Shown piece by piece: positions 1 through 64,000 of a DNA stretch of 64,000 nucleotides. Origin of the DNA: Candidatus Eiseniibacteriota bacterium (GTDB lineage Bacteria; Joyebacterota; Joyebacteria; Joyebacterales; Joyebacteraceae); the NCBI GenBank assembly GCA_030622115.1, contig JAUXGN010000009.1, positions 1 to 64,000 on the forward strand, written 5' to 3'. A program made the position numbers and the translations under genes. Below the pieces are notes generated by a model. That model saw nothing but the letters and a program-made list of their open reading frames with translations, was not told the DNA's origin and made no database searches. Each line of letters begins with the position of its first letter. Within the stretch, counting starts at the first letter, position 1.

Positions 1-390
1 CTCGATCCGCGCGTTCAGGTTATCGACCTTCTGCGTGCAGACCTCGGGCTTCATGGTCTGCGCTTCGAAGGCCTCGAAGTACCGGTCAATGGTGGCCCGT
101 GCTTTGGCCACCTGGGTCTCCACGTTCTCGATCTCGCGTTCCAGGCTCGGCTTCTCCGCACAGAGGCGGCGGTTGGCCTCCTCCCATATGCGGGACATGA
201 ACTGCTCGTCGTGGAACATCCCCTTGATGTCCTGCAGGATCGCGCTCTCGAGGAGATCGGCGCGTACGTAGTCCTGGTCGCAGTCATGATCGTTGAATCG
301 CTTCGAGCAGATGTAGTAAGGGACATGCTCGAGGACGAGGAACGGGACCAGAGGATTCTGGCGATGTGGGCGATTTCGGTTGGGACGTGT
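1..390 (-). pseudogene. Large serine recombinase C-terminal fragment
   Basis: The minus strand from about 390 down to the window edge reads through half a zinc ribbon (PYYICSKRFNDHDCDQDYV) and then a long helical stretch (DEQFMSRIWEEANRRL..., EIENVETQVAKARATIDRY). This is the usual C-terminal half of a large serine recombinase: recombinase zinc beta-ribbon plus coiled coil. A TGA lies just upstream of the readable frame near 391, and no catalytic N-terminal domain follows, so the 5' part of the gene is lost. The 3' end runs off the window. No plus-strand reading here is more protein-like. It probably marks an old mobile-element insertion. The family call is confident; inactivity is inferred from the missing catalytic domain. 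Confidence 0.7.
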
Positions 391-585
391 TCACCGACGC
401 GGGCACGGCGTTCCGCTACGAGCGCGCCGATGTGACCGAGACGGACGAGGAGGAGATACGCTACCTCGGGGACGGCCACCAGGAGGCGGGGCCCAAGCAG
501 GTGACATGGGAGCCCTCGTCGTGTCCGTCCGGGCAGGCATCGATCCGAGGCATCTCCTGGTCGACCGCGTCCCGGAGACAACACA

Positions 586-617
586 AGCGCGGCGAGGATC
601 AGGGTCCCCGCCGCGCT
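586..617 (-). terminator. Hairpin downstream of the exported protein gene
   Basis: A nine-base inverted repeat (AGCGCGGCG / CGCCGCGCT) lies 18 bases past the stop of the minus-strand gene at 635. Read on the minus strand it is followed by TTGTGTTGT. The T-tract is weak, so it is a probable rather than certain intrinsic terminator. Confidence 0.45.
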
Positions 618-634
618 CTCTTCTGTTCGGTGTT

Positions 635-1738
635 CTACTGCCCGCTGTGAGAGACGAGGACGAAGGCCCCGCACTTCACGAGGCCGCTCTTGACCTGCCC
701 GAAGTCGTCGGGCGCGAGGAGGGCCGGCAGCGTCGCCGCCTGAAGCGGCATGAGCTTCGGTACCTCGTCGCTCAAGTACAGCCTCGTCGCCGCGATTATC
801 TGCTCTGTGTGGGCGGGAGGTAGCTGTTCCAAAGACTCCTTGGTGAGTTGCGCCTGCAGGCAGGCGCACTGGAGAGAGCCGAACGGGCCGCTCACTTCCT
901 CCGTCCCGCACTCCTCGAGCCCGGCGAACGCGAGCCCCTGGGGCATCCCCGGCATCTCCCGCGCCATCACCAGCTCCATGATCTCGGCGACCCTCTCGTC
1001 GTCAAGGGGTGCCGCGGACTCCTTGTCGCCCTGCTCGTCGATCCTGAAACCACCGAGCACCTTCATGGTGCCGAGGTCGATGAGAAGACGCACCTCGGAG
1101 GACTCACTTCCGTCCGTGATTGTCTCCACGATCCAGGTGCCGCCCTTCTCGCTCCCGTCGACTCGGATCTCCGTGGTCTGCGTCGGGTCGCCGGAGAGCA
1201 TCCCGTACTTGACCCAATCGCCTTCCTTGAGGTCCTTCCCGAAGCGGAACGGCGTCATCCACTGGATGACGGCCAGCATCTGCTCCATCTCGTCCTCGGA
1301 TGGTCGCGGTGCCTCTTCGCCGCCCGGCGCCGTGAAGCGCCACACGCCCTGCTCCGACTCCGTCTGGAAGGATCCGTCGCTCTCGAAGGTCAACGCGCAC
1401 TCGAGCACGTATCCTACGGCGTCGGTGTCGCACTCGTTGTGCTCAGTTGTGATGTTGCCCAGGCAGTAGCCGTTGTGCGAGTCGATCTCGTACGTCCCGC
1501 TCCACTCGCATCTCTTGCCGTTCGCATCTGTGTCGTACGCGGTGAACGACCCGTCGGCGCGGAACGTGTAGTACGTCTCGTCATCGGGGCCGCTCACGGC
1601 CCACGTTCCGACGAGACTCGAAGCGTCGCGCTCGGTCGCGTGGGCGCCACCCGCGCCTGCCGCGAGGATCGTCACGACCGCGAGAGCCGCGAGCAGAAGG
1701 CAGCAAGCCGGTGATGTCCTCCGTGTCCTCGGCGCCAT
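635..1738 (-). CDS. Exported protein of unknown function
   Basis: The protein has about 367 residues and I do not recognise its family. The chosen ATG at 1738 is preceded five bases away by AAGGAGGAG and opens with Arg-rich residues and a hydrophobic stretch (CCLLLAALAVVTILAAGAG) ending near AHA, a typical Sec signal peptide. The next ~100 residues (SLVGTWAVSGPDDETYYTF, GSFTAYD) resemble lipocalin-like or META-type domains that begin GTW and measure a background value, though this is only a visual likeness. The C-terminal third has four Cys residues, possibly disulfide-bonded outside the cytoplasm. No C-terminal sorting tail is present. A longer in-frame start at 1834 exists but lacks a ribosome site. 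Confidence 0.75.
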   Translation of the reverse strand: MAPRTRRTSPACCLLLAALAVVTILAAGAGGAHATERDASSLVGTWAVSGPDDETYYTFRADGSFTAYDTDANGKRCEWSGTYEIDSHNGYCLGNITTEHNECDTDAVGYVLECALTFESDGSFQTESEQGVWRFTAPGGEEAPRPSEDEMEQMLAVIQWMTPFRFGKDLKEGDWVKYGMLSGDPTQTTEIRVDGSEKGGTWIVETITDGSESSEVRLLIDLGTMKVLGGFRIDEQGDKESAAPLDDERVAEIMELVMAREMPGMPQGLAFAGLEECGTEEVSGPFGSLQCACLQAQLTKESLEQLPPAHTEQIIAATRLYLSDEVPKLMPLQAATLPALLAPDDFGQVKSGLVKCGAFVLVSHSGQ

Positions 1739-2062
1739 TCCTCTCCTCCTTGCTGTGTGGGGCAGTGGCCCCGGCCACGAGGGGAACAACACTCGTCGAG
1801 GCCGATCCCCACCATTCCGGGGGGAGTGTAGCATCGTGGGCGGCGCCGGTCAACAGGATGAGGGGCACTGACTGCCGACCACGACTTGTGTTGCCGTGGG
1901 GGTATCGGAACGATAGACGTATAGAGTTAGGCTCGCTCAGTGCTTTCGACGCGCGCGGCGTCCTTTTCCGCCCGCACTCGAGGACCCTCATTGTGGCCGC
2001 GCTCCTCTCTTGAACGCCTCCCTCGGCCCGAAGGCAATCTGGCTCTTCTGTGCCGATTGAGG
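1739..2062. other. Intergenic region without a recognisable gene
   Basis: These bases separate the divergent exported-protein and cold-shock genes. Short open frames exist on both strands, but none has a ribosome site or protein-like composition. Promoter elements for the minus-strand gene should lie here; none is clear enough to call. Confidence 0.5.
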
Positions 2063-2091
2063 TTGACCTCGGTTGCTCCGGGGGCTATACT
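2063..2091 (+). promoter_or_regulatory. Sigma-70 type promoter of first cold-shock gene
   Basis: TTGACC (2063-2068) and TATACT (2086-2091) are separated by exactly 17 bases. The second cold-shock gene has the same arrangement (TTGACG-N17-TATGCT), preceded in both cases by GATTGAG. Transcription should start near 2098, giving a leader of about 219 nt. Confidence 0.75.
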
Positions 2092-2097
2092 GTCACT

Positions 2098-2316
2098 CAG
2101 CAGAGGCGACCACGTTGGTATGGTGACATATCCGGAGACTCTAAAGGGGGACCTGGCGCGGATGTCGGGCCCTTTTTGCGTTTCAGGGGCGCCACCTGCA
2201 GGGCCGAATGGGCCCGTGGGAAGAAAGTCGGACGGTCGGACGATCCGGCCCCGACAGGACAATCGTCGGCGTTAGGGGTGATCCCTGCCCGACGAGATCA
2301 AGAGAGGTAGAACACA
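2098..2316 (+). promoter_or_regulatory. Conserved structured 5' leader of cold-shock gene (copy 1)
   Basis: This untranslated leader aligns along most of its length with the leader at 10448-10721. The best conserved blocks are GCAGAGGCGACCAYGTTGGT at the 5' end and AGTCGGACGGTCGGA followed by GAGATCAAGAGAGGTAG at the 3' end. A hairpin pairs 2234-2240 with 2244-2250 inside an outer pairing of 2227-2231 with 2251-2255. A second stem pairs TCGTCGG (2263-2269) with CCGACGA (2289-2295) around an inner AGGG/CCCT helix, ending just before the ribosome site. Copy 2 keeps the pairings through G-U changes. Long structured leaders controlling translation by temperature are established for enterobacterial cspA; this sequence shows no obvious match to that leader. 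Confidence 0.6.
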
Positions 2317-2532
2317 GTGGGTACGACCGGAATCGTGAAGTGGTTCAATGACAGCAAGGGCTTCGGCTTCATCACGCCGGAGGATGGATCCAAGGACGTC
2401 TTCGTTCATCATTCAGGAATCCAGGGCGGCGACGAGTTCAAGACCCTGGCCGAAGGCGAGCGCGTGGAGTACGACGTTGTCCAGGGCGAGAAGGGCCCGG
2501 CAGCGGAGAACGTTGTCAGAAGCCAGGCCTAA
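2317..2532 (+). CDS. csp: Cold-shock domain protein (copy 1)
   Basis: A 71-residue single cold-shock domain. It begins with GTG after AGAGAGG at 2301-2307. Both RNA-binding motifs are intact: RNP1-like KGFGFI near residues 15-20 and RNP2-like VFVHHS near 28-33. The family consists of small OB-fold proteins that bind single-stranded RNA and DNA, melt secondary structure and help translation or antitermination. It is a close paralogue of the protein at 10722-10937, differing at about 15 positions, mostly near the C terminus. It is a single-gene unit with its own promoter and a hairpin downstream. The shared leader implies that both copies respond to a common signal, probably temperature or growth phase. 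Confidence 0.95.
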
Positions 2533-2566
2533 CCGCGGCACCACCGCGAACTGGTATAGAAGACAC

Positions 2567-2597
2567 AGGGCCGTCCTTCAGTATGAAGGGCGGCCCT
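2567..2597. terminator. Bidirectional hairpin between convergent genes
   Basis: A 14-base inverted repeat (2567-2580 with 2584-2597, loop GTA) lies between the cold-shock gene and the convergent amylase gene. There is no strong T-run on either side, so termination efficiency is uncertain. The equivalent hairpin after the second cold-shock gene does carry six Ts. Confidence 0.6.
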
Positions 2598-2643
2598 GCT
2601 GCATTCATGGGCTGGGTCTGCTCGGCCAAGATGCCCGGACTCC

Positions 2644-4893
2644 TCACTTCACGAGCATCATCTTGGACATCCTCGTCTCGCCACCGGCATCGAGGCGTAC
2701 GAAATACATTCCCGCACTCAGTGGCTCCCCGTCGCCAGCCGCACCGTCCCAACTTACCTTGTGCGGGCCCTCTGCCCGGATCCCGTCCTGGATCACGGCC
2801 ACTTCACGACCTGCGACGTTGTAGACGCCGAGCCGGACGTATGACTGCGTCGGTAACGAGTAGCTGATGGTCGTCACAGGACCGAACGGGTTGGGGTAGC
2901 TTCGCTCAAGCAGGAGGCCGGTCTCCGGTAGGTCGTCGCCGGGATCCACACTGTTGGCGCCGGCGAACTCATAGATTGCCACCTCGTGTCCGGCTAGGCT
3001 AAGACCCGTGATCTCGTAGGCCGGGCCGACCGTGATGTCGAGCGTATCGCCCGGATCGAGCAGGCTAGCGAGCGTGTGCTCGCCCAGCTCGAGGCTGACC
3101 GTCGATCCGGTCAGCGTGATGTTGTTTCGAGGGTTGGACGCGGTATTGGCCATGCAGAGGACCGTCTGCTGCTCGTGACCGCGAACGAACGCCATCACCG
3201 ATGACTCGGAACTCGCGAGCGGATCGTGAGTGCCTTGTCTCAAGGCCGGCGACTCGTTTCGCACATGGATCAGCCGCTTGTACCACTCGAGCAGCGAGCC
3301 CGGGTCAACCTCCTCGTCGGCGACATTGTACTCATGGTAGTTCCCGCTGATGTAGTTCCACGGCGAGCCCGTGGTGAACCCCGCGTTCAACCCATCGGTC
3401 CACTGCATCGGTGTGCGGATGTTCAGGTGGTCACCGCTCCCGACCATGCCGATCTCTTCACCGTAGTAGACGAACGGTATGCCCGGCAGGGTCATGTAGA
3501 TGCCCGCGGCGACGCTGGCCTTGCCCTCGTTCTCACCGAGGACGGTGAACGTGCGGTCCTGGTCGTGGTTGGTGAGGAACGTGGCGTACTGAAGATAGGG
3601 GTAGAGATGGTAGACCTGATCGGCCTTGCTGCTCACCCCGCTGGCGTCGCTCCAGTTGACCGCGTCGAGCATGGCGTAGGATAGATCGAACTCGAAGCAG
3701 ATATCCAGGCGGTCCTCCATCACATACTGGAGCACGGTGCTCGTGGAGGTCCATGCCTCACCGACGGAGAGAATGTCAGGCTTCACGCTCTTGACGTGCG
3801 TGTTGTAGTCCTGCCAGAACGAAAGCGTTGACGCTGTGTTCTGGAGCTGATCGCCTTCCTCGATGACGTAGAGCACGGCGTCGAGACGGAAGCCGTCAAC
3901 ACCGATGGTGTCGAGCCAATAGGTGGCCGTGTCGAACATCGAATCCTTCACAGCCTGGGTCTCGTAGTTGAGGTCAGGCATGCCGCTGTAGAAGAGCCCG
4001 TAGTACCAGCCCGAGTCGTCCCAGTGCCAGACGGTCTGTCCCCAAGGGCCGGAATCCCCCGGATCGCTTCCTGACCAGCGGAAGTAGTCGCGATAGGCCG
4101 GGTCGTTGTCGGCGGACGCGACGAACCACGGATGCTGGTTGGAGCAGTGGTTCATGACGTAGTCGATGATGACCTTGATACCGCGGGCGTGGGCCGCGGC
4201 AAGGAACGCCTCGAAATCGGCCATAGTTCCGTAGTCGGGATTGATGGAGCGGTACTCGACGGCGTCGTAGCCATGGTAGCTTGGGCTATCGTTGATGGGC
4301 ATGAGCCAGATGCCCGTGACTCCGAGGTCGTCGTCGGTGGCCGGGTCGCCGTCATTGAGGTAGTCGAGTTTGCTCGTCAGACCCTGGAAATCTCCAATCC
4401 CGTCACCGTCGCTGTCGTAGAAACTACGCACGAAGATCTCGTAGAAGACCGAGTCGTTCCACCATGAGAGTTGGTCGGGGTCGTAGCCGCCCCCAGGCGC
4501 GAGGTCGTTGTACCAGACGAGGATGGTGTCATCGCTCGCTGGCACGGTGTAGAAGCGGTTGTTTCCGACGCCGGGGAACTCCTCGCTGCCGTCCCACTGG
4601 CCGTTCAGACGGAACTTGAATTCGATCTGCTCCGACTGGGTGAAGCCGCCCACGGCGATCTCGTAGATGGTGTCGCCGTCGGCATCGGCCAGCGGTGTCA
4701 AGGGATCGGCGCCCCAGTCGTTGAACGTGCCGGTGACATCGACGAAGTCGCTGGCTGGATTGAAGTTGCCCAGCTCGACCTGGTAGGCCATGCGGACCTG
4801 GAACGTGACCTCCACTGCTCGGGCGTTGGTGGCGGTGAGGAGTGCTGCGGCGAGCACCACGAGCGTGAGTGCTCTCATCATGCTGTTGTTCAT
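2644..4893 (-). CDS. Secreted GH13 alpha-amylase family protein with FlgD-like C-terminal domain
   Basis: A 749-residue exported glycoside hydrolase acting on alpha-glucans outside the cell. After a signal peptide (ALTLVVLAAALLTATNARA) comes a beta-sandwich starch-binding-like domain (FVDVTGTFNDW, ~30-120). A GH13 barrel follows (~145-560): VFYEIFVRSFYDSDGDGIGDF is the usual start, with nucleophile Asp338 (GFRLDA), acid/base Glu379 (VGEAW) and third acid Asp444 (NHDQDR). A C-terminal beta domain and a FlgD-like sorting domain end the protein (PNPF, WDGAAGDGEPLSAGMYFVRL, MMLVK). All catalytic residues are present, so it should be active; amylase versus glucosidase or pullulanase cannot be decided. 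The ATG at 4893 follows AGGTGAGG. Confidence 0.93.
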   Translation of the reverse strand: MNNSMMRALTLVVLAAALLTATNARAVEVTFQVRMAYQVELGNFNPASDFVDVTGTFNDWGADPLTPLADADGDTIYEIAVGGFTQSEQIEFKFRLNGQWDGSEEFPGVGNNRFYTVPASDDTILVWYNDLAPGGGYDPDQLSWWNDSVFYEIFVRSFYDSDGDGIGDFQGLTSKLDYLNDGDPATDDDLGVTGIWLMPINDSPSYHGYDAVEYRSINPDYGTMADFEAFLAAAHARGIKVIIDYVMNHCSNQHPWFVASADNDPAYRDYFRWSGSDPGDSGPWGQTVWHWDDSGWYYGLFYSGMPDLNYETQAVKDSMFDTATYWLDTIGVDGFRLDAVLYVIEEGDQLQNTASTLSFWQDYNTHVKSVKPDILSVGEAWTSTSTVLQYVMEDRLDICFEFDLSYAMLDAVNWSDASGVSSKADQVYHLYPYLQYATFLTNHDQDRTFTVLGENEGKASVAAGIYMTLPGIPFVYYGEEIGMVGSGDHLNIRTPMQWTDGLNAGFTTGSPWNYISGNYHEYNVADEEVDPGSLLEWYKRLIHVRNESPALRQGTHDPLASSESSVMAFVRGHEQQTVLCMANTASNPRNNITLTGSTVSLELGEHTLASLLDPGDTLDITVGPAYEITGLSLAGHEVAIYEFAGANSVDPGDDLPETGLLLERSYPNPFGPVTTISYSLPTQSYVRLGVYNVAGREVAVIQDGIRAEGPHKVSWDGAAGDGEPLSAGMYFVRLDAGGETRMSKMMLVK

Positions 4894-4902
4894 AGCTGGC
4901 CC

Positions 4903-5037
4903 TCACCTTTCACAGGAGGATATCGGCACGCGCGGCTCCTCGTCCCAGGTCTTCTCACGCAGCTCCAGTGCCTCATCCCTAGTGCATCTCCTAGGGATGA
5001 TTCGTCGATGGCGCGCATGAACACCGCTCAGTGCCAT
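4903..5037 (-). CDS. Possible 44-residue ORF upstream of the amylase gene
   Basis: A short frame starts at an ATG preceded by GAGGAG at good spacing and stops nine bases before the amylase start, a layout typical of a leader peptide or of translational coupling. The product (MALSGVHARHRRIIP..., ending ISSCER) is Arg-rich, with no signal peptide and no recognisable family. It may instead be the broken front of another gene: the bases before its ATG (GGAGACTACA) also precede the exported gene starting at 12471. The coding call is weak. Confidence 0.3.
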   Translation of the reverse strand: MALSGVHARHRRIIPRRCTRDEALELREKTWDEEPRVPISSCER

Positions 5038-5199
5038 TGTAGTCTCCTCGCAGGGGGAAGCATAGCGAGTTCTTCCCCGGAGCGGCAAGCGAAGAGGCTG
5101 GTTGAGGGACGCCGGTGGCAGTACAATTGAATGAGACCACATAGTTGCGTGGAATCCCTCATCATCAGCCCGCCAGCTGTCTCTTCGAGAGGGGAATCG
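5038..5199. other. Divergent intergenic region
   Basis: The space between the minus-strand amylase unit and the plus-strand beta-helix gene. A possible -10 box TACAAT lies at 5122-5127, but no well-placed -35 element is visible. The bases GAGAGGGG at 5187-5194 form the ribosome site that favours the GTG start at 5200. Confidence 0.4.
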
Positions 5200-5883
5200 G
5201 TGCTTCGGACGATAGTCTTCCTCATCGCGATTCTGATCGTGAATCTCCCGGTCTCCTCGCGGGCCGTGACGCTCCGAGAGGTCTACGAGGCCGCGGGACC
5301 AGGTGGAGGCTACGACCGCTACGTCGTGCTTGAGACCGGGCACGTCTACACCGGCGGACTCCTTATTGGGCCGATTCTCTCACCCTTCTCCTGGGAACTC
5401 GAGGGCGGGGTCGGCGAGGACGTCCGGATCGTCGGAAACGGCGCCATCCTCGATCTTCGCGGAGAGCAGATCTGCATCTCCTTCTGTGAGAACCGTCTCG
5501 ACATCGATGATTGCATCATCCTGAATGGGAACATCCGGTTTCGAGGGATCAACACGAGTGACTACGTGGAGATCCCGGAGGGGTCGGTCCGCTACTGCAC
5601 GTTCTACGGGCCCCACGATTACGGCGTGCGTCTTCAGGGATCGGGCGAGAACGTCTCGATCGAACGGAACATCCTCGTCGATACAGCGGACACCGGGTGG
5701 GACTACATCTACACCCACGGCGCCTCACTCGAGTGGCTTCCCACGGGAACCAACATCTCCATGAGCGGGCAGTTCGGGTTCTACGGCGTGCCGGTTGTCC
5801 ATGAGAACTGGACGTGGCACTCGGATCCCGTTCGAAACGCGACTCCGCTCGCTCATTTTTCATTCCTCTGTGAGTATGGGTGA
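5200..5883 (+). CDS. N-terminal part of a secreted beta-helix protein interrupted by TGA
   Basis: This 227-residue frame starts with a GTG that follows GAGAGGGG and encodes a clean signal peptide (LRTIVFLIAILIVNLPVSSRA). An upstream ATG at 5131 would put 23 polar residues before it. The rest has right-handed beta-helix character (VRIVGNGAILDLRG, IDDCIILNGNIRFRGI, VRYCTFYG). The frame ends at TGA 5881-5883, and the very same frame continues in the next feature, so the two were probably one ~737-residue protein. Either a nonsense mutation has split it or the assembly has an error. Elsewhere in the window TGA behaves as a normal stop. Confidence 0.65.
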   Translation: MLRTIVFLIAILIVNLPVSSRAVTLREVYEAAGPGGGYDRYVVLETGHVYTGGLLIGPILSPFSWELEGGVGEDVRIVGNGAILDLRGEQICISFCENRLDIDDCIILNGNIRFRGINTSDYVEIPEGSVRYCTFYGPHDYGVRLQGSGENVSIERNILVDTADTGWDYIYTHGASLEWLPTGTNISMSGQFGFYGVPVVHENWTWHSDPVRNATPLAHFSFLCEYG

Positions 5884-5892
5884 TTCGAGCCC

Positions 5893-7413
5893 ATGGACTG
5901 GCCGGAGGCCAGCGCGGCGCCAAACTTCAACGTCGTTGGGACCGATCCTAAGCTCGTCGATCCTGAAAACGGCGACTTCAAACCGAGCCCGGGCTCGCCG
6001 GCGGTCGGGTACGGGTGTCAGACGTTTCCCGCACGTGGGGACTTGCCGTTCGCGCGCGTGGCGTCCGTGGAAAGGCCTCTCGCGGAGGAGGCGTCTGCTG
6101 CCCGAGGCGGCGCGGATCGGTGGCCGAACGCAGGTTCGCATCCATCAGGTGGCGGTCGCTCGAGCATAGACGTCTCAGGAGCGATCGCGTTCGACACAAC
6201 CTGGGACGCCGACACGGTTCGCGTCGTGGGGAATGTCGCCGTCGACAACGGCATCACTCTCACCGTCGCGCCGGGCACGCGTGTCGAGTTCGCCGATTTC
6301 TATCGCCTTGCTGTCCACGGGCGGTTGCTCGCTCTTGGCACAGCCTTAGACCCCATAGTCTTCACGACTGACGAGCCCGAGGCGTTCTCTCCGGATACCA
6401 CGAGAGCCGGTTCCTGGAACGGTATTCGCTTCCCCTGGACGAGTTCGATCAATGAGGAATCGAGGCTCGACCACTGTGTTGTCGAATACTCGAAAGCGCT
6501 CGGTGACGAGCCATGGGGTGGAGCACTCTCAGTGATCGGATTCTCCAAGCTCATCGTGCGGAACAGCATCTTCCGGAACAACGTCGCTGACTATGGTGGC
6601 GCCGTCTTCTGCTCGCAGCAAGCGGCCCCGGTATTCGCAGGGAATCTGATTGAAGGAAACTGCGCCTTCTTGCGGGGCTCTGCGATCTACGTTCTCTACT
6701 CCTATCCGGATCTAACCAACTGCACGATCGTCTCAAACGGGTGTCTGAACGAGGAGCCGTTCGACGGGACCGGCGGGATCCACAATCACATCTCGAAGCC
6801 GCGGACGAAAGGCTCCATCGTGCGGGACAATAGCTCCGCGTACTTCATCCCAACACAGATTCTCGAGGGCAAGGGGTACTACACAACATTCTGCGACGTG
6901 GAGTATGGCCACGCCGGAGAGGGGAACATCGATGAGGACCCGTTCTTCGTCGGGTTCGGCGAGCATCCCTTTGCACTCCTCGATGACTCGCCCTGTGTGA
7001 ACGCCGGGGAACCGGACACGTTCGAACTGTGGCTGTCTCCGGTCGACATCGCGGGGGAGACGCGCATCGATGGAAGCAGGATCGACATCGGCGCGTACGA
7101 AGGATCGGGCGGAACAGGCGTTGACGGTGTGATCGCCGAGACGCCGTTCCTTTCACCGAGCAGGCCTAATCCCTTCCGGCGCGAGACGAGGCTCGCGTTC
7201 TCGTCGCGCGGCGGGCCGGTGACCGCGTGCGTCTATGACGTCGCGGGGAGGAAGGTGCAGACGCTTCTCGATCGGATGGTCGGGCCGGGTGAGCAGGAGA
7301 TCCGGTGGGACGGGACCGATGACCGCGGACGGTGCGTTGCCTCGGGCGTCTACTTCTGCCGCCTCACGGTTGACTGCACAGAAGAGACGCGCAAGATGGT
7401 GCTGTTAAGGTGA
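5893..7413 (+). CDS. C-terminal part of the secreted beta-helix protein, FlgD-like end
   Basis: A 506-residue continuation in the same frame as the feature ending at 5883, with no ribosome site of its own. It has parallel beta-helix repeats (LTVAPGTRVEF, LDHCVVEYSKALGD, IVRNSIFRNNVADYGGAVFC, NLIEGNCAFLRGSAIYV, NCTIVSNG), then the common IDIGAYEG ending. A FlgD-like C-terminal sorting domain follows (SRPNPFRRETRLAF, VYDVAGRKVQTLL, IRWDGTDDRGR, ASGVYFCRL, RKMVLLR). Beta-helix proteins of this type are usually surface or extracellular, sometimes polysaccharide-active; no lyase residues can be assigned. If the TGA is real, this half lacks a signal peptide and would not be exported. Confidence 0.7.
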   Translation: MDWPEASAAPNFNVVGTDPKLVDPENGDFKPSPGSPAVGYGCQTFPARGDLPFARVASVERPLAEEASAARGGADRWPNAGSHPSGGGRSSIDVSGAIAFDTTWDADTVRVVGNVAVDNGITLTVAPGTRVEFADFYRLAVHGRLLALGTALDPIVFTTDEPEAFSPDTTRAGSWNGIRFPWTSSINEESRLDHCVVEYSKALGDEPWGGALSVIGFSKLIVRNSIFRNNVADYGGAVFCSQQAAPVFAGNLIEGNCAFLRGSAIYVLYSYPDLTNCTIVSNGCLNEEPFDGTGGIHNHISKPRTKGSIVRDNSSAYFIPTQILEGKGYYTTFCDVEYGHAGEGNIDEDPFFVGFGEHPFALLDDSPCVNAGEPDTFELWLSPVDIAGETRIDGSRIDIGAYEGSGGTGVDGVIAETPFLSPSRPNPFRRETRLAFSSRGGPVTACVYDVAGRKVQTLLDRMVGPGEQEIRWDGTDDRGRCVASGVYFCRLTVDCTEETRKMVLLR

Positions 7414-7473
7414 TCGAACCCCTGTGACTCGAAGCTCGTGGCGCGGTTACTCTGTCTGAATACCCGGATTCTG

Positions 7474-7508
7474 TGGTATAATAGAGTGTAGCGGGCTTGC
7501 GAGCCCGC
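7474..7508 (+). promoter_or_regulatory. Extended -10 promoter followed by a 5' hairpin
   Basis: TGG-TATAAT (7474-7482) is a consensus extended -10 element with no convincing -35 box. Nine bases later a perfect seven-base stem GCGGGCT/AGCCCGC (7491-7508, loop TGCG) would form at the very start of the transcript, where such hairpins often protect mRNA. The same TGTGGTATAAT string occurs before the gene at 22556. Confidence 0.65.
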
Positions 7509-7592
7509 GCGAGAGACCTCGATCGATGTCAGACACGCGTGCGGGGCCAATGGGTATCCGTGCGCCTGAGCAATTCCTGAAAGGGGTAGAAG

Positions 7593-10355
7593 ATGAGGGC
7601 AACTGATGGTCTGAGAAGGTCAACCGCGGTTCTGGTGACCGTCGCTGTCGTGCTTGTGGCGGGCTTCGTGCCCGCTCATGCCCAGACCGCCATCCTCATC
7701 TCCGAGATGTGTGACCCGCACCAGAACTACCTGACTGACCGGTTCATCGAGATCTATAACGCGGGGCCCACGACCGTCGATCTGACCGACTGGACGCTCG
7801 TGGCCGTAGGGAACTCCGGCGATGTTTTCTCGTGGCCCCTCTCCGGGTCGATCGATCCAGGCGAAGCTCTGGTCGCGGGAGACGAGACGACGGTCATTGT
7901 GTTTCAGGTCGACTTCCCGCTGGAAGCATGGTCGAGCAACAACAGCCTTTGGAATGGGAAGGTGGGGGACGGGGCCAAGCTTCTCAACGCCGGTTCAGTT
8001 GTCGTCGACTACGCCGTCGTGACCGGAACGCACTTCGAGAACGAAGACTACGTGCGCAACGAAGGCATCGTGCTCCCGAACACGTCCTACGATCAGTCGG
8101 AGTGGACGGCGACTCCGGCGTCCTACCCGACGGACGGAACGCCCGGCACGCATTTCACCACGACACCACCTCCCGGACCGACGATCGTGAACATCGTAAC
8201 GGACCCCGAGGCGCCGCTTCCCGGCGAGCCGGTTGATGTTGCAGCGGACGTCTCCGACACCGTTGCCATCACATCCGTCTCTCTCTTCTGGGGAACCTCT
8301 CCTCTCTCGCTGACGAACGAGATCGCCATGTCGCTCGACGCGGGCGACACCTACGACACCGACACCTCCATTCCGGCCCAGTCCGCCGGCATCACCGTCT
8401 ACTTCAAGGTCCAGGCAATCAACGATCTGCCGGGAACGAGCGTCTCCGACGTCGAGAGCTACTCGCTTCCGTACACACTCACGATCGCCGAGATCCAGGG
8501 AGGCGGATCCTCATCACCCTACGACGGCTACGCTGCGATCACTTCCGGGGTCGTGACCGGGCGCTACAACTCGTACTTCACACTTCAGGACGGCACAGGC
8601 GCCCGTAGCGGCGTGTGGGCGAGGGGTCTTGCTGCGCCCACAGTCGGTGACACGGTTACCATCAGAGGGACCGTGACGGAGAGCGACGGCTTGAACACCG
8701 GCAACACCTTCATCGTGAGCGCCAACGTGCAGAGCTCCGCACCGGCAGCAGTAGTACCGACCGCAATCGTTGTCACGACGCTCGCGCTCTCGTCGGAGGA
8801 TTACGAGGGTGTGCTTGTGATGGTGGATGATGCCGAGTGCACGAACACGACTCTCGGCTCAGGAGAATGGGAGATAGACGACGGCAGTGGCGCCGGCCTC
8901 GTCGACGATCTTGGATACGCGTTCACGCCGACACTGGGAACGGTCTACGATGTTACCGGTCCGCTCGCGTACCGCGACAGCGGCTTCAAACTCGAGCCGC
9001 GTGATGCGGCCGACATCGTGTGGGCAGGTGACAACGCCGCACCCGAACTCTTCCAGGTCTACGCGACCGACGAGGCAACCGTGCTCGTGACCTTTACGGA
9101 GGATGTCGACGAGACGACCGCCGGAACGGTCACCAACTACACGATCGATGGCCTGACCATCAGCAATGCCGTGCGGGATGCATCGAATCACGACCAGGTC
9201 ATGCTCACCGTGTCTGCCATGTCGCCCATCAACTACACGCTCATTGTTGACGGTGTTGAGGACCTCTACTCGAACGCGATGGACAATGTGAGCTACAACT
9301 TCGACTACGTCGACATCACCATCCCTGCCGGCTACTACGACAGCGCCGAGGGACTGCTTGGTGAATCTCTGCAGGCGGCCCTTCACGCGATCATCGACAA
9401 CCACGCTGTCCAGACCTACCAGTACTCGTGGATAGCCTTCAGGAGCACCGACGACAAGCCCAACGGAAAGGTCTGGGACATGTACTCCGACGTTCCGGGT
9501 GGCGTGCCGCCCTACGAGTACACGTTCGGCATCGATGAGGGCGGAGTCGGTGGTGTGGAGGGCACCGGGTACAATCGCGAGCACTCGTGGCCCAGCAGCT
9601 GGTACGGGGGAGAGGTGTACCCGATGTACTCCGACCTGTTCATGATCTACCCGACCGACAACTTTGTGAACAATCAGCGCGGTTCCGATCCATACGGCGA
9701 GGTGGACTCGCCGAGCTGGACCTCCTTGAACGGGAGCAAGAGGGGTAACTGCTCGTACTCGGGCTACTCCGGTATCGCGTTCGAACCGATCGATGCGTAC
9801 AAGGGAGATTTCGCGCGGACATATCTCTACGTGACCTCACGCTACTATTCGGAGGACGCCGCATGGCCCGGGAGTGCCATGACCGACGGGGCTGATCTTC
9901 TGCCGTGGGCCGCCGACATGCTGCTCGAGTGGCACGTTGATGACCCGGTGAGCCGGAAGGAACTTGAGCGGAACGGAACCATCTATGCGATACAAGGGAA
10001 CCGCAACCCGTTCATCGACAGACCCGATTTCGCAGCTGCCTTGTATGTGACGACAGGCGTGGACGAGTTCGCGGAGCCGACGTTCACCCTTCACCAGAAC
10101 GCGCCGAATCCATTCAACCCGACGACGACCCTGAGCTTCTCGTTGTCCGCAGGTGCGGTCGTGGAGCTTTCCGTCCACGATGTCAGCGGGAGACACGTCA
10201 CAACGCTCGCGTCAGGCGAATTTGTCGCGGGGCGTCACGAAATCGTCTGGGACGGCCGGGACGCTGGTGGAGGCAAGGCCGCATCCGGTATCTACTTGTA
10301 CAGCTTGAAGATAGGGGGATCACACGAGCGCCGGAAGATGGTGCTTCTGAAGTGA
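7593..10355 (+). CDS. Secreted endonuclease I with lamin-tail domain and FlgD-like C terminus
   Basis: A 920-residue exported nuclease. A signal peptide ends near PAHAQ. A lamin-tail domain follows (ILISEMCDPHQNYLTDRFIEIYN, ~35-165), then Ig-like and OB-like regions (~200-480; SGVVTGRYNSYFTLQDGTG). Next comes an endonuclease I domain (~590-850) with the metal-finger core YNREHSWPSSW (His664) and YPTDNFVNNQRGSDPYGEV, as in EndA-type periplasmic nucleases. A FlgD-like sorting domain ends it (APNPFNPTTTLSF, VHDVSGRHVTTL, RKMVLLK). Active-site residues appear intact, so it should cut DNA or RNA outside the cell, probably for nutrient scavenging. The ATG follows AAAGGGG. It stands alone with its own extended -10 promoter. 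Confidence 0.92.
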   Translation: MRATDGLRRSTAVLVTVAVVLVAGFVPAHAQTAILISEMCDPHQNYLTDRFIEIYNAGPTTVDLTDWTLVAVGNSGDVFSWPLSGSIDPGEALVAGDETTVIVFQVDFPLEAWSSNNSLWNGKVGDGAKLLNAGSVVVDYAVVTGTHFENEDYVRNEGIVLPNTSYDQSEWTATPASYPTDGTPGTHFTTTPPPGPTIVNIVTDPEAPLPGEPVDVAADVSDTVAITSVSLFWGTSPLSLTNEIAMSLDAGDTYDTDTSIPAQSAGITVYFKVQAINDLPGTSVSDVESYSLPYTLTIAEIQGGGSSSPYDGYAAITSGVVTGRYNSYFTLQDGTGARSGVWARGLAAPTVGDTVTIRGTVTESDGLNTGNTFIVSANVQSSAPAAVVPTAIVVTTLALSSEDYEGVLVMVDDAECTNTTLGSGEWEIDDGSGAGLVDDLGYAFTPTLGTVYDVTGPLAYRDSGFKLEPRDAADIVWAGDNAAPELFQVYATDEATVLVTFTEDVDETTAGTVTNYTIDGLTISNAVRDASNHDQVMLTVSAMSPINYTLIVDGVEDLYSNAMDNVSYNFDYVDITIPAGYYDSAEGLLGESLQAALHAIIDNHAVQTYQYSWIAFRSTDDKPNGKVWDMYSDVPGGVPPYEYTFGIDEGGVGGVEGTGYNREHSWPSSWYGGEVYPMYSDLFMIYPTDNFVNNQRGSDPYGEVDSPSWTSLNGSKRGNCSYSGYSGIAFEPIDAYKGDFARTYLYVTSRYYSEDAAWPGSAMTDGADLLPWAADMLLEWHVDDPVSRKELERNGTIYAIQGNRNPFIDRPDFAAALYVTTGVDEFAEPTFTLHQNAPNPFNPTTTLSFSLSAGAVVELSVHDVSGRHVTTLASGEFVAGRHEIVWDGRDAGGGKAASGIYLYSLKIGGSHERRKMVLLK

Positions 10356-10412
10356 TTTCGAGCGGTTTGTCACGATTTCAGGCCCTTGCGGCATGGGGCG
10401 CCAAGATTGAGC

Positions 10413-10441
10413 TTGACGCAGCGGGTCCTTTCAGTTATGCT
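10413..10441 (+). promoter_or_regulatory. Sigma-70 type promoter of second cold-shock gene
   Basis: TTGACG (10413-10418) and TATGCT (10436-10441) are 17 bases apart, matching the first cold-shock promoter in spacing and upstream context. The transcript should begin near 10448. Confidence 0.75.
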
Positions 10442-10447
10442 GTTCGT

Positions 10448-10721
10448 TAGCAGAGGCGACCATGTTGGTATGTTGACATACCCTGAGACTCTTAGGAGGG
10501 ACTTGGCGCAGACGCCGGTTCCTTTTTTGTGTTTCAAGGGCGCCATGAGGTGCTCGGGGATGTGGAGCGGTGCTGGCGGTCGGCGATGGTGCCACCTGCA
10601 GGGGCGAATGGACCCCGTAATGAAGAAAGTCGGACGGTCGGATGAAACCCGGTCCCCGGCAAGACGATCGTCGGTGCAAGGGATTATCCCTTCCTGGCGA
10701 GATCAAGAGAGGTAGCAGACA
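10448..10721 (+). promoter_or_regulatory. Conserved structured 5' leader of cold-shock gene (copy 2)
   Basis: Homologous to 2098-2316 but about 55 nt longer, because of an insertion between GGGCGCCA and CCACCTGCA. The distal stem pairs TCGTCGG with CTGGCGA using two G-U pairs in place of the Watson-Crick pairs of copy 1, and the inner helix is AAGGG/CCCTT around ATTAT. These changes keep the fold, which supports selection on RNA structure. The stem again ends just before GAGATCAAGAGAGG, the ribosome site, so melting or refolding could control initiation. Confidence 0.6.
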
Positions 10722-10937
10722 GTGAGTACGACAGGAACAGTGAAGTGGTTCAATGACAGCAAGGGCTTTGGCTTCATCTCATTGGAAGATGGGTCGAAGG
10801 ACGTTTTCGTGCATCACTCCGCGATCCAGGGCGGCGACGAGTTCAAGACGCTGAACGAAGGCGACCACGTGCAGTTCGACGTTGTCGCGGGCGAGAAGGG
10901 CCCGGCGGCCGAGAACGTTGTAAAGATCGAAGCCTAG
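10722..10937 (+). CDS. csp: Cold-shock domain protein (copy 2)
   Basis: A 71-residue cold-shock domain beginning with GTG after AGAGAGG. It keeps [11 protein letters not shown] and DVFVHHS, the aromatic nucleic-acid-binding surface of the family. It differs from copy 1 at scattered positions (for example TVKW for IVKW and SLED for TPED) and at the C terminus (VVKIEA for VVRSQA). Promoter, leader, GTG start and gene have all been duplicated together, and the two copies lie 8.4 kb apart in direct orientation. It probably acts as an RNA chaperone. A strong intrinsic terminator follows directly. Confidence 0.95.
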
Positions 10938-10968
10938 CTGCGGTCTGACCGCAGATCAGCATGAGGCA

Positions 10969-11001
10969 CAGGGCCACCCCGATGGGGTGGCCCTGTTTTT
11001 T
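10969..11001 (+). terminator. Strong intrinsic terminator
   Basis: A perfect 12-base stem (CAGGGCCACCCC with GGGGTGGCCCTG, loop GAT) is followed directly by six Ts at 10996-11001. It ends the second cold-shock transcript. Confidence 0.92.
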
Positions 11002-11111
11002 GCGTCCCAGGGTGGTGAAACCCCGCCCGTGCACCATCCTCTTCCAGGGGTCAAGACAGCGTTCCGTTGTCTGCGCGCCCGGCCCAAGTTGGCGGAGCTG
11101 GCCCGGTTCAG

Positions 11112-11510
11112 GTGTCCGACCGCATCCTGTCGCTCGAGTATGCCTTTTTTCAGGGGGGTCAATACAACTACTGGGGGAGTCTCTTCGTTGCTCTGGCCTA
11201 CGTTTCCCTGATCATGCTTCTCACGAAGAGCAATCCGCGAGGTCGTGTCTCAGCGAGACTCGCGGCCGTCGGAAGGACGGCCTTTACGAACTACCTCATG
11301 CAGACTGTCATTTGCACAACGATATTCTATGGGCACGGGTTCGGGTTTCTCGGAACCGTTGAGCGCTCGGTACAGATTCTGATCGTTCCTGCGGTGTGCG
11401 TATTCCAGATCTGGTTCTCCACCTTCTGGCTTGAACGCTTTCGATTCGGTCCTGCCGAGTGGGTCTGGCGTAGCCTGACATACATGAAGCGGCAGCCGAT
11501 GCGGCTGTAG
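11112..11510 (+). pseudogene. DUF418 (YeiB-type) membrane protein, C-terminal remnant
   Basis: Only about 132 residues remain of a family whose members are usually near 400. The visible part is the characteristic end: YNYWGSLFVALAY, GRTAFTNYLMQTVICTTIF, GFGFLGTVERSVQIL, then the WLERFRFGPAEWVWRSLTY signature and RQPM at the terminus. The N-terminal transmembrane region is absent and the upstream bases are not in frame. There is no ribosome site at the first usable start. It is probably the broken end of an acyltransferase-like membrane protein. The family call is confident; non-function is inferred from truncation. Confidence 0.75.
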
Positions 11511-11557
11511 CCAGGTCTGCAGATCCAGGGTTCCGTAGCTGTCCGCTCCGGAACGAG

Positions 11558-11591
11558 GGACGCCCCCCAGGCTTGTGCCTGGGGGGCGTCC
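11558..11591. terminator. Perfect 15-base hairpin between gene ends
   Basis: GGACGCCCCCCAGGC (11558-11572) is the exact reverse complement of 11577-11591, with loop TTGT. It lies between the DUF418 remnant and the convergent gene ending at 11674. No T-run follows on either strand, so it may act as a transcript-end stabiliser or bidirectional terminator. Confidence 0.55.
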
Positions 11592-11673
11592 GATACTCCG
11601 CCGCGATTTCGTGCGGGAGGCGGCAGGATGCTGCTCGTTCCTTCGAACACATGGAACGGCCGGGCCCTGTCCG

Positions 11674-12471
11674 CTACCTGTACAGGGCCTTGACGCTCGT
11701 CCAGCTCGCGCTTTCAACCGGCGTTGTGTGCGCGCCTTCGATGATGAACGGGAGGCCTTGACCGTAGCCGTCGTCGTCTATGTAGGCCCAAGTGACTGTG
11801 TCGTCCACCGATTGCCACGCGTCGCCGGTATTGCCCTGGTTCCAGATCACGATGGGCGGAGCCCACGGGCCGGAGGTCAGAGTGCCGTCGGCCTGCCATA
11901 TGACGTAGTAGGTTCCCGGGCCGAGCGTTACCAGCACATCACATATGTTGGCCATGATCGGGCGATTCGTGCCGCCCGGGGCCGACTCGAGAGTTCGGTA
12001 CACCCCTGACCAGGCGGTTCCACTGAGCACGTCGGTCACCATATCGCCGAAGACAATCGTCGATGTCGGTTCGAACGGCGGACCGTCATAGATCAGAACG
12101 CGGTAGGCGGTGATCGTCGATGCCAGCGTGCTTCCTGTCTGATAGGCGAAGAATGTCATCGTCTCGATGTCCCACGTGTCGCCCACAGGTATTGTGAAAT
12201 CATCGGCCAGCCAGTTCTGGTATTCGAACTGATGTCCGTACCCATACATCCCCATGCCAAGGGTTGTGTTCTGAAGCATCGACTGGTCGGGTGCGAAGTT
12301 CATGATGGGGCCGTTGTCCCACAGGACGTCGCGGGCGCCCACCCAGACCACATCGGGATCATGTTGCTGATAGCCGGGTCCAGGAGAGAACCAGATGTTC
12401 TCATGACTCATCTCTGCCATCACGGGAACGAGGAGCGCGAAAACGAGAACTGCAGCAAGCAGTGCACGCAT
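11674..12471 (-). CDS. Exported protein of unknown function with SWG-type C-terminal tail
   Basis: A 265-residue protein with a signal peptide (RALLAAVLVFALLVPVMA). The body is rich in beta-strand patterns and aromatic residues (NWLADDFTIPVGDTWDIETMTFFAYQ, IYDGPPFEPTSTIVFGD, GTYYVIWQADGTL), resembling the carbohydrate-binding-like beta-sandwiches common in Eisenbacteria-like secretomes. I cannot name the family. It ends TTPVESASWTSVKALYR, a variant of the tail shared by five other loci here, with Thr in place of the usual Gly. The ATG follows AAGGGAG at good spacing. No enzyme motif is visible. The tail suggests surface placement, which is an inference. Confidence 0.8.
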   Translation of the reverse strand: MRALLAAVLVFALLVPVMAEMSHENIWFSPGPGYQQHDPDVVWVGARDVLWDNGPIMNFAPDQSMLQNTTLGMGMYGYGHQFEYQNWLADDFTIPVGDTWDIETMTFFAYQTGSTLASTITAYRVLIYDGPPFEPTSTIVFGDMVTDVLSGTAWSGVYRTLESAPGGTNRPIMANICDVLVTLGPGTYYVIWQADGTLTSGPWAPPIVIWNQGNTGDAWQSVDDTVTWAYIDDDGYGQGLPFIIEGAHTTPVESASWTSVKALYR

Positions 12472-12804
12472 TGTAGTCTCCCTTCGTGCCTGGCGGCACG
12501 ACTTATCCTACGCCTCAGGGGGCACGCGACGCGATGCAGCGAGCGGACCCGTCCGCGCGTGACAGGCTCCCGCACCTTCGCCTGGTCACCTTCGCATCCG
12601 AGTCTGTTGAGTGAATGAGCCCGCTCCGCTACCCCCCACCAATGGTCAGCGAGGGAAGTATCCCACACCACAATGCACGATGCAAACACAGAATGATTGT
12701 CACCCGGTCTGCCGGCCAGATCCTTCTCTGCCGGACGGGATACGCTTGTCTTCTGCTCAGTGGCCCAGTTCGCTGTGGTTGCCGGTGGTTCCTCGACGCC
12801 GGCG
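12472..12804. other. Divergent intergenic region without a gene
   Basis: Several overlapping frames on both strands lack ribosome sites and have unlikely residue composition. A possible minus-strand -10 (GATACT, within the 12655-12665 area) could serve the exported gene starting at 12471. Nothing else is recognisable. Confidence 0.4.
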
Positions 12805-12834
12805 TTGGCGGAGCGGCGCCGAATGTGGTAGGAC
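12805..12834 (+). promoter_or_regulatory. Probable serpin promoter
   Basis: TTGGCG (12805-12810), an 18-base spacer, then TAGGAC (12829-12834), preceded by TGTGG. The -10 hexamer is poor, but the TGTGGTA context matches other promoters in this window. Confidence 0.4.
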
Positions 12835-12904
12835 TGTGTCATACTGATTGACAGAGCGGTGCCGCGAGAACGAACGGTCCTGAGACGATAGCTGGAGGCG
12901 TATC

Positions 12905-14182
12905 ATGAGATTGGTGAGACGATCCATTACGGTCGTGGTCCTCGCGGCCGCCGGGATCATCATAGTCACGGGCGCCGCGTGCAACGCGACGCCTTCGACT
13001 GAGGAACAAACGCCGCAGGCAGACGCTATCGATGCTGCGGTTCTTGCCGAGGGCGGCAACGAGTTCGGCCTCGACCTCTATTCGCGCCTCAAGGGTGACG
13101 GCAATCTCTTCTTTTCACCGTACAGCCTCTCGACGGCGCTCACGATGACGTGGACGGGGGCGAGGGAGAACACGGCGGCTGAGATGGCGGCGGTTCTCCA
13201 CCTGCCGGTCGAGGGCGCAGCCATGCACACGCACCCGGCACGCGACGCTGTCGCAGCTGCGTCGGGTGCGCTCGAGCAGTCGCTTCTGGCATCGCCCGAT
13301 GAACGGGGATACGAGCTTCGCGTCGCCAACGCGCTCTGGGGGCAGGAGGGATACCGGTTCCTCAGCGAGTTCACAGAGAGGCTCGATGCGCACTACGGCG
13401 CCGGCATGAACCATGTTGACTTCGTGGGCGATGCGGAGGGCGCACGCATTACTATCAATGACTGGGCGGAGGACCAGACGAACGGTCGCATCGAGGGACT
13501 CATTCCGATCGGTTCGTTGGACGCCGCGACGGTTCTGGTGCTTACCAACGCCATCTACTTCAAGGGGACGTGGGCCGACCAGTTCTCAGAGGATTCGACA
13601 TACGAGGCCACATTCCACGGAACGTCGGGTGACTCGAAGGTCTCGATGATGACCCGGAAGGGCGATGTCGGGTACTTCGAGAACGATGATCTGCAGGCAA
13701 TTGAGATGCCGTACGAGGGCGGAGATCTGTCGATGATCGTGGTGCTGCCAAGAAAGGAGCTCCTTGGCGGGCTCGCGCGCATCGAGGGCGGGCTCACGAC
13801 TGAGCTCCTGAACTCCTGGGTGTTCGGGCTGCGCTCGCGCCAAGTGACCGTGCATGTGCCGAAGTTCGAGATGACGTGGGGGACCGTCGATGTCGCCCGG
13901 GATCTCGAGGCGCTTGGGATGCGGGATGCGTTCGGGGGCGGCGACTTCTCAGGCATGGATGGAACAAGAGATCTCTTCATCAGCAATGTGTTCCACAAGG
14001 CGTTCATTGCCGTGAACGAAGAGGGCAGCGAGGCTGCTGCCGCCACCGCTGTCGTAGTGGCGAGGAGTGCCATGCCCAGTGGGCTTGAGTTCCGCGCGGA
14101 TCGCCCGTTCATGTTTCTCATCAGGGACAACGCGTCGGGTGCGATCCTGTTCATGGGCAGAGTTGTGGAACTGAACGAGTGA
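12905..14182 (+). CDS. Serpin-family protease inhibitor, exported
   Basis: A 425-residue serpin. A hydrophobic N-terminal stretch ends in GAACNA, which could be a weak lipoprotein signal. The serpin fold runs from GNEFGLDLYSRL to GAILFMGRVVELN. Typical landmarks are NLFFSPYSLSTALTMTW, TNAIYFKGTWA and VPKFEMTW. The hinge EEGSEAAAATA has the small residues needed for loop insertion, so it should be inhibitory. Counting from the hinge by the antitrypsin pattern places P1-P1' at Ser-Ala in VARSAMP, with Arg at P2; one register shift would make Arg the P1 residue. The target is therefore uncertain (elastase-like or trypsin-like). Bacterial serpins are thought to defend against foreign proteases. 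Confidence 0.95.
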   Translation: MRLVRRSITVVVLAAAGIIIVTGAACNATPSTEEQTPQADAIDAAVLAEGGNEFGLDLYSRLKGDGNLFFSPYSLSTALTMTWTGARENTAAEMAAVLHLPVEGAAMHTHPARDAVAAASGALEQSLLASPDERGYELRVANALWGQEGYRFLSEFTERLDAHYGAGMNHVDFVGDAEGARITINDWAEDQTNGRIEGLIPIGSLDAATVLVLTNAIYFKGTWADQFSEDSTYEATFHGTSGDSKVSMMTRKGDVGYFENDDLQAIEMPYEGGDLSMIVVLPRKELLGGLARIEGGLTTELLNSWVFGLRSRQVTVHVPKFEMTWGTVDVARDLEALGMRDAFGGGDFSGMDGTRDLFISNVFHKAFIAVNEEGSEAAAATAVVVARSAMPSGLEFRADRPFMFLIRDNASGAILFMGRVVELNE

Positions 14183-14203
14183 TGAGCTGTGCGCGCCGTG
14201 TCG

Positions 14204-14209
14204 TATACT
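14204..14209 (+). promoter_or_regulatory. Possible -10 box for the DUF4126 gene
   Basis: TATACT lies about 95 bases before the GTG start at 14302, in the short gap after the serpin stop. No good -35 hexamer sits at the right distance, so the element is uncertain. Confidence 0.3.
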
Positions 14210-14301
14210 GAGCTCCAGGGTGTTCCCGGCGTCGAGCGCCCTGATTTCGCCTGTGTGCGAGGCAGCGTCTGTTTGCAGGCACGCCAAGGGAGGTTGGCGA
14301 A

Positions 14302-14862
14302 GTGGAACTTGCCCTTACTATCCTAGTCGGCATCGGTTTGGCCGCGGCGTGCGGCTTCCGGGTCTTCGTGCCGTTTCTGGTTATCAGCATCGCGGCGTTG
14401 AGCGGGCACATTGAGCTGGCGTCAGGCTTCGAGTGGATCGGCACCTACTACGCGCTCACCGCGCTCGTGCTTGCCACGGTTCTTGAGATACTGGCGTACT
14501 ACATTCCGTGGCTCGATAACCTGATGGACTCCATTGCCACACCGGCGGCCGTCGTAGCGGGGACGGTTATCACTGCGGCCGTCATAGGTGATATGTCGCC
14601 CTTTCTGCGCTGGTCTCTAGCCGTCATCGCGGGTGTAGGGGTCGCGGGTACCGTTCAGGGGATGATGGTCGCGCTTCGCGGCGCATCGACGGCTACGACT
14701 GGGGGGCTCGCGAACCCTGTTGTCTCGACAGGAGAGCTCGCCGGCGCAGTCGTAGCATCCGTTCTGGCAGTCATTCTTCCGATCGTTTCCGTGGCGCTCC
14801 TTGCGCTGATGTCGTTCGCCGGTGTCCGCCGGGTTCGTGGGGCAAGGGCGGGGGGGCAGTAG
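14302..14862 (+). CDS. DUF4126 family membrane protein
   Basis: A 186-residue integral membrane protein that starts with GTG after GGGAGG. It has about four to five hydrophobic segments (residues 4-32, 46-68, 80-100, 104-125, 150-175). The order matches DUF4126: an N-terminal LALTILVGIGLAAACGFRVFVP, a short soluble link with WLDNLMDSIATPAAVVAGT, and a TGGLANPVVSTGE loop before the last helices. The function of the family is not established. It is followed two bases later by the phosphoesterase gene, so the two are probably co-transcribed. Confidence 0.85.
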   Translation: MELALTILVGIGLAAACGFRVFVPFLVISIAALSGHIELASGFEWIGTYYALTALVLATVLEILAYYIPWLDNLMDSIATPAAVVAGTVITAAVIGDMSPFLRWSLAVIAGVGVAGTVQGMMVALRGASTATTGGLANPVVSTGELAGAVVASVLAVILPIVSVALLALMSFAGVRRVRGARAGGQ

Positions 14863-14864
14863 AC

Positions 14865-15719
14865 GTGCTCGTCTTCTTTACCTCCGACATGCACGGGAGG
14901 ATCGAGCAATACCAGCGGCTCTTCCGCTCGATTGCTGAGGAGCGCCCCGATGCGGTCCTACTCGGCGGCGATCTCTTGCCGATGCTGTTCGACTCAGGGG
15001 ATAGCGATATGGATGGGGATTTCGTGCGGGGCTTCCTGGCGGAGGGGTTCAGGCGGTTGCGGGACAGCCTCGGTTCGAGCTACCCGGAGGTTCTGCTCAT
15101 ACTTGGCAACGACGACCCACGGTTCGAGGAATCGGCTGTGATGGACGCCGCGTCGACCGGTGTGTGGCAATACATCCACAACAAACGAGTCGAACTCGGC
15201 GGGTTCTCCTTCTACGGTTACTCGTATGTGCCGCCGACTCCGTTTCTCCTCAAGGACTGGGAACGCTACGACGTGTCACGGTATGTCGATCCGGGCAGTG
15301 TCTCACCGGAAGAGGGCCGCCGCTCAGTTCCCGAAGACGCGCGCGTGACTCGCAACGCTACCATCCTCGATGACCTCAAGAAGCTTGCAGGCGCAGAGGA
15401 TCTCGAGCGATCCGTCTTCCTGTTCCACTCGCCGCCTCACCAGACCACGCTCGATCGGGCCGCGCTCGACGGCCGCATGGTCGACCATGTGCCTCTCGAT
15501 GTTCACATTGGGAGCATTGCGATCCGGCGGTTCATCGAGGACCGCCAGCCACTGATTACTCTGCACGGCCACGTGCACGAATCCGCCCGACTCATGGGTG
15601 AGTGGCACGACCGCATCGGTCGAACACACCTCTACGGTGCGGCCCACGACGGGCCCGAACTCGCGCTCGTGCGATTCGATCCGAATGTTCCGGAGAAGGC
15701 GACCAGGGAACTGTTGTAG
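14865..15719 (+). CDS. Calcineurin-like metallophosphoesterase
   Basis: A 284-residue cytoplasmic enzyme starting with GTG two bases after the DUF4126 stop. All metal-binding blocks of the superfamily can be seen: SDMHG near residue 7 (D-x-H), LGGDLLP near 34, LGNDD near 85, FLFHSPPH near 187, and LHGHVHES near 230. The fold therefore keeps its two-metal centre and should hydrolyse a phosphomonoester or phosphodiester. The substrate cannot be predicted. It differs from classic bacterial phosphodiesterases in the long middle section (KDWERYDVSRYVDPG). It is convergent with the ATP-grasp gene that ends at 15796. Confidence 0.88.
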   Translation: MLVFFTSDMHGRIEQYQRLFRSIAEERPDAVLLGGDLLPMLFDSGDSDMDGDFVRGFLAEGFRRLRDSLGSSYPEVLLILGNDDPRFEESAVMDAASTGVWQYIHNKRVELGGFSFYGYSYVPPTPFLLKDWERYDVSRYVDPGSVSPEEGRRSVPEDARVTRNATILDDLKKLAGAEDLERSVFLFHSPPHQTTLDRAALDGRMVDHVPLDVHIGSIAIRRFIEDRQPLITLHGHVHESARLMGEWHDRIGRTHLYGAAHDGPELALVRFDPNVPEKATRELL

Positions 15720-15725
15720 GTCTTC

Positions 15726-15748
15726 TCGGGCCCGGGTTCATCCGGCCC
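15726..15748. terminator. Possible hairpin between convergent genes
   Basis: A short GC-rich inverted repeat (CGGGCC ... GGCCCG) lies between the phosphoesterase stop at 15719 and the convergent stop at 15796. There is no T-run, so it is a weak candidate. Confidence 0.3.
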
Positions 15749-15795
15749 GGCGGTCATCGGGGCTCCCTCAGATGACACTCACGGCCCGGCGGCGA

Positions 15796-18700
15796 TCACG
15801 GCTTTCCTAGAGGAAGCTCTCGGGCGGCGTCAGTCACGGCGCCGATCTTCGATGCATAGCTGGTCTGGTTCGCGATGTCCTCGTCAGTTATGACATGGAC
15901 GTCGAGTAGGTTCTCAGTTCTGTAGCCGGTCTGGAGATAGTTCATCTCGCTCAAGCAGCGTCCCCAACCTTCGAGCCAGCTTGCGAGTTCGCGGTCCTGC
16001 GCGTCGGTCCCGCGGGTGTGGATCAGGAGGTCGATGTCGCTCTCCGGTCCGGCCGTGGCGTTCTTTGTGCTTCCGAACACATAGATGGCCACCGTCCCGA
16101 ATCTATCCGGATCGAGTGCGGCGGCGATTCGCTCCGCCATGCGGAGCCGCCACTGCCAGTACTGCATCGGCTTGTGGGAAACCGCCTTCTGCACCGGCTG
16201 TGGCTGTTCGCTGTCTTCGTCGGGATCGACGAATAGGGCCAGTGCCTCGCCGAGGTCTGCGTTGAGAAGCACGCGGAGCAGCCGGCCGTCCGCGTTTGCG
16301 GGCACGTCGATCACCCGGATGACGTCGGCCAGGTGCGCGAAGTCGGGCACCATGCCCGGTAGCAGGTTGTCGGCGCCCAAGAGGAAACGCTCATTGAAGA
16401 TCACGTCCTCTTCGTCGGGGTAGAGCGGCAGATACCTTATGCGGGACTCGACGAGGTCCTGAAAGAAGTGCGTTCCGAAGGAGAGGTCGGGGACGTAGTC
16501 GCCCTTTTTCTTGGCGATCTCGATGAGCATGGCCGTGTTCGAGATGTCTGCGTAGGTCACGCTCACGCCCAGCTTCACGTCGCCGCGACTGCCCCAGCGC
16601 CCCGGGCCGAGCAGGATAAATCGCTTCGTCGGAAGGAGCCTGTTAAGTTTACCGACGGCGCGGGCGACGGAGAGCATCTCCTCGCGACTTCCGAGCCGGC
16701 CGTATCGTTCCGGGTCCACATACACGATGTTCGTGATGTCTGGAATCCAGCCGTTCGAGACGTAGCGGTCTGCGGTGAAGACGATATCGCTCCCGTCAAC
16801 GTCCTTGGGGATCGGAGCGGGGCCGGAGTCATCCGATTGGCTTTGCGGACGGCACTGGAGAAGGTAGAAGTCTGTGCCATCGTGGGCGAACTCGATATCG
16901 ACGGGGCTGCCGAGTCTCTCCTCGAGGATGTTGAGGATGTTGTTGAGATGCTCGATGAACTGCGTCGTCTTCGCAAGTCCGTCAAAGGTCGCCACGAGTT
17001 CGTGCTTCTCCGCATCGAACATCACGCGAGGCGGGGCTTTCCCCAGCATTCCCTCTTCAAGCAAGGAGAAAACCTTGTCGAATCCAGGGAAGCCCGATCC
17101 TACGTCCTTCAGGAGGTCCGTTATGCTCTTCGTCTCGAGCGTACCTGACTCAAGGTTGATGACGTCGATCCACTTGGGTGAGTATCGGGCGATCTCGTCG
17201 ACGGCGACGTTGACTCTGAGGTTCGGTTTGCCGGGAACGAGCAGCACCGGGTAGTCATCCGCAACGCGATCTACCGCTCTCGTTCCGATACCCGGCACGA
17301 GCCTCGCGAGGCCGTCCTCTCTCTGGATGCGAGGCGACCAGCGAAACTCGCTGTTGCTGAAAGCGACGCCGGCGAACGCCGGGAAGAAGTATTTCCCGAC
17401 CTTCATGCCGACGACCTCCTGGATCATGATCCCCATCTCCTCGTTGAACTCGAGAAGACCGCGCTCACGCCTGTACTCGATCGGGTCCGGTCCGAATGTT
17501 GAAGCGTAGACCTCCGCGATGGCGTCTGCGAGCGCTTCAAGGCGCTCGGCCTTGGTCCCTTGGTTGGCGACGAACAGGCTCTTGTACTTTCCTGAGAACG
17601 CCGTACCAAGGCGGTCTTCGAGGAGACTCGAGCTCCTCACGATCAGCGGCGAATCGGCGAAGTCGTCGAGCGCTACCGAGAGACCGTTGAGAATGCGCGG
17701 GGGGAATGTCGAGTTCTTGAAGAGACGGATGATGTCCGGATACTCCTGTCTGACTTCGTACGTCTCCTTGAACTTCTGTTCTATGACCTCCTGCAGGTCG
17801 TTGTGCCCGATGAAATCGAGAATGCCGTCGGATGGCAGGTACCATGTTTTTGGGAGCTTGATGTCTCCTACTATCTGTTCCGCGTCCACCGTGCGCCCGA
17901 GAATGCGGTGGGCGAGGAGCATGCCGGCGCTCTTCCCGCCCAATCGGCCATGGCTGCCTGCGGGAATGACCATCCGTCCAGTCAGCTCGTAGAAATCCTC
18001 GATCTCCATGTTCTCCTTCGCGATGCGCACGAAGTCGATCTGCTCGGTCAGGAGACGCTGTGCCAGTGAGACCCGCAGCGTTTTCAGTGTGGAGGATCGG
18101 AGAATATGCTTGTTGGGGATGCCGTGTTGGAAGCGACGCATCGCGTCGACGATCTCGGGCAGTGGTGAGCGCGGGTTATTGAGGATGCGCAGGAACCCCA
18201 AGGCCTTGTCTTCCTGCATCCAGCTCTGCACGCGCCCCAGGATCTCGGTCTGGCTAAGATGTTTGCTCGCCAGCTCGAACGGGGCATCGCTCATGAGGTA
18301 GTCCGGATCTTGGGCGAACCGGCACGCCGGCACATTGATCTCGCCTATGACCTCTTCCTCTGAGTCGAGCGAATCGGTTTCGCCTGTAAGCATTTGCTGC
18401 GCGCCGCTGACGCCGATCCGGCAGAGGTAGTTGAGCATCTTGTGAGCGATGCGCAGGTAGAGGCCGCGGTCGGACTCCCGGAGAAGATGGAGCGGACTGC
18501 GCCAGATCTCGGACGCGCTGACACCGCCCTGACTCTGGAGCGTCTCCCAGTCCTTCTGGATGCTCTGTAGCCGCTGGCGCAGAATGTGGTGACCGATGAG
18601 CCCGGCGATCGTGTTGATGAGTCTCACCTCATCCCTGAGGAACGGACCCTCGTTCTCGCGCGGACGCTTCTCGGTGTAGAAGACTTCCAGCGTTCCGACC

Positions 18701-18981
18701 GCAGTGTCCTGGACCATGATATCGGCGCGGAGCACCCACTCGGATGGCTCAAAGCCGGGCGAGGAGAGCGTCTTGCCCTCGATCGTCAGTCTGGCTACAC
18801 AGATATCGGAGTATTGCCAGCCCGGCGGAAGCGCCTCAAGAACCTCCCGGTAGACTTCGTTCGGGGCTGTCTCGCGCTTCCGGAGCGCTCCCTCAACGTG
18901 GTAGAGGCAGTTGAGCTCCTTGGCTCGCTCCCGCAGAGAGGCCATCAGCCCCTCGGGTGTGGTGCGCAGCTCATCAGGCAT
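15796..18981 (-). CDS. GAF-like / PEP-synthase ATP-grasp / nucleotidyltransferase fusion protein
   Basis: A 1,061-residue multidomain protein. Residues ~15-135 look like a GAF sensor (LNCLYHVEGALRK, ICVARLTIEGKTL, EVRLINTIAGLIGHHIL). A helical linker follows. Residues ~330-710 form a pyruvate-phosphate-dikinase N-terminal ATP-grasp domain (GRLGGKSAGMLLAHRIL, PLIVRSSSLLEDRLGTAFSGKYKS, VDIEFAHDG, LLQCRPQS). Residues ~790-900 carry the companion region (LLGPGRWGSRGD, SFGTHFFQDLVES). The last ~110 residues are a MNT-type nucleotidyltransferase (VFGSTKNATAGPESDIDLLI). The swivelling phosphohistidine domain and the PEP-binding barrel of true PEP synthase are missing, so it is unlikely to make PEP. 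It overlaps the upstream paralogue by eight bases. Confidence 0.82.
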   Translation of the reverse strand: MPDELRTTPEGLMASLRERAKELNCLYHVEGALRKRETAPNEVYREVLEALPPGWQYSDICVARLTIEGKTLSSPGFEPSEWVLRADIMVQDTAVGTLEVFYTEKRPRENEGPFLRDEVRLINTIAGLIGHHILRQRLQSIQKDWETLQSQGGVSASEIWRSPLHLLRESDRGLYLRIAHKMLNYLCRIGVSGAQQMLTGETDSLDSEEEVIGEINVPACRFAQDPDYLMSDAPFELASKHLSQTEILGRVQSWMQEDKALGFLRILNNPRSPLPEIVDAMRRFQHGIPNKHILRSSTLKTLRVSLAQRLLTEQIDFVRIAKENMEIEDFYELTGRMVIPAGSHGRLGGKSAGMLLAHRILGRTVDAEQIVGDIKLPKTWYLPSDGILDFIGHNDLQEVIEQKFKETYEVRQEYPDIIRLFKNSTFPPRILNGLSVALDDFADSPLIVRSSSLLEDRLGTAFSGKYKSLFVANQGTKAERLEALADAIAEVYASTFGPDPIEYRRERGLLEFNEEMGIMIQEVVGMKVGKYFFPAFAGVAFSNSEFRWSPRIQREDGLARLVPGIGTRAVDRVADDYPVLLVPGKPNLRVNVAVDEIARYSPKWIDVINLESGTLETKSITDLLKDVGSGFPGFDKVFSLLEEGMLGKAPPRVMFDAEKHELVATFDGLAKTTQFIEHLNNILNILEERLGSPVDIEFAHDGTDFYLLQCRPQSQSDDSGPAPIPKDVDGSDIVFTADRYVSNGWIPDITNIVYVDPERYGRLGSREEMLSVARAVGKLNRLLPTKRFILLGPGRWGSRGDVKLGVSVTYADISNTAMLIEIAKKKGDYVPDLSFGTHFFQDLVESRIRYLPLYPDEEDVIFNERFLLGADNLLPGMVPDFAHLADVIRVIDVPANADGRLLRVLLNADLGEALALFVDPDEDSEQPQPVQKAVSHKPMQYWQWRLRMAERIAAALDPDRFGTVAIYVFGSTKNATAGPESDIDLLIHTRGTDAQDRELASWLEGWGRCLSEMNYLQTGYRTENLLDVHVITDEDIANQTSYASKIGAVTDAARELPLGKP

Positions 18982-20713
18982 GTGTGATCACTCCTCTTCC
19001 GCTCCGTCCGTCGACTTTCACTGCGACGGGGTGCTCCAATCTGACGTGGCGAACGAGTTCGGACTCTGAAATGGGAGGCTGAGCATCGAGCCACTTCCAG
19101 TGGATGCCCGGCTCGGCCGTGTGGCTGACTGAGAGATAGAGAACCTCGAAGCTAATCAAGTTGTGGAAGAAATGCGATCCTTGGCTGAGATCGGGTGTCA
19201 TCTGCGGAAGTGTTGCTTCGACGATCACACTTGCACCGCCGATCTGTCCCCAATCGACCGGCACGCCAAGCCACGGGTCCGAGCTGCCCCACCGCCCAAA
19301 GCCGATGAGAAGATACGGCCGTCCCATGTGAACGAGCTCTCTGTTGATGATGTCGAGCTCGCCGGCAATTGTGGGAGTATGGCGCGCCTCGAAAGCCTCC
19401 GGTCGAAGGTAGACGATATCGAGAATGTCGTCACGGGTTCCATTGCCGAGCGAGTGCTCCGATGAGACGATCACTTGCGGGGATGCGAGCTCATCCTCAG
19501 TGACCGTGACGGGCGCACGCGCGACCATCATAGGACGGGCCTGAAGAAACCCGAATCGTGGTGTCGTCCGGCCGAGCGGGTCAAGTGCGACGGCGAACTC
19601 GATCTCGACCGCTTTGGCCAGGGCCTCCTCCGAGAGGTTCAGAAGTCGCATGATGAGATCGTTGATCGGAAGCGTGTCAAACGTCAGAAGCGGCGAAAAA
19701 TCAAGCACGCGGGCGCCCTTGCCCTGGAGACCCGGGCGCAGCCGCTCCGACCGGGGGTCGTACGTTGACACGAGGTGTTCAAGCGCGCCATCGTACTCTG
19801 CGGCGGCGAGTTCTGCCCGGACAAGGTACTCCGTCTCCCGTGCCGGATCGGGTGGTGGGGGCGCTCCCATGTTGACCGCCCAGAAGCCCGTTTGCGTGTT
19901 CTTGATCAGGTCGCCAAGGCCGTTGTAAGGCGGCGGAGCGGTCGGATACTTGGGACAATACGTCCACGACATGCCGCCGTCAACGATCTCCTTCCCGAGG
20001 CCGAGGGCGAGGTTGATGACACCGTCCTCCGGTTCCGCGCGGGCTGTCGGGTAGTAGCTGTACGATCTCCCCACGCCGGAGACGGCCGGATAGAAGCGCT
20101 CACCCATCCGGTGCCCGACGACCTCCTGAATGATGACGGCCATCTTCTCATCCCGGAGTGACTGCCCAACCGATCCGATGTAGTTCTTCGGTCCGCTGAA
20201 GAACGTCGACGCGTACACGAACTTGATGCCTTCGACGAGTCGGTGAAAGCGTGTGTCCGTATCGGGCTGGTTGTTGGGGATCATCTTCGTGCCGTAGACG
20301 CCCGCGAACGGGTGTTCGAGTGCATCCTCAAGGAGACTCGATGATCGAATTGCCAGAGGTGTGTGCAGTCCTGCCGCGATCGACCTGAGATCGCCCACGA
20401 ACTCGGCCGGGAGTTCGCCCCGCTGGAAGGCGAGTGCGATCCTCTCATCGGTCTCGTCGCTCATGGCGATGTCGTAGAGGTCGTTGTGCGCCATGAAGTC
20501 GTCAAAAAGCTCGGTCGTGAGGACCGTGAGTGTCGGGATGTTGACATCGAAGGCTGGGAATTCGTCAGGGTTAAGGCCGGAGAGAACCTTCTCGCGGACC
20601 AGGTTCAGACCGGCGGCCTTGCCGCCGATCTCTCCTGTTCCGAGCCGGGTGAAGGTCTGCTCCGCGCCGAGGAAGGCGCGGTTGAACCGCGGAAGCTGCG
20701 ATGCGGATGACAT
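18974..20713 (-). CDS. PEP-synthase-like ATP-grasp protein
   Basis: A 579-residue protein built around the PPDK/PEP-synthase N-terminal ATP-grasp domain: LGTGEIGGKAAGLNLVREK (~25-45), LAIRSSSLLEDALEHPFAGVYG (~120-140), IIQEVVGHRMGERFYPAVSGV (~195-215), VEIEFAVALDP and FLQARPM (~370-395). The companion region is LLIGFGRWGSSDPWLGV and GSHFFHNL (~470-530). It is shorter than the downstream paralogue and lacks the GAF-like and nucleotidyltransferase ends, as well as the phosphohistidine and PEP-binding domains. The reaction is unknown; ATP-dependent phosphoryl transfer to a partner is an inference. It lies 72 bases downstream of glutamate dehydrogenase on the same strand. Confidence 0.82.
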   Translation of the reverse strand: MSSASQLPRFNRAFLGAEQTFTRLGTGEIGGKAAGLNLVREKVLSGLNPDEFPAFDVNIPTLTVLTTELFDDFMAHNDLYDIAMSDETDERIALAFQRGELPAEFVGDLRSIAAGLHTPLAIRSSSLLEDALEHPFAGVYGTKMIPNNQPDTDTRFHRLVEGIKFVYASTFFSGPKNYIGSVGQSLRDEKMAVIIQEVVGHRMGERFYPAVSGVGRSYSYYPTARAEPEDGVINLALGLGKEIVDGGMSWTYCPKYPTAPPPYNGLGDLIKNTQTGFWAVNMGAPPPPDPARETEYLVRAELAAAEYDGALEHLVSTYDPRSERLRPGLQGKGARVLDFSPLLTFDTLPINDLIMRLLNLSEEALAKAVEIEFAVALDPLGRTTPRFGFLQARPMMVARAPVTVTEDELASPQVIVSSEHSLGNGTRDDILDIVYLRPEAFEARHTPTIAGELDIINRELVHMGRPYLLIGFGRWGSSDPWLGVPVDWGQIGGASVIVEATLPQMTPDLSQGSHFFHNLISFEVLYLSVSHTAEPGIHWKWLDAQPPISESELVRHVRLEHPVAVKVDGRSGRGVITHA

Positions 20714-20785
20714 CGTGCAAGTCTCCCGTGGGTTCAGGCCAGCAGGCGGGGCGCCCGGTTCAGGGCGCCCCGTCCCGGTGAAACG

Positions 20786-22075
20786 CTAGATCCAACCGCG
20801 CGCGCGACAAGCCTCTGCGACGCGGTTGATCGATACGACGTAAGCGGCGTCTCGCATGTAGATGCTCTGCTTGCCGGCGAGTTCGCTCACGGCGACATAT
20901 GCTGCGGTCATCTTCACATCGAGCTTACCCAGAACCTCGTCCATTTCCCAGAAATAGTTCATGTTGCTCTGGACCTGCTCAAAGTAGCTGCAAGTGACAC
21001 CGCCCGCATTCGCGAGGAAATCCGGGATCATGTGGATGCCCCGCGCGTGGATTGCCTTGTCCGCCTCAGGTGTAGTCGGACCGTTGGCGCCCTCGGCGAT
21101 GATCTTGACTCGCTTGCTCATCTTCTCGACGTTTTCTGCCGTAATCGAGTTCTCAAGAGCAGACGGAATCAGAATGTCGACATCCTGGTCGATCCAGGCG
21201 TCACCGGGCAGTACCTCGTAGCCGAGGTCGCGCGCCTTTGCCTGGTCGATGCCCCCGAAACGGTCCGTGATGCCCCGAAGCTCCGCCAGATCGATGCCGT
21301 CCTTTTTGCGAAAGACGTTCGCGCACTGCTCCTTCTGGTCCCAGCACGAGACGCTGATGGTGGTGCCGCCGATCTGATGGTAGAGCTCGATCGCGTACTG
21401 CGCGACATTGCCGAATCCCTGGACGCTCGCGATCGTGTCGGATGGACGAATGCTCAACTCCTTGAGCGCCTCTCTGAGTGTGTAGATAACACCGTATCCG
21501 GTTGCCTGCGTGCGACCCAGCGAGCCACCCATGCCGACCGGCTTCCCGGTAATGGCACCTGGGAAGTGGCCGCCGTGAATTTTCTCGTACTCATCCATCA
21601 TCCAGAGCATGTGCTGTGGGCTCGTCATGACGTCAGGTGCGGGGACGTCTGCCACTGGGCCGATGTTTCGCGCCAGCTGGCGGATGAAGCCGCGGCAGAT
21701 CGCTTCCTGCTCGCGCATGCTCAGGTTGTGGGGGTCGCAGATCACGCCGCCCTTGCCGCCGCCGAGCGGGATGTCGACGACCGCACACTTCCACGTCATC
21801 CACATCGAGAGGGCACGAACTGTGTCGATCGTCTCCTGCGGATGGAACCGAATGCCACCCTTGCACGGACCGCGCGCATCATTGTGCTGCACGCGGAATC
21901 CCGCAAACACCTGCACCGTACCGTCGTCCATGCGTACCGGGATCGTGAAGTGATACTCGCGCATCGGCGTGCGGAGAAACGCTCGCGCTCCCTCATCGAG
22001 ATCGATGACATCGGCGATGCTGTCGAACTGGGCACGCGCCATGTCGTAGGCGTTGTACGTGCCGTTGCTGGCCAT
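20786..22075 (-). CDS. gdhA: Glutamate dehydrogenase (Glu/Leu/Phe/Val family)
   Basis: A 429-residue hexameric-type dehydrogenase that interconverts glutamate with 2-oxoglutarate and ammonia. Landmarks: VFAGFRVQHNDARGPCKGGIRFHP, the glycine-rich PLGGGKGGVICDP containing the catalytic Lys region, PAPDVMTSPQHMLWMMDEYEK, GRTQATGYGV and a Rossmann nucleotide site in SVQGFGNVAQYA. The length is normal for this family. Cofactor preference is not clear from the sequence. The gene begins with ATG after AAGGAGG and is the first of a three-gene minus-strand unit with two ATP-grasp proteins. That may link nitrogen assimilation to a phosphoryl-transfer control system. Confidence 0.95.
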   Translation of the reverse strand: MASNGTYNAYDMARAQFDSIADVIDLDEGARAFLRTPMREYHFTIPVRMDDGTVQVFAGFRVQHNDARGPCKGGIRFHPQETIDTVRALSMWMTWKCAVVDIPLGGGKGGVICDPHNLSMREQEAICRGFIRQLARNIGPVADVPAPDVMTSPQHMLWMMDEYEKIHGGHFPGAITGKPVGMGGSLGRTQATGYGVIYTLREALKELSIRPSDTIASVQGFGNVAQYAIELYHQIGGTTISVSCWDQKEQCANVFRKKDGIDLAELRGITDRFGGIDQAKARDLGYEVLPGDAWIDQDVDILIPSALENSITAENVEKMSKRVKIIAEGANGPTTPEADKAIHARGIHMIPDFLANAGGVTCSYFEQVQSNMNYFWEMDEVLGKLDVKMTAAYVAVSELAGKQSIYMRDAAYVVSINRVAEACRARGWI

Positions 22076-22306
22076 GCAGTTCCTCCTTCTTTAGGACTCC
22101 AGTTGGGGCCGCCGGCACCTTTGCCGGACGAGTCCATCGAGTCCAAGTCAATGTCGCACATCTATCCAAGTGGCGAACGACTCACCACCAATCAAGCAAG
22201 TCAACCACCAAGTCTAGCTCTGTCTGGTCAAGAGTGCAATGCATAGTCGCGCCGCGCTCTCGGGCGCCGTTTTGGAGGCAGCGTGGCGTTTCTGGGGGAG
22301 GAGGGG
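22076..22306. other. Upstream region of the gdhA unit
   Basis: About 230 bases containing the gdhA ribosome site (near 22083) and its presumed promoter, which is not clear. No gene is visible. A repeated CAAGTCAACCACCAAGTC-like stretch at 22196-22213 is of unknown meaning. Confidence 0.35.
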
Positions 22307-22372
22307 CTATCTGTACATGGCCTTGATGGCTCCCCAGCTTCGTTCCTCGACAGCGTCGATCTCGACGCCGAC
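22307..22372 (-). pseudogene. Orphan SWG-type C-terminal tail (gene relic)
   Basis: The minus strand ends in LVGVEIDAVEERSWGAIKAMYR and a stop, a near-exact copy of the tail of the FG-GAP protein ending at 37120. Upstream, the frame soon enters sequence that reads badly and lies antisense to the promoter and start of the gene at 22556, so no body protein is left. It is therefore the last ~20 codons of a lost or truncated exported protein. The tail codons are not decayed, which suggests recent loss. Confidence 0.55.
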
Positions 22373-22468
22373 TAAGAGCGGAATTTCCTGTGTGTGGCCT
22401 TCCGCAGAGCATCCACTCAAGGGCTGCGGGCCGGGCGGTCCCCATCCGCTCAACGCGGGTAGGACGAG

Positions 22469-22497
22469 TTGTGTCGAGGGCGCCCTTGTGGTATAAT
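22469..22497 (+). promoter_or_regulatory. Promoter of the exported gene at 22556
   Basis: TTGTGT (22469-22474), a 17-base spacer and TATAAT (22492-22497), with TG one base upstream of the -10. The TGTGGTATAAT string is identical to that at 7473-7482. Confidence 0.7.
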
Positions 22498-22555
22498 TCG
22501 CTTGAAGGTGTTCAATGGACATGGAACTCCGCGCATGACTCCCCAGGAGGCCGCC

Positions 22556-23932
22556 ATGACACACACACGCCGCTCTCTCTTGACCGCTCTTCTGGCAGCC
22601 CTTGTCGCAGCCTTGTTCACAGCCTTGGGCCTCGCGGCGATTCAGCCGGAACGAGTTACGCCTACTACAATCCCAATCGATCCAATCCGCAACAACATCA
22701 TGCTCTGGTATGACCCAATCGATGAGAATTCGGAGGGCTGGACGCACGGAGACTACACGGCTGACATGGCAATCGAGTTCCATGTGGACGTGTACCACGC
22801 CCACAGCTCAGGTGAGTTCTCCTATTGGTGTGGCCGGATGGACCCCGCCTTCTCCGGCGGCGATGGGTACGGCAACTCGTGGGATCAGCGTCTGCTTCTT
22901 CCCTCGATCGAGCTTGGCAACACTGTAGTCGAACACCGCTCGTGGGGGAGCATCAAGGCGTCGTACAGGGTGGGTGCTGCGGGCGGCGAGGATGCTGAGC
23001 GCGACTCCGCCTCAGGGCGCGAAGATAGCCGTGGAACCGTGCCCGTGCTCACGTTCTCATACCGGCACGACTGCGAAGCGGGCTACGATTTCATCTGGCT
23101 TCAGGCGCTCGTGGATGGCAGTTGGGTGAATCTGCTCGATGGCTTCACCGGCGTGAGCGGCGGTTGGCAGGAATCCGGTGAGGTGCCGGTCGGGGACTTC
23201 GGTGATCCTCTGCATCTGAGATTCAGGTTCGTCTCGGATGGCACGTCGTCTGATGAAGATGGGGTCTACGATTCGGACGGTGGCGCGTTTCACGTCGACA
23301 ACATTCGCGTTTATGACTATGTCACCGGGGACGAGTTCTTTTCGGACGATGCCGAGGGTGGAACCGCTCAGTGTACGCCCTCGATCCCCGAGCCGGCCGG
23401 TGACTGGTGGCACATCCATGAGGACTACTGCTCGTCTGGGGCGTACGACTACGGACTGGACCCCTTCTGCTGGTGGTGCGGCGACGAGAGCGATTCCTCG
23501 CTAATTCCCCCGGGTCTCAGGAACTGGCTCCAGACCCCGTACATCGATCTCTACACCGTGTATGGCTACGCGCGCCAGTGCACATTCAGGTTTGCGCTTC
23601 ATCCGGAGGTGCCGGTTGGGCAAGGCGACCACTGGACCGAGGAGATCACCTGGGACAGCGGCGCGACATGGTATCTAGTGGGCACGTGGTGGGACGATTT
23701 CGGCGCGTGCAACGGTTTCGCCGCACATGGACTGTATTCAGGATTAGCATTCTACAACAACGGCACCGGACTCGCAGCGGCTCGATGGACCTTCTACACG
23801 GACGACGATGGATGCGGGCCGGGAGCGGCAGGTGCGGCCGGTATCTCGCTCGACCACACGTGGCTTGAGGCTGACCCGTATGGTCGCCGACGCTCATCCT
23901 CGTGGCAGCTCATCAAGGAGATCGCTCGGTAG
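22556..23932 (+). CDS. Exported beta-sandwich protein with internal and C-terminal SWG-like segments
   Basis: A 458-residue protein starting at the ATG preceded by AGGAGG (22545-22550), with a signal peptide (RRSLLTALLAALVAALFTALGLA). The body looks like paired concanavalin/MAM-like beta-sandwich domains of peptidase-associated secreted proteins (LTFSYRHDCEAGYDFIWLQ, LHLRFRFVSDG, GAFHVDNIRVYD). Residues 124-138 read VVEHRSWGSIKASYR, a complete SWG tail, followed by a Gly/Asp/Ser/Arg-rich stretch to about 161, where the beta-strand VPVLTFSYR resumes. The true C terminus (SSSWQLIKEIAR) is a degenerate version of the same tail. The internal copy looks like an insertion into a strand-loop-strand region. 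No enzyme motif is recognised. Confidence 0.75.
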   Translation: MTHTRRSLLTALLAALVAALFTALGLAAIQPERVTPTTIPIDPIRNNIMLWYDPIDENSEGWTHGDYTADMAIEFHVDVYHAHSSGEFSYWCGRMDPAFSGGDGYGNSWDQRLLLPSIELGNTVVEHRSWGSIKASYRVGAAGGEDAERDSASGREDSRGTVPVLTFSYRHDCEAGYDFIWLQALVDGSWVNLLDGFTGVSGGWQESGEVPVGDFGDPLHLRFRFVSDGTSSDEDGVYDSDGGAFHVDNIRVYDYVTGDEFFSDDAEGGTAQCTPSIPEPAGDWWHIHEDYCSSGAYDYGLDPFCWWCGDESDSSLIPPGLRNWLQTPYIDLYTVYGYARQCTFRFALHPEVPVGQGDHWTEEITWDSGATWYLVGTWWDDFGACNGFAAHGLYSGLAFYNNGTGLAAARWTFYTDDDGCGPGAAGAAGISLDHTWLEADPYGRRRSSSWQLIKEIAR

Positions 23933-23962
23933 ATCTCTGGTGACCGAGCTTGTCCCTGCTGT

Positions 23963-24008
23963 GCGACCGAAGAGCCTCCGGAAGGAATCCCGGGGGCTTC
24001 TTGGTCGC
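23963..24008 (+). terminator. Long hairpin after the exported gene
   Basis: GCGACC...GCC.CCGG pairs with CCGG.GGC...GGTCGC around AAGGAAT, with small bulges, 30 bases past the stop. CTTCTTGG lies in the descending arm, and no clean T-run follows. Confidence 0.55.
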
Positions 24009-24184
24009 GAGGGCACGATCGCTCGCTGCGTCAGCGTCATGACCTCCGACGCGACGGCGAACATCCTCTATTCGAGAAAGAGCGCGAGAAGGCCATCGGT
24101 GTGCTGGAGGACGCGGGAGTGACTCCTGGACCGGGGTGGAGTAGGTAGGTGAGGGAGACTAGGCGCCAGACAGGCGGTTCCATC
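24009..24184. other. Intergenic region with a possible coding relic
   Basis: One plus-strand frame ending at 24149 reads LFEKEREKAIGVLEDAG and then VTPGPGWSR before a TAG. This looks like a genuine C terminus but has no start or upstream body, so it may be a decayed gene end. Nothing else is recognisable. Confidence 0.25.
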
Positions 24185-24213
24185 TGGCGAGACGCACTTC
24201 CGTGTGGTATTTT
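24185..24213 (+). promoter_or_regulatory. Possible extended -10 promoter of the FG-GAP gene
   Basis: TGGCGA (24185-24190), a 17-base spacer, then TATTTT (24208-24213) preceded by TGTGG. The -35 match is weak; the TGTGGTAT context recurs before other exported genes. Confidence 0.45.
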
Positions 24214-24277
24214 GACATACAGTTCTTCCTCTCCCAAATCTACGCAGCCACAGACGTGTTCTCACGGAGGTGATTCC

Positions 24278-27034
24278 ATGTCCAGCCGTGCGCCCGTCCT
24301 TGTCACTGCAGCCTTGATTCTCCTGGCCGCGTCCTCGCTTCAAGCTGATCTACTCTTCGACGCCCGCCGCGACTTCTACGCGGGGGACTATCCGCGTGAT
24401 GTCGCGATCGGTGATTTCAATGGTGATGACCATCAGGACCTGGCGATTGTACTGAAAGATGACTGGAAGGTCGGGATCCTGCTCGGGAACGGTGACGGTA
24501 CGTTCCAGGAGATCGTGACCTACCAGACAGCGGCGGACTCGTCCGACGGCGAGTATCCATACAGCGTGGCCATCGGCGAACTCAACGGGGACGACTACGA
24601 GGACCTGGTCGTGGCCAACTGGGGCGACCACAACATTGGGTTCCTCATGGGCGACGGTGACGGCACCTTCGCGACCGCGGACACGACGATCGCAGGAGGT
24701 GGTCCGAACTGCGTCATCCTCGCGGATTTCAATGAGGACACCATCCTCGACGTGGTGACCGCCAACTGGTACCAGCACAACATCAGCATTCTGCTGGGTG
24801 ACGGAACGGGCGATTTCACTCGGCCGGCCGTGTGGCAGTACGCGGTCGGCAACAGCCCGTACACGGTCGCGGCGGGTGATTTCGATGAGGACGACGACCT
24901 TGATGTCGCGATTGCGAACTTCGACTCGGACAACGTTTCCATTCTGACAGGCAACGGAGATGGGACCTTCGCGGCGGCGGACTCCTTCGCCGCAGGCGAG
25001 GCGCCGCACGATATCGCTATCGCCGACTTCGATCACGACAACCACCAGGATCTGGTCGTGCCCAACCGCGACAGCGACGATGTGACGGTGCTCTTCGGAA
25101 ACGGGGACGGCACGTTCCCGACTAGTGCCACACTGATGACCGGTGACGCTCCCTACTCGGTCGTGACCGGCGACTTCGATGGGGACGACAACCCTGACTT
25201 CGCCGTATGCTGCCGATACGATCATGCTGTGTATGTCTATCTTGGTAACGGAGCGGGCGGCTTCGACTTTGGGACACCATACGGTGTCAGCGAAGAGCCG
25301 TACTCGATGGCCGTCGGCGACTTCGACGAGGACGACAACGAGGATATCGCTGTCGCGTGCCGCGGAGGAGAGGTTATCTCGATCCTCTATGGCAGGGGGG
25401 ACGGGACCTTCGTCGAGACACCGCGGTACGATTCGGGCATAGGTCCCGGGGACCTCGTCGTTGCGGATTTCGACGGCGACAACAACTTGGATATCGCCGT
25501 GGCGAACGGCGGTACGGAGGACGTCGGTATCCTGCTCGGGACCGGTAACGGGACTTTCGTCTACGATTCCGGGTTTGGCGCCGGCGACTATCCCGGCGCT
25601 ATCGTGGCCGGGCTTTTTGACGACGACGAGCATGTCGACATTGCGACGGCGGCAGGCAACGATCGGCGCGTGTCCGTTCACCTGGGCGACGGCGACGGCA
25701 CGTTCACGCCGGGGACCGGGTTCGATATCTCGTACCCCTATGGTCTCGTCTGCGCCGAGCTTGACGGGCGGGACGGGCCGGACCTGATCGTGCCGGGCGG
25801 GACGGCCCGCAAGATGTTCATCTACACGGGCAATGGCGACGGGACGTTCACGTCGGCGGGGTCGTGTACGACGGGAGGGGAGACGTGGTGGACCGCCCGC
25901 AATCCAGCCATCGGGGATTTCAACGAGGACGGGACTCCCGACATGGCGGTTCCGATCGGGGAGTACAACGTCAGCCAGCTCTCGATACTGCTTGGAAACG
26001 GGGATGGGACATTCGAGTTCGATGCGACGTACGCTAGTGAGGGCAGGGGTGGAGGGCTCGCCGACGCCGGGTACTTCGATGCGGATGACCACCTAGACGT
26101 CGTGATGACGAACGAGCACTCCAACAACGTCTCGATCTTTCTCGGCAACGGTGATGGGACTCTCGAAGCGGCCAGCGTGGAGACCGTCGGCATCGAGCCT
26201 TGGGACGTCGCCGCAAAGGACTTCGATGGAGACGGTCTGATCGACATCGCCGTGGCATGCAGCGAGGGGTGGAGCGGGATGGCGCTGCTTCTGGGCAATG
26301 GAGACGGCACGTTCAAGGATCCGGACCCGTACGGAACGGAGCAAGGATCCTTCTATCTCGACGTGGGTGACCTCAATGCCGACAGCCGGATGGACGTGAT
26401 CGTGAGCAACAACTGGTCGGACAGGGTTTCGGTCCTCATCAACATTGGCCCAAACACACCCGTCGAGCACGCGTTCTACGCGACGGCCCTGGAAGATGGT
26501 TCCGTCATGGTTCGGTGGGGGCTCGCCTCGTTCACCGATGCGCAGGCAATCCGGTTGTACCGGTCCGTGGCGGCGGACGGTCCCTTTGGCCTGCTCGTGG
26601 AAGAGGCGCTTCCGGCAGCAGCATTTGGGGGATTCAGGGACACCACCGTCTGGCCCGGCGGGACCTTCTGGTACGATCTCAGAGCAGTGCTTTGGGACGG
26701 TCAGGAGGAATCGATCGTTCACTTCCTGCCAAGTGCGACCGTAGGTGGGTCGCTGAGTCTCGCGATGCACCAGCCGATGGCAAACCCCTTCACCACACAG
26801 TGCGCGTTCACAATCGACGTCCCGAACCACACGGGGAATGTCCATCTGGCGGTCTACAATGCGCGAGGTCAGCTCGTAAGCACGCTCATCGATGAGCCGC
26901 TCCCGCGCGGCAGGCACCCAGTCGTCTGGGACGGTAGCGATTGGTCAGGGCACCAGTCGGCATCCGGTGTCTACTTCGTACGACTCGAGGTTGGCGGGGC
27001 GCACGCTGTGGGGAAGGCGCTGCTGCTGCGCTAG
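24278..27034 (+). CDS. Secreted FG-GAP/VCBS beta-propeller repeat protein with FlgD-like C terminus
   Basis: A 918-residue exported protein. The ATG follows CGGAGGTG, and the signal peptide is APVLVTAALILLAASSLQA. From ~25 to 730 there are about fourteen FG-GAP repeats, each with a calcium-binding DFNGDDHQDL- or DFDGDDNPDF-type loop and an ILLGNGDGTF strand. Seven-bladed propellers of this sort bind ligands or partners. A fibronectin-like segment (NTPVEHAFYATALEDGSVMVRW) and a FlgD-like sorting domain follow (VYNARGQLVSTL, WDGSDWSGHQSASGVYFVRL, KALLLR). The usual PNPF is ANPF here. It is probably a surface adhesion or scaffold protein. The tandem structure makes it prone to recombination. Confidence 0.9.
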   Translation: MSSRAPVLVTAALILLAASSLQADLLFDARRDFYAGDYPRDVAIGDFNGDDHQDLAIVLKDDWKVGILLGNGDGTFQEIVTYQTAADSSDGEYPYSVAIGELNGDDYEDLVVANWGDHNIGFLMGDGDGTFATADTTIAGGGPNCVILADFNEDTILDVVTANWYQHNISILLGDGTGDFTRPAVWQYAVGNSPYTVAAGDFDEDDDLDVAIANFDSDNVSILTGNGDGTFAAADSFAAGEAPHDIAIADFDHDNHQDLVVPNRDSDDVTVLFGNGDGTFPTSATLMTGDAPYSVVTGDFDGDDNPDFAVCCRYDHAVYVYLGNGAGGFDFGTPYGVSEEPYSMAVGDFDEDDNEDIAVACRGGEVISILYGRGDGTFVETPRYDSGIGPGDLVVADFDGDNNLDIAVANGGTEDVGILLGTGNGTFVYDSGFGAGDYPGAIVAGLFDDDEHVDIATAAGNDRRVSVHLGDGDGTFTPGTGFDISYPYGLVCAELDGRDGPDLIVPGGTARKMFIYTGNGDGTFTSAGSCTTGGETWWTARNPAIGDFNEDGTPDMAVPIGEYNVSQLSILLGNGDGTFEFDATYASEGRGGGLADAGYFDADDHLDVVMTNEHSNNVSIFLGNGDGTLEAASVETVGIEPWDVAAKDFDGDGLIDIAVACSEGWSGMALLLGNGDGTFKDPDPYGTEQGSFYLDVGDLNADSRMDVIVSNNWSDRVSVLINIGPNTPVEHAFYATALEDGSVMVRWGLASFTDAQAIRLYRSVAADGPFGLLVEEALPAAAFGGFRDTTVWPGGTFWYDLRAVLWDGQEESIVHFLPSATVGGSLSLAMHQPMANPFTTQCAFTIDVPNHTGNVHLAVYNARGQLVSTLIDEPLPRGRHPVVWDGSDWSGHQSASGVYFVRLEVGGAHAVGKALLLR

Positions 27035-27161
27035 GCGGGGGTATCCGAGGGCCGCGAGTCTTCTGTTCGACTTCGGCTTCGTTTCTTCGAACGGGACTTT
27101 TGTGAGACATGGGCGCAGTTGGAAGTGGGACTACGCATTCTGTTTGGAGGAGGTGACAACA

Positions 27162-28004
27162 ATGTACTTGCGCAAGTTACCGTGCACTCATGCGGCCGCG
27201 TTTGCCATCGCGGTCGTGCTCGCTGTCGCGCCGGCGTCCCTGGCGGGTGCGACGACCATCCCGCCGAGCCCCGCGGAAGCACAGACGCCCACCATCTGTG
27301 ACTGGCAGGCGAGCCCGGCAGCCGACGGCCCCCGCAACATCACGATCATCGAGAGTCAGAGCGGCGTGGGTGGTCACAGCACGGACGTCAAGTGGCAGAC
27401 AGTTGCTGTCAGCATGGGCCATGCTGCGACCATCGTAGATCAGAGTGCTCTCGACAGCATTGCCAACCTCAGTGGCACCGACATCCTCATCGTATCGTCC
27501 TCAGTCATCGAACTTCCCGCCGGCCACGTGCAGACCATCCTCCAGTTCGTGGAGAGCCACGGTCCGGCCTATCTGCAGGGCGAGTACCTCTCCACCCTCC
27601 CCGGGAATCAGGCCTTTGTTGAGATCGTCAACGGTCTTGGGGGTTCGTTCACTGTCTCGGGTACGATCTCCGGCGATCTAGAGCCCATGAATGTGCTCGG
27701 CTCCTTCGCCACTGATCCCAACGCGGTGCCGTCACTGCCGTTCTTCTGGTACGGGTGTGCAGGCACTGGCGACGCCACGATCGAGAACTTCCTGGAACAC
27801 GATGGCAACTACTTCGGTTGGGTCTTCACGCCGCCCGGCAGCCCCCGCGTGCTGATTCACACGACCGACCAGGATTGGGTCCAGAACATATACGGCAATC
27901 CCGAATCTGTAGCCCTGATGGAGAATATCCTGACCTACCTCGACGATGCGTACTCGCCAACTGAGAGGTCCACTTGGGGCGCCATCAAGTGGCGCTTTCG
28001 CTAG
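27162..28004 (+). CDS. Exported protein with a flavodoxin/amidotransferase-like fold and SWG-type tail
   Basis: A 280-residue protein with an ATG after GGAGGAGGTG and a signal peptide (AAAFAIAVVLAVAPASLAGA). The body alternates strands and helices: NITIIESQSGVGGHSTDVKW, ATIVDQSALDSIANLSGTDILIVSSS, VQTILQFVESHGPAYLQGEY, RVLIHTTDQDW. This resembles ThuA- or class-I-amidotransferase-like proteins that test whether a value lies beyond a date or limit, but no catalytic triad is convincing. It ends SPTERSTWGAIKWRFR, a variant of the SWG tail. It follows the FG-GAP gene by 127 bases on the same strand and is closed by a hairpin at 28028. The specific function is unknown. Confidence 0.75.
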   Translation: MYLRKLPCTHAAAFAIAVVLAVAPASLAGATTIPPSPAEAQTPTICDWQASPAADGPRNITIIESQSGVGGHSTDVKWQTVAVSMGHAATIVDQSALDSIANLSGTDILIVSSSVIELPAGHVQTILQFVESHGPAYLQGEYLSTLPGNQAFVEIVNGLGGSFTVSGTISGDLEPMNVLGSFATDPNAVPSLPFFWYGCAGTGDATIENFLEHDGNYFGWVFTPPGSPRVLIHTTDQDWVQNIYGNPESVALMENILTYLDDAYSPTERSTWGAIKWRFR

Positions 28005-28027
28005 GATTTCGCATACCGCAGACGCGC

Positions 28028-28052
28028 GAGGCCGCTCCTGGGGGGCGGCCTC
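28028..28052 (+). terminator. Intrinsic terminator-like hairpin
   Basis: GAGGCCGC pairs with GCGGCCTC around a nine-base loop, 24 bases past the stop at 28004, and is followed by GTTGCTGG. Confidence 0.6.
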
Positions 28053-28147
28053 GTTGCTGGAGGATGGTTCCGTGCTATCGGAACTTCGCTTTGAGCGAGC
28101 CTCACGACAGCGTCTGAACAGGCGGGAGGCAGTCCGCACAGCCAACG

Positions 28148-28225
28148 TCATAGGCTTCCACAAGACCCCGCACCAGTGGCTGCCATGGTAAGGTAGAGAG
28201 CAGTTGCCAGGAGCAGGCGGAACAT
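28148..28225 (-). pseudogene. Start of a broken exported-protein gene
   Basis: An ATG preceded by AAGGAGG at ideal spacing opens MFRLLLATALYLTMAATGAG, a signal-peptide-like sequence, but the frame stops after 25 residues. It lies 23 bases downstream of the small frame ending at 28249, as in an operon. The excellent ribosome site with almost no product suggests a gene cut short by mutation. Confidence 0.35.
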
Positions 28226-28248
28226 GGTTCCCTCCTTTTCCACATCTA

Positions 28249-28500
28249 TCATGCGGCGCCGGTATCAAGGACGATGACACGGTCAGTCTCAAGCTCCCCG
28301 TCCGGGAATACACTTGTCTCGTGCGTGCTGTCGAACGGAAAGGAGAGTTCCCAGGTTGCATCTTCGTGCCCTCGCGTGACCTGGAATTCCAGCTTCCTCC
28401 CTTGAGCAGTGCTCGGTTTCGCTGTAGACTTGATTTCCACACAGGATCTCCGCACGGATTGTATTCCGGCGGGGTTGGTTGCATCACAATGTGCTGTCAT
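28249..28500 (-). CDS. Possible small protein of unknown function
   Basis: An 83-residue frame (MTAHCDATNPAGIQS..., LEFQVTRGHEDATWELSFPF, ending VIVLDTGAA). Its second half looks like real beta-rich protein, with alternating hydrophobic residues and many acidic ones. There is no clear ribosome site before the ATG, and the first half is less convincing. It may be the tail of a larger decayed gene whose upstream part was replaced by the YbjN-like gene at 28557. No family is recognised. Confidence 0.35.
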   Translation of the reverse strand: MTAHCDATNPAGIQSVRRSCVEIKSTAKPSTAQGRKLEFQVTRGHEDATWELSFPFDSTHETSVFPDGELETDRVIVLDTGAA

Positions 28501-28556
28501 GGTCGTTCCGTCTTCTGCAGCCAGTCTGGTGCAGGTGGATATCAAGGAGGGAAACA

Positions 28557-29030
28557 ATGCGGAGAAGTTTTGCCAGTGCCGGCCTGCTGCTCGCGGTCGC
28601 TCTTGTGCTGTCCCTGTCCGTGTCTGCATGGGCTGACATACCAGAGGATGTCGAGGATTTCGTGAACCACCTCGGCTTCCTTGGATACAACTCGGAAGAG
28701 AAGGACACCTACATCAGCATAACGCATGACGAGAGGACCAGTTTCACGCTTCAGGGATACGAAGGCGGGATCCTGCTCCGCGGATTCTACGGGGGCAGCG
28801 AGTACTCGAAGAGCCACAAGGAACAGTTCCTCGTCATCACCAACGAGCTCAATGTCTCAGCGACGGTGATGCGTGCGTTTGTTGACAGCGACGGAGATCT
28901 TGGCCTCGAAGCCTGGTTCCCATCCAACTACGACAAGGCCCGCTTCGCGATCTTCATGGAGGCGTGGCAGAGCGACACCGGGAACCTCCTCCTGTCGAGA
29001 TACGACGACCTGGCAGATTTCCTGGAGTAG
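28557..29030 (+). CDS. Exported YbjN-like protein preceding the NQR operon
   Basis: A 157-residue protein starting at ATG after AAGGAGG, with a signal peptide (SFASAGLLLAVALVLSLSVSAWA). The mature part (VEDFVNHLGFLGYNSEEKDTYISI, NVSATVMRAFVDSDGDLGLEAWFP, ARFAIFMEAWQ) has the layout of the YbjN/sensory-transduction family, whose members have a fold like type III secretion chaperones. That assignment is by pattern only. It lies twelve bases before nqrA and is probably co-transcribed with it, so it may assist assembly of the complex. That role is an inference. Confidence 0.7.
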   Translation: MRRSFASAGLLLAVALVLSLSVSAWADIPEDVEDFVNHLGFLGYNSEEKDTYISITHDERTSFTLQGYEGGILLRGFYGGSEYSKSHKEQFLVITNELNVSATVMRAFVDSDGDLGLEAWFPSNYDKARFAIFMEAWQSDTGNLLLSRYDDLADFLE

Positions 29031-29042
29031 CTTGAGGACACC

Positions 29043-30563
29043 GTGGCAAGACCCAAGGGCGGCTACAACATAGGCATCGCTGGGAAGCCCTCGTTGCGCA
29101 CCGTCGACCTTCCGGTTCCGAGCAGGCTCGTTCTGTCGCTTGTGAGCCGGTGCTTCCGCTTCAGTGATATCCGCGTCGAAGAGGGCGCACGCGTTTCCGC
29201 CGGCACGGTTCTCGCGATCGATCCCGTGCGCTTCTCGGCCCAACTTATCGCGGCGTACGGCGGAACTGTGCGGCTCGGCAGAGTTGCGGACCACATAGTC
29301 ATCGAGTTGATTGATGGGGCGTCGCCCGGAAGGCCGTCGGGCTCAGACGGGGCCGCTCAGGCAGGCGCACGCGGCGGCTCCATGGGTGCGGGTGTGGCGG
29401 ACGGCTCGCCGGCGGATGTCCGCAACCGACTTGTGGCTCTCGGAGCATGGCAGTTCATTACTGATGCCCGAACGGGCTTGCCGATGGATCCTGCCGGCAC
29501 TGCGAACGACATCATCGTCTCTACGATCCATCTTGAGCCTTTCGTCGCGAGCGCTGAGGCGCTTCTGGACGGGAGGCTCGATTCGTTTGTTCGCGGACTC
29601 GAGCAGCTTCACGAGTTGACCGAAGGCGGGACCATTCACGTTGCTGTAGCCGATGGCGCGGGATTCGCGAAAGAACTCGCGGCCCTCGTTGCGCAGCACT
29701 CCTGGTGCCGGCTCCACACCGTGACCGCGCGCTACCCGCTTGGTCACCCGCTGCTGGTTCTCCGGGCTCTTGGACTTGGCCGTGGTCCGGAGCGTCCGGT
29801 GTGGGCGATCGGAACTGCGGGCGTCTTGGCGATTGAGGGTGCGCTTTCGTCCGGCGCACCATGTGTGGAACGCATCATCGCACTGGGCGGTCCGGCCGTC
29901 AGCGAACCCATCCATCTCAGGGCCGTCGTTGGCTATCCCATCGACGAGATCCTGCGAAACCGTCTCTGCAGCGACGATGTGCGCGTGGTCAACGGAGGCA
30001 TCCTCACAGGCAGCGACGTGTCTCCTGAGCGGTCCGGACTCGATGTTGAGTGCGAAGGACTCACGGTCCTCGGTGAACTCAGGAAGCGCCACATGCTGGC
30101 CTTTGCCATGCCGGGGCTTTCGCGGAGTTCCTACGGCAGGACTTTTGTGAGCGGCCTGTGTCCAGGTGGCCCGCCGGAGAGCTTGAACACGACTCTAGCG
30201 GGGGAACTTAGAGCGTGCGTCTCGTGTGGACAGTGCATCGATGTCTGTCCGGTCGGGATACTGCCCAGCGTCATCCACAAGTTCCTCCACGCCGACGAGA
30301 TCGATGAGGTGGAGCGCATGCGTGTGGATCTCTGCATTGAGTGCGGTCTCTGTTCCTACGTTTGTCCTTCGAAGATAGAGCTTCTCTCAGACATGCGCGA
30401 TGCGAGGCGACTGATACGCGAGGAGCACGAAGCTCAGAAGAAGATGGAGCTTAAGGCAAAGCTTGAGGAGGAGAAGAGAGTAGCGGCCAAAGAGGCGCTG
30501 GCAGCAGAGGATGGATTGGCAGCCAGAGAGGCGCTCGCGGCGGAAGAGGAGGCAGGAGCGTGA
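29043..30563 (+). CDS. nqrA: NqrA-like subunit with two RnfC-type 4Fe-4S motifs
   Basis: A 506-residue first subunit of the Na+-translocating NADH:quinone reductase operon; the start is GTG. The N terminus matches NqrA (GGYNIGIAGKPS, IRVEEGARVSAGTVLAID, GGTVRLGRVADHIVIELID), and the middle has the NqrA barrel-like region with GHPLLVLRALG. Two ferredoxin motifs follow: Cys 392, 395, 398, 402 (CVSCGQCIDVCP) and Cys 431, 434, 437, 441 (CIECGLCSYVCP), as in RnfC. Classic NqrA has no clusters. The C terminus is an Ala/Glu/Lys-rich helix like the tail of enterobacterial RnfC/RsxC. The protein therefore looks intermediate between NqrA and RnfC. It overlaps nqrB by four bases. Confidence 0.85.
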   Translation: MARPKGGYNIGIAGKPSLRTVDLPVPSRLVLSLVSRCFRFSDIRVEEGARVSAGTVLAIDPVRFSAQLIAAYGGTVRLGRVADHIVIELIDGASPGRPSGSDGAAQAGARGGSMGAGVADGSPADVRNRLVALGAWQFITDARTGLPMDPAGTANDIIVSTIHLEPFVASAEALLDGRLDSFVRGLEQLHELTEGGTIHVAVADGAGFAKELAALVAQHSWCRLHTVTARYPLGHPLLVLRALGLGRGPERPVWAIGTAGVLAIEGALSSGAPCVERIIALGGPAVSEPIHLRAVVGYPIDEILRNRLCSDDVRVVNGGILTGSDVSPERSGLDVECEGLTVLGELRKRHMLAFAMPGLSRSSYGRTFVSGLCPGGPPESLNTTLAGELRACVSCGQCIDVCPVGILPSVIHKFLHADEIDEVERMRVDLCIECGLCSYVCPSKIELLSDMRDARRLIREEHEAQKKMELKAKLEEEKRVAAKEALAAEDGLAAREALAAEEEAGA

Positions 30564-31627
30564 AGCTGATTCTGACTCTTCTCGACAAGACGCGCCCCCT
30601 CTTTCAGAAGGGAGGGCGTTTCACCGCGCTCAAGCCGATCTACGATGCCGCAGACGTCTTCCTCTTCTCGCCGCTCGCGCGAACATCGCGAGCTCCGCAC
30701 GTTCGGGACCCCCTCGACACCAAGCGCTACATGTCTACGGTCATCATTGCTGTTGCTCCCTGTCTCCTGGCCGCAGTCCACTTCTTCGGCCTGCGCGTGC
30801 TTGCTATGGTGCTCGTCTCATACGCCGCTGGTGGAGCAGTCGAGGTCCTCCTTGCCGTGTTCAAGAAGGACGAGATCAGCGAAGGGTTTCTCGTTACCGG
30901 GATACTCTTCCCGTTGATCCTGCCTCCCGGGCTACCACTCTGGATGGTCGCCTTGGGCTCGGCGTTCGGCGTGCTTGTCGGGAAGGAACTCTTCGGCGGC
31001 ACCGGGAGAAACCTGTTCAACCCTGCGCTCATCGGACGCGTATTCCTGGCGCTCAGCTATCCGAAGGCCATGTCGTCCGGGTGGATCGAGCCCGGACAGG
31101 GACTGGTCGGCCGCCTGCTCGAGTACGCGACCGACGCCGTGACGATGGCGACGCCCTTGGCAGCCGCGAAGAGCGGCACGTGGGCGGCGCTCCCCGATCT
31201 CTTCTTCGGCAACGTCACAGGCAGCGTCGGGGAGACGTCGGCGCTCGCGGTTCTCATGGGGGGAGCGTTCCTCCTCATCATAGGGATCGCCAACTGGCGG
31301 ACCGTCGCGGCTATGCTCGGTACATTCGTCATCGTGACCGCGGGGATCTACGGTGGAGACCCACATGCGATCATCTGGCATCTCCTGTCCGGTGGGCTGC
31401 TCTTCGGGGCATTCTTCATGGCGACGGATCCCGTCTCCAGCCCGATCATGAACTCGGCGAAATGGGTTTACGGCGCGATCATCGGGATCGCGACGGCCCT
31501 CATCAGGAACTTCACCGGCTATGTCGAGGGCGTGATGTTCGCGATACTCCTCGGCAACATCTTCGCGCCGGTCCTCGACGAGCTGTTTGTTACGGCTCAT
31601 GTTCGGAGGCTTCGTGAAGAAGGGTAG
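30560..31627 (+). CDS. nqrB: Na+-NQR subunit B
   Basis: A 355-residue membrane subunit starting with GTG inside the nqrA stop. NqrB/RnfD forms the core ion path and carries covalent FMN on Thr; here the motif is TDAVTMATPLA at about residue 195-205. Other landmarks: the N-terminal soluble stretch (KPIYDAADVFLFSP), GGTGRNLFNPALIGRVFL, and ATDPVSSPIMNSAKWVYG near 290. About nine to ten hydrophobic helices are visible. The length is typical of NqrB from groups other than proteobacteria. The 3' end overlaps the start of nqrC. Confidence 0.92.
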   Translation: MKLILTLLDKTRPLFQKGGRFTALKPIYDAADVFLFSPLARTSRAPHVRDPLDTKRYMSTVIIAVAPCLLAAVHFFGLRVLAMVLVSYAAGGAVEVLLAVFKKDEISEGFLVTGILFPLILPPGLPLWMVALGSAFGVLVGKELFGGTGRNLFNPALIGRVFLALSYPKAMSSGWIEPGQGLVGRLLEYATDAVTMATPLAAAKSGTWAALPDLFFGNVTGSVGETSALAVLMGGAFLLIIGIANWRTVAAMLGTFVIVTAGIYGGDPHAIIWHLLSGGLLFGAFFMATDPVSSPIMNSAKWVYGAIIGIATALIRNFTGYVEGVMFAILLGNIFAPVLDELFVTAHVRRLREEG

Positions 31628-32234
31628 CCTGTATACGATTCTGTACGCGGCGGTCCTCGGGATCACCTGCGCGGTTGCCCTGACCGCGGTCGATCGCTTC
31701 ACGGAGACGAGGAAGGTCGCAAATGTGCAGGCGGAGGAGGTTCAGGACATCCTCACCGTGCTCGGCGTGCCGTTCGACGCACAAGCGAGTTCGTCGGACC
31801 TTCTGACCGTGTATGAATCAATGGTGGATGAAGAGGAGATCAATGGGCTCACGTTCTTCGTGAGCCGGCATCCGGAAGCAGGCAAGCTCCTGGCGACGCG
31901 TTTCTCCGGGCCGGGACTGTTGGCTCCGATCGAGGGACTCATTTGTCTCGAGGAGGACATGCGCACGATCTACGCCATCTCATTCTACAAACAGGAAGAG
32001 ACTCCCGGGCTGGGCGGCCAGATATCGTCCGCGGATTTCCAGGACCAGTTCCGTGGGAAGATGATCGTGGGACCATTGGGATATCCGGGCATCCATCTCG
32101 TCAACGACGGCGCCGATCAGGTGAACGAGATCGATGCCATCACCGGAGCGACGATGACCAGCGACAAGGTCGAGGACATGCTGAGCGAGATCATCGAGAG
32201 GATCATTGCGAGGAGCGGAGCCGATGGCGCATAG
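31614..32234 (+). CDS. nqrC: Na+-NQR subunit C
   Basis: A 206-residue single-helix periplasmic FMN subunit. I prefer the GTG at 31614 because GGAGG lies four bases upstream and it starts KKGSLYTILYAAVLGITCAVAL; an ATG at 31599 is also possible. The flavin attachment motif is ITGATMTSD near residue 180, the FMN-binding Thr signature of NqrC/RnfG. PGLGGQISSADFQDQF in the middle is the usual ApbE-recognised domain. It needs the flavin transferase ApbE, which is not in this window. It overlaps nqrB and nqrD. Confidence 0.9.
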   Translation: MKKGSLYTILYAAVLGITCAVALTAVDRFTETRKVANVQAEEVQDILTVLGVPFDAQASSSDLLTVYESMVDEEEINGLTFFVSRHPEAGKLLATRFSGPGLLAPIEGLICLEEDMRTIYAISFYKQEETPGLGGQISSADFQDQFRGKMIVGPLGYPGIHLVNDGADQVNEIDAITGATMTSDKVEDMLSEIIERIIARSGADGA

Positions 32235-32895
32235 CGGACCAGTAGTCTGCGCTGTCTGCGGAGGATCCGGTCCCTGTGATGGGAAGGGCAAGGAGACGCT
32301 CCGAGCTGGTGTCTGGGTGACCAATCCGGTCTCCGTCCAGGTGCTCGGTATCTGTTCCGCTCTGGCCGTGACTAACAAGCTCGAGAACGCGCTCGTCATG
32401 GGCGCTGCCCTTACGTTCGTCTGTGTGGGCACGAATCTGTTCGTGTCGCTTCTCAGGAACGTGACACCGAGGCGCATCCGGATGATAGCGGAGGTGGCCA
32501 TCATCGCCACATTCGTGATCATCTTCGATCAGGTACTCAGGGCGTACTACTTGGAGATGTCGAAGCAGCTCGGTCCGTACGTCGGTCTCATCATCACCAA
32601 CTGCATCATCATGGGACGCGCCGAGGCGTTCGCGCTGTCGAACCGCCCGGTTGTGTCGATGCTCGATGGCCTCGCCAACGGTCTCGGGTACGCGGTCGTC
32701 CTCGGGATCATCGGGTTCGTCCGAGAGCTCATGGGAACAGGAGCGCTCTTCGGCCACCAGATTCTCGGGGCCGAGTGGTACACGCCGAACCAGCTGATGA
32801 TCCTGGCGCCCGGGGCGTTCATTGCACTCGGCTTCTTGATCGCTCTCCATAACGCGATCACCGGTGTCAACAAGCCCGAAGGGAAGGGGAACTAA
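32224..32895 (+). CDS. nqrD: Na+-NQR subunit D with Cys-rich N-terminal extension
   Basis: A 223-residue membrane subunit with six hydrophobic segments. NqrD and NqrE face each other in the membrane and hold an iron site through conserved Cys residues; here the NqrD Cys is in VLGICSALAVT (~45). It has NCIIMGRAEAFA and GFVRELMGTGALFG, both typical. The first ~25 residues (VCAVCGGSGPCDGKGK) are an added C-x2-C-x6-C stretch not found in ordinary NqrD. It could bind metal in the cytoplasm or be a start artefact; no better ATG lies downstream before the first helix. It overlaps the nqrC stop by eleven bases. Confidence 0.88.
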   Translation: MAHSGPVVCAVCGGSGPCDGKGKETLRAGVWVTNPVSVQVLGICSALAVTNKLENALVMGAALTFVCVGTNLFVSLLRNVTPRRIRMIAEVAIIATFVIIFDQVLRAYYLEMSKQLGPYVGLIITNCIIMGRAEAFALSNRPVVSMLDGLANGLGYAVVLGIIGFVRELMGTGALFGHQILGAEWYTPNQLMILAPGAFIALGFLIALHNAITGVNKPEGKGN

Positions 32896-32897
32896 CG

Positions 32898-33488
32898 ATG
32901 GGTGAAGTATCACCCCTTGTCATCCTCGTAGCGGCGGTCTTCACCAACAATATTCTGTTGGCGAACTTCCTGGGGATGTGTTCATTCCTCGCGGTGTCGA
33001 AGCGTATCGACACCGCTGCCGGGCTCGGCGCTGCCGTAATCTTCGTCACGACGTTCACGACAGCGATCAACTACGGCATCTACCACCACGTGCTCGTTCC
33101 AATGGGGCTCACGTTCCTTTCGTACATCATCTTCATCACTGTGATAGCGGCCTTCGTACAGTTCGTGGAGATGTTCGTCGAACGCTTCAGCCCTGTGCTC
33201 TATCACGCGCTCGGGATCTTTCTGCCGCTTATCACCGTTAACTGCGCGATCCTGGGCGTGTCGCTCTTCATGATCATCAGGAACTACACGTTCATGCAGT
33301 CGATCGCGTTCGGCTTCGGCGGGGGCGTCGGGTGGACGCTGGCGATCATCCTGATCGCAGGTTTGAGGCAGAAGATGAGATACAGCATCGTTCCCGTTCC
33401 ATTCAAGGGCGTCGCCATAGCCATGGTGATCACTGGCGTGATGGCTATGGCGTTCATGGGATTCGCCGGCATGGTCACGATACAATAG
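32898..33488 (+). CDS. nqrE: Na+-NQR subunit E
   Basis: A 196-residue, six-helix membrane subunit, ATG two bases after the nqrD stop. It has LLANFLGMCSFLAVSK with the iron-ligand Cys, VQFVEMFVERFSPVLYHALGIFLPLITVNCAILG, and FGFGGGVGWTLAIILIAGLRQKM, all characteristic of NqrE/RnfA. The length is normal. Together with NqrD it should form the central antiparallel pair that moves electrons across the membrane. Confidence 0.93.
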   Translation: MGEVSPLVILVAAVFTNNILLANFLGMCSFLAVSKRIDTAAGLGAAVIFVTTFTTAINYGIYHHVLVPMGLTFLSYIIFITVIAAFVQFVEMFVERFSPVLYHALGIFLPLITVNCAILGVSLFMIIRNYTFMQSIAFGFGGGVGWTLAIILIAGLRQKMRYSIVPVPFKGVAIAMVITGVMAMAFMGFAGMVTIQ

Positions 33489-33495
33489 GCGAGTG

Positions 33496-34590
33496 ATGAT
33501 CTTCTTTCTTCCCATACTGGTCTTCGCGGGAATCCTCGTCGCTCTTGCGGTCGCGCTCACGGTCGCCGAGCGATTGCTCGTCAACTACGGCATCTGCAAA
33601 ATAGATATCAATGCGGGGGACCGCGTTCTCGAGGTTGAGGGCGGGCAGACGCTTCTCTCGGCCCTCATCGAGTCGAAGATCTTCATTCCATCCGGCTGCG
33701 GTGGTCGCGGTTCGTGTGGGTACTGCACGATCAACGTGGTCTCGGGTGGCGGGGCTGTCCTGCCGACAGAGATGCCGTTTCTGACGCGATCGCAGGTGCG
33801 TTCCGGCGTTCGTCTGGCCTGCCAGGTCAAGGTGCGCGAGGATCTGGAGGTCAGAATCCCCGAGGAGCTCCTCAACGTTCAGCTCTTCACGGCCACGGTC
33901 GAAAGCGTGCGCACGCTGACGCACGACATGGTCGAGACGCGTTTCACACTCGGGGAGCCCGCGGAGATCGAGCAGCGTCCCGGGCAGTACGTGCAGCTGC
34001 AGGCGCCCTCGCCGGAGGGTCCGGTTTTCCGTGCTTACTCCATCAGCTCGCCCGCGTACGAGACAGGCATCGTCGAGCTGGTCGTTCGGCTGGTGCCCAG
34101 GGGGATCGGTTCCACCTACGCGCATGGCCTGAAGGAAGGGGATCCGATAGTCTTGACGGGTCCGTACGGCGAGTTCCGGTTGAGCGAGGATCCGGACGCC
34201 GAGATCGTCTGTATCGGCGGCGGCTCCGGAATGGCGCCCTTGAAGAACATCCTCTTCAGTGTGTGCGAGCGTTGGCCGAATCGGAAGTGCTGGCTCTTCT
34301 TCGGCTGTCGCTCCACAAGGGATGTGTTCTACCTCGACGAGTTCCGTGAGCTGGCGAAGAAGAATCCGAATTTCCGCGTCATCTACGCACTGTCCGATCA
34401 TGATTCTCGGGACGGGGAGTGGGACGGCGAGACAGGTTTTATCCACGTCTCGGTTGACAAGCACCTTGAGGCAGGCGACGTGAAACGGCAGGCGTTCCTC
34501 TGCGGTCCGCCGCCGATGATCGAGGCCGTCATGAAGGTCCTGGAAGAGAAGGGATTTGAAGAGGGCGACATCTTCTACGACAAGTTCTAG
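33496..34590 (+). CDS. nqrF: Na+-NQR subunit F, NADH-oxidising
   Basis: A 364-residue NADH dehydrogenase subunit. An N-terminal helix (IFFLPILVFAGILVALAVAL) anchors it. A plant-type 2Fe-2S domain follows (PSGCGGRGSCGYC, later LACQV), then an FAD-binding domain (RAYSISSPAYETG) and an NADH-binding domain (GGGSGMAPLKNILF, CGPPPMIEAVMKVLEEKG, ending DKF). This is the diagnostic subunit that separates NQR from RNF: RNF has RnfB instead. Its presence with an RnfC-like NqrA is what makes the operon unusual. GTG at 33493 is an alternative start. Confidence 0.95.
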   Translation: MIFFLPILVFAGILVALAVALTVAERLLVNYGICKIDINAGDRVLEVEGGQTLLSALIESKIFIPSGCGGRGSCGYCTINVVSGGGAVLPTEMPFLTRSQVRSGVRLACQVKVREDLEVRIPEELLNVQLFTATVESVRTLTHDMVETRFTLGEPAEIEQRPGQYVQLQAPSPEGPVFRAYSISSPAYETGIVELVVRLVPRGIGSTYAHGLKEGDPIVLTGPYGEFRLSEDPDAEIVCIGGGSGMAPLKNILFSVCERWPNRKCWLFFGCRSTRDVFYLDEFRELAKKNPNFRVIYALSDHDSRDGEWDGETGFIHVSVDKHLEAGDVKRQAFLCGPPPMIEAVMKVLEEKGFEEGDIFYDKF

Positions 34591-34603
34591 AAGGAGAGAA
34601 ACC

Positions 34604-35056
34604 ATGGCCTTCGTCACGGTGGCCGACGTGCTGAAAATGGCCGAGGATTTCGAAGCGAAGCTCGTCGATTACTACAAGAGAATAGCCGAACAAACGACAT
34701 TGGATGGCGTCAAGCTTCTCGCGGACTACATGGGAAGGCACCGTCGCCACCTGTCGAAAGCTCTCGAACGGCTAGGCAGCGCCGAGCGAGAGGAAGTGAG
34801 TTCGTTTCCAATCAGGTACGAACCTCTCGCCCCGGACCGCGAGTGTTTCAAGGGCCGCGAGCTTCCCCCGGACGCCACGGCAGCGGATGTGCTCGACATC
34901 GCGATCGAGATCGATGCGTGTCTGATCGACCTGTACCGTCAGGTTCTGGCACAGGACGTCGACCAGGAGGTCAAGGATCTCTTCGAGAGCTTGGTTCAGG
35001 CTGAAGAGCGAGACACAATCGAGCTCAAGAAGATCAAGGCGATGGACTACTTCTAG
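34604..35056 (+). CDS. Ferritin-like four-helix protein
   Basis: A 150-residue soluble protein starting at ATG after AAGGAGAG, 13 bases past nqrF. It is predicted to be all-helical with four helices (DVLKMAEDFEAKLVDYYKRIAEQ, DYMGRHRRHLSKALERL, VLDIAIEIDACLIDLYRQVLAQ, LFESLVQAEERDTIELKKIKAM). The Glu and His spacing resembles rubrerythrin-like ferritin domains. No rubredoxin domain is attached. A role in peroxide removal or iron handling for the Fe-S-rich NQR is an inference. Confidence 0.7.
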   Translation: MAFVTVADVLKMAEDFEAKLVDYYKRIAEQTTLDGVKLLADYMGRHRRHLSKALERLGSAEREEVSSFPIRYEPLAPDRECFKGRELPPDATAADVLDIAIEIDACLIDLYRQVLAQDVDQEVKDLFESLVQAEERDTIELKKIKAMDYF

Positions 35057-35175
35057 GCCGCACGCGGGTCTTGGTCGGAATCAGCTTGACTGGTCCGGCC
35101 GGACATCCGAATCTCGTGGTGGTGCAAGCACTATCAGGAAAGCGTCCCGTGCGACATCTGGAGAGAGGTGACAGA

Positions 35176-35661
35176 ATGCGCATCATGTTTCTTGTTCTTC
35201 TCGCGCTCGTCGTCGGTCTCGTGCCGGTCTTGGCGGTCGCGGCCGATACTGAGGAAAAACCTGCGGAGCCTACGGGCAAGACGGTCTTCGTAGAGAGCAA
35301 GTGCGCCTTGTGCCACACGGTGTATGCTGAGGGCATAGGTGAAGCACCGAAGGAAGGTGATGAGACAGCAGAAGGCGAAGAAGAAGCGACGGAAGGCGAA
35401 GAGGGTGGAAGCGACGGGCTGTCTGATCTGTCGACCTTCGATGCTTCGCACAAGGAGCTCGACTGGCTCCACCGCTTTCTTGTTGAGGAAGAAGAGATCA
35501 ACGGTGTGAAGCACGTGATGGGTTTCAAGGGCACCGAGGAAGAATGGGCTGCGCTGTCCGGCTGGCTGCTGAGCCTCGGGGCGCCCGCGGATACGACCGA
35601 AGGTGAGACAGAGATCCCGGCCGAGAGCGCCATTGAAACGGGCACACAGACAAGCGACTGA
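35176..35661 (+). CDS. Exported c-type cytochrome with acidic insert
   Basis: A 161-residue protein with an ATG after GAGAGGTG, and a signal peptide (RIMFLVLLALVVGLVPVLAVAA). Heme-binding CALCH occurs near residue 40, and a candidate Met ligand lies in HVMGFKGTEEEWAALSGWLLSLG, the usual second half of a small monoheme cytochrome c. Between them is a Glu/Gly-rich repeat (EGDETAEGEEEATEGEEGG) that is probably disordered. It lies downstream of nqrF and the ferritin-like gene and may receive electrons in the periplasm. The family call is good; the partner is unknown. Confidence 0.8.
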   Translation: MRIMFLVLLALVVGLVPVLAVAADTEEKPAEPTGKTVFVESKCALCHTVYAEGIGEAPKEGDETAEGEEEATEGEEGGSDGLSDLSTFDASHKELDWLHRFLVEEEEINGVKHVMGFKGTEEEWAALSGWLLSLGAPADTTEGETEIPAESAIETGTQTSD

Positions 35662-35667
35662 TCAACC

Positions 35668-35850
35668 GTGATCTACTGGGTACTGGCAGTGGGCGCCGGA
35701 ACGCCGGCGCAGGTCCTTGGAATCGTCCTTATGTCGGTCATGCTGTTCACGAAGACCCCGCTTGTCACGGTGATCTGCCTTCCGGCGGGCGCGGCTCTCA
35801 TTCCGCTCGGATGTCTGATCTGGGCGTGGGCCGTGTTTTGGATGTCGTAG
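35668..35850 (+). CDS. Small two-helix membrane protein
   Basis: A 60-residue hydrophobic protein starting with GTG six bases after the cytochrome stop. Two membrane segments (VLAVGAGTPAQVLGIVLMSVML and VTVICLPAGAALIPLGCLIWAW) flank a short FTKTP loop. No family is recognised. Its position suggests translation with the cytochrome. Confidence 0.5.
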   Translation: MIYWVLAVGAGTPAQVLGIVLMSVMLFTKTPLVTVICLPAGAALIPLGCLIWAWAVFWMS

Positions 35851-35917
35851 GGTAGAACCGGCAGGGCCGCATGGCGCGGCTGTCGACCGCTTGAGCACGC
35901 ATGAATGACAATGGCAG
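35851..35917. other. Short intergenic stretch
   Basis: About 67 bases between the small membrane gene and the first 59-bp repeat, containing a GGCCGCATGGCGCGGC-type imperfect inverted repeat that may help termination. Confidence 0.3.
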
Positions 35918-35976
35918 CAGGATTCGCTGTCTCGAAGGAGCCCCGGTGCTACGCCGGGGCTTCGTCTTGTTTGTGC
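35918..35976. repeat. 59-bp direct repeat copy 1 with terminator hairpin
   Basis: This segment equals 37128-37186 at 58 of 59 positions. It contains AGCCCCGG / CCGGGGCT around a seven-base loop, followed by TCGTCTTGTTTG, an intrinsic-terminator layout on the plus strand. On the minus strand it encodes HKQDEAPA and stop, exactly the end of the MATE transporter at copy 2. The 1.2-kb interval between the copies holds the FG-GAP gene with the SWG tail. Confidence 0.8.
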
Positions 35977-36096
35977 GGCGTATGGCGCGTGGCGCCTGGG
36001 ACGGCGGTGCCGACCGAGAGAGGACTGGGGTGTTGGTGGCAGGAGGTGGAGGGGATTCCCGGAGACCCTGGTGGTAGAGAGGCATCCTGATTGTGC
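35977..36096. other. Intergenic region between repeat and promoter
   Basis: About 120 bases, rich in GGTGG and GGAGG strings, with no gene recognised. Confidence 0.3.
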
Positions 36097-36126
36097 TTGA
36101 TTGTAGTGGGGGAAACTAGCTATACT
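36097..36126 (+). promoter_or_regulatory. Promoter of the FG-GAP/SWG-tail gene
   Basis: TTGATT (36097-36102), an 18-base spacer and TATACT (36121-36126) lie 59 bases before the ATG at 36185. Confidence 0.6.
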
Positions 36127-36184
36127 GGACGTAGTCGAAATCGGGGCGCTCTTGTCCCGACCCTTCAGAGTGGAAGGGGATGAT

Positions 36185-37120
36185 ATGAAGGCGATAGTGA
36201 ATGTGTTGATGCTGGCCGGTCTGATTCTCTTGATCTCATCTGCAGCTTCAGCCGGCACTGTCTACTGGACGCCTGCGCATGAATGGGCTCCGCAGGGGCA
36301 TGCCTGTGCCATGGCGGCCGGAGACATAGACGGGGATGGGGATGTGGATCTGACATTCTTCTGTGGGCAACCCATGATGCAGTGCTGGAATATCGGTTCT
36401 CCCACAGAGCCTGTTTGGGAATTCGGTTCCTCGCCGTACGGGGGTGTTCCATTCTGCATTCACCAGAACGGTGGACTTGGAGATCTCGATGCTGACGGAG
36501 ATCTCGATCTCGTAATCACGTGTTGGTACGATGACTTCGTGCGCTTCTACTGGAATGTTGGGACGCCGCAGAACCCAGCATGGGAGGCAGACCTGTCGGT
36601 TTTCGAGGGTGTGCCGATATCGGGGGGCTATGGTAGTCCCAGGCTCGGGGACATGGATGGCGATGGAGACCTGGACGCCATGCTGGGCAGCTGGTCCGGC
36701 AGGATACGCTATGCCCGGAATGTGGGCACAGCGACCTCGCCTTCCTACGAATATGTTGGGTGGGTGGACGGCATTCCACAGGCTGACGGCTCCAGCCCAC
36801 AGATAGCTCTGGGCGACATCGATCTCGACGGCGATCTGGACATAGTCCAGGCAGCCGTGGACGCAGGGGTCTGGTGCTTCGAGAACGTTGGGACACCACA
36901 GTTGTTTGAGTTTGTAGCGAACCCGGACATGATCACGGGAGTGAGCATTCCACCCCCCGGTCACGGTTGGGGTGTTAGCCTCGTGGATATCGATGCGGAT
37001 GGAGATCCGGATATGATCTTGGCAGTCAACTGGGGGGGGGAGAACCTCCTCTTCCTGAACGGCGGCGCGACCCCGGTCGAGCGCACAAGCTGGGGTGTGA
37101 TCAAGGCCATGTATCGCTAG
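36185..37120 (+). CDS. Exported FG-GAP repeat protein with SWG-type tail
   Basis: A 311-residue protein with ATG after GGAAGGGG and a signal peptide (VNVLMLAGLILLISSAASA). It has five to six FG-GAP-like repeats with calcium-loop motifs (GDIDGDGDVDL, GDLDADGDLDL, GDMDGDGDLDA, GDIDLDGDLDI, VDIDADGDPDM) and strands such as FYWNVGTPQNPAWE. It is a beta-propeller of the type used for adhesion or ligand binding. It ends GATPVERTSWGVIKAMYR, the best example of the SWG tail and almost identical to the orphan tail at 22307. The gene lies between two 59-bp direct repeats, so it may be a movable or duplicable unit. Confidence 0.85.
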   Translation: MKAIVNVLMLAGLILLISSAASAGTVYWTPAHEWAPQGHACAMAAGDIDGDGDVDLTFFCGQPMMQCWNIGSPTEPVWEFGSSPYGGVPFCIHQNGGLGDLDADGDLDLVITCWYDDFVRFYWNVGTPQNPAWEADLSVFEGVPISGGYGSPRLGDMDGDGDLDAMLGSWSGRIRYARNVGTATSPSYEYVGWVDGIPQADGSSPQIALGDIDLDGDLDIVQAAVDAGVWCFENVGTPQLFEFVANPDMITGVSIPPPGHGWGVSLVDIDADGDPDMILAVNWGGENLLFLNGGATPVERTSWGVIKAMYR

Positions 37121-37127
37121 CACAGAA

Positions 37128-37186
37128 CAGGATTCGCTGTCTCGAAGGAGCCCCGGTGCTAGGCCGGGGCTTCGTCTTGTTTGTGC
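37128..37186. repeat. 59-bp direct repeat copy 2 with terminator hairpin
   Basis: The second copy of the repeat at 35918-35976, differing at one base in the hairpin loop. It starts eight bases after the FG-GAP stop and includes the last codons of the convergent MATE gene, whose stop lies in the loop. It probably terminates transcripts from both sides. Confidence 0.8.
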
Positions 37187-38526
37187 CCGCTCAGGAACCG
37201 CATCTCTTGGGCGAGGAGCACCAGAGCCAAGCTGGTTGCCCCTATGGACGCCGTAGGGAATGACACGAAGATCCCGGTGAGTCCGAAGAAGCGCGGCAGG
37301 ATGAGGACGAGGGGGATGAGCAGAATGACCTGTCGGGCGAGAGAGAGAGCAACTGCGGAAAGCGCGCGACCGTGAGCCTGCAGGAGCGCTGCACCCATGA
37401 ACTGGAACCCGACGAGCGGGAAAGCAGCGACGATGATCCTGAGCGCGGGGGTGCTCATTTCGATGAGCACCGCATCCCGCGAGAAGATCCCGAGGATCGG
37501 TCTCGCGAAAATCAGGATCAGCGAGACGGACACCGTGCCGAGGATTGTCGCACGGACGACGGAGAGCTTGAATGCCTCCTTCGCCTTGGCGAATCTGCTG
37601 GCTCCGTAGTTGAAGCCTGCGACAGGCTGAAGAGCTTGCGCGAACCCCATCATCGGCATGAACATGAAATGCACGATCCGGTTGATGATACCGTAGGCGG
37701 CAATCGCCATGTCTCCGCCGTAGAAGCCGAGACTGCGGTTCAAGATGACCATCACAACGCTTGCCGATACCATGCGACTGAATGACGCGAAGCCTACCGC
37801 AATCGTTTCGCGTACGATGGCGAAGTTGGGTCGCAGAGAGCCGAATCTGAGCGAAAGGCCACTGAAGCCGGCGGTGAAGTAGATCAGAATGAAGGCCGAT
37901 GCGCACCCTGTAGCTATCACGGTTGCGATTGCGGCGCCCCTGACACCCATTCCGAGTCCGAAGATGAAAACGGCATCGAGGACGATGTTGATTCCAGCAC
38001 TCAGAATCATCGTGGTCATTGCGACCTTGGCTCTGCCCTCGGAACGAACGATGTTGTTGCTTCCCATCGCGAACGCCCTGAGTGGTATTCCCCAGAGCAT
38101 TATGAGCAGGTAGTCCCTGGCGTAGGGAAGGAGTTTCTCGCTGGCTCCCAAGAGGAGAAGAAGTTCGTCGGCGAACATGAAGCCCGCGGCCATGAGTGCT
38201 GCGGAGATGAGGACGATCAACGAGACGACATTGCCGAGCGTCCTCTCTGCCTTTGCTGCATTACCCGCACCGAGCGCCCTGGAGATGATGGATGCGCCGC
38301 CCATCCCTATCATGTGGCCGATCGCCATGACCAGCATCTGGATGGGGAAGACGAGGGCGATCCCGCCGATACCGAGCGGACCGACGGCGTGCCCGATGAA
38401 AATGGTGTCCACGAGCCCGTAGGTTGCCATGACGGCCATGCCTACGGTAGCTGGTATGGTCAGCCTCCAGAGGAGTGCCCCTATGTTCTCGTCACCGAGG
38501 ATGTGGTTATTCTGCCCGTTCGGCAT
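37159..38526 (-). CDS. MATE family efflux transporter
   Basis: A 455-residue inner-membrane transporter with twelve predicted helices in two homologous halves, expected to export drugs or metabolites by Na+ or H+ antiport. The ATG at 38526 follows AGGAG; an upstream in-frame start at 38568 lacks one. Landmarks: GALLWRLTIPATVGMAVMATYGLVDTIFIG, GMGGASIISRALGAGN (family signature), AYGIINRIVHFMFMPMMGFAQALQPVAGFNYGA in the second half. The length is normal for the family. The C terminus (HKQDEAPA) is encoded within the 59-bp repeat. The substrate is unknown. Confidence 0.93.
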   Translation of the reverse strand: MPNGQNNHILGDENIGALLWRLTIPATVGMAVMATYGLVDTIFIGHAVGPLGIGGIALVFPIQMLVMAIGHMIGMGGASIISRALGAGNAAKAERTLGNVVSLIVLISAALMAAGFMFADELLLLLGASEKLLPYARDYLLIMLWGIPLRAFAMGSNNIVRSEGRAKVAMTTMILSAGINIVLDAVFIFGLGMGVRGAAIATVIATGCASAFILIYFTAGFSGLSLRFGSLRPNFAIVRETIAVGFASFSRMVSASVVMVILNRSLGFYGGDMAIAAYGIINRIVHFMFMPMMGFAQALQPVAGFNYGASRFAKAKEAFKLSVVRATILGTVSVSLILIFARPILGIFSRDAVLIEMSTPALRIIVAAFPLVGFQFMGAALLQAHGRALSAVALSLARQVILLIPLVLILPRFFGLTGIFVSFPTASIGATSLALVLLAQEMRFLSGHKQDEAPA

Positions 38527-38716
38527 GGATCTCCTGTTGTGTGCGCCGCGCCTCCCGCGCTGGGGCACCCGGGGTGGAAGGCGTCGGAAGCCGAATGCAC
38601 GAACCTACACGAGAGATGTCACATGTGCAACTTCTCTCGGCGCGCCACAACGCGATTCCACGTGGAATGTGTTGATGGTTGCGCTCCGGGCGCATGGCCT
38701 CAGCCACCGAAAGAAT

Positions 38717-38742
38717 CGCCCGGAAGACTGAGCTTCCGGGCG
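38717..38742 (-). terminator. Intrinsic terminator of the PEP-CTERM gene
   Basis: CGCCCGGAAG (38717-38726) pairs with CTTCCGGGCG (38733-38742). Read on the minus strand the stem is followed by ATTCTTTC, 41 bases past the stop at 38783. Confidence 0.75.
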
Positions 38743-38782
38743 GTCTGTCGTCGTGATACTCGATCTAATGTCCTGGCCTGCG

Positions 38783-39478
38783 CTACTTGCGGCGCCTTCT
38801 CACTGCGATGAGGCCTGCCAGCCCTGTGCTCATGAGCAGGAGTGTCGCCGGTTCGGGCACTGGCGGTACGTTCTGGCTGTCGGGCACGAGGATGTGGAAG
38901 TCTATAGAACCATCCTGTGCCGCCGCGATCGGATCGTAGTCGGCCGTGGTGAATCCGGAGTTCCAAGCGGTGTTCAGGCCGTGCCCGCCGGCGTTTCCGT
39001 CCTTGGCATAGAAATCGCCCCAGACCGGAACGCGGAAGCTGTTAAACTCGAAACTACTTGTGAGCCCCCAGGACTCATTGAACTTGATGCCGTAGATGCT
39101 CTCGGGCATGTTGGGGTTCCCTGATGTGACAGCGTGCGTTCCGATCTCGATCTCCGAGAAGTCGCCGTACTCTCCGAAGATGTCGTTCGCGGTGAACGTG
39201 TCGGAGACCTCAAGGATAAAATGGCTGGTCTCTCCAATCGGGTGACCGAAGTTGTAGGAGTAGTGCCAGGAGCTGTCCGTGTTCTGTGTGACGCTCCACT
39301 CGATCCAGGTCGCGTCGCGATTGTGGAACCAGTTGCCGGTTCCGGCAAGGCCGCCATCGTAGCTATTCAGCATGCCGACATATGCCGACGCCGCTGCGGG
39401 GACGAGCATCGCTGCCAGAAGTGCTGTTACTACCAGTGCACTCCGGGCGGCTGCGAAACGCCGTTGCTGTCTCATCAT
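38783..39478 (-). CDS. Exported PEP-CTERM protein of unknown function
   Basis: A 231-residue protein. The signal peptide is SALVVTALLAAMLVPAAASA. The middle resembles beta-sandwich exosortase substrates (HFILEVSDTFTANDIF, IYGIKFNESWG, FEFNSFRVPVWGDFYAKDG). The end is a complete PEP-CTERM signal: VPEPATLLLM, a hydrophobic helix, then RRRRK. In established systems exosortase cuts near PEP and attaches the protein to a surface polymer. No exosortase gene is in this window. It is the only PEP-CTERM protein seen here, beside many FlgD-like proteins. Function unknown. Confidence 0.88.
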   Translation of the reverse strand: MMRQQRRFAAARSALVVTALLAAMLVPAAASAYVGMLNSYDGGLAGTGNWFHNRDATWIEWSVTQNTDSSWHYSYNFGHPIGETSHFILEVSDTFTANDIFGEYGDFSEIEIGTHAVTSGNPNMPESIYGIKFNESWGLTSSFEFNSFRVPVWGDFYAKDGNAGGHGLNTAWNSGFTTADYDPIAAAQDGSIDFHILVPDSQNVPPVPEPATLLLMSTGLAGLIAVRRRRK

Positions 39479-39541
39479 GGTGAGTCTCCTAGGGCTCGAA
39501 TCTCTATCTATGTCTGGTGCGCATATGTGCTTCTACTATCC

Positions 39542-39569
39542 ATTCTACCAAATGTATGCAATTTAGCAA
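39542..39569 (-). promoter_or_regulatory. Promoter of the PEP-CTERM gene
   Basis: On the minus strand TTGCTA (39569-39564), a 16-base spacer and TAGAAT (39547-39542), with TGG directly upstream of the -10. It lies in a notably AT-rich gap. Confidence 0.6.
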
Positions 39570-39590
39570 GAGTTTTCTAGCGCTCGCTAT

Positions 39591-41531
39591 TTACCGCAGC
39601 AGCACTGTCTTACGCGATTGCCGCCACTCGCCGGCGTCCGCGCGTATGAGGTAGATGCCCGATGCCACGAGCTCGTCGTGGTCATCTCTACCGTCCCACG
39701 GCACAGCATGGTCGCCCGCGCTCAGAACCTCTGAGACAAGAGTTCTCACGAGCCTGCCGGAGACATCGAACACAAGCACTCTGGTCGCGGTCGGCGTCGG
39801 CAGCGACAGCTGGAGCACTGTGGCGTCGGTGAACGGGTTGGGCATGCCAGGAGCAAGCGCGAAGCACATCGGACCGGACGGCACCGATGTGCCGCTCAGG
39901 GGACATGCACTCATGTGGATGGTGAGATCATCTTGCACCGTTCCACCGGTTATGCCTGGAAGGTCGCGCGTGTTGAATGTGAGGACCGCTTCGTAGACAA
40001 TGCCCGTAGGCGCCGAGGTGTCGTCGAATACCACATCGTAGTCCGCGGGTGTAGATCCGACCTCTTGGGCGGAGAATCCGCCGACAATCGAGAAGAATCC
40101 TCCTCCGCCCACGATCTCGGCATCGTAGATTTCAAGCAGCGCCTGAAGGCTGTCGAACTCGAAGTTGTGGATGTTGATTTCCGCCTGGTCGAAATCGCCG
40201 ACGTCGTGTGTACCGAAATCGAGAGTGTTGACAAGGAGGATCTCTGCTGCCGCGAGTGACGGCGCGGCGTGGTTGAGTACCGTTCCAGAGAGGGCCACGC
40301 TCGCCGACGGCTGGTCGACGTCATTCGACGACACCAGTAGATAGCCTGCTTGCACGCCGGCTGAGGAAGTATCCATCGAAATCGTGTGCCCACTGCTTTC
40401 TCCGGAGGGCTCAGAGAAACTACCGGCGGGAGCTGTGAAACCGGAAGGCGCACTGAACGAGTAATCCAGGTCGTCCGCGGGTGAGATGGCGGAGTTGCCG
40501 ACAGAGAGGATCTCCTCAGCGGTCGCACCGACGATCACCTCGCCGAATGCCAGCGACGATGCGCAGTCTAGCTTCGCCGGCACCTGGAGGTCGAAGTAGA
40601 CTGGGATATGATCGGCGGCTTCGTGAAGCGCGTCGGCGATGACGGCCCCGACTGCGTAGTTCGTGCCGTAGTTGATGGCTTGGTTCAGGTGACCACCGTC
40701 GTTGCCGTAGGCAACGTGGCTTCCGGAGACGTACGAGAGGCCGTCGCCGTCGTCGAGTGCGTACGAGATGAGGAGTTGGTCGAAGCGGTCGTCCATTCCG
40801 CCCGTTGCGCCTCCACCGAACTGCGTTGTACGTGGAGACTGCGTGTGGATATCTCTGAACGAGTAGCTGTCGTGCCAAGACCCGGGTCTGTTGATGGGGT
40901 CCTTCACTCGACCGTTGTTGTTCGCTTCACTTCCCACGAACTTCTGGTACGCGCTCTCGGAACTCGCCCTGATGTTGAAATCACCGGCGATGATGAAGTG
41001 AGTATCGGGATCGTGGTTGTTCGTGTGGTTTCGGAGTATGGTCGCCTCGGTCAGGCGCTTCGTCTTGTCCGTCGAACTGGACCCGGCCTTCAAGTGGAGA
41101 GAGTAGATTGTGAGCTCTGCATCAGACGAACTGTAGCCGACAGGACGGAGGACATACTCGGAAATGTTCCTGAGGGCCGTTGATATCTCCTGGTGTGAGA
41201 TGTAGTCCACGGTGGCCGTGCGGTAGAAGAGAGCGTTGTCGGTATCGTAGCCGTTCACGAACGGGCCTGCGGCATATGTTCCCGGTACCGTGTAGTTCAG
41301 GATGTCGTCCAGGAACTGGTTCGTGCCTGTCTGGCTAAGCATCTCCTGCACGACGATTATGTCCGCATCGAGTTCGTCCATGACCGTTACGAAGTCGTCT
41401 TCACGGGCCGAGCCCGTCGAGCCGGGGAAGTTCAGCACGTTGTAGGTAACTACCCTCAGGCCGAGCGCCGTCTGGGGAAGAAGGGTGACGAGCAGGAGCG
41501 CCACCAGTGTCAGGGCTTTGCCGTATCGCAT
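39591..41531 (-). CDS. Secreted endonuclease/exonuclease/phosphatase-family protein with FlgD-like C terminus
   Basis: A 646-residue exported protein. Signal peptide ALTLVALLLVTLLPQTALG. The EEP domain (~25-325) has LRVVTYNVLNFPG, DADIIVVQEML (metal Glu), LHLKAG, FIIAGDFNIRAS (the GDFN motif) and AADHIPVYFDL (final Asp-His). Catalytic residues are present, so it is probably an extracellular nuclease or phosphodiesterase. Next come Ig-like beta-sandwich repeats (LAFGEVIVGATAEEIL, LDFGTHDVGDFDQAEI), typical of choice-of-anchor modules. A FlgD-like sorting domain ends it (MPNPFTDATVLQL, VFDVSGRLVRTL, WDGRDDHDELVASGIYLIR, KTVLLR). Confidence 0.92.
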   Translation of the reverse strand: MRYGKALTLVALLLVTLLPQTALGLRVVTYNVLNFPGSTGSAREDDFVTVMDELDADIIVVQEMLSQTGTNQFLDDILNYTVPGTYAAGPFVNGYDTDNALFYRTATVDYISHQEISTALRNISEYVLRPVGYSSSDAELTIYSLHLKAGSSSTDKTKRLTEATILRNHTNNHDPDTHFIIAGDFNIRASSESAYQKFVGSEANNNGRVKDPINRPGSWHDSYSFRDIHTQSPRTTQFGGGATGGMDDRFDQLLISYALDDGDGLSYVSGSHVAYGNDGGHLNQAINYGTNYAVGAVIADALHEAADHIPVYFDLQVPAKLDCASSLAFGEVIVGATAEEILSVGNSAISPADDLDYSFSAPSGFTAPAGSFSEPSGESSGHTISMDTSSAGVQAGYLLVSSNDVDQPSASVALSGTVLNHAAPSLAAAEILLVNTLDFGTHDVGDFDQAEINIHNFEFDSLQALLEIYDAEIVGGGGFFSIVGGFSAQEVGSTPADYDVVFDDTSAPTGIVYEAVLTFNTRDLPGITGGTVQDDLTIHMSACPLSGTSVPSGPMCFALAPGMPNPFTDATVLQLSLPTPTATRVLVFDVSGRLVRTLVSEVLSAGDHAVPWDGRDDHDELVASGIYLIRADAGEWRQSRKTVLLR

Positions 41532-41598
41532 GTGCTGTCTCTCCTCGTGTATCGTCCTCTGTCCTGGGGGCGTGGATGCAATGTGACTCTATCCTCAT

Positions 41599-41627
41599 AA
41601 TATACCATAAATCTAGCATTCTGGCAA
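41599..41627 (-). promoter_or_regulatory. Promoter of the EEP nuclease gene
   Basis: On the minus strand TTGCCA (41627-41622), exactly 17 bases, then TATATT (41604-41599), preceded by TGG. It is one of the best promoters in the window and lies 68 bases before the ATG at 41531. Confidence 0.75.
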
Positions 41628-41833
41628 GCACTGGCTTCGGAGCAGAGCCCTCCCAATCCCAGTACGGGACGCAGGGTTCTGAAGGGCCAGCTCGATAGAG
41701 CATATCAGGCTGCTTGCCACGTCGCAAGAACGGTGAGTCATGCCCGCTTCTTGTCCTGCCCGTCGCGATAGCGTAGGATTGCCGGAACGTGAGGCACGAT
41801 GATGCAGTGCGAAGACACTCGGAGGAGGGGCCT
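41628..41833. other. Intergenic region before the DUF3857 pair
   Basis: About 200 bases with no recognised gene. It should contain the promoter of the plus-strand transglutaminase-like pair, but none is clear. The ribosome site GGAGGAGGGG is at 41821-41830. Confidence 0.35.
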
Positions 41834-44023
41834 TTGATTCGATCCAGAGAATCGAGGTCGGCGCAGAAGGGAACCTCGTCGACCGACCTCGCTGTGACGG
41901 TTTTGCTGGTAGCGCTTCTGGCGCTGCCGCTTGTGTCTGGGGGGACCTCGTCCGAGGATGGGGGATCGGCCGATTGCTCACTTCCGCCCGGGGACAGCCC
42001 GCCCCCCACGGCCTTTACCCGCTTGGCGGACGCAGGAGATGTCGACGATCACCCGGGGGCCGACTACATTATCGTCTACGATCTTGCCGAGAATCGCGTG
42101 AAACCTTCGGGGGTCACATACGTCGACGGCTATGTACTCTACAAGATGCTGACGCCGGCCGGCTGTCGTGATCGTTCAGTGCTCAGGTGGGGCTACGAGC
42201 CATGGAGCAGCTTCATCGAGATCAGAGAGGTCAACATCGTTCGCGGGGAGGAGATGATCCCCGTCGATGTATCGAAGGTCCACGATCTACCGGCTCCGCA
42301 GTGGGGCATCTACTGGAACTCGCGCATCAAGACCCTGCAACTTCCCCGCCTGGAAGTCGACGATGGCATTGAGGTGCACGTTTTCCGGAAGGGCTACAGC
42401 TACGCGCTCCTTGATGGCGACGGTGCTGCGCCCGGCACAGGGGGCCTGCCTGCCGGCACACTCGTAGCTGATGGCTCGCAGTCACCGGGCGCCGGGCACG
42501 GGCTTCCGGTTGGGCATGGGCTCCTCGCCGAACCGGACGACGACAAGTACATACCGCCGATGCCGGGTGAGTACTTCGACATCGTGCTTTTCCAGTCATC
42601 GGTTCCCATTGTTGAGAAGCGCTACGAGTTGACGCTTCCGGCCGACAAGAGACTTCACTCTCAGACCTACAACGGTCCGCTCTACGCGAGTACTACCTAC
42701 TCTCAGGACACGACCACCTACACATGGTGGATCGAGGACGTGCCGGCCGTGGTGAGGGAGCCGCGGTCACCGGACATGAGCGATCGTGTTCCCAAGGTCG
42801 TCGTGGCGACGGTGGAGAGCTGGGAGGCCAAGAGCCGTTGGTTCTTCGATGTGAACAGGGACCAGTTCGACGTGACTCCCGAGATCCAGGCGAAGGTCGA
42901 CGAGGTTCTCGGGGATGCCGGCGTTGCCCGCGGCAGCGAGGAAGAGAAAGCAGAGGTGCTCGTCCATTGGGTGGCGCAGAACATCCGGTACAGTGGGCAG
43001 ACGATGGGAGAGGGCGAGGGGTTCACTCTCCATTCGGGCGCCATGATCTTCGAGCAGCGAAGCGGCGTCTGCAAGGATATTGCAGGGATGCTCGTCACGA
43101 TGATGCGCGCCGCGGGCATGGATTCCTATGCCGCGATGACAATGGCCGGAAGCCGCATCGAGGAGGTCCCGGCGGACCAGTTCAACCACTGTGTCTGTGC
43201 CGTCAGGAAGGATGATGGCAGCTTCGAGATGTACGACCCGACCTGGGTTCCGTACTACAACGACATATGGTCGAAATCTGAGATGGAACAGCAGTACCTC
43301 ACAGGCACGCCCGCCGGAGAGCCGCTCGCTTCGATTCCGTACAGTCCCCCGGAGGGATCGCCTCTTACTGTTCGGCACGAGGCGGAGTTATCGGAGGACG
43401 GGACGCTGCGCGGTACCTTCAAGTTGTCCGGGGCGGGTGTCATGGATTCAAGACTGAGAGGGATGGTGAGCATGAGCAGGCTCACGGACATAGAGGACGA
43501 CATCGCGTACTACTTCTCGGAGCTGGGCGAAGGTATCGAGATCGTGAAGTTTGACTACCGTGCGGTGGACGACTTCAGTGGGAATGCGTGGATCGATGTG
43601 GAGTATGTGATCCCTGAGTACGCTTTTCCCATCGAGGATGGACTCGAATTCCTTAGCCCGATGGCGGTTCTCACGACGGAGAACGGCTGGCTCTGCAGAT
43701 CCTGCGTCTACGATTGGGGGGAGGAGCGTGAGAACGACATCTTTCTCTGGTTCACGCAGCTAATCGAAGGAGAAGAGACGATTCGACTTCCGAGAGGGTA
43801 TTCGATAGATGATCCACCGTCGTCCGAGGAGATCGACGAGACCTTCGCCTACTTCAAGGCTGAAGGTGAGGCGGACGGCCGGAAGCTGACCGTGACGGAA
43901 CGCTTTGAGGCGCGGCGGCGGTTGATACCATCAGAGGGGTTCGACGGATTCAAGGCTGCGGTTGATGAGGCGCTGGACTGGGCCGGAAAGACGTACCGCG
44001 CCGAGAAGGGAGGTGGTTCCTGA
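41834..44023 (+). CDS. DUF3857/transglutaminase-like exported protein, catalytic triad intact
   Basis: A ~729-residue protein. I prefer the TTG at 41834 because GGAGGAGGGG lies just upstream and the product then opens with a signal region (LAVTVLLVALLALPLVSG); GTG at 41789 would add 15 polar residues. An N-terminal DUF3857 beta-domain (~60-340; YVLYKMLTPAGCRDRS, IEIREVNIVRGEEMIPVD) is followed by a transglutaminase-like core with Cys413 (RSGVCKDIAGML), His452 (FNHCVCAV) and Asp468 (MYDPTW). A C-terminal DUF2569/DUF3858-like region ends it. The triad suggests protein cross-linking, amide hydrolysis or peptidase activity in the envelope. It overlaps the paralogue at 44023 by one base. Confidence 0.85.
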   Translation: MIRSRESRSAQKGTSSTDLAVTVLLVALLALPLVSGGTSSEDGGSADCSLPPGDSPPPTAFTRLADAGDVDDHPGADYIIVYDLAENRVKPSGVTYVDGYVLYKMLTPAGCRDRSVLRWGYEPWSSFIEIREVNIVRGEEMIPVDVSKVHDLPAPQWGIYWNSRIKTLQLPRLEVDDGIEVHVFRKGYSYALLDGDGAAPGTGGLPAGTLVADGSQSPGAGHGLPVGHGLLAEPDDDKYIPPMPGEYFDIVLFQSSVPIVEKRYELTLPADKRLHSQTYNGPLYASTTYSQDTTTYTWWIEDVPAVVREPRSPDMSDRVPKVVVATVESWEAKSRWFFDVNRDQFDVTPEIQAKVDEVLGDAGVARGSEEEKAEVLVHWVAQNIRYSGQTMGEGEGFTLHSGAMIFEQRSGVCKDIAGMLVTMMRAAGMDSYAAMTMAGSRIEEVPADQFNHCVCAVRKDDGSFEMYDPTWVPYYNDIWSKSEMEQQYLTGTPAGEPLASIPYSPPEGSPLTVRHEAELSEDGTLRGTFKLSGAGVMDSRLRGMVSMSRLTDIEDDIAYYFSELGEGIEIVKFDYRAVDDFSGNAWIDVEYVIPEYAFPIEDGLEFLSPMAVLTTENGWLCRSCVYDWGEERENDIFLWFTQLIEGEETIRLPRGYSIDDPPSSEEIDETFAYFKAEGEADGRKLTVTERFEARRRLIPSEGFDGFKAAVDEALDWAGKTYRAEKGGGS

Positions 44024-45990
44024 TGAGAGCCAACTACGCCGGGGAGCACCGCCGTTCTCACACTCCTGTTCCAGCACGTTGCCTCATGGTCTGCGTGGTC
44101 ATTCTGGTGCTTGCCCTGAGCAGCTTCTCACCGTGTGGAGCTGAACCGCTTTCGTTCTTGGGCCGCGTCGACATCGGTGCGCTCATGTCTCACGCTCGGT
44201 CCTCACTCGACCTCTCGGAGCTGGACGCCGTGCTGCTCTACGACGGGCGCGAGATAGAGATTCACGTGGATGGGCGCCTGCGAACAACATTCCATCAGAT
44301 AGCATGGATCTCCACTGAACTCGGGATCGATGAGTACACCGATCTCAGGGTGCCGCACAACACGGAGACCACGTCACTCGAAGTGCACGCCCTCAGAACG
44401 TGGCGCGACGGCAGATGGTGGCCGCACGAGTCCGCGATCAGTCCCACTGCCGTGGTCGAGACTACCCCGAGCGCCCTCGGGCACGCAGACGATTACCTGA
44501 CGATTCGTGAGACGGCGCTTCTGCACGACGGTGTCGAGATTCCGTGCATTGTGGAGACCGTCTACACAACCACGGAGTCCCGTCCGGATGGCATCGGAGC
44601 TGATGCTCTCTGGGTGTTTGAGCGTGACGATCCGGCGATGGTGGTTCGCTACTCGGTCAGCGTTCCGACCGGCGAGCGCCTTCTGCACGCGACCGAGAAC
44701 GGCGCTCCGGAGCCGGTGTACAGCGCAGAGGGGGGGCGGGACACGTTCACGTGGGAGATGAACGATGTGGACCGGCTTCCGCGGCCGCGTGTCACCGATG
44801 CCGCCATCGTTGCCCCCTATGTGGTCTGGTCCACGTGGAAGGACTGGGATGATCTTGGAGACGCGATCCTGGGGAGACTCGACGCTGCCGTGGAACTCTC
44901 GGATGCTATCCTGGATACGGTGTCGGCGCTCGTGAAACACGAGTCGTACCTTCCGGAAAAGGCGCAGGCCGTAGCCGACTTCGTGGATGAGACAACTCGA
45001 GCGATACGATACGATGAACGCTTCTGGGGGTTCGCGCCACGCTCGGCATCGAGAACGTGGGAGACGGCGTACGGTCACAGGCTCGACCGTGCGGTGCTTG
45101 CCCTCGCTCTTTTCGATCAGGTGGGGTGTGACGTGAGTCCGGTCTACAGGAGCCGCGGGTTCGGTCACGTTGACGCCGATGTGCCGTCGCTATCGCGGTT
45201 CGATGGTCTCGCGCTTCACGTCACCGGCGATGGTCTGGACGCGTACTACGATCCGACGAGCGGCCACCTGACAAACGGTAGGTCGCAACTCACGGGGCGT
45301 GCGGTGTGGGCGCCCGGCGGACTGAAAGAGCCCGCGTTGGGAATCGGCGATCTCGGCGACGGCAACCAGCTTGAGCTGGTCATCTCTATTGAGTTCGGCG
45401 AGGATGGTGAATGGGCAGGTGAGGGGTTCTTCCGCGCATCGGGTCTGCTCTGTCCACACGATCGCATCATCGGGTTGGGTGAAGAGGCAGGGGCTTTCTT
45501 CGGCGACGTCGCGCGTGGCGTCCTGCCCGGATCGGAGGTAGCTGAGCACAACGTGGCCGTCCTCACGAAGGAGGAGGTCGTGGCAGGTTTCTCCTTCACG
45601 ATGACGCCTCCCGAGTCCGACGATGATGAGCGAACCTGGCTTGAGATGGGCGAGCCGGCAGGTGGCGTGATCGATCTCCTTCCCAGAGATCTGCACGTCT
45701 ACTCACTCGGGCGAGAGTCGCCCGTGCTTCTTCCATCAGTGATGTCCCAGAGCGTGACGCTCAGGATCAAGCTGGGAGAACTCGAGAGCGTCCGGATCCC
45801 TGAAGCCACTGCCGTCAGCCACGATTGCGGCGGATTCCTCTTGCGTGTGGAGGAAGATGGGGAGTGGATCACGGTGACACGCGAGCTGTCGCTGACTCAG
45901 GCGGAGATCACGTCCGGGGCGTGGAGGGAGCTACGCGAGGTTCTCCTCGCGAATGGCTCCGATCGCGGGCGGACGTTGGTCTTCCGCTAG
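44023..45990 (+). CDS. DUF3857/transglutaminase-like paralogue lacking the catalytic Cys
   Basis: A 655-residue exported paralogue of the preceding gene, starting in TGATG overlap with its stop. A signal sequence (CLMVCVVILVLALSSFSPCGA) precedes a DUF3857 domain (IEIHVDGRLRTTFHQIAWIST, LEVHALRTWRDGRWWPHE). The transglutaminase-like core is recognisable (AQAVADFVDETTRAIRYDER, ALHVTGDGLDAYYDPTS), but the Cys block reads YGHRLDRAVLALALF, with Leu where Cys is expected. The His equivalent sits in LALHVTG and the Asp is kept in YYDPTS. It is therefore probably a non-catalytic partner of the upstream enzyme. No sorting tail is present. Confidence 0.8.
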   Translation: MRANYAGEHRRSHTPVPARCLMVCVVILVLALSSFSPCGAEPLSFLGRVDIGALMSHARSSLDLSELDAVLLYDGREIEIHVDGRLRTTFHQIAWISTELGIDEYTDLRVPHNTETTSLEVHALRTWRDGRWWPHESAISPTAVVETTPSALGHADDYLTIRETALLHDGVEIPCIVETVYTTTESRPDGIGADALWVFERDDPAMVVRYSVSVPTGERLLHATENGAPEPVYSAEGGRDTFTWEMNDVDRLPRPRVTDAAIVAPYVVWSTWKDWDDLGDAILGRLDAAVELSDAILDTVSALVKHESYLPEKAQAVADFVDETTRAIRYDERFWGFAPRSASRTWETAYGHRLDRAVLALALFDQVGCDVSPVYRSRGFGHVDADVPSLSRFDGLALHVTGDGLDAYYDPTSGHLTNGRSQLTGRAVWAPGGLKEPALGIGDLGDGNQLELVISIEFGEDGEWAGEGFFRASGLLCPHDRIIGLGEEAGAFFGDVARGVLPGSEVAEHNVAVLTKEEVVAGFSFTMTPPESDDDERTWLEMGEPAGGVIDLLPRDLHVYSLGRESPVLLPSVMSQSVTLRIKLGELESVRIPEATAVSHDCGGFLLRVEEDGEWITVTRELSLTQAEITSGAWRELREVLLANGSDRGRTLVFR

Positions 45991-46000
45991 CGTGGGAGTG

Positions 46001-46030
46001 TTGGCGCGGAAGCCGCGTGGGTGCTAGAAT
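46001..46030 (+). promoter_or_regulatory. Promoter of the MacAB-like operon
   Basis: TTGGCG (46001-46006), an 18-base spacer and TAGAAT (46025-46030) lie 50 bases before the adaptor gene start. Confidence 0.55.
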
Positions 46031-46080
46031 GGCGGCAAACCAGGAAGGGCGTTGCCGGTCAAGGGTTGGGAGAGCCACCT

Positions 46081-47385
46081 ATGAAGAAGTGGATCGCGAT
46101 TATCCTGATAGCCGTTGTGGTTGTCATTGTCGTTGTGTTCGCGCTACGGCGTGGAGGCGGCGGGGCGGATGCTGAACGCTACGAGTTCGTCAGTGTTGAA
46201 CGGGGCGACCTCGAGAACATCATCACCAGTACAGGTACACTCTCGGCGGTCGGGACCGTGGAAGTGGGAACGCAGGTGTCGGGCAGTGTCTCTCATGTGC
46301 TTGTCGACTACAACCAGGGCGTGACTGCCGGGCAGGTCCTGGCGGTTCTGGACACGACCATGCTATCGGCATCGGTTCGCGACGCTCGCGCTACGGTGAT
46401 GAGGGCGGACGCGCTACGCGAGCAGGCCGGCAGGGATCTTGCCCGCGCGGACGATCTTCTCGACAGCGAGCTCATCAGTGACGCGGAGTTCGAAGACGCC
46501 GGGACGAGTTCGAAATCCGCCGAAGCGTCGCTGCTTTCGGCGGTTGCCTCACTCGATCGAGCGTTGGCGAACCTCTCGTATGCCGTCATCCGATCTCCGA
46601 TCGACGGGACCGTAATCATGAGGAGCGTCGAGCCGGGTCAGACGGTTGCTGCAAGCTTCTCTACACCCACTCTCTTCATTATTGCGGAGGATCTTTCTGA
46701 GATGGAGATCCGTGCGCTTGTTGACGAGAGTGACATCGGTCAGATCAAGGAAGGACAGAACGTTCACTTCACCGTGGAAGCCTATATCGATGAGGAGTTC
46801 GAGGGGACAGTCCGTCAAGTGTGGCTTCAACCGCAGACCGTGCAGAATGTCGTGAACTACACAGTGGTTATAGACGCCGCCAACAAGAGCGGCCTGCTCT
46901 ATCCAGGAATGACGGCGACGGTCGACTTCATGATAGACGAGGTTCGCGATGTGCTGCTTGTTTCGAACGCGGCCCTCCGTTTCCAGCCGAGCGAATCGAT
47001 GATAGAAGAGTTCCGGTCGGCGATGCAGGAGCGCATGAAGGATATGTCGGACTCAGAGCGGCAGGAGATGAGTGCTGAACGCGGAGGAGCACCGGGTGCA
47101 GTGGGGACCGGCGGGCGCGGTTCGCCGGGAGGTGGTCCTGGGATGGGCAGTGGTTCCGGCACGGGAGACGGCAACGCGTTCGGTGACGCGGCTCGGCTGT
47201 GGTACCTCGATGAAGAGGGCAGGCCAAGCGTGGCAAGGGTTCGCACCGGGGCGACCGATGGGCGGGTGACGGAGATCATGGATGGGCGCGGTATCACCGA
47301 AGGTACGAACGCTATCACAAAGGTAAATGAGGACGATTCTTCGGGGAGCTCGAATCCCCTCAGTTCAGCCATAAGGCGCCGCTAG
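46081..47385 (+). CDS. MacA-like periplasmic adaptor (HlyD/RND type)
   Basis: A 434-residue adaptor with an N-terminal membrane anchor ([21 protein letters not shown]). A biotinyl-lipoyl-like half ([40 protein letters not shown]), a helical hairpin (~85-145) and the second lipoyl half ([23 protein letters not shown]) follow. The beta-barrel ([21 protein letters not shown]) is typical of MacA. A Gly-rich insertion lies near residues 340-370, before the final membrane-proximal domain. It links the ABC transporter of the next two genes to an outer-membrane channel, not present here. The start is ATG at 46081; an upstream frame from 46021 has no ribosome site. Confidence 0.88.
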
Positions 47386-47438
47386 CTCTGCACAGGCAGG
47401 GAAGCAACGACGGGTATCCAAGTCGACAGCGAGGCACG

Positions 47439-48143
47439 ATGAGTGCGGTAATCGAAGCATCCGGGATCTCGAAGATCTATCAGATGGGAGAGGTGGAGGT
47501 CCACGCCCTGAGAGGGGTTGATCTGACCGTCGAAGACGGTGAGTTCATTTCTATCATGGGTGCATCGGGCTCCGGGAAATCAACGCTCATGAATGTGCTC
47601 GGTTGTCTGGACCACCCGACCTCGGGTGAGTATCTTCTGAATGGGAGGGATGTCAGCGAACTTAACCCAAACGAGTTTGCTGAAGTACGAAACACCAGAA
47701 TAGGATTCGTTTTCCAGGTGTTCAACCTTCTTCCCAGAACGACGGCTCTCGACAATGTTGAGCTCCCGCTCCTGTACGATCGCACCCGTCGCATAAAGGA
47801 CCCGCGGGCGGAAGCCGTGGCTGCGCTCGAGCGCGTAGGCTTGGCAGATCGGATCACTCACGAGCCTAATCAGCTCTCCGGAGGCGAGCGGCAGCGCGTG
47901 GCGATAGCACGGGCACTCGTAAACAGACCATCGATCATTCTGGCCGATGAGCCGACGGGCAATCTCGACAGCGTCATGTCTCTCGAGATAATGGAACTCT
48001 TCGGCGAACTCAACGCGCAGGGTATCACCATCATAATCGTCACGCATGAGCACGACATTGCTGAAGTCACCAGGCGGATAATCGAGATGAAGGACGGCGC
48101 TATCATCCGGGATGCCGTGAATGTCGGGGGGCAGGCGAAATGA
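47439..48143 (+). CDS. MacB/LolD-type ABC transporter ATPase
   Basis: A 234-residue cytoplasmic ATPase. Walker [10 protein letters not shown] (~44), Q-loop [11 protein letters not shown], signature [15 protein letters not shown] (~145), Walker [14 protein letters not shown], and the switch His in VTHEHDIA are all intact. The family couples ATP hydrolysis to mechanotransmission through MacB-type permeases, exporting peptides, antibiotics or lipoproteins. It lies 53 bases after the adaptor and overlaps the permease by four bases. Confidence 0.95.
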
Positions 48144-49357
48144 GACTGCGCAACCTGCTGAAGATCGCCCTCAAGAGTCTCACCAGGAACAGGATGCGCA
48201 GTCTCCTGACTTCGCTCGGCGTCATTATCGGCGTCGGTGCGGTCATAGTGATGGTCGCCATCGGTCAGGGTGCGCAGGCAGACATCGAAGCGCAGATAAC
48301 ATCACTGGGTGCGAACATGGTGATGATATTTCCAGGCTCATCGTGGTCACGCGGGGTGAGCCATGGAGCGGGCTCGCAGAACCGCCTCACACTCGACGAT
48401 GCGGATGCCATCCGGGAGAGGGCGACCCTCGTCACCGCCGTGTCCACCGAGGTGCGCGTGAACGCGCAGATAATCGGTGGTGACAGCAACTGGAACACCT
48501 CTATTCAGGGGGTCGACCCGGAGTATCAGGAGATTCGGGACTGGTACACCGTGTCGGGCGAGTTTTTCACTGAGAGAGATGTGCGAGCCAAGGCGAAGGT
48601 GGCCGTGCTCGGAAAGACGGTTGCCGACAATCTGTTCCCGGGTTCCGATCCTGTCGGTGAGAGGATAAGGATCAGGAACACACCCTTCAAGGTGGTTGGG
48701 GTTCTCGAGGCAAAGGGACAGTCGGCCTACGGGTCTGACAGGGACGATGTCGTCATGATGCCGTCCACGACGGCACTCTATCGTCTGGCCGGCGGTCGCT
48801 ATATCAGCAGGATCTTTGCTAGCGCCGTGTCGATTGAAGCGTCAGAAGCGGCAGAGGAAGAGCTGACCGCAATTCTGAGAGAAGAGCACAATCTGGAACC
48901 CGGCGAGGAAGACGACTTCCGTGTGCGAAGCCAGGCTGAGTTTCTGGAAACCGCGACCGAGACGTCCCGCGTGATGACACTGTTGCTCGGGGCTGTTGCC
49001 GCCGTCTCGCTCGTGGTGGGAGGCATCGGGAACATGAACATCATGCTCGTGTCTGTGACCGAACGGACGCGGGAGATCGGCATACGTCTCGCCGTCGGCG
49101 CGCGTGGCAGCGACGTTCTGGTTCAGTTCCTGACGGAGGCCGTTGTTCTCGCTCTCGTCGGCGGGACCGTTGGAATCTTGCTGGCCGTCGGAGTTTCTGT
49201 TTTCCTGGATCGTGTCGTCGGCATGACGTCGATCATCTCTCCGGCAATCGTGGCTCTGGCCTTTTGCTTCTCCGGCGCCGTCGGCGTCTTTTTCGGCTAC
49301 TACCCCGCCCGCAAAGCCGCACGGCTCAATCCGATAGACGCGTTGAGGTACGAGTAG
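48140..49357 (+). CDS. MacB-type ABC transporter permease
   Basis: A 405-residue permease with one N-terminal helix, a large periplasmic domain (MacB_PCD; ~40-270) and three C-terminal helices (FtsX-like; [44 protein letters not shown], then two more). The [17 protein letters not shown] block is diagnostic. It forms a MacAB-like tripartite export system with the two preceding genes. The substrate is unknown. Confidence 0.93.
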
Positions 49358-49454
49358 GGCGGCGGAGGCGGGGCTTCCACACTCGCTTCAGCCTGGGTGT
49401 ACCCTCGATAACAACCTGTGTGCGTGCGTTTGCCTCAGATTATCGACAAAGCTC

Positions 49455-49483
49455 TTGACAGGGTTCTAGGGCAATGCTAATGA
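49455..49483 (+). promoter_or_regulatory. Promoter of the rex-mbx operon
   Basis: A consensus TTGACA (49455-49460), 17 bases, and TAATGA (49478-49483) with TG one base upstream, forming an extended -10. Confidence 0.65.
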
Positions 49484-49495
49484 TTCGCATTGGGC

Positions 49496-49513
49496 TTGTG
49501 AATGTGAACACAA
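49496..49513 (+). promoter_or_regulatory. Candidate Rex operator
   Basis: TTGTGAATGTGAACACAA is an 18-bp site with the TTGTG/CACAA arms at the spacing of the established Rex consensus TTGTGAAnnnnTTCACAA. It differs from that consensus at two positions (AA for TT). It begins 13 bases past the -10, so Rex bound here would block early transcription of its own operon. Confidence 0.65.
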
Positions 49514-49537
49514 TCACTAACTCTGGATGCAAACGCG

Positions 49538-50200
49538 ATGATTGTTGGTTCAGGACACATTCCCAGCGAGACAACTGACCGCCTGTTTTCCTATTTGAGA
49601 CCCCTCATGTGTCTGCTCAATCGAGGGAGCGACACTGTGTCGTCCCGGGAGCTGGCTAGACTTTGCAAGGTGAACCCGTCGGTCATCCGCAGGGACTTCT
49701 CGTACGTCGGGAACTTGGGAACGCGGGGCGTCGGATACGGCGTCGTCGAACTCATGGAGAACATCCGCAGAGCACTGAAGTTCGATGATGACATGAAAAT
49801 AGCGCTGGTCGGCGTGGGGAACATCGGACGGGCGCTGCTCGAGCACGTGAGGTTCGGGATGGAGGGTTTCAAAATAGTCGCGGCGTTCGACAACAATCCA
49901 GAGAAGATCGGGCGGACGGTAGGGCGATTGGTAGTCGAGGACGCGATAGCTCTGGAAGAGAGAATCCAGTCCGAAGCGATTCAGCTGGTCATAGTCGCAG
50001 TACCCGAGATATGTGCCCCTGATGTGGCGAGACGAGTTGGCGACGCCGGTGTGAATTCCGTGCTCTCGTTTTCCCCGTGTGGGCTCGCGATGCCCGACAA
50101 TGTCAGGGTGACGTGCGTTGATTTGAGCTTGGAGATGGCGAGACTCGTGTATCACTCGAGCTCCCGGGATGGGGCGCGGGGCAAGGATGGAGCGGCATGA
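49538..50200 (+). CDS. rex: Redox-sensing transcriptional repressor Rex
   Basis: A 220-residue NADH/NAD+ sensor. The N-terminal winged helix (LARLCKVNPSVIRRDFSYVGNLGTRGVGY) carries the signature VNPSVIRRDFSYVG-type motif. A Rossmann domain follows (IALVGVGNIGRALLEHVRFG, VAAFDNNPEKIG), and the C-terminal swapped helix is at the end (VRVTCVDLSLEMARLVYHSS). Rex binds DNA when NADH is low and leaves when NADH rises. Its stop overlaps the start of the antiporter subunit gene by four bases, so it is the first gene of the Mrp/Mbx operon and probably controls it and itself. Confidence 0.95.
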   Translation: MIVGSGHIPSETTDRLFSYLRPLMCLLNRGSDTVSSRELARLCKVNPSVIRRDFSYVGNLGTRGVGYGVVELMENIRRALKFDDDMKIALVGVGNIGRALLEHVRFGMEGFKIVAAFDNNPEKIGRTVGRLVVEDAIALEERIQSEAIQLVIVAVPEICAPDVARRVGDAGVNSVLSFSPCGLAMPDNVRVTCVDLSLEMARLVYHSSSRDGARGKDGAA

Positions 50201-50718
50201 GCGACACGGCGAACGAACGGACCGGTAGGGCGAGGGACTACTGCTACCTGTTCGTGATGCTCTTCGCGATATGGATGGTTCTGACATCGAGTCTGCAGTG
50301 GCAGGAAGTTATCACCGGCGTTCTCGTCTCCGTTGTTCTGGCTGTCTACCTCGGCAGGACGTACGCCACTCTCGGGATGCCGCCGCTCTCGGTCAAGCGA
50401 ATCGGGTACTTCATCGTCTATCTCGCAGTCTTGTCCATGGAGATCGTGCGCGCCAATTTCGAGGTTGCCTACATTGTGCTGCATCCGAAGCTTCCCATCA
50501 AGCCGGGTGTCGTTGCGGTGAAGACCTGTCTCAAGCAGGACATCGCGAAGACGATACTGGCCAACTCCATCACGCTGACACCCGGGACGTTCACGCTGGA
50601 CATCATTGACGACACACTGCTTGTTCACTGGATCGTTGTGCGGTCGGAGGACAACGAGGAAACCGCGCGACTGATCAGCGGACGGTTTGAGAAATATCTG
50701 AAGGCGGTCTTCGCATGA
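50197..50718 (+). CDS. mnhE: Mrp/Mnh antiporter subunit E (MbxA-like)
   Basis: A 173-residue membrane protein whose start lies inside the rex stop. It has the MnhE layout: two or three N-terminal helices (FVMLFAIWMVLTSSLQWQEVITGVLVSVVLAVYL, IGYFIVYLAVLSMEIVRANFEVAY) and a soluble end with NSITLTPGTFTLDI, the family signature. In archaeal Mbh/Mbx this is the first subunit of the ion-translocating module. Confidence 0.92.
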   Translation: MSDTANERTGRARDYCYLFVMLFAIWMVLTSSLQWQEVITGVLVSVVLAVYLGRTYATLGMPPLSVKRIGYFIVYLAVLSMEIVRANFEVAYIVLHPKLPIKPGVVAVKTCLKQDIAKTILANSITLTPGTFTLDIIDDTLLVHWIVVRSEDNEETARLISGRFEKYLKAVFA

Positions 50719-50975
50719 GCGAGACAGTGATCCTCATCTTCTTGGGCATGATCGGTCTGGGCATAGTGTTGTGTCTGCTGCGTTTTCTGAAGGGGCCGAC
50801 CGCGTCAGATCGGGCGGTTGCCGTGGACACCGCGTGCACGGTGACGACGGCGCTCCTTGTTTTGATGGCACTCTGGTTCCAGCGGCGCATCTATCTGGAT
50901 GTTGCACTGGTGTATGCCGTGTTGATGTTCATAGGGCTCGTGTCGGTTGCCAGATACCTGGAGAGGGGCATATAG
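50715..50975 (+). CDS. mnhF: Mrp/Mnh antiporter subunit F (MbxB-like)
   Basis: An 86-residue, three-helix subunit overlapping mnhE by four bases. It has the family pattern of a central FLKGPTASDRAVAVDTACT loop and a C-terminal helix ending FIGLVSVARYLERG. The length is typical. Part of the small-subunit cassette E-F-G. Confidence 0.92.
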   Translation: MSETVILIFLGMIGLGIVLCLLRFLKGPTASDRAVAVDTACTVTTALLVLMALWFQRRIYLDVALVYAVLMFIGLVSVARYLERGI

Positions 50976-51314
50976 ATGGTGCGCGTTGTCGCGGGGACCA
51001 TCGTCAGTGGAATCGGTGTTCTGTTCCTGCTCGTCGGAAGTCTCGGCGTGTTCAGGATGCCCGATGTCTACAACCGACTCCAGGCGGGCACGAAGTGCAC
51101 GACGCTCGGTGCTTGCCTGGCCGCAGTGGGCGTCGGGATCATTGAGCCGCAGTGGTTCTGGAAGACGTTCGTGATCGCACTCTTTATCCTCGTGACGAAT
51201 CCGATATCCAATCATGCTATCGGAAGGGCTTCAAAGAAGAGCGGCGTACCGCTTTGTGACAGAAGTGTTGTGGACGTTACGGAGAACCTCAAGGAGTACG
51301 AAGGCAGATCATGA
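50976..51314 (+). CDS. mnhG: Mrp/Mnh antiporter subunit G (MbxC-like)
   Basis: A 112-residue, three-helix subunit starting directly after mnhF. GSLGVFRMPDVYNRLQAGTKCTTLGACLAAVG is the family signature. After the last helix (FVIALFILVTNPISNHAIGRA) there is a short cytoplasmic tail. It overlaps the next gene by four bases. Confidence 0.92.
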   Translation: MVRVVAGTIVSGIGVLFLLVGSLGVFRMPDVYNRLQAGTKCTTLGACLAAVGVGIIEPQWFWKTFVIALFILVTNPISNHAIGRASKKSGVPLCDRSVVDVTENLKEYEGRS

Positions 51315-51550
51315 TTATCTTCGTTTCGCTGCTTGTGCTCATAATGCTCGTCGCCGCAATTGCGGCCCTGATCTTCAGGGACCTCTTGAGCGCGGTGATT
51401 GCATCGTGTCTGGTCAGTCTGCTTGCATCGATCCTGTTCCTGTTCCTGCAGGCGCCGGACGTGGCCATGGCCGAGGCATCGATCGGGGCGGCGCTCATAA
51501 CGGCGGTCTTCGTCATCGCAATCAGGCGAACCGACAGGTACGAAGAATGA
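51311..51550 (+). CDS. MbhD-like (DUF4040) antiporter subunit
   Basis: A 79-residue three-helix protein matching the MbhD/MnhA C-terminal domain: SAVIASCLVSLLASILFLFLQAPDVAMAEASIGAALITAVFVIAI. In Mbh/Mbx/Mbs this domain is a separate gene, while in true Mrp it is part of subunit A. Being separate here favours an Mbx-type architecture. It overlaps both neighbours by four bases. Confidence 0.88.
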   Translation: MIIFVSLLVLIMLVAAIAALIFRDLLSAVIASCLVSLLASILFLFLQAPDVAMAEASIGAALITAVFVIAIRRTDRYEE

Positions 51551-52236
51551 GAAGCATCGCAATCATAATTTTGCTCGCTATCGTTGCCGTCGGCATCGGC
51601 GTGGCCCTCATGGCCATTCCGTTCGGCGTGGCCAAGACGCAGGTCGGCGACCACTACACCGAGAGCGGTATCGGTGACACGGGAGCGTCCAACATTGTGA
51701 CGTCCGTCGTCGTCGGCTACAGAGCATTTGACACGCTGGGAGAGATAACAATCCTCTTCGTCGCGGCAATGGGGTTGGGAGCCGTGCTGGCTGGCGGAAG
51801 GAAGCTCGGACAGCGAAGGGACGTCGAGCCGGCGAGCCTCATTCTGCGCACCGGCTGCAGGTTCCTGTTCCCGCTCCTGCTTCTCTTCGGAGCGTACATC
51901 TTCATCCACGGGCATCTCACTCCAGGCGGCGGGTTCCAGGGCGGCGCGGTCATTGCATCCGCGTTCCTGCTCGTCTACCTGAGTTGTCCGGGACGACGGG
52001 TCAGCAAGGTCTGGAGCCAGACAACGGAATCGCTCGGAGCGCTCACCTTCGTGGTGCTGGGACTCGTTGGGCTGACCGTGGGTGGCCACTACTATCTGAG
52101 TAGCTTCATGCCGCACGGTGTCGTGAACGAGCTTTTCAGCGCCGGGATAATCCCTGTGATCTATGTGGCGATCGGGCTCAAGGTCGGATCGGATCTCACG
52201 GGGATCATAGACGGCATGATGGAGGAGACTATATGA
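51547..52236 (+). CDS. MbhE/MbhF-like (MnhB domain) antiporter subunit
   Basis: A 229-residue membrane protein. The true start is the ATG inside ATGA at 51547, not the long upstream frame. The N-terminal part (YRAFDTLGEITILFVAAMGLGAVL) is the MbhE/MnhA-end domain, and the rest is the MnhB domain (GCRFLFPLLLLFGAYIFIHGHLTPGGGFQGGAVIASAFLLVYL; the GHxTPGGGFQGG motif is diagnostic). Archaeal Mbh often splits these into two genes; here they are fused. Confidence 0.88.
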   Translation: MRSIAIIILLAIVAVGIGVALMAIPFGVAKTQVGDHYTESGIGDTGASNIVTSVVVGYRAFDTLGEITILFVAAMGLGAVLAGGRKLGQRRDVEPASLILRTGCRFLFPLLLLFGAYIFIHGHLTPGGGFQGGAVIASAFLLVYLSCPGRRVSKVWSQTTESLGALTFVVLGLVGLTVGGHYYLSSFMPHGVVNELFSAGIIPVIYVAIGLKVGSDLTGIIDGMMEETI

Positions 52237-52592
52237 GCTTCCTCCAGGACTACGTCTATTACATCGGAGCGTTCGGTCTCGTGCTGATCGGCCTCTTCAT
52301 CATTCTGTCGAGGCGCAACCTGATCAAAGTCATCATCGGACTCAGCATCCTCGATACCGGCATCAACCTGTTCCTGATATCCGTGGGGTACATCAGCAAG
52401 GGGACCGCCCCGATCTTCTCCAAGCCGGGGCTCGTAGCGGAGGACATGGTCGACCCCGTGCCGCAGGCGCTTGTCCTCACATCGATCGTCATCGGCGTCG
52501 CTGTGCTGGCGCTCGCGCTGGCCCTTGCCATGCGACTGCACAAGCTCCACGGCACGCTCGATCTTCGTAAGATAGGGGAGCTGAAATGGTAA
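52233..52592 (+). CDS. mnhC: Mrp/Mnh antiporter subunit C (NuoK-like)
   Basis: A 119-residue, three-helix NuoK-type subunit (FGLVLIGLFIILSRRNLIKVIIGLSILDTGINLFLIS; later PVPQALVLTSIVIGVAVLALALALAMRL). The Glu normally important in NuoK helices is replaced by Asp in LDTGIN. It overlaps both neighbours. Confidence 0.92.
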   Translation: MSFLQDYVYYIGAFGLVLIGLFIILSRRNLIKVIIGLSILDTGINLFLISVGYISKGTAPIFSKPGLVAEDMVDPVPQALVLTSIVIGVAVLALALALAMRLHKLHGTLDLRKIGELKW

Positions 52593-54055
52593 GCCCTGTC
52601 CTGCTGATTGTTATTCCTCTGGGGCTCGCCTTCTGTGTGCCTCTGATCGGCATGGTGTCCAAGCGGTTTGCCAGGTTCGTACCGGTTGTCGCGTGTCTCT
52701 TCAATCTCGTGGTCTCGGTGCAGCTGCTTCCTGCAGTATTGAGCAAGCCCATCGTTGTCGATCTTGGAGGGTTTGGCGCGCCGTTTTCCATCAATCTGTT
52801 CGTCGGGCCGGTCGGCATCCTGTTTTCGCTGCTTATCGCGCTCGCCGGGTTTGTGGTGTCGCTCTATGCTCTTGCGTACATTGACAAGGGCCCCACGACC
52901 AGATACCACACGCTCTACCTGCTGCTTCTCGTGGGCGCGACGGGTGTTGTTCTGACCGGCGACGTGTTCAATCTCTTTGTGTTCTTCGAGATACTCTGCA
53001 TATCATCCTACGTCCTCGTCGCGTACCGAGGGGACAAGGACGGCGTCGAATCCGCCGTGAAGTACCTTATCCAGGGGGCGCTCGGGTCCGCGCTTCTGCT
53101 GACGGGGATCGGTCTTCTGTACGGCCTCTTCGGCACGCTCAATATGGCGCACATCGCGGTGCAAGCAGGCTCCGCCGACCCCATTCCACTGTTCGTCGCC
53201 ATGGCACTCATCGTTGTCGGACTTGGTGTAGAAGCGGCCATATTCCCTCTCAACGCCTGGCTTCCCGACGCGCACTCCTCGGCTCCCTCTTCCATCAGTG
53301 CGATTCTCTCGGGCATAGCCATAGAGGTGGGTCTCTATGCCGTTGTCAGAATGGTGTTCACGGTGTTTGGGGCGTCGAGCATGCTGTCCTTCCTCATGTT
53401 CCTCGGCGTGCTGACGCTGCTCGTTGGTGAGCTGTGCGCGTTCGCCCAGAGCAACATCAAGAGGATGCTCGCCTACTCGAGCATTGGACAGATCGGCCTC
53501 ATCATTTTCGCCATCGCGATCGCAACGTCCGGCTCCATCACGGGCGGCTTCTTCCAGCTCGTGAGCCACACGCTCTCGAAAGCGCTGCTCTTTTTGGCCG
53601 CCGGCTACATGATCTACCGCAGTGGATCAATGGACATCTCCTCGCTTGAAGGAATGGGGAAGAGAATGCCGCTGACCGCGTTCGCCTTCGCTGTTGGGGC
53701 GTTCTCGCTCGTGGGACTGCCGCCGTTCGCGGGGTTTCCGAGCAAGCTCCTCATCATACGCGGTGCGCTGGCCGATGGAGGGGCGCTGCTGGCGTTGCTC
53801 GTCGGACTCGTCCTGCTGGGCACGGTCATCGAGGGGGCCTACTTCTTCAGAGTGATCCAGACGGTCTTCTTCAAGAAGGGTGACGGAGAGACTGCTAGAT
53901 GTGAGGCTCCGGCCATCGCCCTTGTGTCCATGTTTGTGCTTGTCGCGCTTATCATCGTGATCGGCGTTTATCCATCGCTCATCATCGGTGTCCTGAATTC
54001 CGCAGCGTCTGAACTCCTGGTGAGGGCAGACTACATCGGGAGGGTGTTAGGATGA
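52586..54055 (+). CDS. mnhD: Mrp/Mnh antiporter subunit D (NuoN-like)
   Basis: A 489-residue proton/Na+-conducting subunit of the NuoL/M/N superfamily with about fourteen helices. Landmarks: FVFFEILCISSYVLVAYRGDK with the functional Glu, GVEAAIFPLNAWLPDAHSSAPSSISAILSGIAIEVGLYAVVR, and NIKRMLAYSSIGQIGLI. The broken-helix Lys/His residues are present. It corresponds to MbhH. The next gene encodes a second such subunit, a feature of Mbx/Mbs rather than Mbh. Confidence 0.93.
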   Translation: MVSPVLLIVIPLGLAFCVPLIGMVSKRFARFVPVVACLFNLVVSVQLLPAVLSKPIVVDLGGFGAPFSINLFVGPVGILFSLLIALAGFVVSLYALAYIDKGPTTRYHTLYLLLLVGATGVVLTGDVFNLFVFFEILCISSYVLVAYRGDKDGVESAVKYLIQGALGSALLLTGIGLLYGLFGTLNMAHIAVQAGSADPIPLFVAMALIVVGLGVEAAIFPLNAWLPDAHSSAPSSISAILSGIAIEVGLYAVVRMVFTVFGASSMLSFLMFLGVLTLLVGELCAFAQSNIKRMLAYSSIGQIGLIIFAIAIATSGSITGGFFQLVSHTLSKALLFLAAGYMIYRSGSMDISSLEGMGKRMPLTAFAFAVGAFSLVGLPPFAGFPSKLLIIRGALADGGALLALLVGLVLLGTVIEGAYFFRVIQTVFFKKGDGETARCEAPAIALVSMFVLVALIIVIGVYPSLIIGVLNSAASELLVRADYIGRVLG

Positions 54056-55908
54056 GCCTCGAACTCCTGATGGTCGTTGCGCTTGGCGGTTCGTTGCTCA
54101 CGTACGTTCTGGGCAGGGTCTCATCAAGGCTCAGGAACGGCTTCGCGGTGCTCGTGTCGCTGGCGCTTGTGGCGATGGTTGCCTCGCTCTACGGCAAAGC
54201 CCTGCACGTTTCTTACTACGAGGACTTCCTCGGTATGTCGCTGGTGCTGAGGGTCAGCGGGCTGTCGTGGCTCTTCGCGATGACCGCATCGACACTCGGG
54301 TGTCTCTCGGTGGTGTTCTCTCTAAGCTACATGAAGGGGAAGGAGCGCACGAGCTTCTACTACTCGATGCTGCTTCTAGTGAATGCGGCGATGCTGGGCG
54401 TAGTGCTTTCCGGCGATCTGCTCTCGCTCTTCATTTTCTGGGAGATCATGAGCTGGTCAACGTTCCTTCTGATCAGCTACAACGGGGGGCCGGCACTCGC
54501 AGCGGGAATGAAGTACTTCGTGATGTCGTTCGTGGGGTCTTTGGCGATGCTGGCTGGCCTGCTGACGGTGTACGGAAGTTTCGGAACGCTCGAGTTCGGG
54601 GGCGTCGCGGCCGGAATGTTATCGGCGTCGCCGGGATACATCCTTGCGATATTCGTCCTGTTCGGCGTGGCCTTCGGCACGAAGAACGCGATCTGGCCGT
54701 TTCACGCATGGCTGCCGCCCGCACATTCAGAGGCGCCCTCACCGTTCAGCGCGATTCTCTCGGGCATACTCATCAAGATGGGGGTCTACGGGTTCCTGCT
54801 CATCATCTTCGTGCTCGTGGGGCTCAGGAACTTCATGGCGCTTGGTGCGGACGGGCTCCCGCTTCATACGGTTCTCTCGATAGTCGGCGCTATCACGATC
54901 CTGTTCCCGACGTTCATGGCGATCATGCAGAACGACGCCAAGAAGCTGCTTGCTTGGTCGACCGTGGCCCAGGCAGGCTACATCATTCTGGGCATCTCGT
55001 TCGGTACGAGTCTGAGCGTCGCCGGCGGTGTGTTCCACTTCGTGAACCACGCTGTGTTCAAGGCGCTTCTCTTCATGGTGGTGGGCACCGTCGAGTACAG
55101 GACCAAGGGCGTGCGTGATCTCGATTCCCTGGGTGGCCTCATCAAGAAGATGCCCTTGACGTTTGCCGTGGCACTCATCGGTGTGTGCGGTCTGATCGGC
55201 GTGCCGCTCACCAACGGGTTCGTTTCGAAGTGGCTTATCTATAAGACACTCATACTGGAGCGGTCTCCGTTCCTGGCTCTCGTCGCGCTCTTCGGCACGT
55301 GGGGGACAATCCTTTACAGCTACAAGTTCCTCCACAACATATTCCTGGGGCAGCTACCCGAGAAGTACAAGGACCTTGAGAGAGCACCCATGACGATGCG
55401 CCTTCCGATGACGGTACTCTCGATCGTGGTCGTGCTGTTCGGGGTTCTGCCGGGCATTCCGCTTAGCGTCATCAACTCGATCGATACCTCGTTCGGGTTG
55501 AAGCCGCTCAACGTGACGTTGTGGGGGCTCGCGTCCGACACGGGCGCTTTGAACACAATCAATATCCTCGCCGCGGTGTTTGCGGGACTGCTCATTGTGT
55601 GGCTGGTTCTCAAGTCCGGAGGCAGGAAGGTGTCTGTCGACCAAGCTGACAACTATGCGGCCGGTGCTGCGATACCGAAAGACAAATACCAGTACTCGGT
55701 CGGCTTCTACGCGCCGCTCACGCGAATGGTCGCTCCGTATCTCAAGGACTTTATGGATTCGTTCTATATGAGGCTCGCCGGGTGGGTCGGCGGTCTCGGG
55801 AGTGGCATCAGACGCATCTACACCGGGTACGTCGGCGATTACGCAATGTACATTGTATTGTTCCTGGCGGCCCTCATATTCGTCCAACTGACGTGGAGTC
55901 CATGGTAA
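54052..55908 (+). CDS. Second NuoL/M/N-type ion-conducting subunit (MbxH'-like)
   Basis: A 618-residue subunit of the same superfamily as the gene before it. It has FIFWEIMSWSTFLLISYNG, AFGTKNAIWPFHAWLPPAHSEAPSPFSAILSGILIKMGVYGFLL and NDAKKLLAWSTVAQAGYIIL. After the conserved core, a long C-terminal extension carries two more hydrophobic stretches and an amphipathic part (YSVGFYAPLTRMVAPYLKDF). In archaeal Mbx/Mbs the second antiporter-like subunit occupies the same position. Two such subunits imply two ion channels per complex. Overlaps of four bases upstream and one base downstream show tight coupling. Confidence 0.9.
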   Translation: MSLELLMVVALGGSLLTYVLGRVSSRLRNGFAVLVSLALVAMVASLYGKALHVSYYEDFLGMSLVLRVSGLSWLFAMTASTLGCLSVVFSLSYMKGKERTSFYYSMLLLVNAAMLGVVLSGDLLSLFIFWEIMSWSTFLLISYNGGPALAAGMKYFVMSFVGSLAMLAGLLTVYGSFGTLEFGGVAAGMLSASPGYILAIFVLFGVAFGTKNAIWPFHAWLPPAHSEAPSPFSAILSGILIKMGVYGFLLIIFVLVGLRNFMALGADGLPLHTVLSIVGAITILFPTFMAIMQNDAKKLLAWSTVAQAGYIILGISFGTSLSVAGGVFHFVNHAVFKALLFMVVGTVEYRTKGVRDLDSLGGLIKKMPLTFAVALIGVCGLIGVPLTNGFVSKWLIYKTLILERSPFLALVALFGTWGTILYSYKFLHNIFLGQLPEKYKDLERAPMTMRLPMTVLSIVVVLFGVLPGIPLSVINSIDTSFGLKPLNVTLWGLASDTGALNTINILAAVFAGLLIVWLVLKSGGRKVSVDQADNYAAGAAIPKDKYQYSVGFYAPLTRMVAPYLKDFMDSFYMRLAGWVGGLGSGIRRIYTGYVGDYAMYIVLFLAALIFVQLTWSPW

Positions 55909-56798
55909 TGCGAATTCTGTGGCTCGTGCTTTCACCGCTCATTGCGCTTGCGGTCGGCCTGTTCTTCCTCGGTCTGTCGAGGAGGGTCATGGCGAGGATC
56001 CACTGGCGTTACGGTCCGCCGCTGTACCAGCCGCTAATCGAGATCTTCCGCTACTTTACCCAGAAGGGTTCGAGCCATGGTGTGCTGTTCGGTTTGGGGA
56101 TCGTCCTGTCGCTGGCGGGTTCGATCGTAGTAATTCTTTTCCTGCCGTTCGGCGGTATCTGTTCGATGAGCGGCTCGGGAGGAATGCTGGTCGTGCTCTA
56201 CATGATGCTCCTGGCGCCGCTCGGGATCGCGCTCAGCGGCGGTGAGGCGGCCAATCCGAATGCCAGCATAGGGATTTCGCGGAAGCTCATGCTCGCACTG
56301 GGGTACGAGCTGCCGTTCTTGCTCATCGTTCTGGCGATCATGACGCACTACGACACGATCTCTCTCGTTGATATCGTGTCGGCCCAGCGTGAGACGGCTT
56401 CAGCCTTCGCTTCATTCCCTCTCGTGCTGTCGGGGATTGCCTATCTGCTCATTCTGCCTGCAATGCTCGGAATGAGGCCATTTGAAGTCGTTCATGCGCC
56501 TCAAGAGATATCATCCGGGCCGATCGCGGAGTACAGCGGGCCGTACCTGGGACTCGTCACAATCCAGCACGCCCTGACCACGTTCATCGGGATATCGCTC
56601 TTCGTGAACCTCGTGTGGGGTGGCGCGGGGAATCCGTTCGTCTTCTTCCTGAAAATGCTGGTCGTGTTAGCATTCGGCCTTTTTGTCAACGCGGCATTCC
56701 CGCGCCTGCGAGTGGAGCAGGCTGTTCGCTACCTCTGGAGATGGCCGACTCTGATCGCTTTCGTCGGGCTGATTCTCGTGGTTACACTGGGGAGATAA
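55908..56798 (+). CDS. nuoH: NuoH/MbxM-like membrane anchor subunit
   Basis: A 296-residue, eight-helix protein joining the membrane arm to the hydrophilic arm. I choose the ATG at 55908, which overlaps the preceding TAA as TAATG; 55902 is also possible. Landmarks: HWRYGPPLYQPLIEIFRYFTQK (quinone-site loop region) and PFEVVHAPQEISSGPIAEYSGPYLGL with the conserved Glu cluster. It is shorter than complex I NuoH and typical of hydrogenase- and Mbx-linked forms. Confidence 0.92.
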   Translation: MRILWLVLSPLIALAVGLFFLGLSRRVMARIHWRYGPPLYQPLIEIFRYFTQKGSSHGVLFGLGIVLSLAGSIVVILFLPFGGICSMSGSGGMLVVLYMMLLAPLGIALSGGEAANPNASIGISRKLMLALGYELPFLLIVLAIMTHYDTISLVDIVSAQRETASAFASFPLVLSGIAYLLILPAMLGMRPFEVVHAPQEISSGPIAEYSGPYLGLVTIQHALTTFIGISLFVNLVWGGAGNPFVFFLKMLVVLAFGLFVNAAFPRLRVEQAVRYLWRWPTLIAFVGLILVVTLGR

Positions 56799-56801
56799 GG
56801 G

Positions 56802-57359
56802 ATGGATCGGAACCAGCTCACCAAATGGTTCAAGGCGCCCACGAAGATGGCGCACAAGTACTCGCTGCACGCGGTCTACTTCTGCACCGGGTGCGGGGTC
56901 ATCGAGATACCGCCGACGATCACAGCGCGGTGGGACGCCGAGCGGTTCGGAGTGATCCCCGCAGCGACCCCGAGACACGCGAACCTCTTCCTGATCACCG
57001 GGTACGTCTCGGTCAAGACGTTGAGGGCCGTCATCAGGACGTACGAGCAGATGCCGGAACCGAAGTTCACAGTAGGTTTCGGATCGTGTCCGATCAACGG
57101 CGGCATGTACTGGGACTCGTACAACACGATCAATCAGCTGGACAAATATATTCCCATTGATGGCTGGATAGCGGGATGCATGCCTAGACCGGAAGCGATC
57201 TTCGTGGCTGTGACGCACCTGTGGACGCTCATAGACAAAGACATGGCAGACGGCTACAAACGCTACAGGAAGCACTACGCACAGTACCGGGCAAACCAGG
57301 AGCAGGTTCTTGGTGAACTCGAGTGGCCGCCGCTCTTCCAGTCAGAGAGAGAAGGATGA
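56802..57359 (+). CDS. nuoB: NuoB/MbxJ-like 4Fe-4S subunit
   Basis: A 185-residue soluble subunit that holds the terminal (N2-type) 4Fe-4S cluster. Candidate ligands are Cys in YFCTGCGVIEIPP, FGSCPINGG and AGCMPRPEA. The first pair is spaced C-x2-C as in hydrogenase-type small subunits, not the adjacent CC of complex I NuoB. It has RFGVIPAATPRHANLFLITG and YEQMPEPKF, typical of the family. It overlaps the NuoC-like gene by four bases. Confidence 0.92.
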   Translation: MDRNQLTKWFKAPTKMAHKYSLHAVYFCTGCGVIEIPPTITARWDAERFGVIPAATPRHANLFLITGYVSVKTLRAVIRTYEQMPEPKFTVGFGSCPINGGMYWDSYNTINQLDKYIPIDGWIAGCMPRPEAIFVAVTHLWTLIDKDMADGYKRYRKHYAQYRANQEQVLGELEWPPLFQSEREG

Positions 57360-57916
57360 ACGATTCTCCGATGAACGGACAGCTCAAGAAGAAACTCGAT
57401 TCGGTCTTTCGGGACATAGAGACCGACGTGTCGGATGACGGTCGGCTTACGATACACGCCACGAAGGAATCGGTCCTGACCGTGCTGAGTCTGCTCAAGG
57501 ATGAGGGGTGGAGCTTCCTTCAGCTGGTTTCGTGCGTGGACTGGATCAAGCAGGACGAGATCGAGATCGTCTATGTCCTGTCGTCCTACGTTGGAGTGGA
57601 GGACGGCCCGGACGCGAAGGGTGAGCCGTACGCGAAGGGTGAGCCGGACGCGAAGAGGGAGAGCATCCTGCTGAAGACGCGCCTCCCGCGTTCGGAACCG
57701 AGTGTCCTCACGGCGATTCACGTTTTCGCGAACGCGGAGCCGTACGAGAGGGAGATCCACGAGCTGTTCGGGGTCCATTTTGAAGGCCACCCCAGACTGA
57801 CTCCACTCTTCCTCGATAGAGAGTACAAGATCCCGCCGTTCAGGAAGGACTTCGACACCGAGCAGTACGTCAAGGATGTCTTCGACAGCGTTCCGCCAAT
57901 TGATGAGGAAAGCTAG
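57356..57916 (+). CDS. nuoC: NuoC/MbxK-like subunit
   Basis: A 186-residue subunit of the hydrophilic arm. The start is ATG at 57356, inside the NuoB stop. VFANAEPYEREIHELFGVHFEGHPRLTPLFLD is the family signature. Between the two halves is a tandem-repeat insert (DAKGEP/YAKGEP/DAKRES, residues ~86-102), which should form a charged surface loop. Confidence 0.9.
   Translation: MNDSPMNGQLKKKLDSVFRDIETDVSDDGRLTIHATKESVLTVLSLLKDEGWSFLQLVSCVDWIKQDEIEIVYVLSSYVGVEDGPDAKGEPYAKGEPDAKRESILLKTRLPRSEPSVLTAIHVFANAEPYEREIHELFGVHFEGHPRLTPLFLDREYKIPPFRKDFDTEQYVKDVFDSVPPIDEES
57611..57655 (+). repeat. Tandem 18-bp repeat inside the nuoC-like gene
   Basis: Two and a half copies of an 18-base unit (GACGCGAAGGGTGAGCCG, with TAC for GAC in copy 2) keep the reading frame and encode D/Y-A-K-G-E-P repeats in a surface loop. 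Confidence 0.8.
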
Positions 57917-57922
57917 GAATCC

Positions 57923-59020
57923 ATGAGAGAACTCGAACTCTATTTCGGTCCTCAGCATCTGGGTATGGTCGGCAATCTGAGCATCACGTTGACGGTCGAA
58001 GGCGACCGCGTCGTGAACGCCGCGATGAACCCGGGGTATCTGCACAGGGGCTTCGAGAAGCTCATGGAACAGCGCAGCTGGATCAAGAACTTCCCGATGG
58101 TGTGCAGGATGAACATCCTCGACCCTGATTCCATGGAGATGATCTACGCCATGGCGGTGGAGAAGCTGGCAGGGATCGAGGTTCCGGAGAGAGCGCATTA
58201 CATACGCAGCATCTATCTGGAACTCGCTCGCGCCGGGTCGCACCTCTTCGGTCTGTGGGCGTATTCGAACATGCTGGGTTTCGACACCGTCGCACAGTGG
58301 GCGATGTATCATCGCGACCTCATTCTCGATCGGTTCGAGGAACTCACCGGCGGCAGGGTGTATCACATCTACATCTGGCCGGGCGGCGTGCGGAGGGATT
58401 TCCCGGAGGGGTTTGAGGACAGGCTGGTGTCCACGCTTCATTCCATCGGAGGCTGTGTTCCGGACTACGATGCTACGTTTTTTAACAACCGGCTCTTCGC
58501 GGACAGGGCGCGGGGCATAGGCGTCGTCACGAGAGAAGATGCTCTGGCGATGGGTGCGGTGGGGCAGGTTCTGAGGGCGACGGGCGTGGACGACGATGTT
58601 AGAAAGATCGATCCGTACGCGGCGTATGACAAGGTGCCCTGGGACGTTCACACCAGTGAGGACGGCGATGCGTACTCGAGGGTTTGGATCGTCCGGAATG
58701 AGATGATCGAGAGCGTTCATATGATCTTCAAGCTCTTGGACGCGATGCCCAAGGGTGAGGTATACAACAGGATCCCGAACCCGTTCAAGTGGCGCATTCC
58801 AGAAGGCGAGACGTACGTGCGCTGCGAATCATCGCGTGGGGAACTCGGGCTGTATCTCGTGAGCGACGGTGGGGACAAGCCGTACCGGGCGCATTTCAGG
58901 ACACCTTCCTATACGCATGGACTCACGATCCTCGAGAAGGCGCTCAAGGGAGCGAGTATCTCCGACGTGGGCAATATCATGATGAGCCTCTACGTCGTGG
59001 CCCCGGAGATAGACAGGTAG
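57923..59020 (+). CDS. nuoD: NuoD/MbxL-like subunit without NiFe ligands
   Basis: A 365-residue large subunit of the hydrophilic arm. It has LYFGPQHLGMVGNLSITLTVEGDRV, MNPGYLHRGFEKLME, YAMAVEKLAGIEVPERAHYIRSIYLELARAGSHL and a C-terminal SLYVVAPEIDR. Where membrane-bound hydrogenases carry the N-terminal CGIC ligands, it reads RMNILD, and the C-terminal DPCxxC is absent. It therefore cannot form a NiFe centre and is NuoD/Mbx-type. The electron acceptor (quinone, polysulfide or other) cannot be decided. It follows the NuoC stop by six bases. Confidence 0.92.
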   Translation: MRELELYFGPQHLGMVGNLSITLTVEGDRVVNAAMNPGYLHRGFEKLMEQRSWIKNFPMVCRMNILDPDSMEMIYAMAVEKLAGIEVPERAHYIRSIYLELARAGSHLFGLWAYSNMLGFDTVAQWAMYHRDLILDRFEELTGGRVYHIYIWPGGVRRDFPEGFEDRLVSTLHSIGGCVPDYDATFFNNRLFADRARGIGVVTREDALAMGAVGQVLRATGVDDDVRKIDPYAAYDKVPWDVHTSEDGDAYSRVWIVRNEMIESVHMIFKLLDAMPKGEVYNRIPNPFKWRIPEGETYVRCESSRGELGLYLVSDGGDKPYRAHFRTPSYTHGLTILEKALKGASISDVGNIMMSLYVVAPEIDR

Positions 59021-59048
59021 CCGTTCAGCCAGGGAGAGAACGAGAACA

Positions 59049-60902
59049 ATGGCCAAAGGCAGTCTGCTCAGTTCGCTCAAGGTAGCCAGGTTTCTCTTTA
59101 GGAAGCCCAAGACTCTCAGGTATCCGTTCGAGAAAAAGGAGCCCGCTCTGAGGTACAGGGGCTTCCACCTGAACGACTGGGACACGTGCACCGGATGCGG
59201 GAACTGCGCGGACATCTGCCCGAACACGGCGATAGAGATGGTCGAAGTGCTCGATCTCGAGGTCGGGCCGGGTGAAAAGAACGAACGGCCCAAGCTCGAC
59301 TACGGCAGGTGCTGCTTCTGCGGTCTGTGCATCGATATCTGCCCACCGGGTTCACTCAGGCTCTCCAGGGACTACTTCCATACCCACTTCAATACGGACA
59401 CCTTCGTCTTCGTGCCGAAGGATGAGAAGAGCGACGAGGAGACGTTTCTCCCGGCCGAGAACTACTCGATTCTGAAGGCGAGCCTCACGCACCGGAAACG
59501 GGACTACGAAGGCTTCTCGTCCGACCTCTCGTACGCGCTCTTCGAGCCCGAGCGCGTTCCCATGCCTGAGGTTCCGCCCGCGGAGAGGACGCTTTCCTTC
59601 GTCGAACAGGTCATCGGCTACGACAGGGAACAGGCGGTGCGCGAGGCCGAGCGGTGTCTGGAGTGCCGGCTCTGCGAGGAGGCCTGCCCGGCTCACATGA
59701 AGATCTCGGACTACATTGGGGCCATCTATAACGGCGAGCCGGAGGAGTCACTCCGGAAGATATACGAGGACAACCCCATTCCGTCGATCTGCGGACGCGT
59801 CTGCATGAAGCACTGCGAGGACGCGTGCTCGCTCAGATTGAGGGGTGAGCCGCTGGCGATCAGATGGCTCAAGAGGTATGTGGCCGATACGATCCAGGAC
59901 TTCAAGTCGACTCTCGAGCAGCAACCGGGCGAGCCGACCGGGAAGAAGGTGGCGGTCATCGGAGCGGGCCCCGGAGGGCTATCGGTGGCGTATTTCTTGA
60001 GGCTCATGGGCGACGACGTCGTTGTGTTCGACGAGCTTTCTGGTGGCGGTGGTGTGATACGCATTGGGCCGCCCAGGTACAGGCTGCCCCTGGCGAGCAT
60101 CGAGAAGGATGCGGATCATGTTGCATCACTCGGTGTGGAGTTCCGGTACAACACGAAGGTGGGAACGGACGTGCGTTTCCAGGAGCTGCTCGATGAGTAT
60201 GACGCGGTCTATCTCGGCATCGGTCTGACCGTGAGCCGCTCCACGAGAGTTGAGAATGCGGACAAGTGCCGGCTTGCGCTTGACTTCCTCAGGAAGAACA
60301 AGACGGAGTCCATGAGCAAGGTCACGGAAGAGGTCATCGTGATCGGTGGCGGCAACGTGGCGATGGATGTCGCGAGGGAGGCCCTCAGACTTCAGCACAT
60401 GCAATACCCGGGGGAGAAGGTCGTAACGCGCATGGTCTCGCTCGAGGACTGGGACGAGATGCCCGCGACCGAGGAGGAGATAGAAGAGACACGGGAAGAG
60501 GCCGTCGAGTTCAATCCCGCATGGGGTCCGAAGAAGGTCCTGCTCGACGACGACGGCAACGTGAGCGGACTCCTGTGCATGAAGGTGAAGTCCGTGTTTG
60601 ATGATGAGGGGAAATTCGCACCCACGTTCTTCGAGGACCAGGAGATGGTGCTCAAGGGAACGACCATCATCGAGGCCATCGGACAGGGATCGGATTTCTC
60701 ATTCATCCCCGAAGATATGCTCACGAAACTCCGATTCAATGAGATGCGAAAGGTCAGCGTTGACGAGAACGGCATGACCTCGCTCCCGGGGATCTTCGCC
60801 GGAGGAGACATCGTCAACACGAACCTGGATGCAGTCACCGCGATTGCCGATGCCAAGATAGCCTCGGAAGGCATCCACAAGTGGATGACCCGCTCCCGGT
60901 AG
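59049..60902 (+). CDS. NuoI/MbxN-like ferredoxin fused to GltD/NfnB-type NAD(P)H oxidoreductase
   Basis: A 617-residue fusion and the last gene of the operon. Residues ~1-130 are a NuoI-like ferredoxin with two 4Fe-4S motifs: Cys 47, 50, 53, 57 (CTGCGNCADICP) and Cys 89, 92, 95, 99 (CFCGLCIDICPPG). Residues ~195-617 are the GltD/NfnB/DPD-type flavoprotein: Cys-rich clusters (CLECRLCEEACP from Cys203; ICGRVCMKHCEDAC), FAD site VAVIGAGPGGLSVAYFL (~300), NAD(P)H site VIVIGGGNVAMDVAREAL (~430), and FAGGDIVN near the end. In archaeal Mbx the ferredoxin subunit is a separate gene and no such dehydrogenase is attached. The fusion would feed NAD(P)H electrons directly into the complex. Confidence 0.9.
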   Translation: MAKGSLLSSLKVARFLFRKPKTLRYPFEKKEPALRYRGFHLNDWDTCTGCGNCADICPNTAIEMVEVLDLEVGPGEKNERPKLDYGRCCFCGLCIDICPPGSLRLSRDYFHTHFNTDTFVFVPKDEKSDEETFLPAENYSILKASLTHRKRDYEGFSSDLSYALFEPERVPMPEVPPAERTLSFVEQVIGYDREQAVREAERCLECRLCEEACPAHMKISDYIGAIYNGEPEESLRKIYEDNPIPSICGRVCMKHCEDACSLRLRGEPLAIRWLKRYVADTIQDFKSTLEQQPGEPTGKKVAVIGAGPGGLSVAYFLRLMGDDVVVFDELSGGGGVIRIGPPRYRLPLASIEKDADHVASLGVEFRYNTKVGTDVRFQELLDEYDAVYLGIGLTVSRSTRVENADKCRLALDFLRKNKTESMSKVTEEVIVIGGGNVAMDVAREALRLQHMQYPGEKVVTRMVSLEDWDEMPATEEEIEETREEAVEFNPAWGPKKVLLDDDGNVSGLLCMKVKSVFDDEGKFAPTFFEDQEMVLKGTTIIEAIGQGSDFSFIPEDMLTKLRFNEMRKVSVDENGMTSLPGIFAGGDIVNTNLDAVTAIADAKIASEGIHKWMTRSR

Positions 60903-61248
60903 TGGTGCCGCTTCCAGAGGTAGGGTGCAGTTCCTGAGACCAGGATTGCGGCCTCTGAAGCCTTGTGATCGGCAAAACCCTACAGATCGGCTCGACCCCG
61001 TAGATACCTCGGTGCGTGTTAATGAACCACACCATCACTTCGGTCGGCGGTCGAACTCCGCCTGCCGGACCCACTTCCGATGAATACCTGTTTGGCTTTC
61101 CCTTGACTCCATCCTCTCACGATTGGGAGCCTTCGGGAAACACGGTACGGTTCAGTTCGGTTGAAGCAGAATCGCAGCTGACGCGCACTGGCGACTGAGG
61201 CGAGTTGGATCACAGTCGTGGTTCGGAGCTACAGCTGCAGTCAGTAGA
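60903..61248. other. Intergenic region after the mbx operon
   Basis: About 345 bases with no recognised gene. An imperfect inverted repeat (GCTTCCAGAGG near 60910 with CCTCTGAAGC near 60952) may be the operon terminator, although its loop is about 30 bases long. Confidence 0.35.
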
Positions 61249-61291
61249 GGCGGACAGGATTGACCCCGTGTGGGGATCGGTTCTGTCCGCC
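61249..61291. terminator. Long hairpin, possible terminator
   Basis: GGCGGACAG (61249-61257) pairs with CTGTCCGCC (61283-61291) around an inner CCCC-GTGT-GGGG helix, and is followed by TTGTCCTGTG. It may be a terminator or a regulatory structure; it is 346 bases past the operon stop. Confidence 0.5.
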
Positions 61292-61319
61292 TTGTCCTGT
61301 GTGGGAGCGATGGGCGTAG

Positions 61320-61348
61320 TGGCGGGTTCAGCGCCGGTGTGGTATCGT
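61320..61348 (+). promoter_or_regulatory. Possible promoter of the beta-helix gene
   Basis: TGGCGG (61320-61325), 17 bases, then TATCGT (61343-61348), preceded by TGTGG. Weak hexamers, but the same TGTGGTAT context as other exported genes here. Confidence 0.4.
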
Positions 61349-61411
61349 CAGCAAGCTACGGTCAACCTGAGAAGGTCGCATCATCACCGGCTCTCGAGTA
61401 AGGAGGGATCC

Positions 61412-62641
61412 ATGAGGATTGCCAATCGTGTGAACGTGTGCGTCATTGCTGCCGCGTTCGTTGCTGTGGTCGCCGTTCCGGTTGGGGCCGTCATCTACAC
61501 AGTCAGTGCCGATGGTCTCGGGGATTTTTCGACCATCCAGGCGGCGCTCGATATCGTAGTCGGCGGTGACATCATCGAGCTGACCGACGAGACATTCACC
61601 GGAGACGGCAATCGGGACATCGTCGTGCCCTCGGTAAGTGTGACGATACGCTCGCAGGGAGGAGATCCGGCCGCCTGCATCATCGACTGCGAGGGAAGCG
61701 CGCGCGCGGAGCACCGCGGGTTTCACTTCACCACGACCGGAAGCGAGACAGCCCGGCTCCAGGACATTGGGATCATCAATGGGTATGTGACGACGGATGG
61801 CGGTGGAGGTATCTGGGTCCAGGGCGCCGATCCGGATCTGGTCAACTGCATCGTGGCCCAGTGCACGGCGGTGGGCGGCGTCAGATATGGCGGAGGTCTC
61901 TATGTAAGTAACATGGGCAGCCCTTGGGTTCAGGACTGCACCTTCACAGGCAATACCGGGGACTACGGTGGGGGCGTTGCCGTGTCTGGTGGGGGCGGCT
62001 TCTACGAGAGGTGCACGATCATCGACAACGAGGCCACGGGCATAGCGGGCGGCCTCTACACATCCTCCGTCGGCACAATGGAGTTCAGCGATTGCGCGAT
62101 CGTCAGCAACGTTGCACTCAGAGCGGGAGGTGTCCGGCTGTCGGGCTACCAGCCGCTTCTGACCGATTGCGACATCAGCCGGAACGAGGCGACCACGAAC
62201 TACGCAGGCGGACTCTGGCTCCAAGCGGGTTCCGCTGTCGGCTGCACCATCGTCGACAACGCCACCGCTCAGGATGGCGGGAACGTCTACTGTAGTGCGG
62301 GCACTGGCACCCTCACAAACTGCATCATCGCCTTCAGCGAGAGCGGCGAGGGTGTCTACGCGACCGAGGGCTATCTTCCGACGATGTCGTGCTGCGACGT
62401 ATACGGCAATGCGGGGGGGGGCTACGGCGGCAGTCTTACTGACCAGACGGGCCTCGACGGCAACATTGCCGAGAATCCGCAGCTCTGCGGGTTGGACATA
62501 GCCGACTACCGGCTGTTCGACACGTCTCCGTGCCTTCCCGGAGGCAACGACTGCAGCGTGCAGCTGGGCGCCTACGGGCAGGGCTGCGACTCGCCCGTGG
62601 AGAAGATGAGTTGGGGACGCGTGAAGTCGATGTGGCGGTAG
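61412..62641 (+). CDS. Exported parallel beta-helix protein with SWG-type tail
   Basis: A 409-residue protein with ATG after AAGGAGG and a signal peptide (VNVCVIAAAFVAVVAVPVGA). The start of the mature part (YTVSADGLGDFSTIQAALDIVVGGDIIELTD) and the repeats (LVNCIVAQCTAVGG, VQDCTFTGNTGDYGGGVAV, ERCTIIDNEATGIAGGLY, FSDCAIVSNVALRAGGVRL) are those of right-handed beta-helix proteins related to polymorphic outer-membrane or pectate-lyase-like folds. Catalytic residues are not evident. It ends DSPVEKMSWGRVKSMWR, an SWG-type tail with Trp in place of Tyr. Probably on the cell surface. Confidence 0.88.
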   Translation: MRIANRVNVCVIAAAFVAVVAVPVGAVIYTVSADGLGDFSTIQAALDIVVGGDIIELTDETFTGDGNRDIVVPSVSVTIRSQGGDPAACIIDCEGSARAEHRGFHFTTTGSETARLQDIGIINGYVTTDGGGGIWVQGADPDLVNCIVAQCTAVGGVRYGGGLYVSNMGSPWVQDCTFTGNTGDYGGGVAVSGGGGFYERCTIIDNEATGIAGGLYTSSVGTMEFSDCAIVSNVALRAGGVRLSGYQPLLTDCDISRNEATTNYAGGLWLQAGSAVGCTIVDNATAQDGGNVYCSAGTGTLTNCIIAFSESGEGVYATEGYLPTMSCCDVYGNAGGGYGGSLTDQTGLDGNIAENPQLCGLDIADYRLFDTSPCLPGGNDCSVQLGAYGQGCDSPVEKMSWGRVKSMWR

Positions 62642-62680
62642 GCGCATCCCCTGAGTGGAGTCAGTCCTTGTGAGGAGATC

Positions 62681-63448
62681 ATGAACGAACTTCCCGAGCA
62701 CGTTCGACGCAATCGCGAGGCCTGGAGCGAGATGGCAGCGGACTTCGTCGCATCCGGAGAAAGGCATTGGGCCGAGCAGGAGCCGTCCTGGGGGGTCTGG
62801 TGTGTGCCGGAAGCGGAGCTGGGTCTCTTGCCTGATGATCTCAATGGGAAAGACGCCATCGAACTCGGATGTGGAACGGCCTACGTGTCCGCGTGGCTCA
62901 TGCGTCGCGGCGCGCGCGTCGTCGGCATCGACAATTGTGAGGAACAGCTCGTGACGGCACGCCGTCTTCAGGGGGAGCACGGTCTCGAGTTTCCTCTGAT
63001 TCACGGTAACGCGGAGACCGTACCGCTACCTGACGAGAGTTTCGACTTTGTCATCTCCGAGTACGGCGTCTGCATCTGGGCCGATCCCGCACGCTGGGTC
63101 CCGGAGGCGGCACGGTTGCTCCGCCCGGGTGGACGGCTCGTCTTCCTTGGGAACTCACACCTCCTCGATCTCTGCATGCCCGATGAGGATAATGTCGCAG
63201 CGGGAGAGCGGCTCCTGAGGCCGGCGTTCGGCATGTATCGCATGGAGTGGCCCGACGACCCCGGCGTGGAGTTCCATCAGACACACGGTGAGTGGATAAG
63301 GCTGCTCCGCCGTTCCGGCTTCGAGATCAAAGACCTGGTCGAAGTGCGTCCCTCCGAGGGCGCGACCACGAGCTATCCATACGTCACATATGAGTGGGCG
63401 CGCCGGTGGCCGTGCGAGGAAGTCTGGAAGGTCCGAAAGCGCGGGTGA
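62681..63448 (+). CDS. Class I SAM-dependent methyltransferase
   Basis: A 255-residue cytoplasmic enzyme. The SAM-binding motifs are clear: motif I AIELGCGTAYVSAWLMRRGARVVGID (~65-90), motif II/post-I NAETVPLPDESFDFVISEYGVCIW, and ARLLRPGGRLVFLG. The N terminus (VRRNREAWSEMAADFVASGERHW) is the common start of the family. The substrate is unknown. It begins after GAGGAG and is followed by a terminator-like hairpin at 63579. There is no link to the neighbouring exported genes. Confidence 0.92.
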   Translation: MNELPEHVRRNREAWSEMAADFVASGERHWAEQEPSWGVWCVPEAELGLLPDDLNGKDAIELGCGTAYVSAWLMRRGARVVGIDNCEEQLVTARRLQGEHGLEFPLIHGNAETVPLPDESFDFVISEYGVCIWADPARWVPEAARLLRPGGRLVFLGNSHLLDLCMPDEDNVAAGERLLRPAFGMYRMEWPDDPGVEFHQTHGEWIRLLRRSGFEIKDLVEVRPSEGATTSYPYVTYEWARRWPCEEVWKVRKRG

Positions 63449-63578
63449 GCGCTCGTCCGCGCAGACGGTCTTGCTGGAGCCTTGAGGCAGTATCCCTACT
63501 GTCAATGAGGTTGATATTTCTTGCCTAGACACGCATGATTATGCGAAGTGTCCCCGCCAATCCGTGGTGTGAACCACA

Positions 63579-63605
63579 AGCCCGCAGGCGAGTTAGCCGC
63601 GGGCT
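63579..63605 (+). terminator. Terminator-like hairpin after the methyltransferase
   Basis: AGCCCGC (63579-63585) pairs with GCGGGCT (63599-63605) and is extended by a GG/CC pairing, followed by CCTCTGTTGTG. Confidence 0.55.
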
Positions 63606-63696
63606 CCTCTGTTGTGACCATTTCGTGGCACACGTGATGCACGATTCAACCGTGTAGAGCGGTCATGGAGCTGAGTGCGGCCGCAAGGGGAGGATC

Positions 63697-64000
63697 GTGA
63701 AACCGTTCGTGGTAGTGACAATGCTGCTTCTTGTTCTCCTGGCGCTGGGCGCTTGGGCCGGAGGGGGAGACGGCATCAGCGGGGAGATCGCCCCCGGCGT
63801 CACGGCCGCGTTCAAACACAAGATCGTTGTAGAGCAAGAGACGTGGCCGTCGGCCCTCGAAGAAACAAGAGCAGGACGTCAAATGATCCGCCTCGAACAT
63901 CGGGGCGGATTTTGTCTTCATGTAAGGGTTCGGGAGAACCCCGGAGACTACGTCATCTGCATCGTCTACGTGGAGGATGACGGAGAACTGATCCTGAATG
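63697..64000 (+). CDS. Exported protein, truncated by the window edge
   Basis: A GTG preceded by AGGGGAGG opens a frame that remains open to the last base (101 codons seen). It encodes a signal peptide (VVVTMLLLVLLALGAWA) and a mature start (GGGDGISGEIAPGVTAAF) followed by beta-rich sequence (HKIVVEQETWPSALEE, MIRLEHRGGFCLHVRVRENPGDYVICIVYVEDDGEL). No family is recognised. The C terminus, which would show whether it carries one of the sorting tails, lies outside the window. Confidence 0.7.
   Translation, partial: MKPFVVVTMLLLVLLALGAWAGGGDGISGEIAPGVTAAFKHKIVVEQETWPSALEETRAGRQMIRLEHRGGFCLHVRVRENPGDYVICIVYVEDDGELILN

Follow-up and report, generated by a model that had tools for sequence, protein, structure and literature searches.

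A short portable C-terminal tail on unrelated exported proteins of FCB-type bacteria, a candidate post-Sec sorting signal

The window analysed here is a stretch of 64,000 nucleotides from an uncultured seep bacterium. Its GC content of 60.5% agrees with the 59-61% of Candidatus Effluvivivax (PMC11323493), and its source was assigned to the phylum Candidatus Effluviviacota by inference. A preliminary description of this DNA had reported a short conserved peptide of 14-17 residues at six loci together with a degenerate form at one further gene end, and all seven copies were re-located in the sequence at the places claimed (Table 1). The consensus had been placed at the extreme C terminus, and all the protein bodies had been described as having signal peptides. 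The terminal position was confirmed for all window copies but the one at 22925-22969, which is internal, and the signal peptide for all but the orphan copy, whose open reading frame (22307-22804, minus strand) lies divergent to the gene with the internal motif and is probably the last piece of a lost gene. The FG-GAP tail gene ending at 37120 is flanked on both sides by a 59-nt direct repeat (35918-35976 and 37128-37186, 98% identical) with a terminator-like hairpin, as if it were a duplicated or inserted cassette. A second direct repeat of 299 nt (82% identity) lies at 2249-2547 and 10654-10952, with smaller repeats beside it at an equal spacing of about 8.4 kb, and an Rfam ALIL pseudoknot (RF01497, 55.8 bits), a frameshift signal known from IS3-type elements, was found at 60956-61066 on the minus strand.

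Table 1. Tail copies in the window and genes that end in a domain like type A of the type IX secretion system (T9SS)
Feature	Position	Strand	Remarks
Exported protein without tail	2644..4893	-	FlgD_ig/T9SS-A-like C-terminal domain 2686-2868
Protein with T9SS-A-like C-terminal domain (7219-7362)	5893..7413	+	Body matches tail-bearing beta-helix proteins
Protein without tail	7593..10355	+	FlgD_ig/T9SS-A-like C-terminal domain 10122-10307
Tail TTPVESASWTSVKALYR	11677..11727	-	End of gene 11674-12471 (beta-sandwich, signal peptide)
Orphan tail AVEERSWGAIKAMYR	22310..22354	-	Ends ORF 22307-22804, no signal peptide
InhA/MAM-like exported protein	22556..23932	+	Motif internal; terminal tail degenerate only
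Internal copy VVEHRSWGSIKASYR	22925..22969	+	Within loop insert of about 37 residues
Degenerate terminal tail SSSWQLIKEIAR	23894..23929	+	End of gene 22556-23932
FG-GAP protein	24149..27034	+	T9SS type A-like FlgD_ig domain 26798-26989 replaces tail; comparison case
Tail SPTERSTWGAIKWRFR	27954..28001	+	End of gene 26892-28004
FG-GAP propeller protein	36152 or 36185..37120	+	Signal peptide; tail TPVERTSWGVIKAMYR at 37070-37117
Exported protein without tail	39591..41531	-	FlgD_ig/T9SS-A-like C-terminal domain 39633-39815
Tail SPVEKMSWGRVKSMWR	62591..62638	+	End of beta-helix gene 61205-62641

We searched for the tail with the pattern W-x-x-[IVM]-K-x-x-aromatic-R, in its strict form followed by a stop codon, and used the reversed pattern as a control. 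The strict pattern matched 50 times in the window's own genome (2.63 Mb) while the control did not match at all, and five matches fell in the window compared with none in 30 order-3 Markov copies of it. Dropping the stop requirement raised the count in the genome to 64; of the 14 additional matches nine are trailed by 1-12 residues, three are truly internal and belong to one protein family only, and two, on contigs C50 and C83, are probably due to chance (only the C50 match was read). The motif is therefore not mostly found inside proteins, since 59 of the 64 matches end the chain or leave at most 12 residues after them. The consensus of the 50 strict copies is [TS]-P-V-E-x-[TS]-[ST]-W-[GTS]-x-[IVM]-K-[ASG]-[LM]-[YF]-R. 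Because W, K and R and the residue classes at two further positions were preset by the pattern, only the free positions count as independent evidence, and these are strongly conserved (P in 44, V in 46, E in 43, S/T in 49 and G in 43 of 50), with A present at another in 35 of the 50 copies. TAG is the stop codon of 39 of the 50 tail genes.

The codons of the tail differ synonymously between copies, as the preliminary description had noted for the window and as we also saw across the 50 copies of the genome, where four Gly codons follow the W and six Arg codons end the peptide. Since synonymous sites vary freely, selection acts on the peptide. These codon data already contradict the idea that the peptide is encoded by chance by a mobile repeat that inserts its DNA at the ends of genes. 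The orphan copy, which has no gene, and the single family with an internal copy could be read as traces of such an element, but the DNA shows no conservation beyond its codons, nor any irrespective of frame, and almost all copies sit in frame at gene ends, leaving this explanation a negligible probability.

The tails of this genome are carried by at least 21 unrelated body clusters (E<1e-4), so that no single homologous domain family lies upstream of them. Pfam matches among the bodies include beta-helix, FG-GAP, cleaved adhesin, InhA-MAM, lamin tail, CBM20 and pectate lyase, and five tail proteins carry an NCBIfam choice-of-anchor J domain, a name that NCBI gives to domains that are combined with a wide variety of sorting signals at the C terminus. 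A signal-peptide-like start was recognised heuristically in 42 of 46 testable tail genes, compared with 15 of 33 other genes in the window, many of which encode membrane proteins. Neither of the outcomes that could have undone the proposal of a portable tail for sorting, processing or anchoring, namely a mostly internal motif or the end of one domain family, was observed; the tail is a portable peptide under selection that is found on exported proteins and is mostly, not strictly, terminal.

The residues [ST]-P-x-E form a classical helix N-capping box. An AlphaFold model of a small FN3-tail family from other phyla (mean pLDDT 87.8) consists of a signal helix, an FN3 sandwich with a core pLDDT above 90, a flexible linker and a C-terminal helix at residues 119-130 with a pLDDT near 70. 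The tail is predicted from this model to be a C-terminal helix on a flexible linker, with [ST]PVE as its N-cap. A hydrophobic and basic C terminus exposed on such a linker might also serve as a quality-control tag for a periplasmic protease or chaperone, but a destabilising tag would be unlikely given the strict conservation of the tail on many secreted families over great evolutionary distance. The internal use of the motif argues against it as well, and we regard this reading as highly improbable.

This internal use is confined to an InhA/MAM-like family in which nine members bear a terminal tail and three diverged paralogues, the window gene 22556-23932 and two genes on contig C42, instead carry the motif in one loop, in the form T-[VT]-V-[EQ]-x-x-S-W-G-x-I-K-x-x-Y-R, and have no normal terminal tail. 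The AlphaFold model of the window protein (mean pLDDT 62, below 50 in the motif region) tentatively shows a flexible loop in which the motif tends to a helix, a low-confidence picture too weak for detail. The tail is thus relocated as a unit and requires no free C terminus, and binding is favoured over cleavage. Processing by cleavage, one of the roles first proposed, is accordingly less likely than binding.

These observations also bear on the possibility that the tail is cleaved by a new sortase-like enzyme, in the manner of PEP-CTERM and exosortase. The tail does resemble PEP-CTERM, GlyGly-CTERM, MYXO-CTERM and LPXTG signals in being a short, sharply conserved C-terminal homology shared in many copies by unrelated signal-peptide proteins, including choice-of-anchor bodies. 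However, those signals combine a motif with a transmembrane helix and a basic end and are handled by a dedicated membrane or surface transpeptidase, whereas the tail has no membrane segment. The profile of the 50 copies, in which the motif reaches the last residue, shows no LPXTG-type motif with a hydrophobic helix, and the motif is not followed by a transmembrane helix or a basic cluster. Further, cleavage would split the three proteins that have the motif internally and have lost the terminal copy. We therefore consider a cleaved tag very unlikely. The tail matches no known signal family among those searched, and our search of the literature found no paper that mentions its peptides; it is filed here among C-terminal sorting signals, in no named family.

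All 20 genomes of the window's own phylum carry the tail, in 23-79 copies each. In a second phylum it occurs in 78 of 80 genomes, with up to 37 copies each. This second phylum, that of genome G044, is inferred to be the Eisenbacteria because many Eisenbacteria records appeared in our scan of named sequences. In 38 other panel genomes, tail counts were at the level of the control. Among the matches listed in the named scan, matching contigs were found in Candidatus Effluviviaceae, and further matches came from Ignavibacteria, Hymenobacter, Adhaeribacter, KSB1, Calditrichota, Delongbacteria, Cloacimonadota and Zixibacteria. The published description of the Effluviviacota does not mention sortases and contains no search for the tail (PMC11323493).

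In these other FCB-type phyla, the intact match among those listed is mostly one protein of about 140 residues that consists of a signal peptide, an FN3 domain and the tail, and ends in RTWGSIKAMFR. An alignment of 31 such proteins has seven invariant columns, one body residue and the W, G, I, K, F and R of the tail. A profile search recovered full-length members in G020 and G026. Effluviviacota genomes such as G007, G013 and G006 gave full-length matches too, but weaker ones; the G013 homologue (C138:2575-2940) has two in-frame TAG codons and is either a pseudogene or affected by a sequencing error. We found no Pfam or NCBIfam model for the family, and PDB matches to its fold were general FN3 or beta-sandwich folds only. 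Its gene neighbours, some of them named by eye, give no shared function (SpoIID, Maf, MatE, lysylphosphatidylglycerol synthase-like and RuvB/QueA-type genes). In many lineages there is one copy of this small protein, which recalls a subunit of an envelope complex. This would fit a tail that is an anchoring or docking helix for an envelope partner, such as a periplasmic scaffold or outer-membrane protein, with no crossing of the outer membrane and no T9SS, and the occurrence of the motif in an internal loop fits a binding motif as well. However, the bodies that bear the tail are mostly of kinds typical of surface or extracellular proteins (beta-helix, FG-GAP, choice-of-anchor J, cleaved adhesin and pectate lyase), and some of these families carry T9SS-like domains in the same genome. 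A docking helix is thus unlikely, if less so than a cleaved tag.

Within the window, the FlgD_ig matches are protein ends that are T9SS type A-like. The whole genome has 111 FlgD_ig matches compared with about 60 tails, and the sole overlap seen was a weak FlgD_ig match that falls in a tail ORF of contig C16. For seven tail proteins the genome also encodes body homologues in which a T9SS-A-like end replaces the tail, and none of these tail proteins or homologues carries both. In 46 tail proteins scanned, no match was listed for TIGR04183, PF18962, TIGR04131, PF13585 or PF13860. The tail and the T9SS-type domain therefore nearly exclude one another.

The tail also co-occurs with SprA, the T9SS translocon. 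In the window's genome, an SprA_N match (G000:C74:85760-86539, E 4.6e-23) lies in a frame of 1969 aa, whose neighbours look by eye like ordinary housekeeping genes. SprA_N was found in 17 of 20 genomes of the own phylum, missing only from three at 57-78% completeness. In the second phylum 67 of 80 genomes have it, as have 20 of the 24 named genomes from other lineages that bear the tail, and in the panel it is present in 3 of 3 other tail-bearing genomes compared with 4 of 38 without the tail. Co-occurrence with one candidate processing gene family would, according to the preliminary description, support the proposal, and SprA supplies this in part, being present in nearly every tail-bearing genome. 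It is not exclusive to them, given the four SprA-positive panel genomes without a strict-pattern tail, and any role for it is putative; conversely, several near-complete second-phylum genomes with tails (G084, G126 and G139) gave no SprA_N match. As both traits follow FCB ancestry, the link is an association and not proof. Clustering of tail genes near FlgD_ig (T9SS-type) genes in the own genome was not significant (p about 0.06-0.10), and none of the genes adjoining them was identified as an adaptor gene.

The known T9SS signals are beta-sandwich domains (PMC10202324), and the tail resembles those of type A or B neither in sequence nor in structure. The type A domain (TIGR04183, PF18962), read by the PorV shuttle, is like the tail a post-Sec C-terminal signal of many unrelated proteins in T9SS-bearing bacteria that ends with a basic residue, but it is an Ig-like beta-sandwich of 70-100 residues with five motifs (PMC10202324), whereas the tail is helical, far shorter and unrelated in sequence. 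In Porphyromonas gingivalis, export needs no more than the final 22 residues of one known T9SS signal (PMC4804311), which makes a short signal plausible. Each kind of T9SS signal has a dedicated shuttle protein of its own (PMC12618676), and type B (TIGR04131, PF13585), a large beta domain read by PorP/SprF shuttles, sets a precedent for another class of signal with a separate reader. Type B domains are usually gene-linked to their shuttle, while no gene-linked shuttle was seen for the tail.

There is good support for the tail as a portable, helical signal for sorting after Sec export. We lean slightly towards a new class of such short signals whose receptor is most likely a member or partner of T9SS. 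In this mechanism, [ST]PVE would cap an amphipathic helix of roughly four turns, with W, I/V, L/M and Y/F as its hydrophobic face and K and R as charged contacts. The body would fold in the periplasm after Sec export while the tail hangs on its flexible linker, and a periplasmic or outer-membrane receptor would read the helix, binding rather than cutting it, and deliver the protein to the cell surface or the outer membrane. Most likely this receptor would lie within or alongside T9SS, as the SprA translocon with a PorV-like or PorP/SprF-like shuttle, and the tail would take the slot that the Ig-like T9SS C-terminal domain holds in other proteins of the same genome. The most economical mechanism is that T9SS, or a shuttle linked to it, reads the tail, and we propose this tentatively as quite possible.

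The main alternative is a separate receptor. Here the tail would be a fully separate outer-membrane sorting signal, ancestral to FCB bacteria and expanded in two phyla, with no terminal or cleavage requirement. The ancestral state would be kept on one small FN3 protein in most FCB lineages, while Effluviviacota and many Eisenbacteria would have extended the tail to 20-80 cargo proteins. We hold this to be possible, though less likely than not.

If the sorting-signal reading is correct, the last 16 residues alone would identify a great many of the proteins that two little-known phyla export, and one conserved small protein across FCB-type bacteria would be recognisable in the same way. A helical signal would join a T9SS field made up of beta-sandwich signals and would point to a putative receptor. 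Cultured Hymenobacter and Adhaeribacter strains carry the FN3-tail protein and thus allow a laboratory test of the idea that does not depend on the uncultured host.
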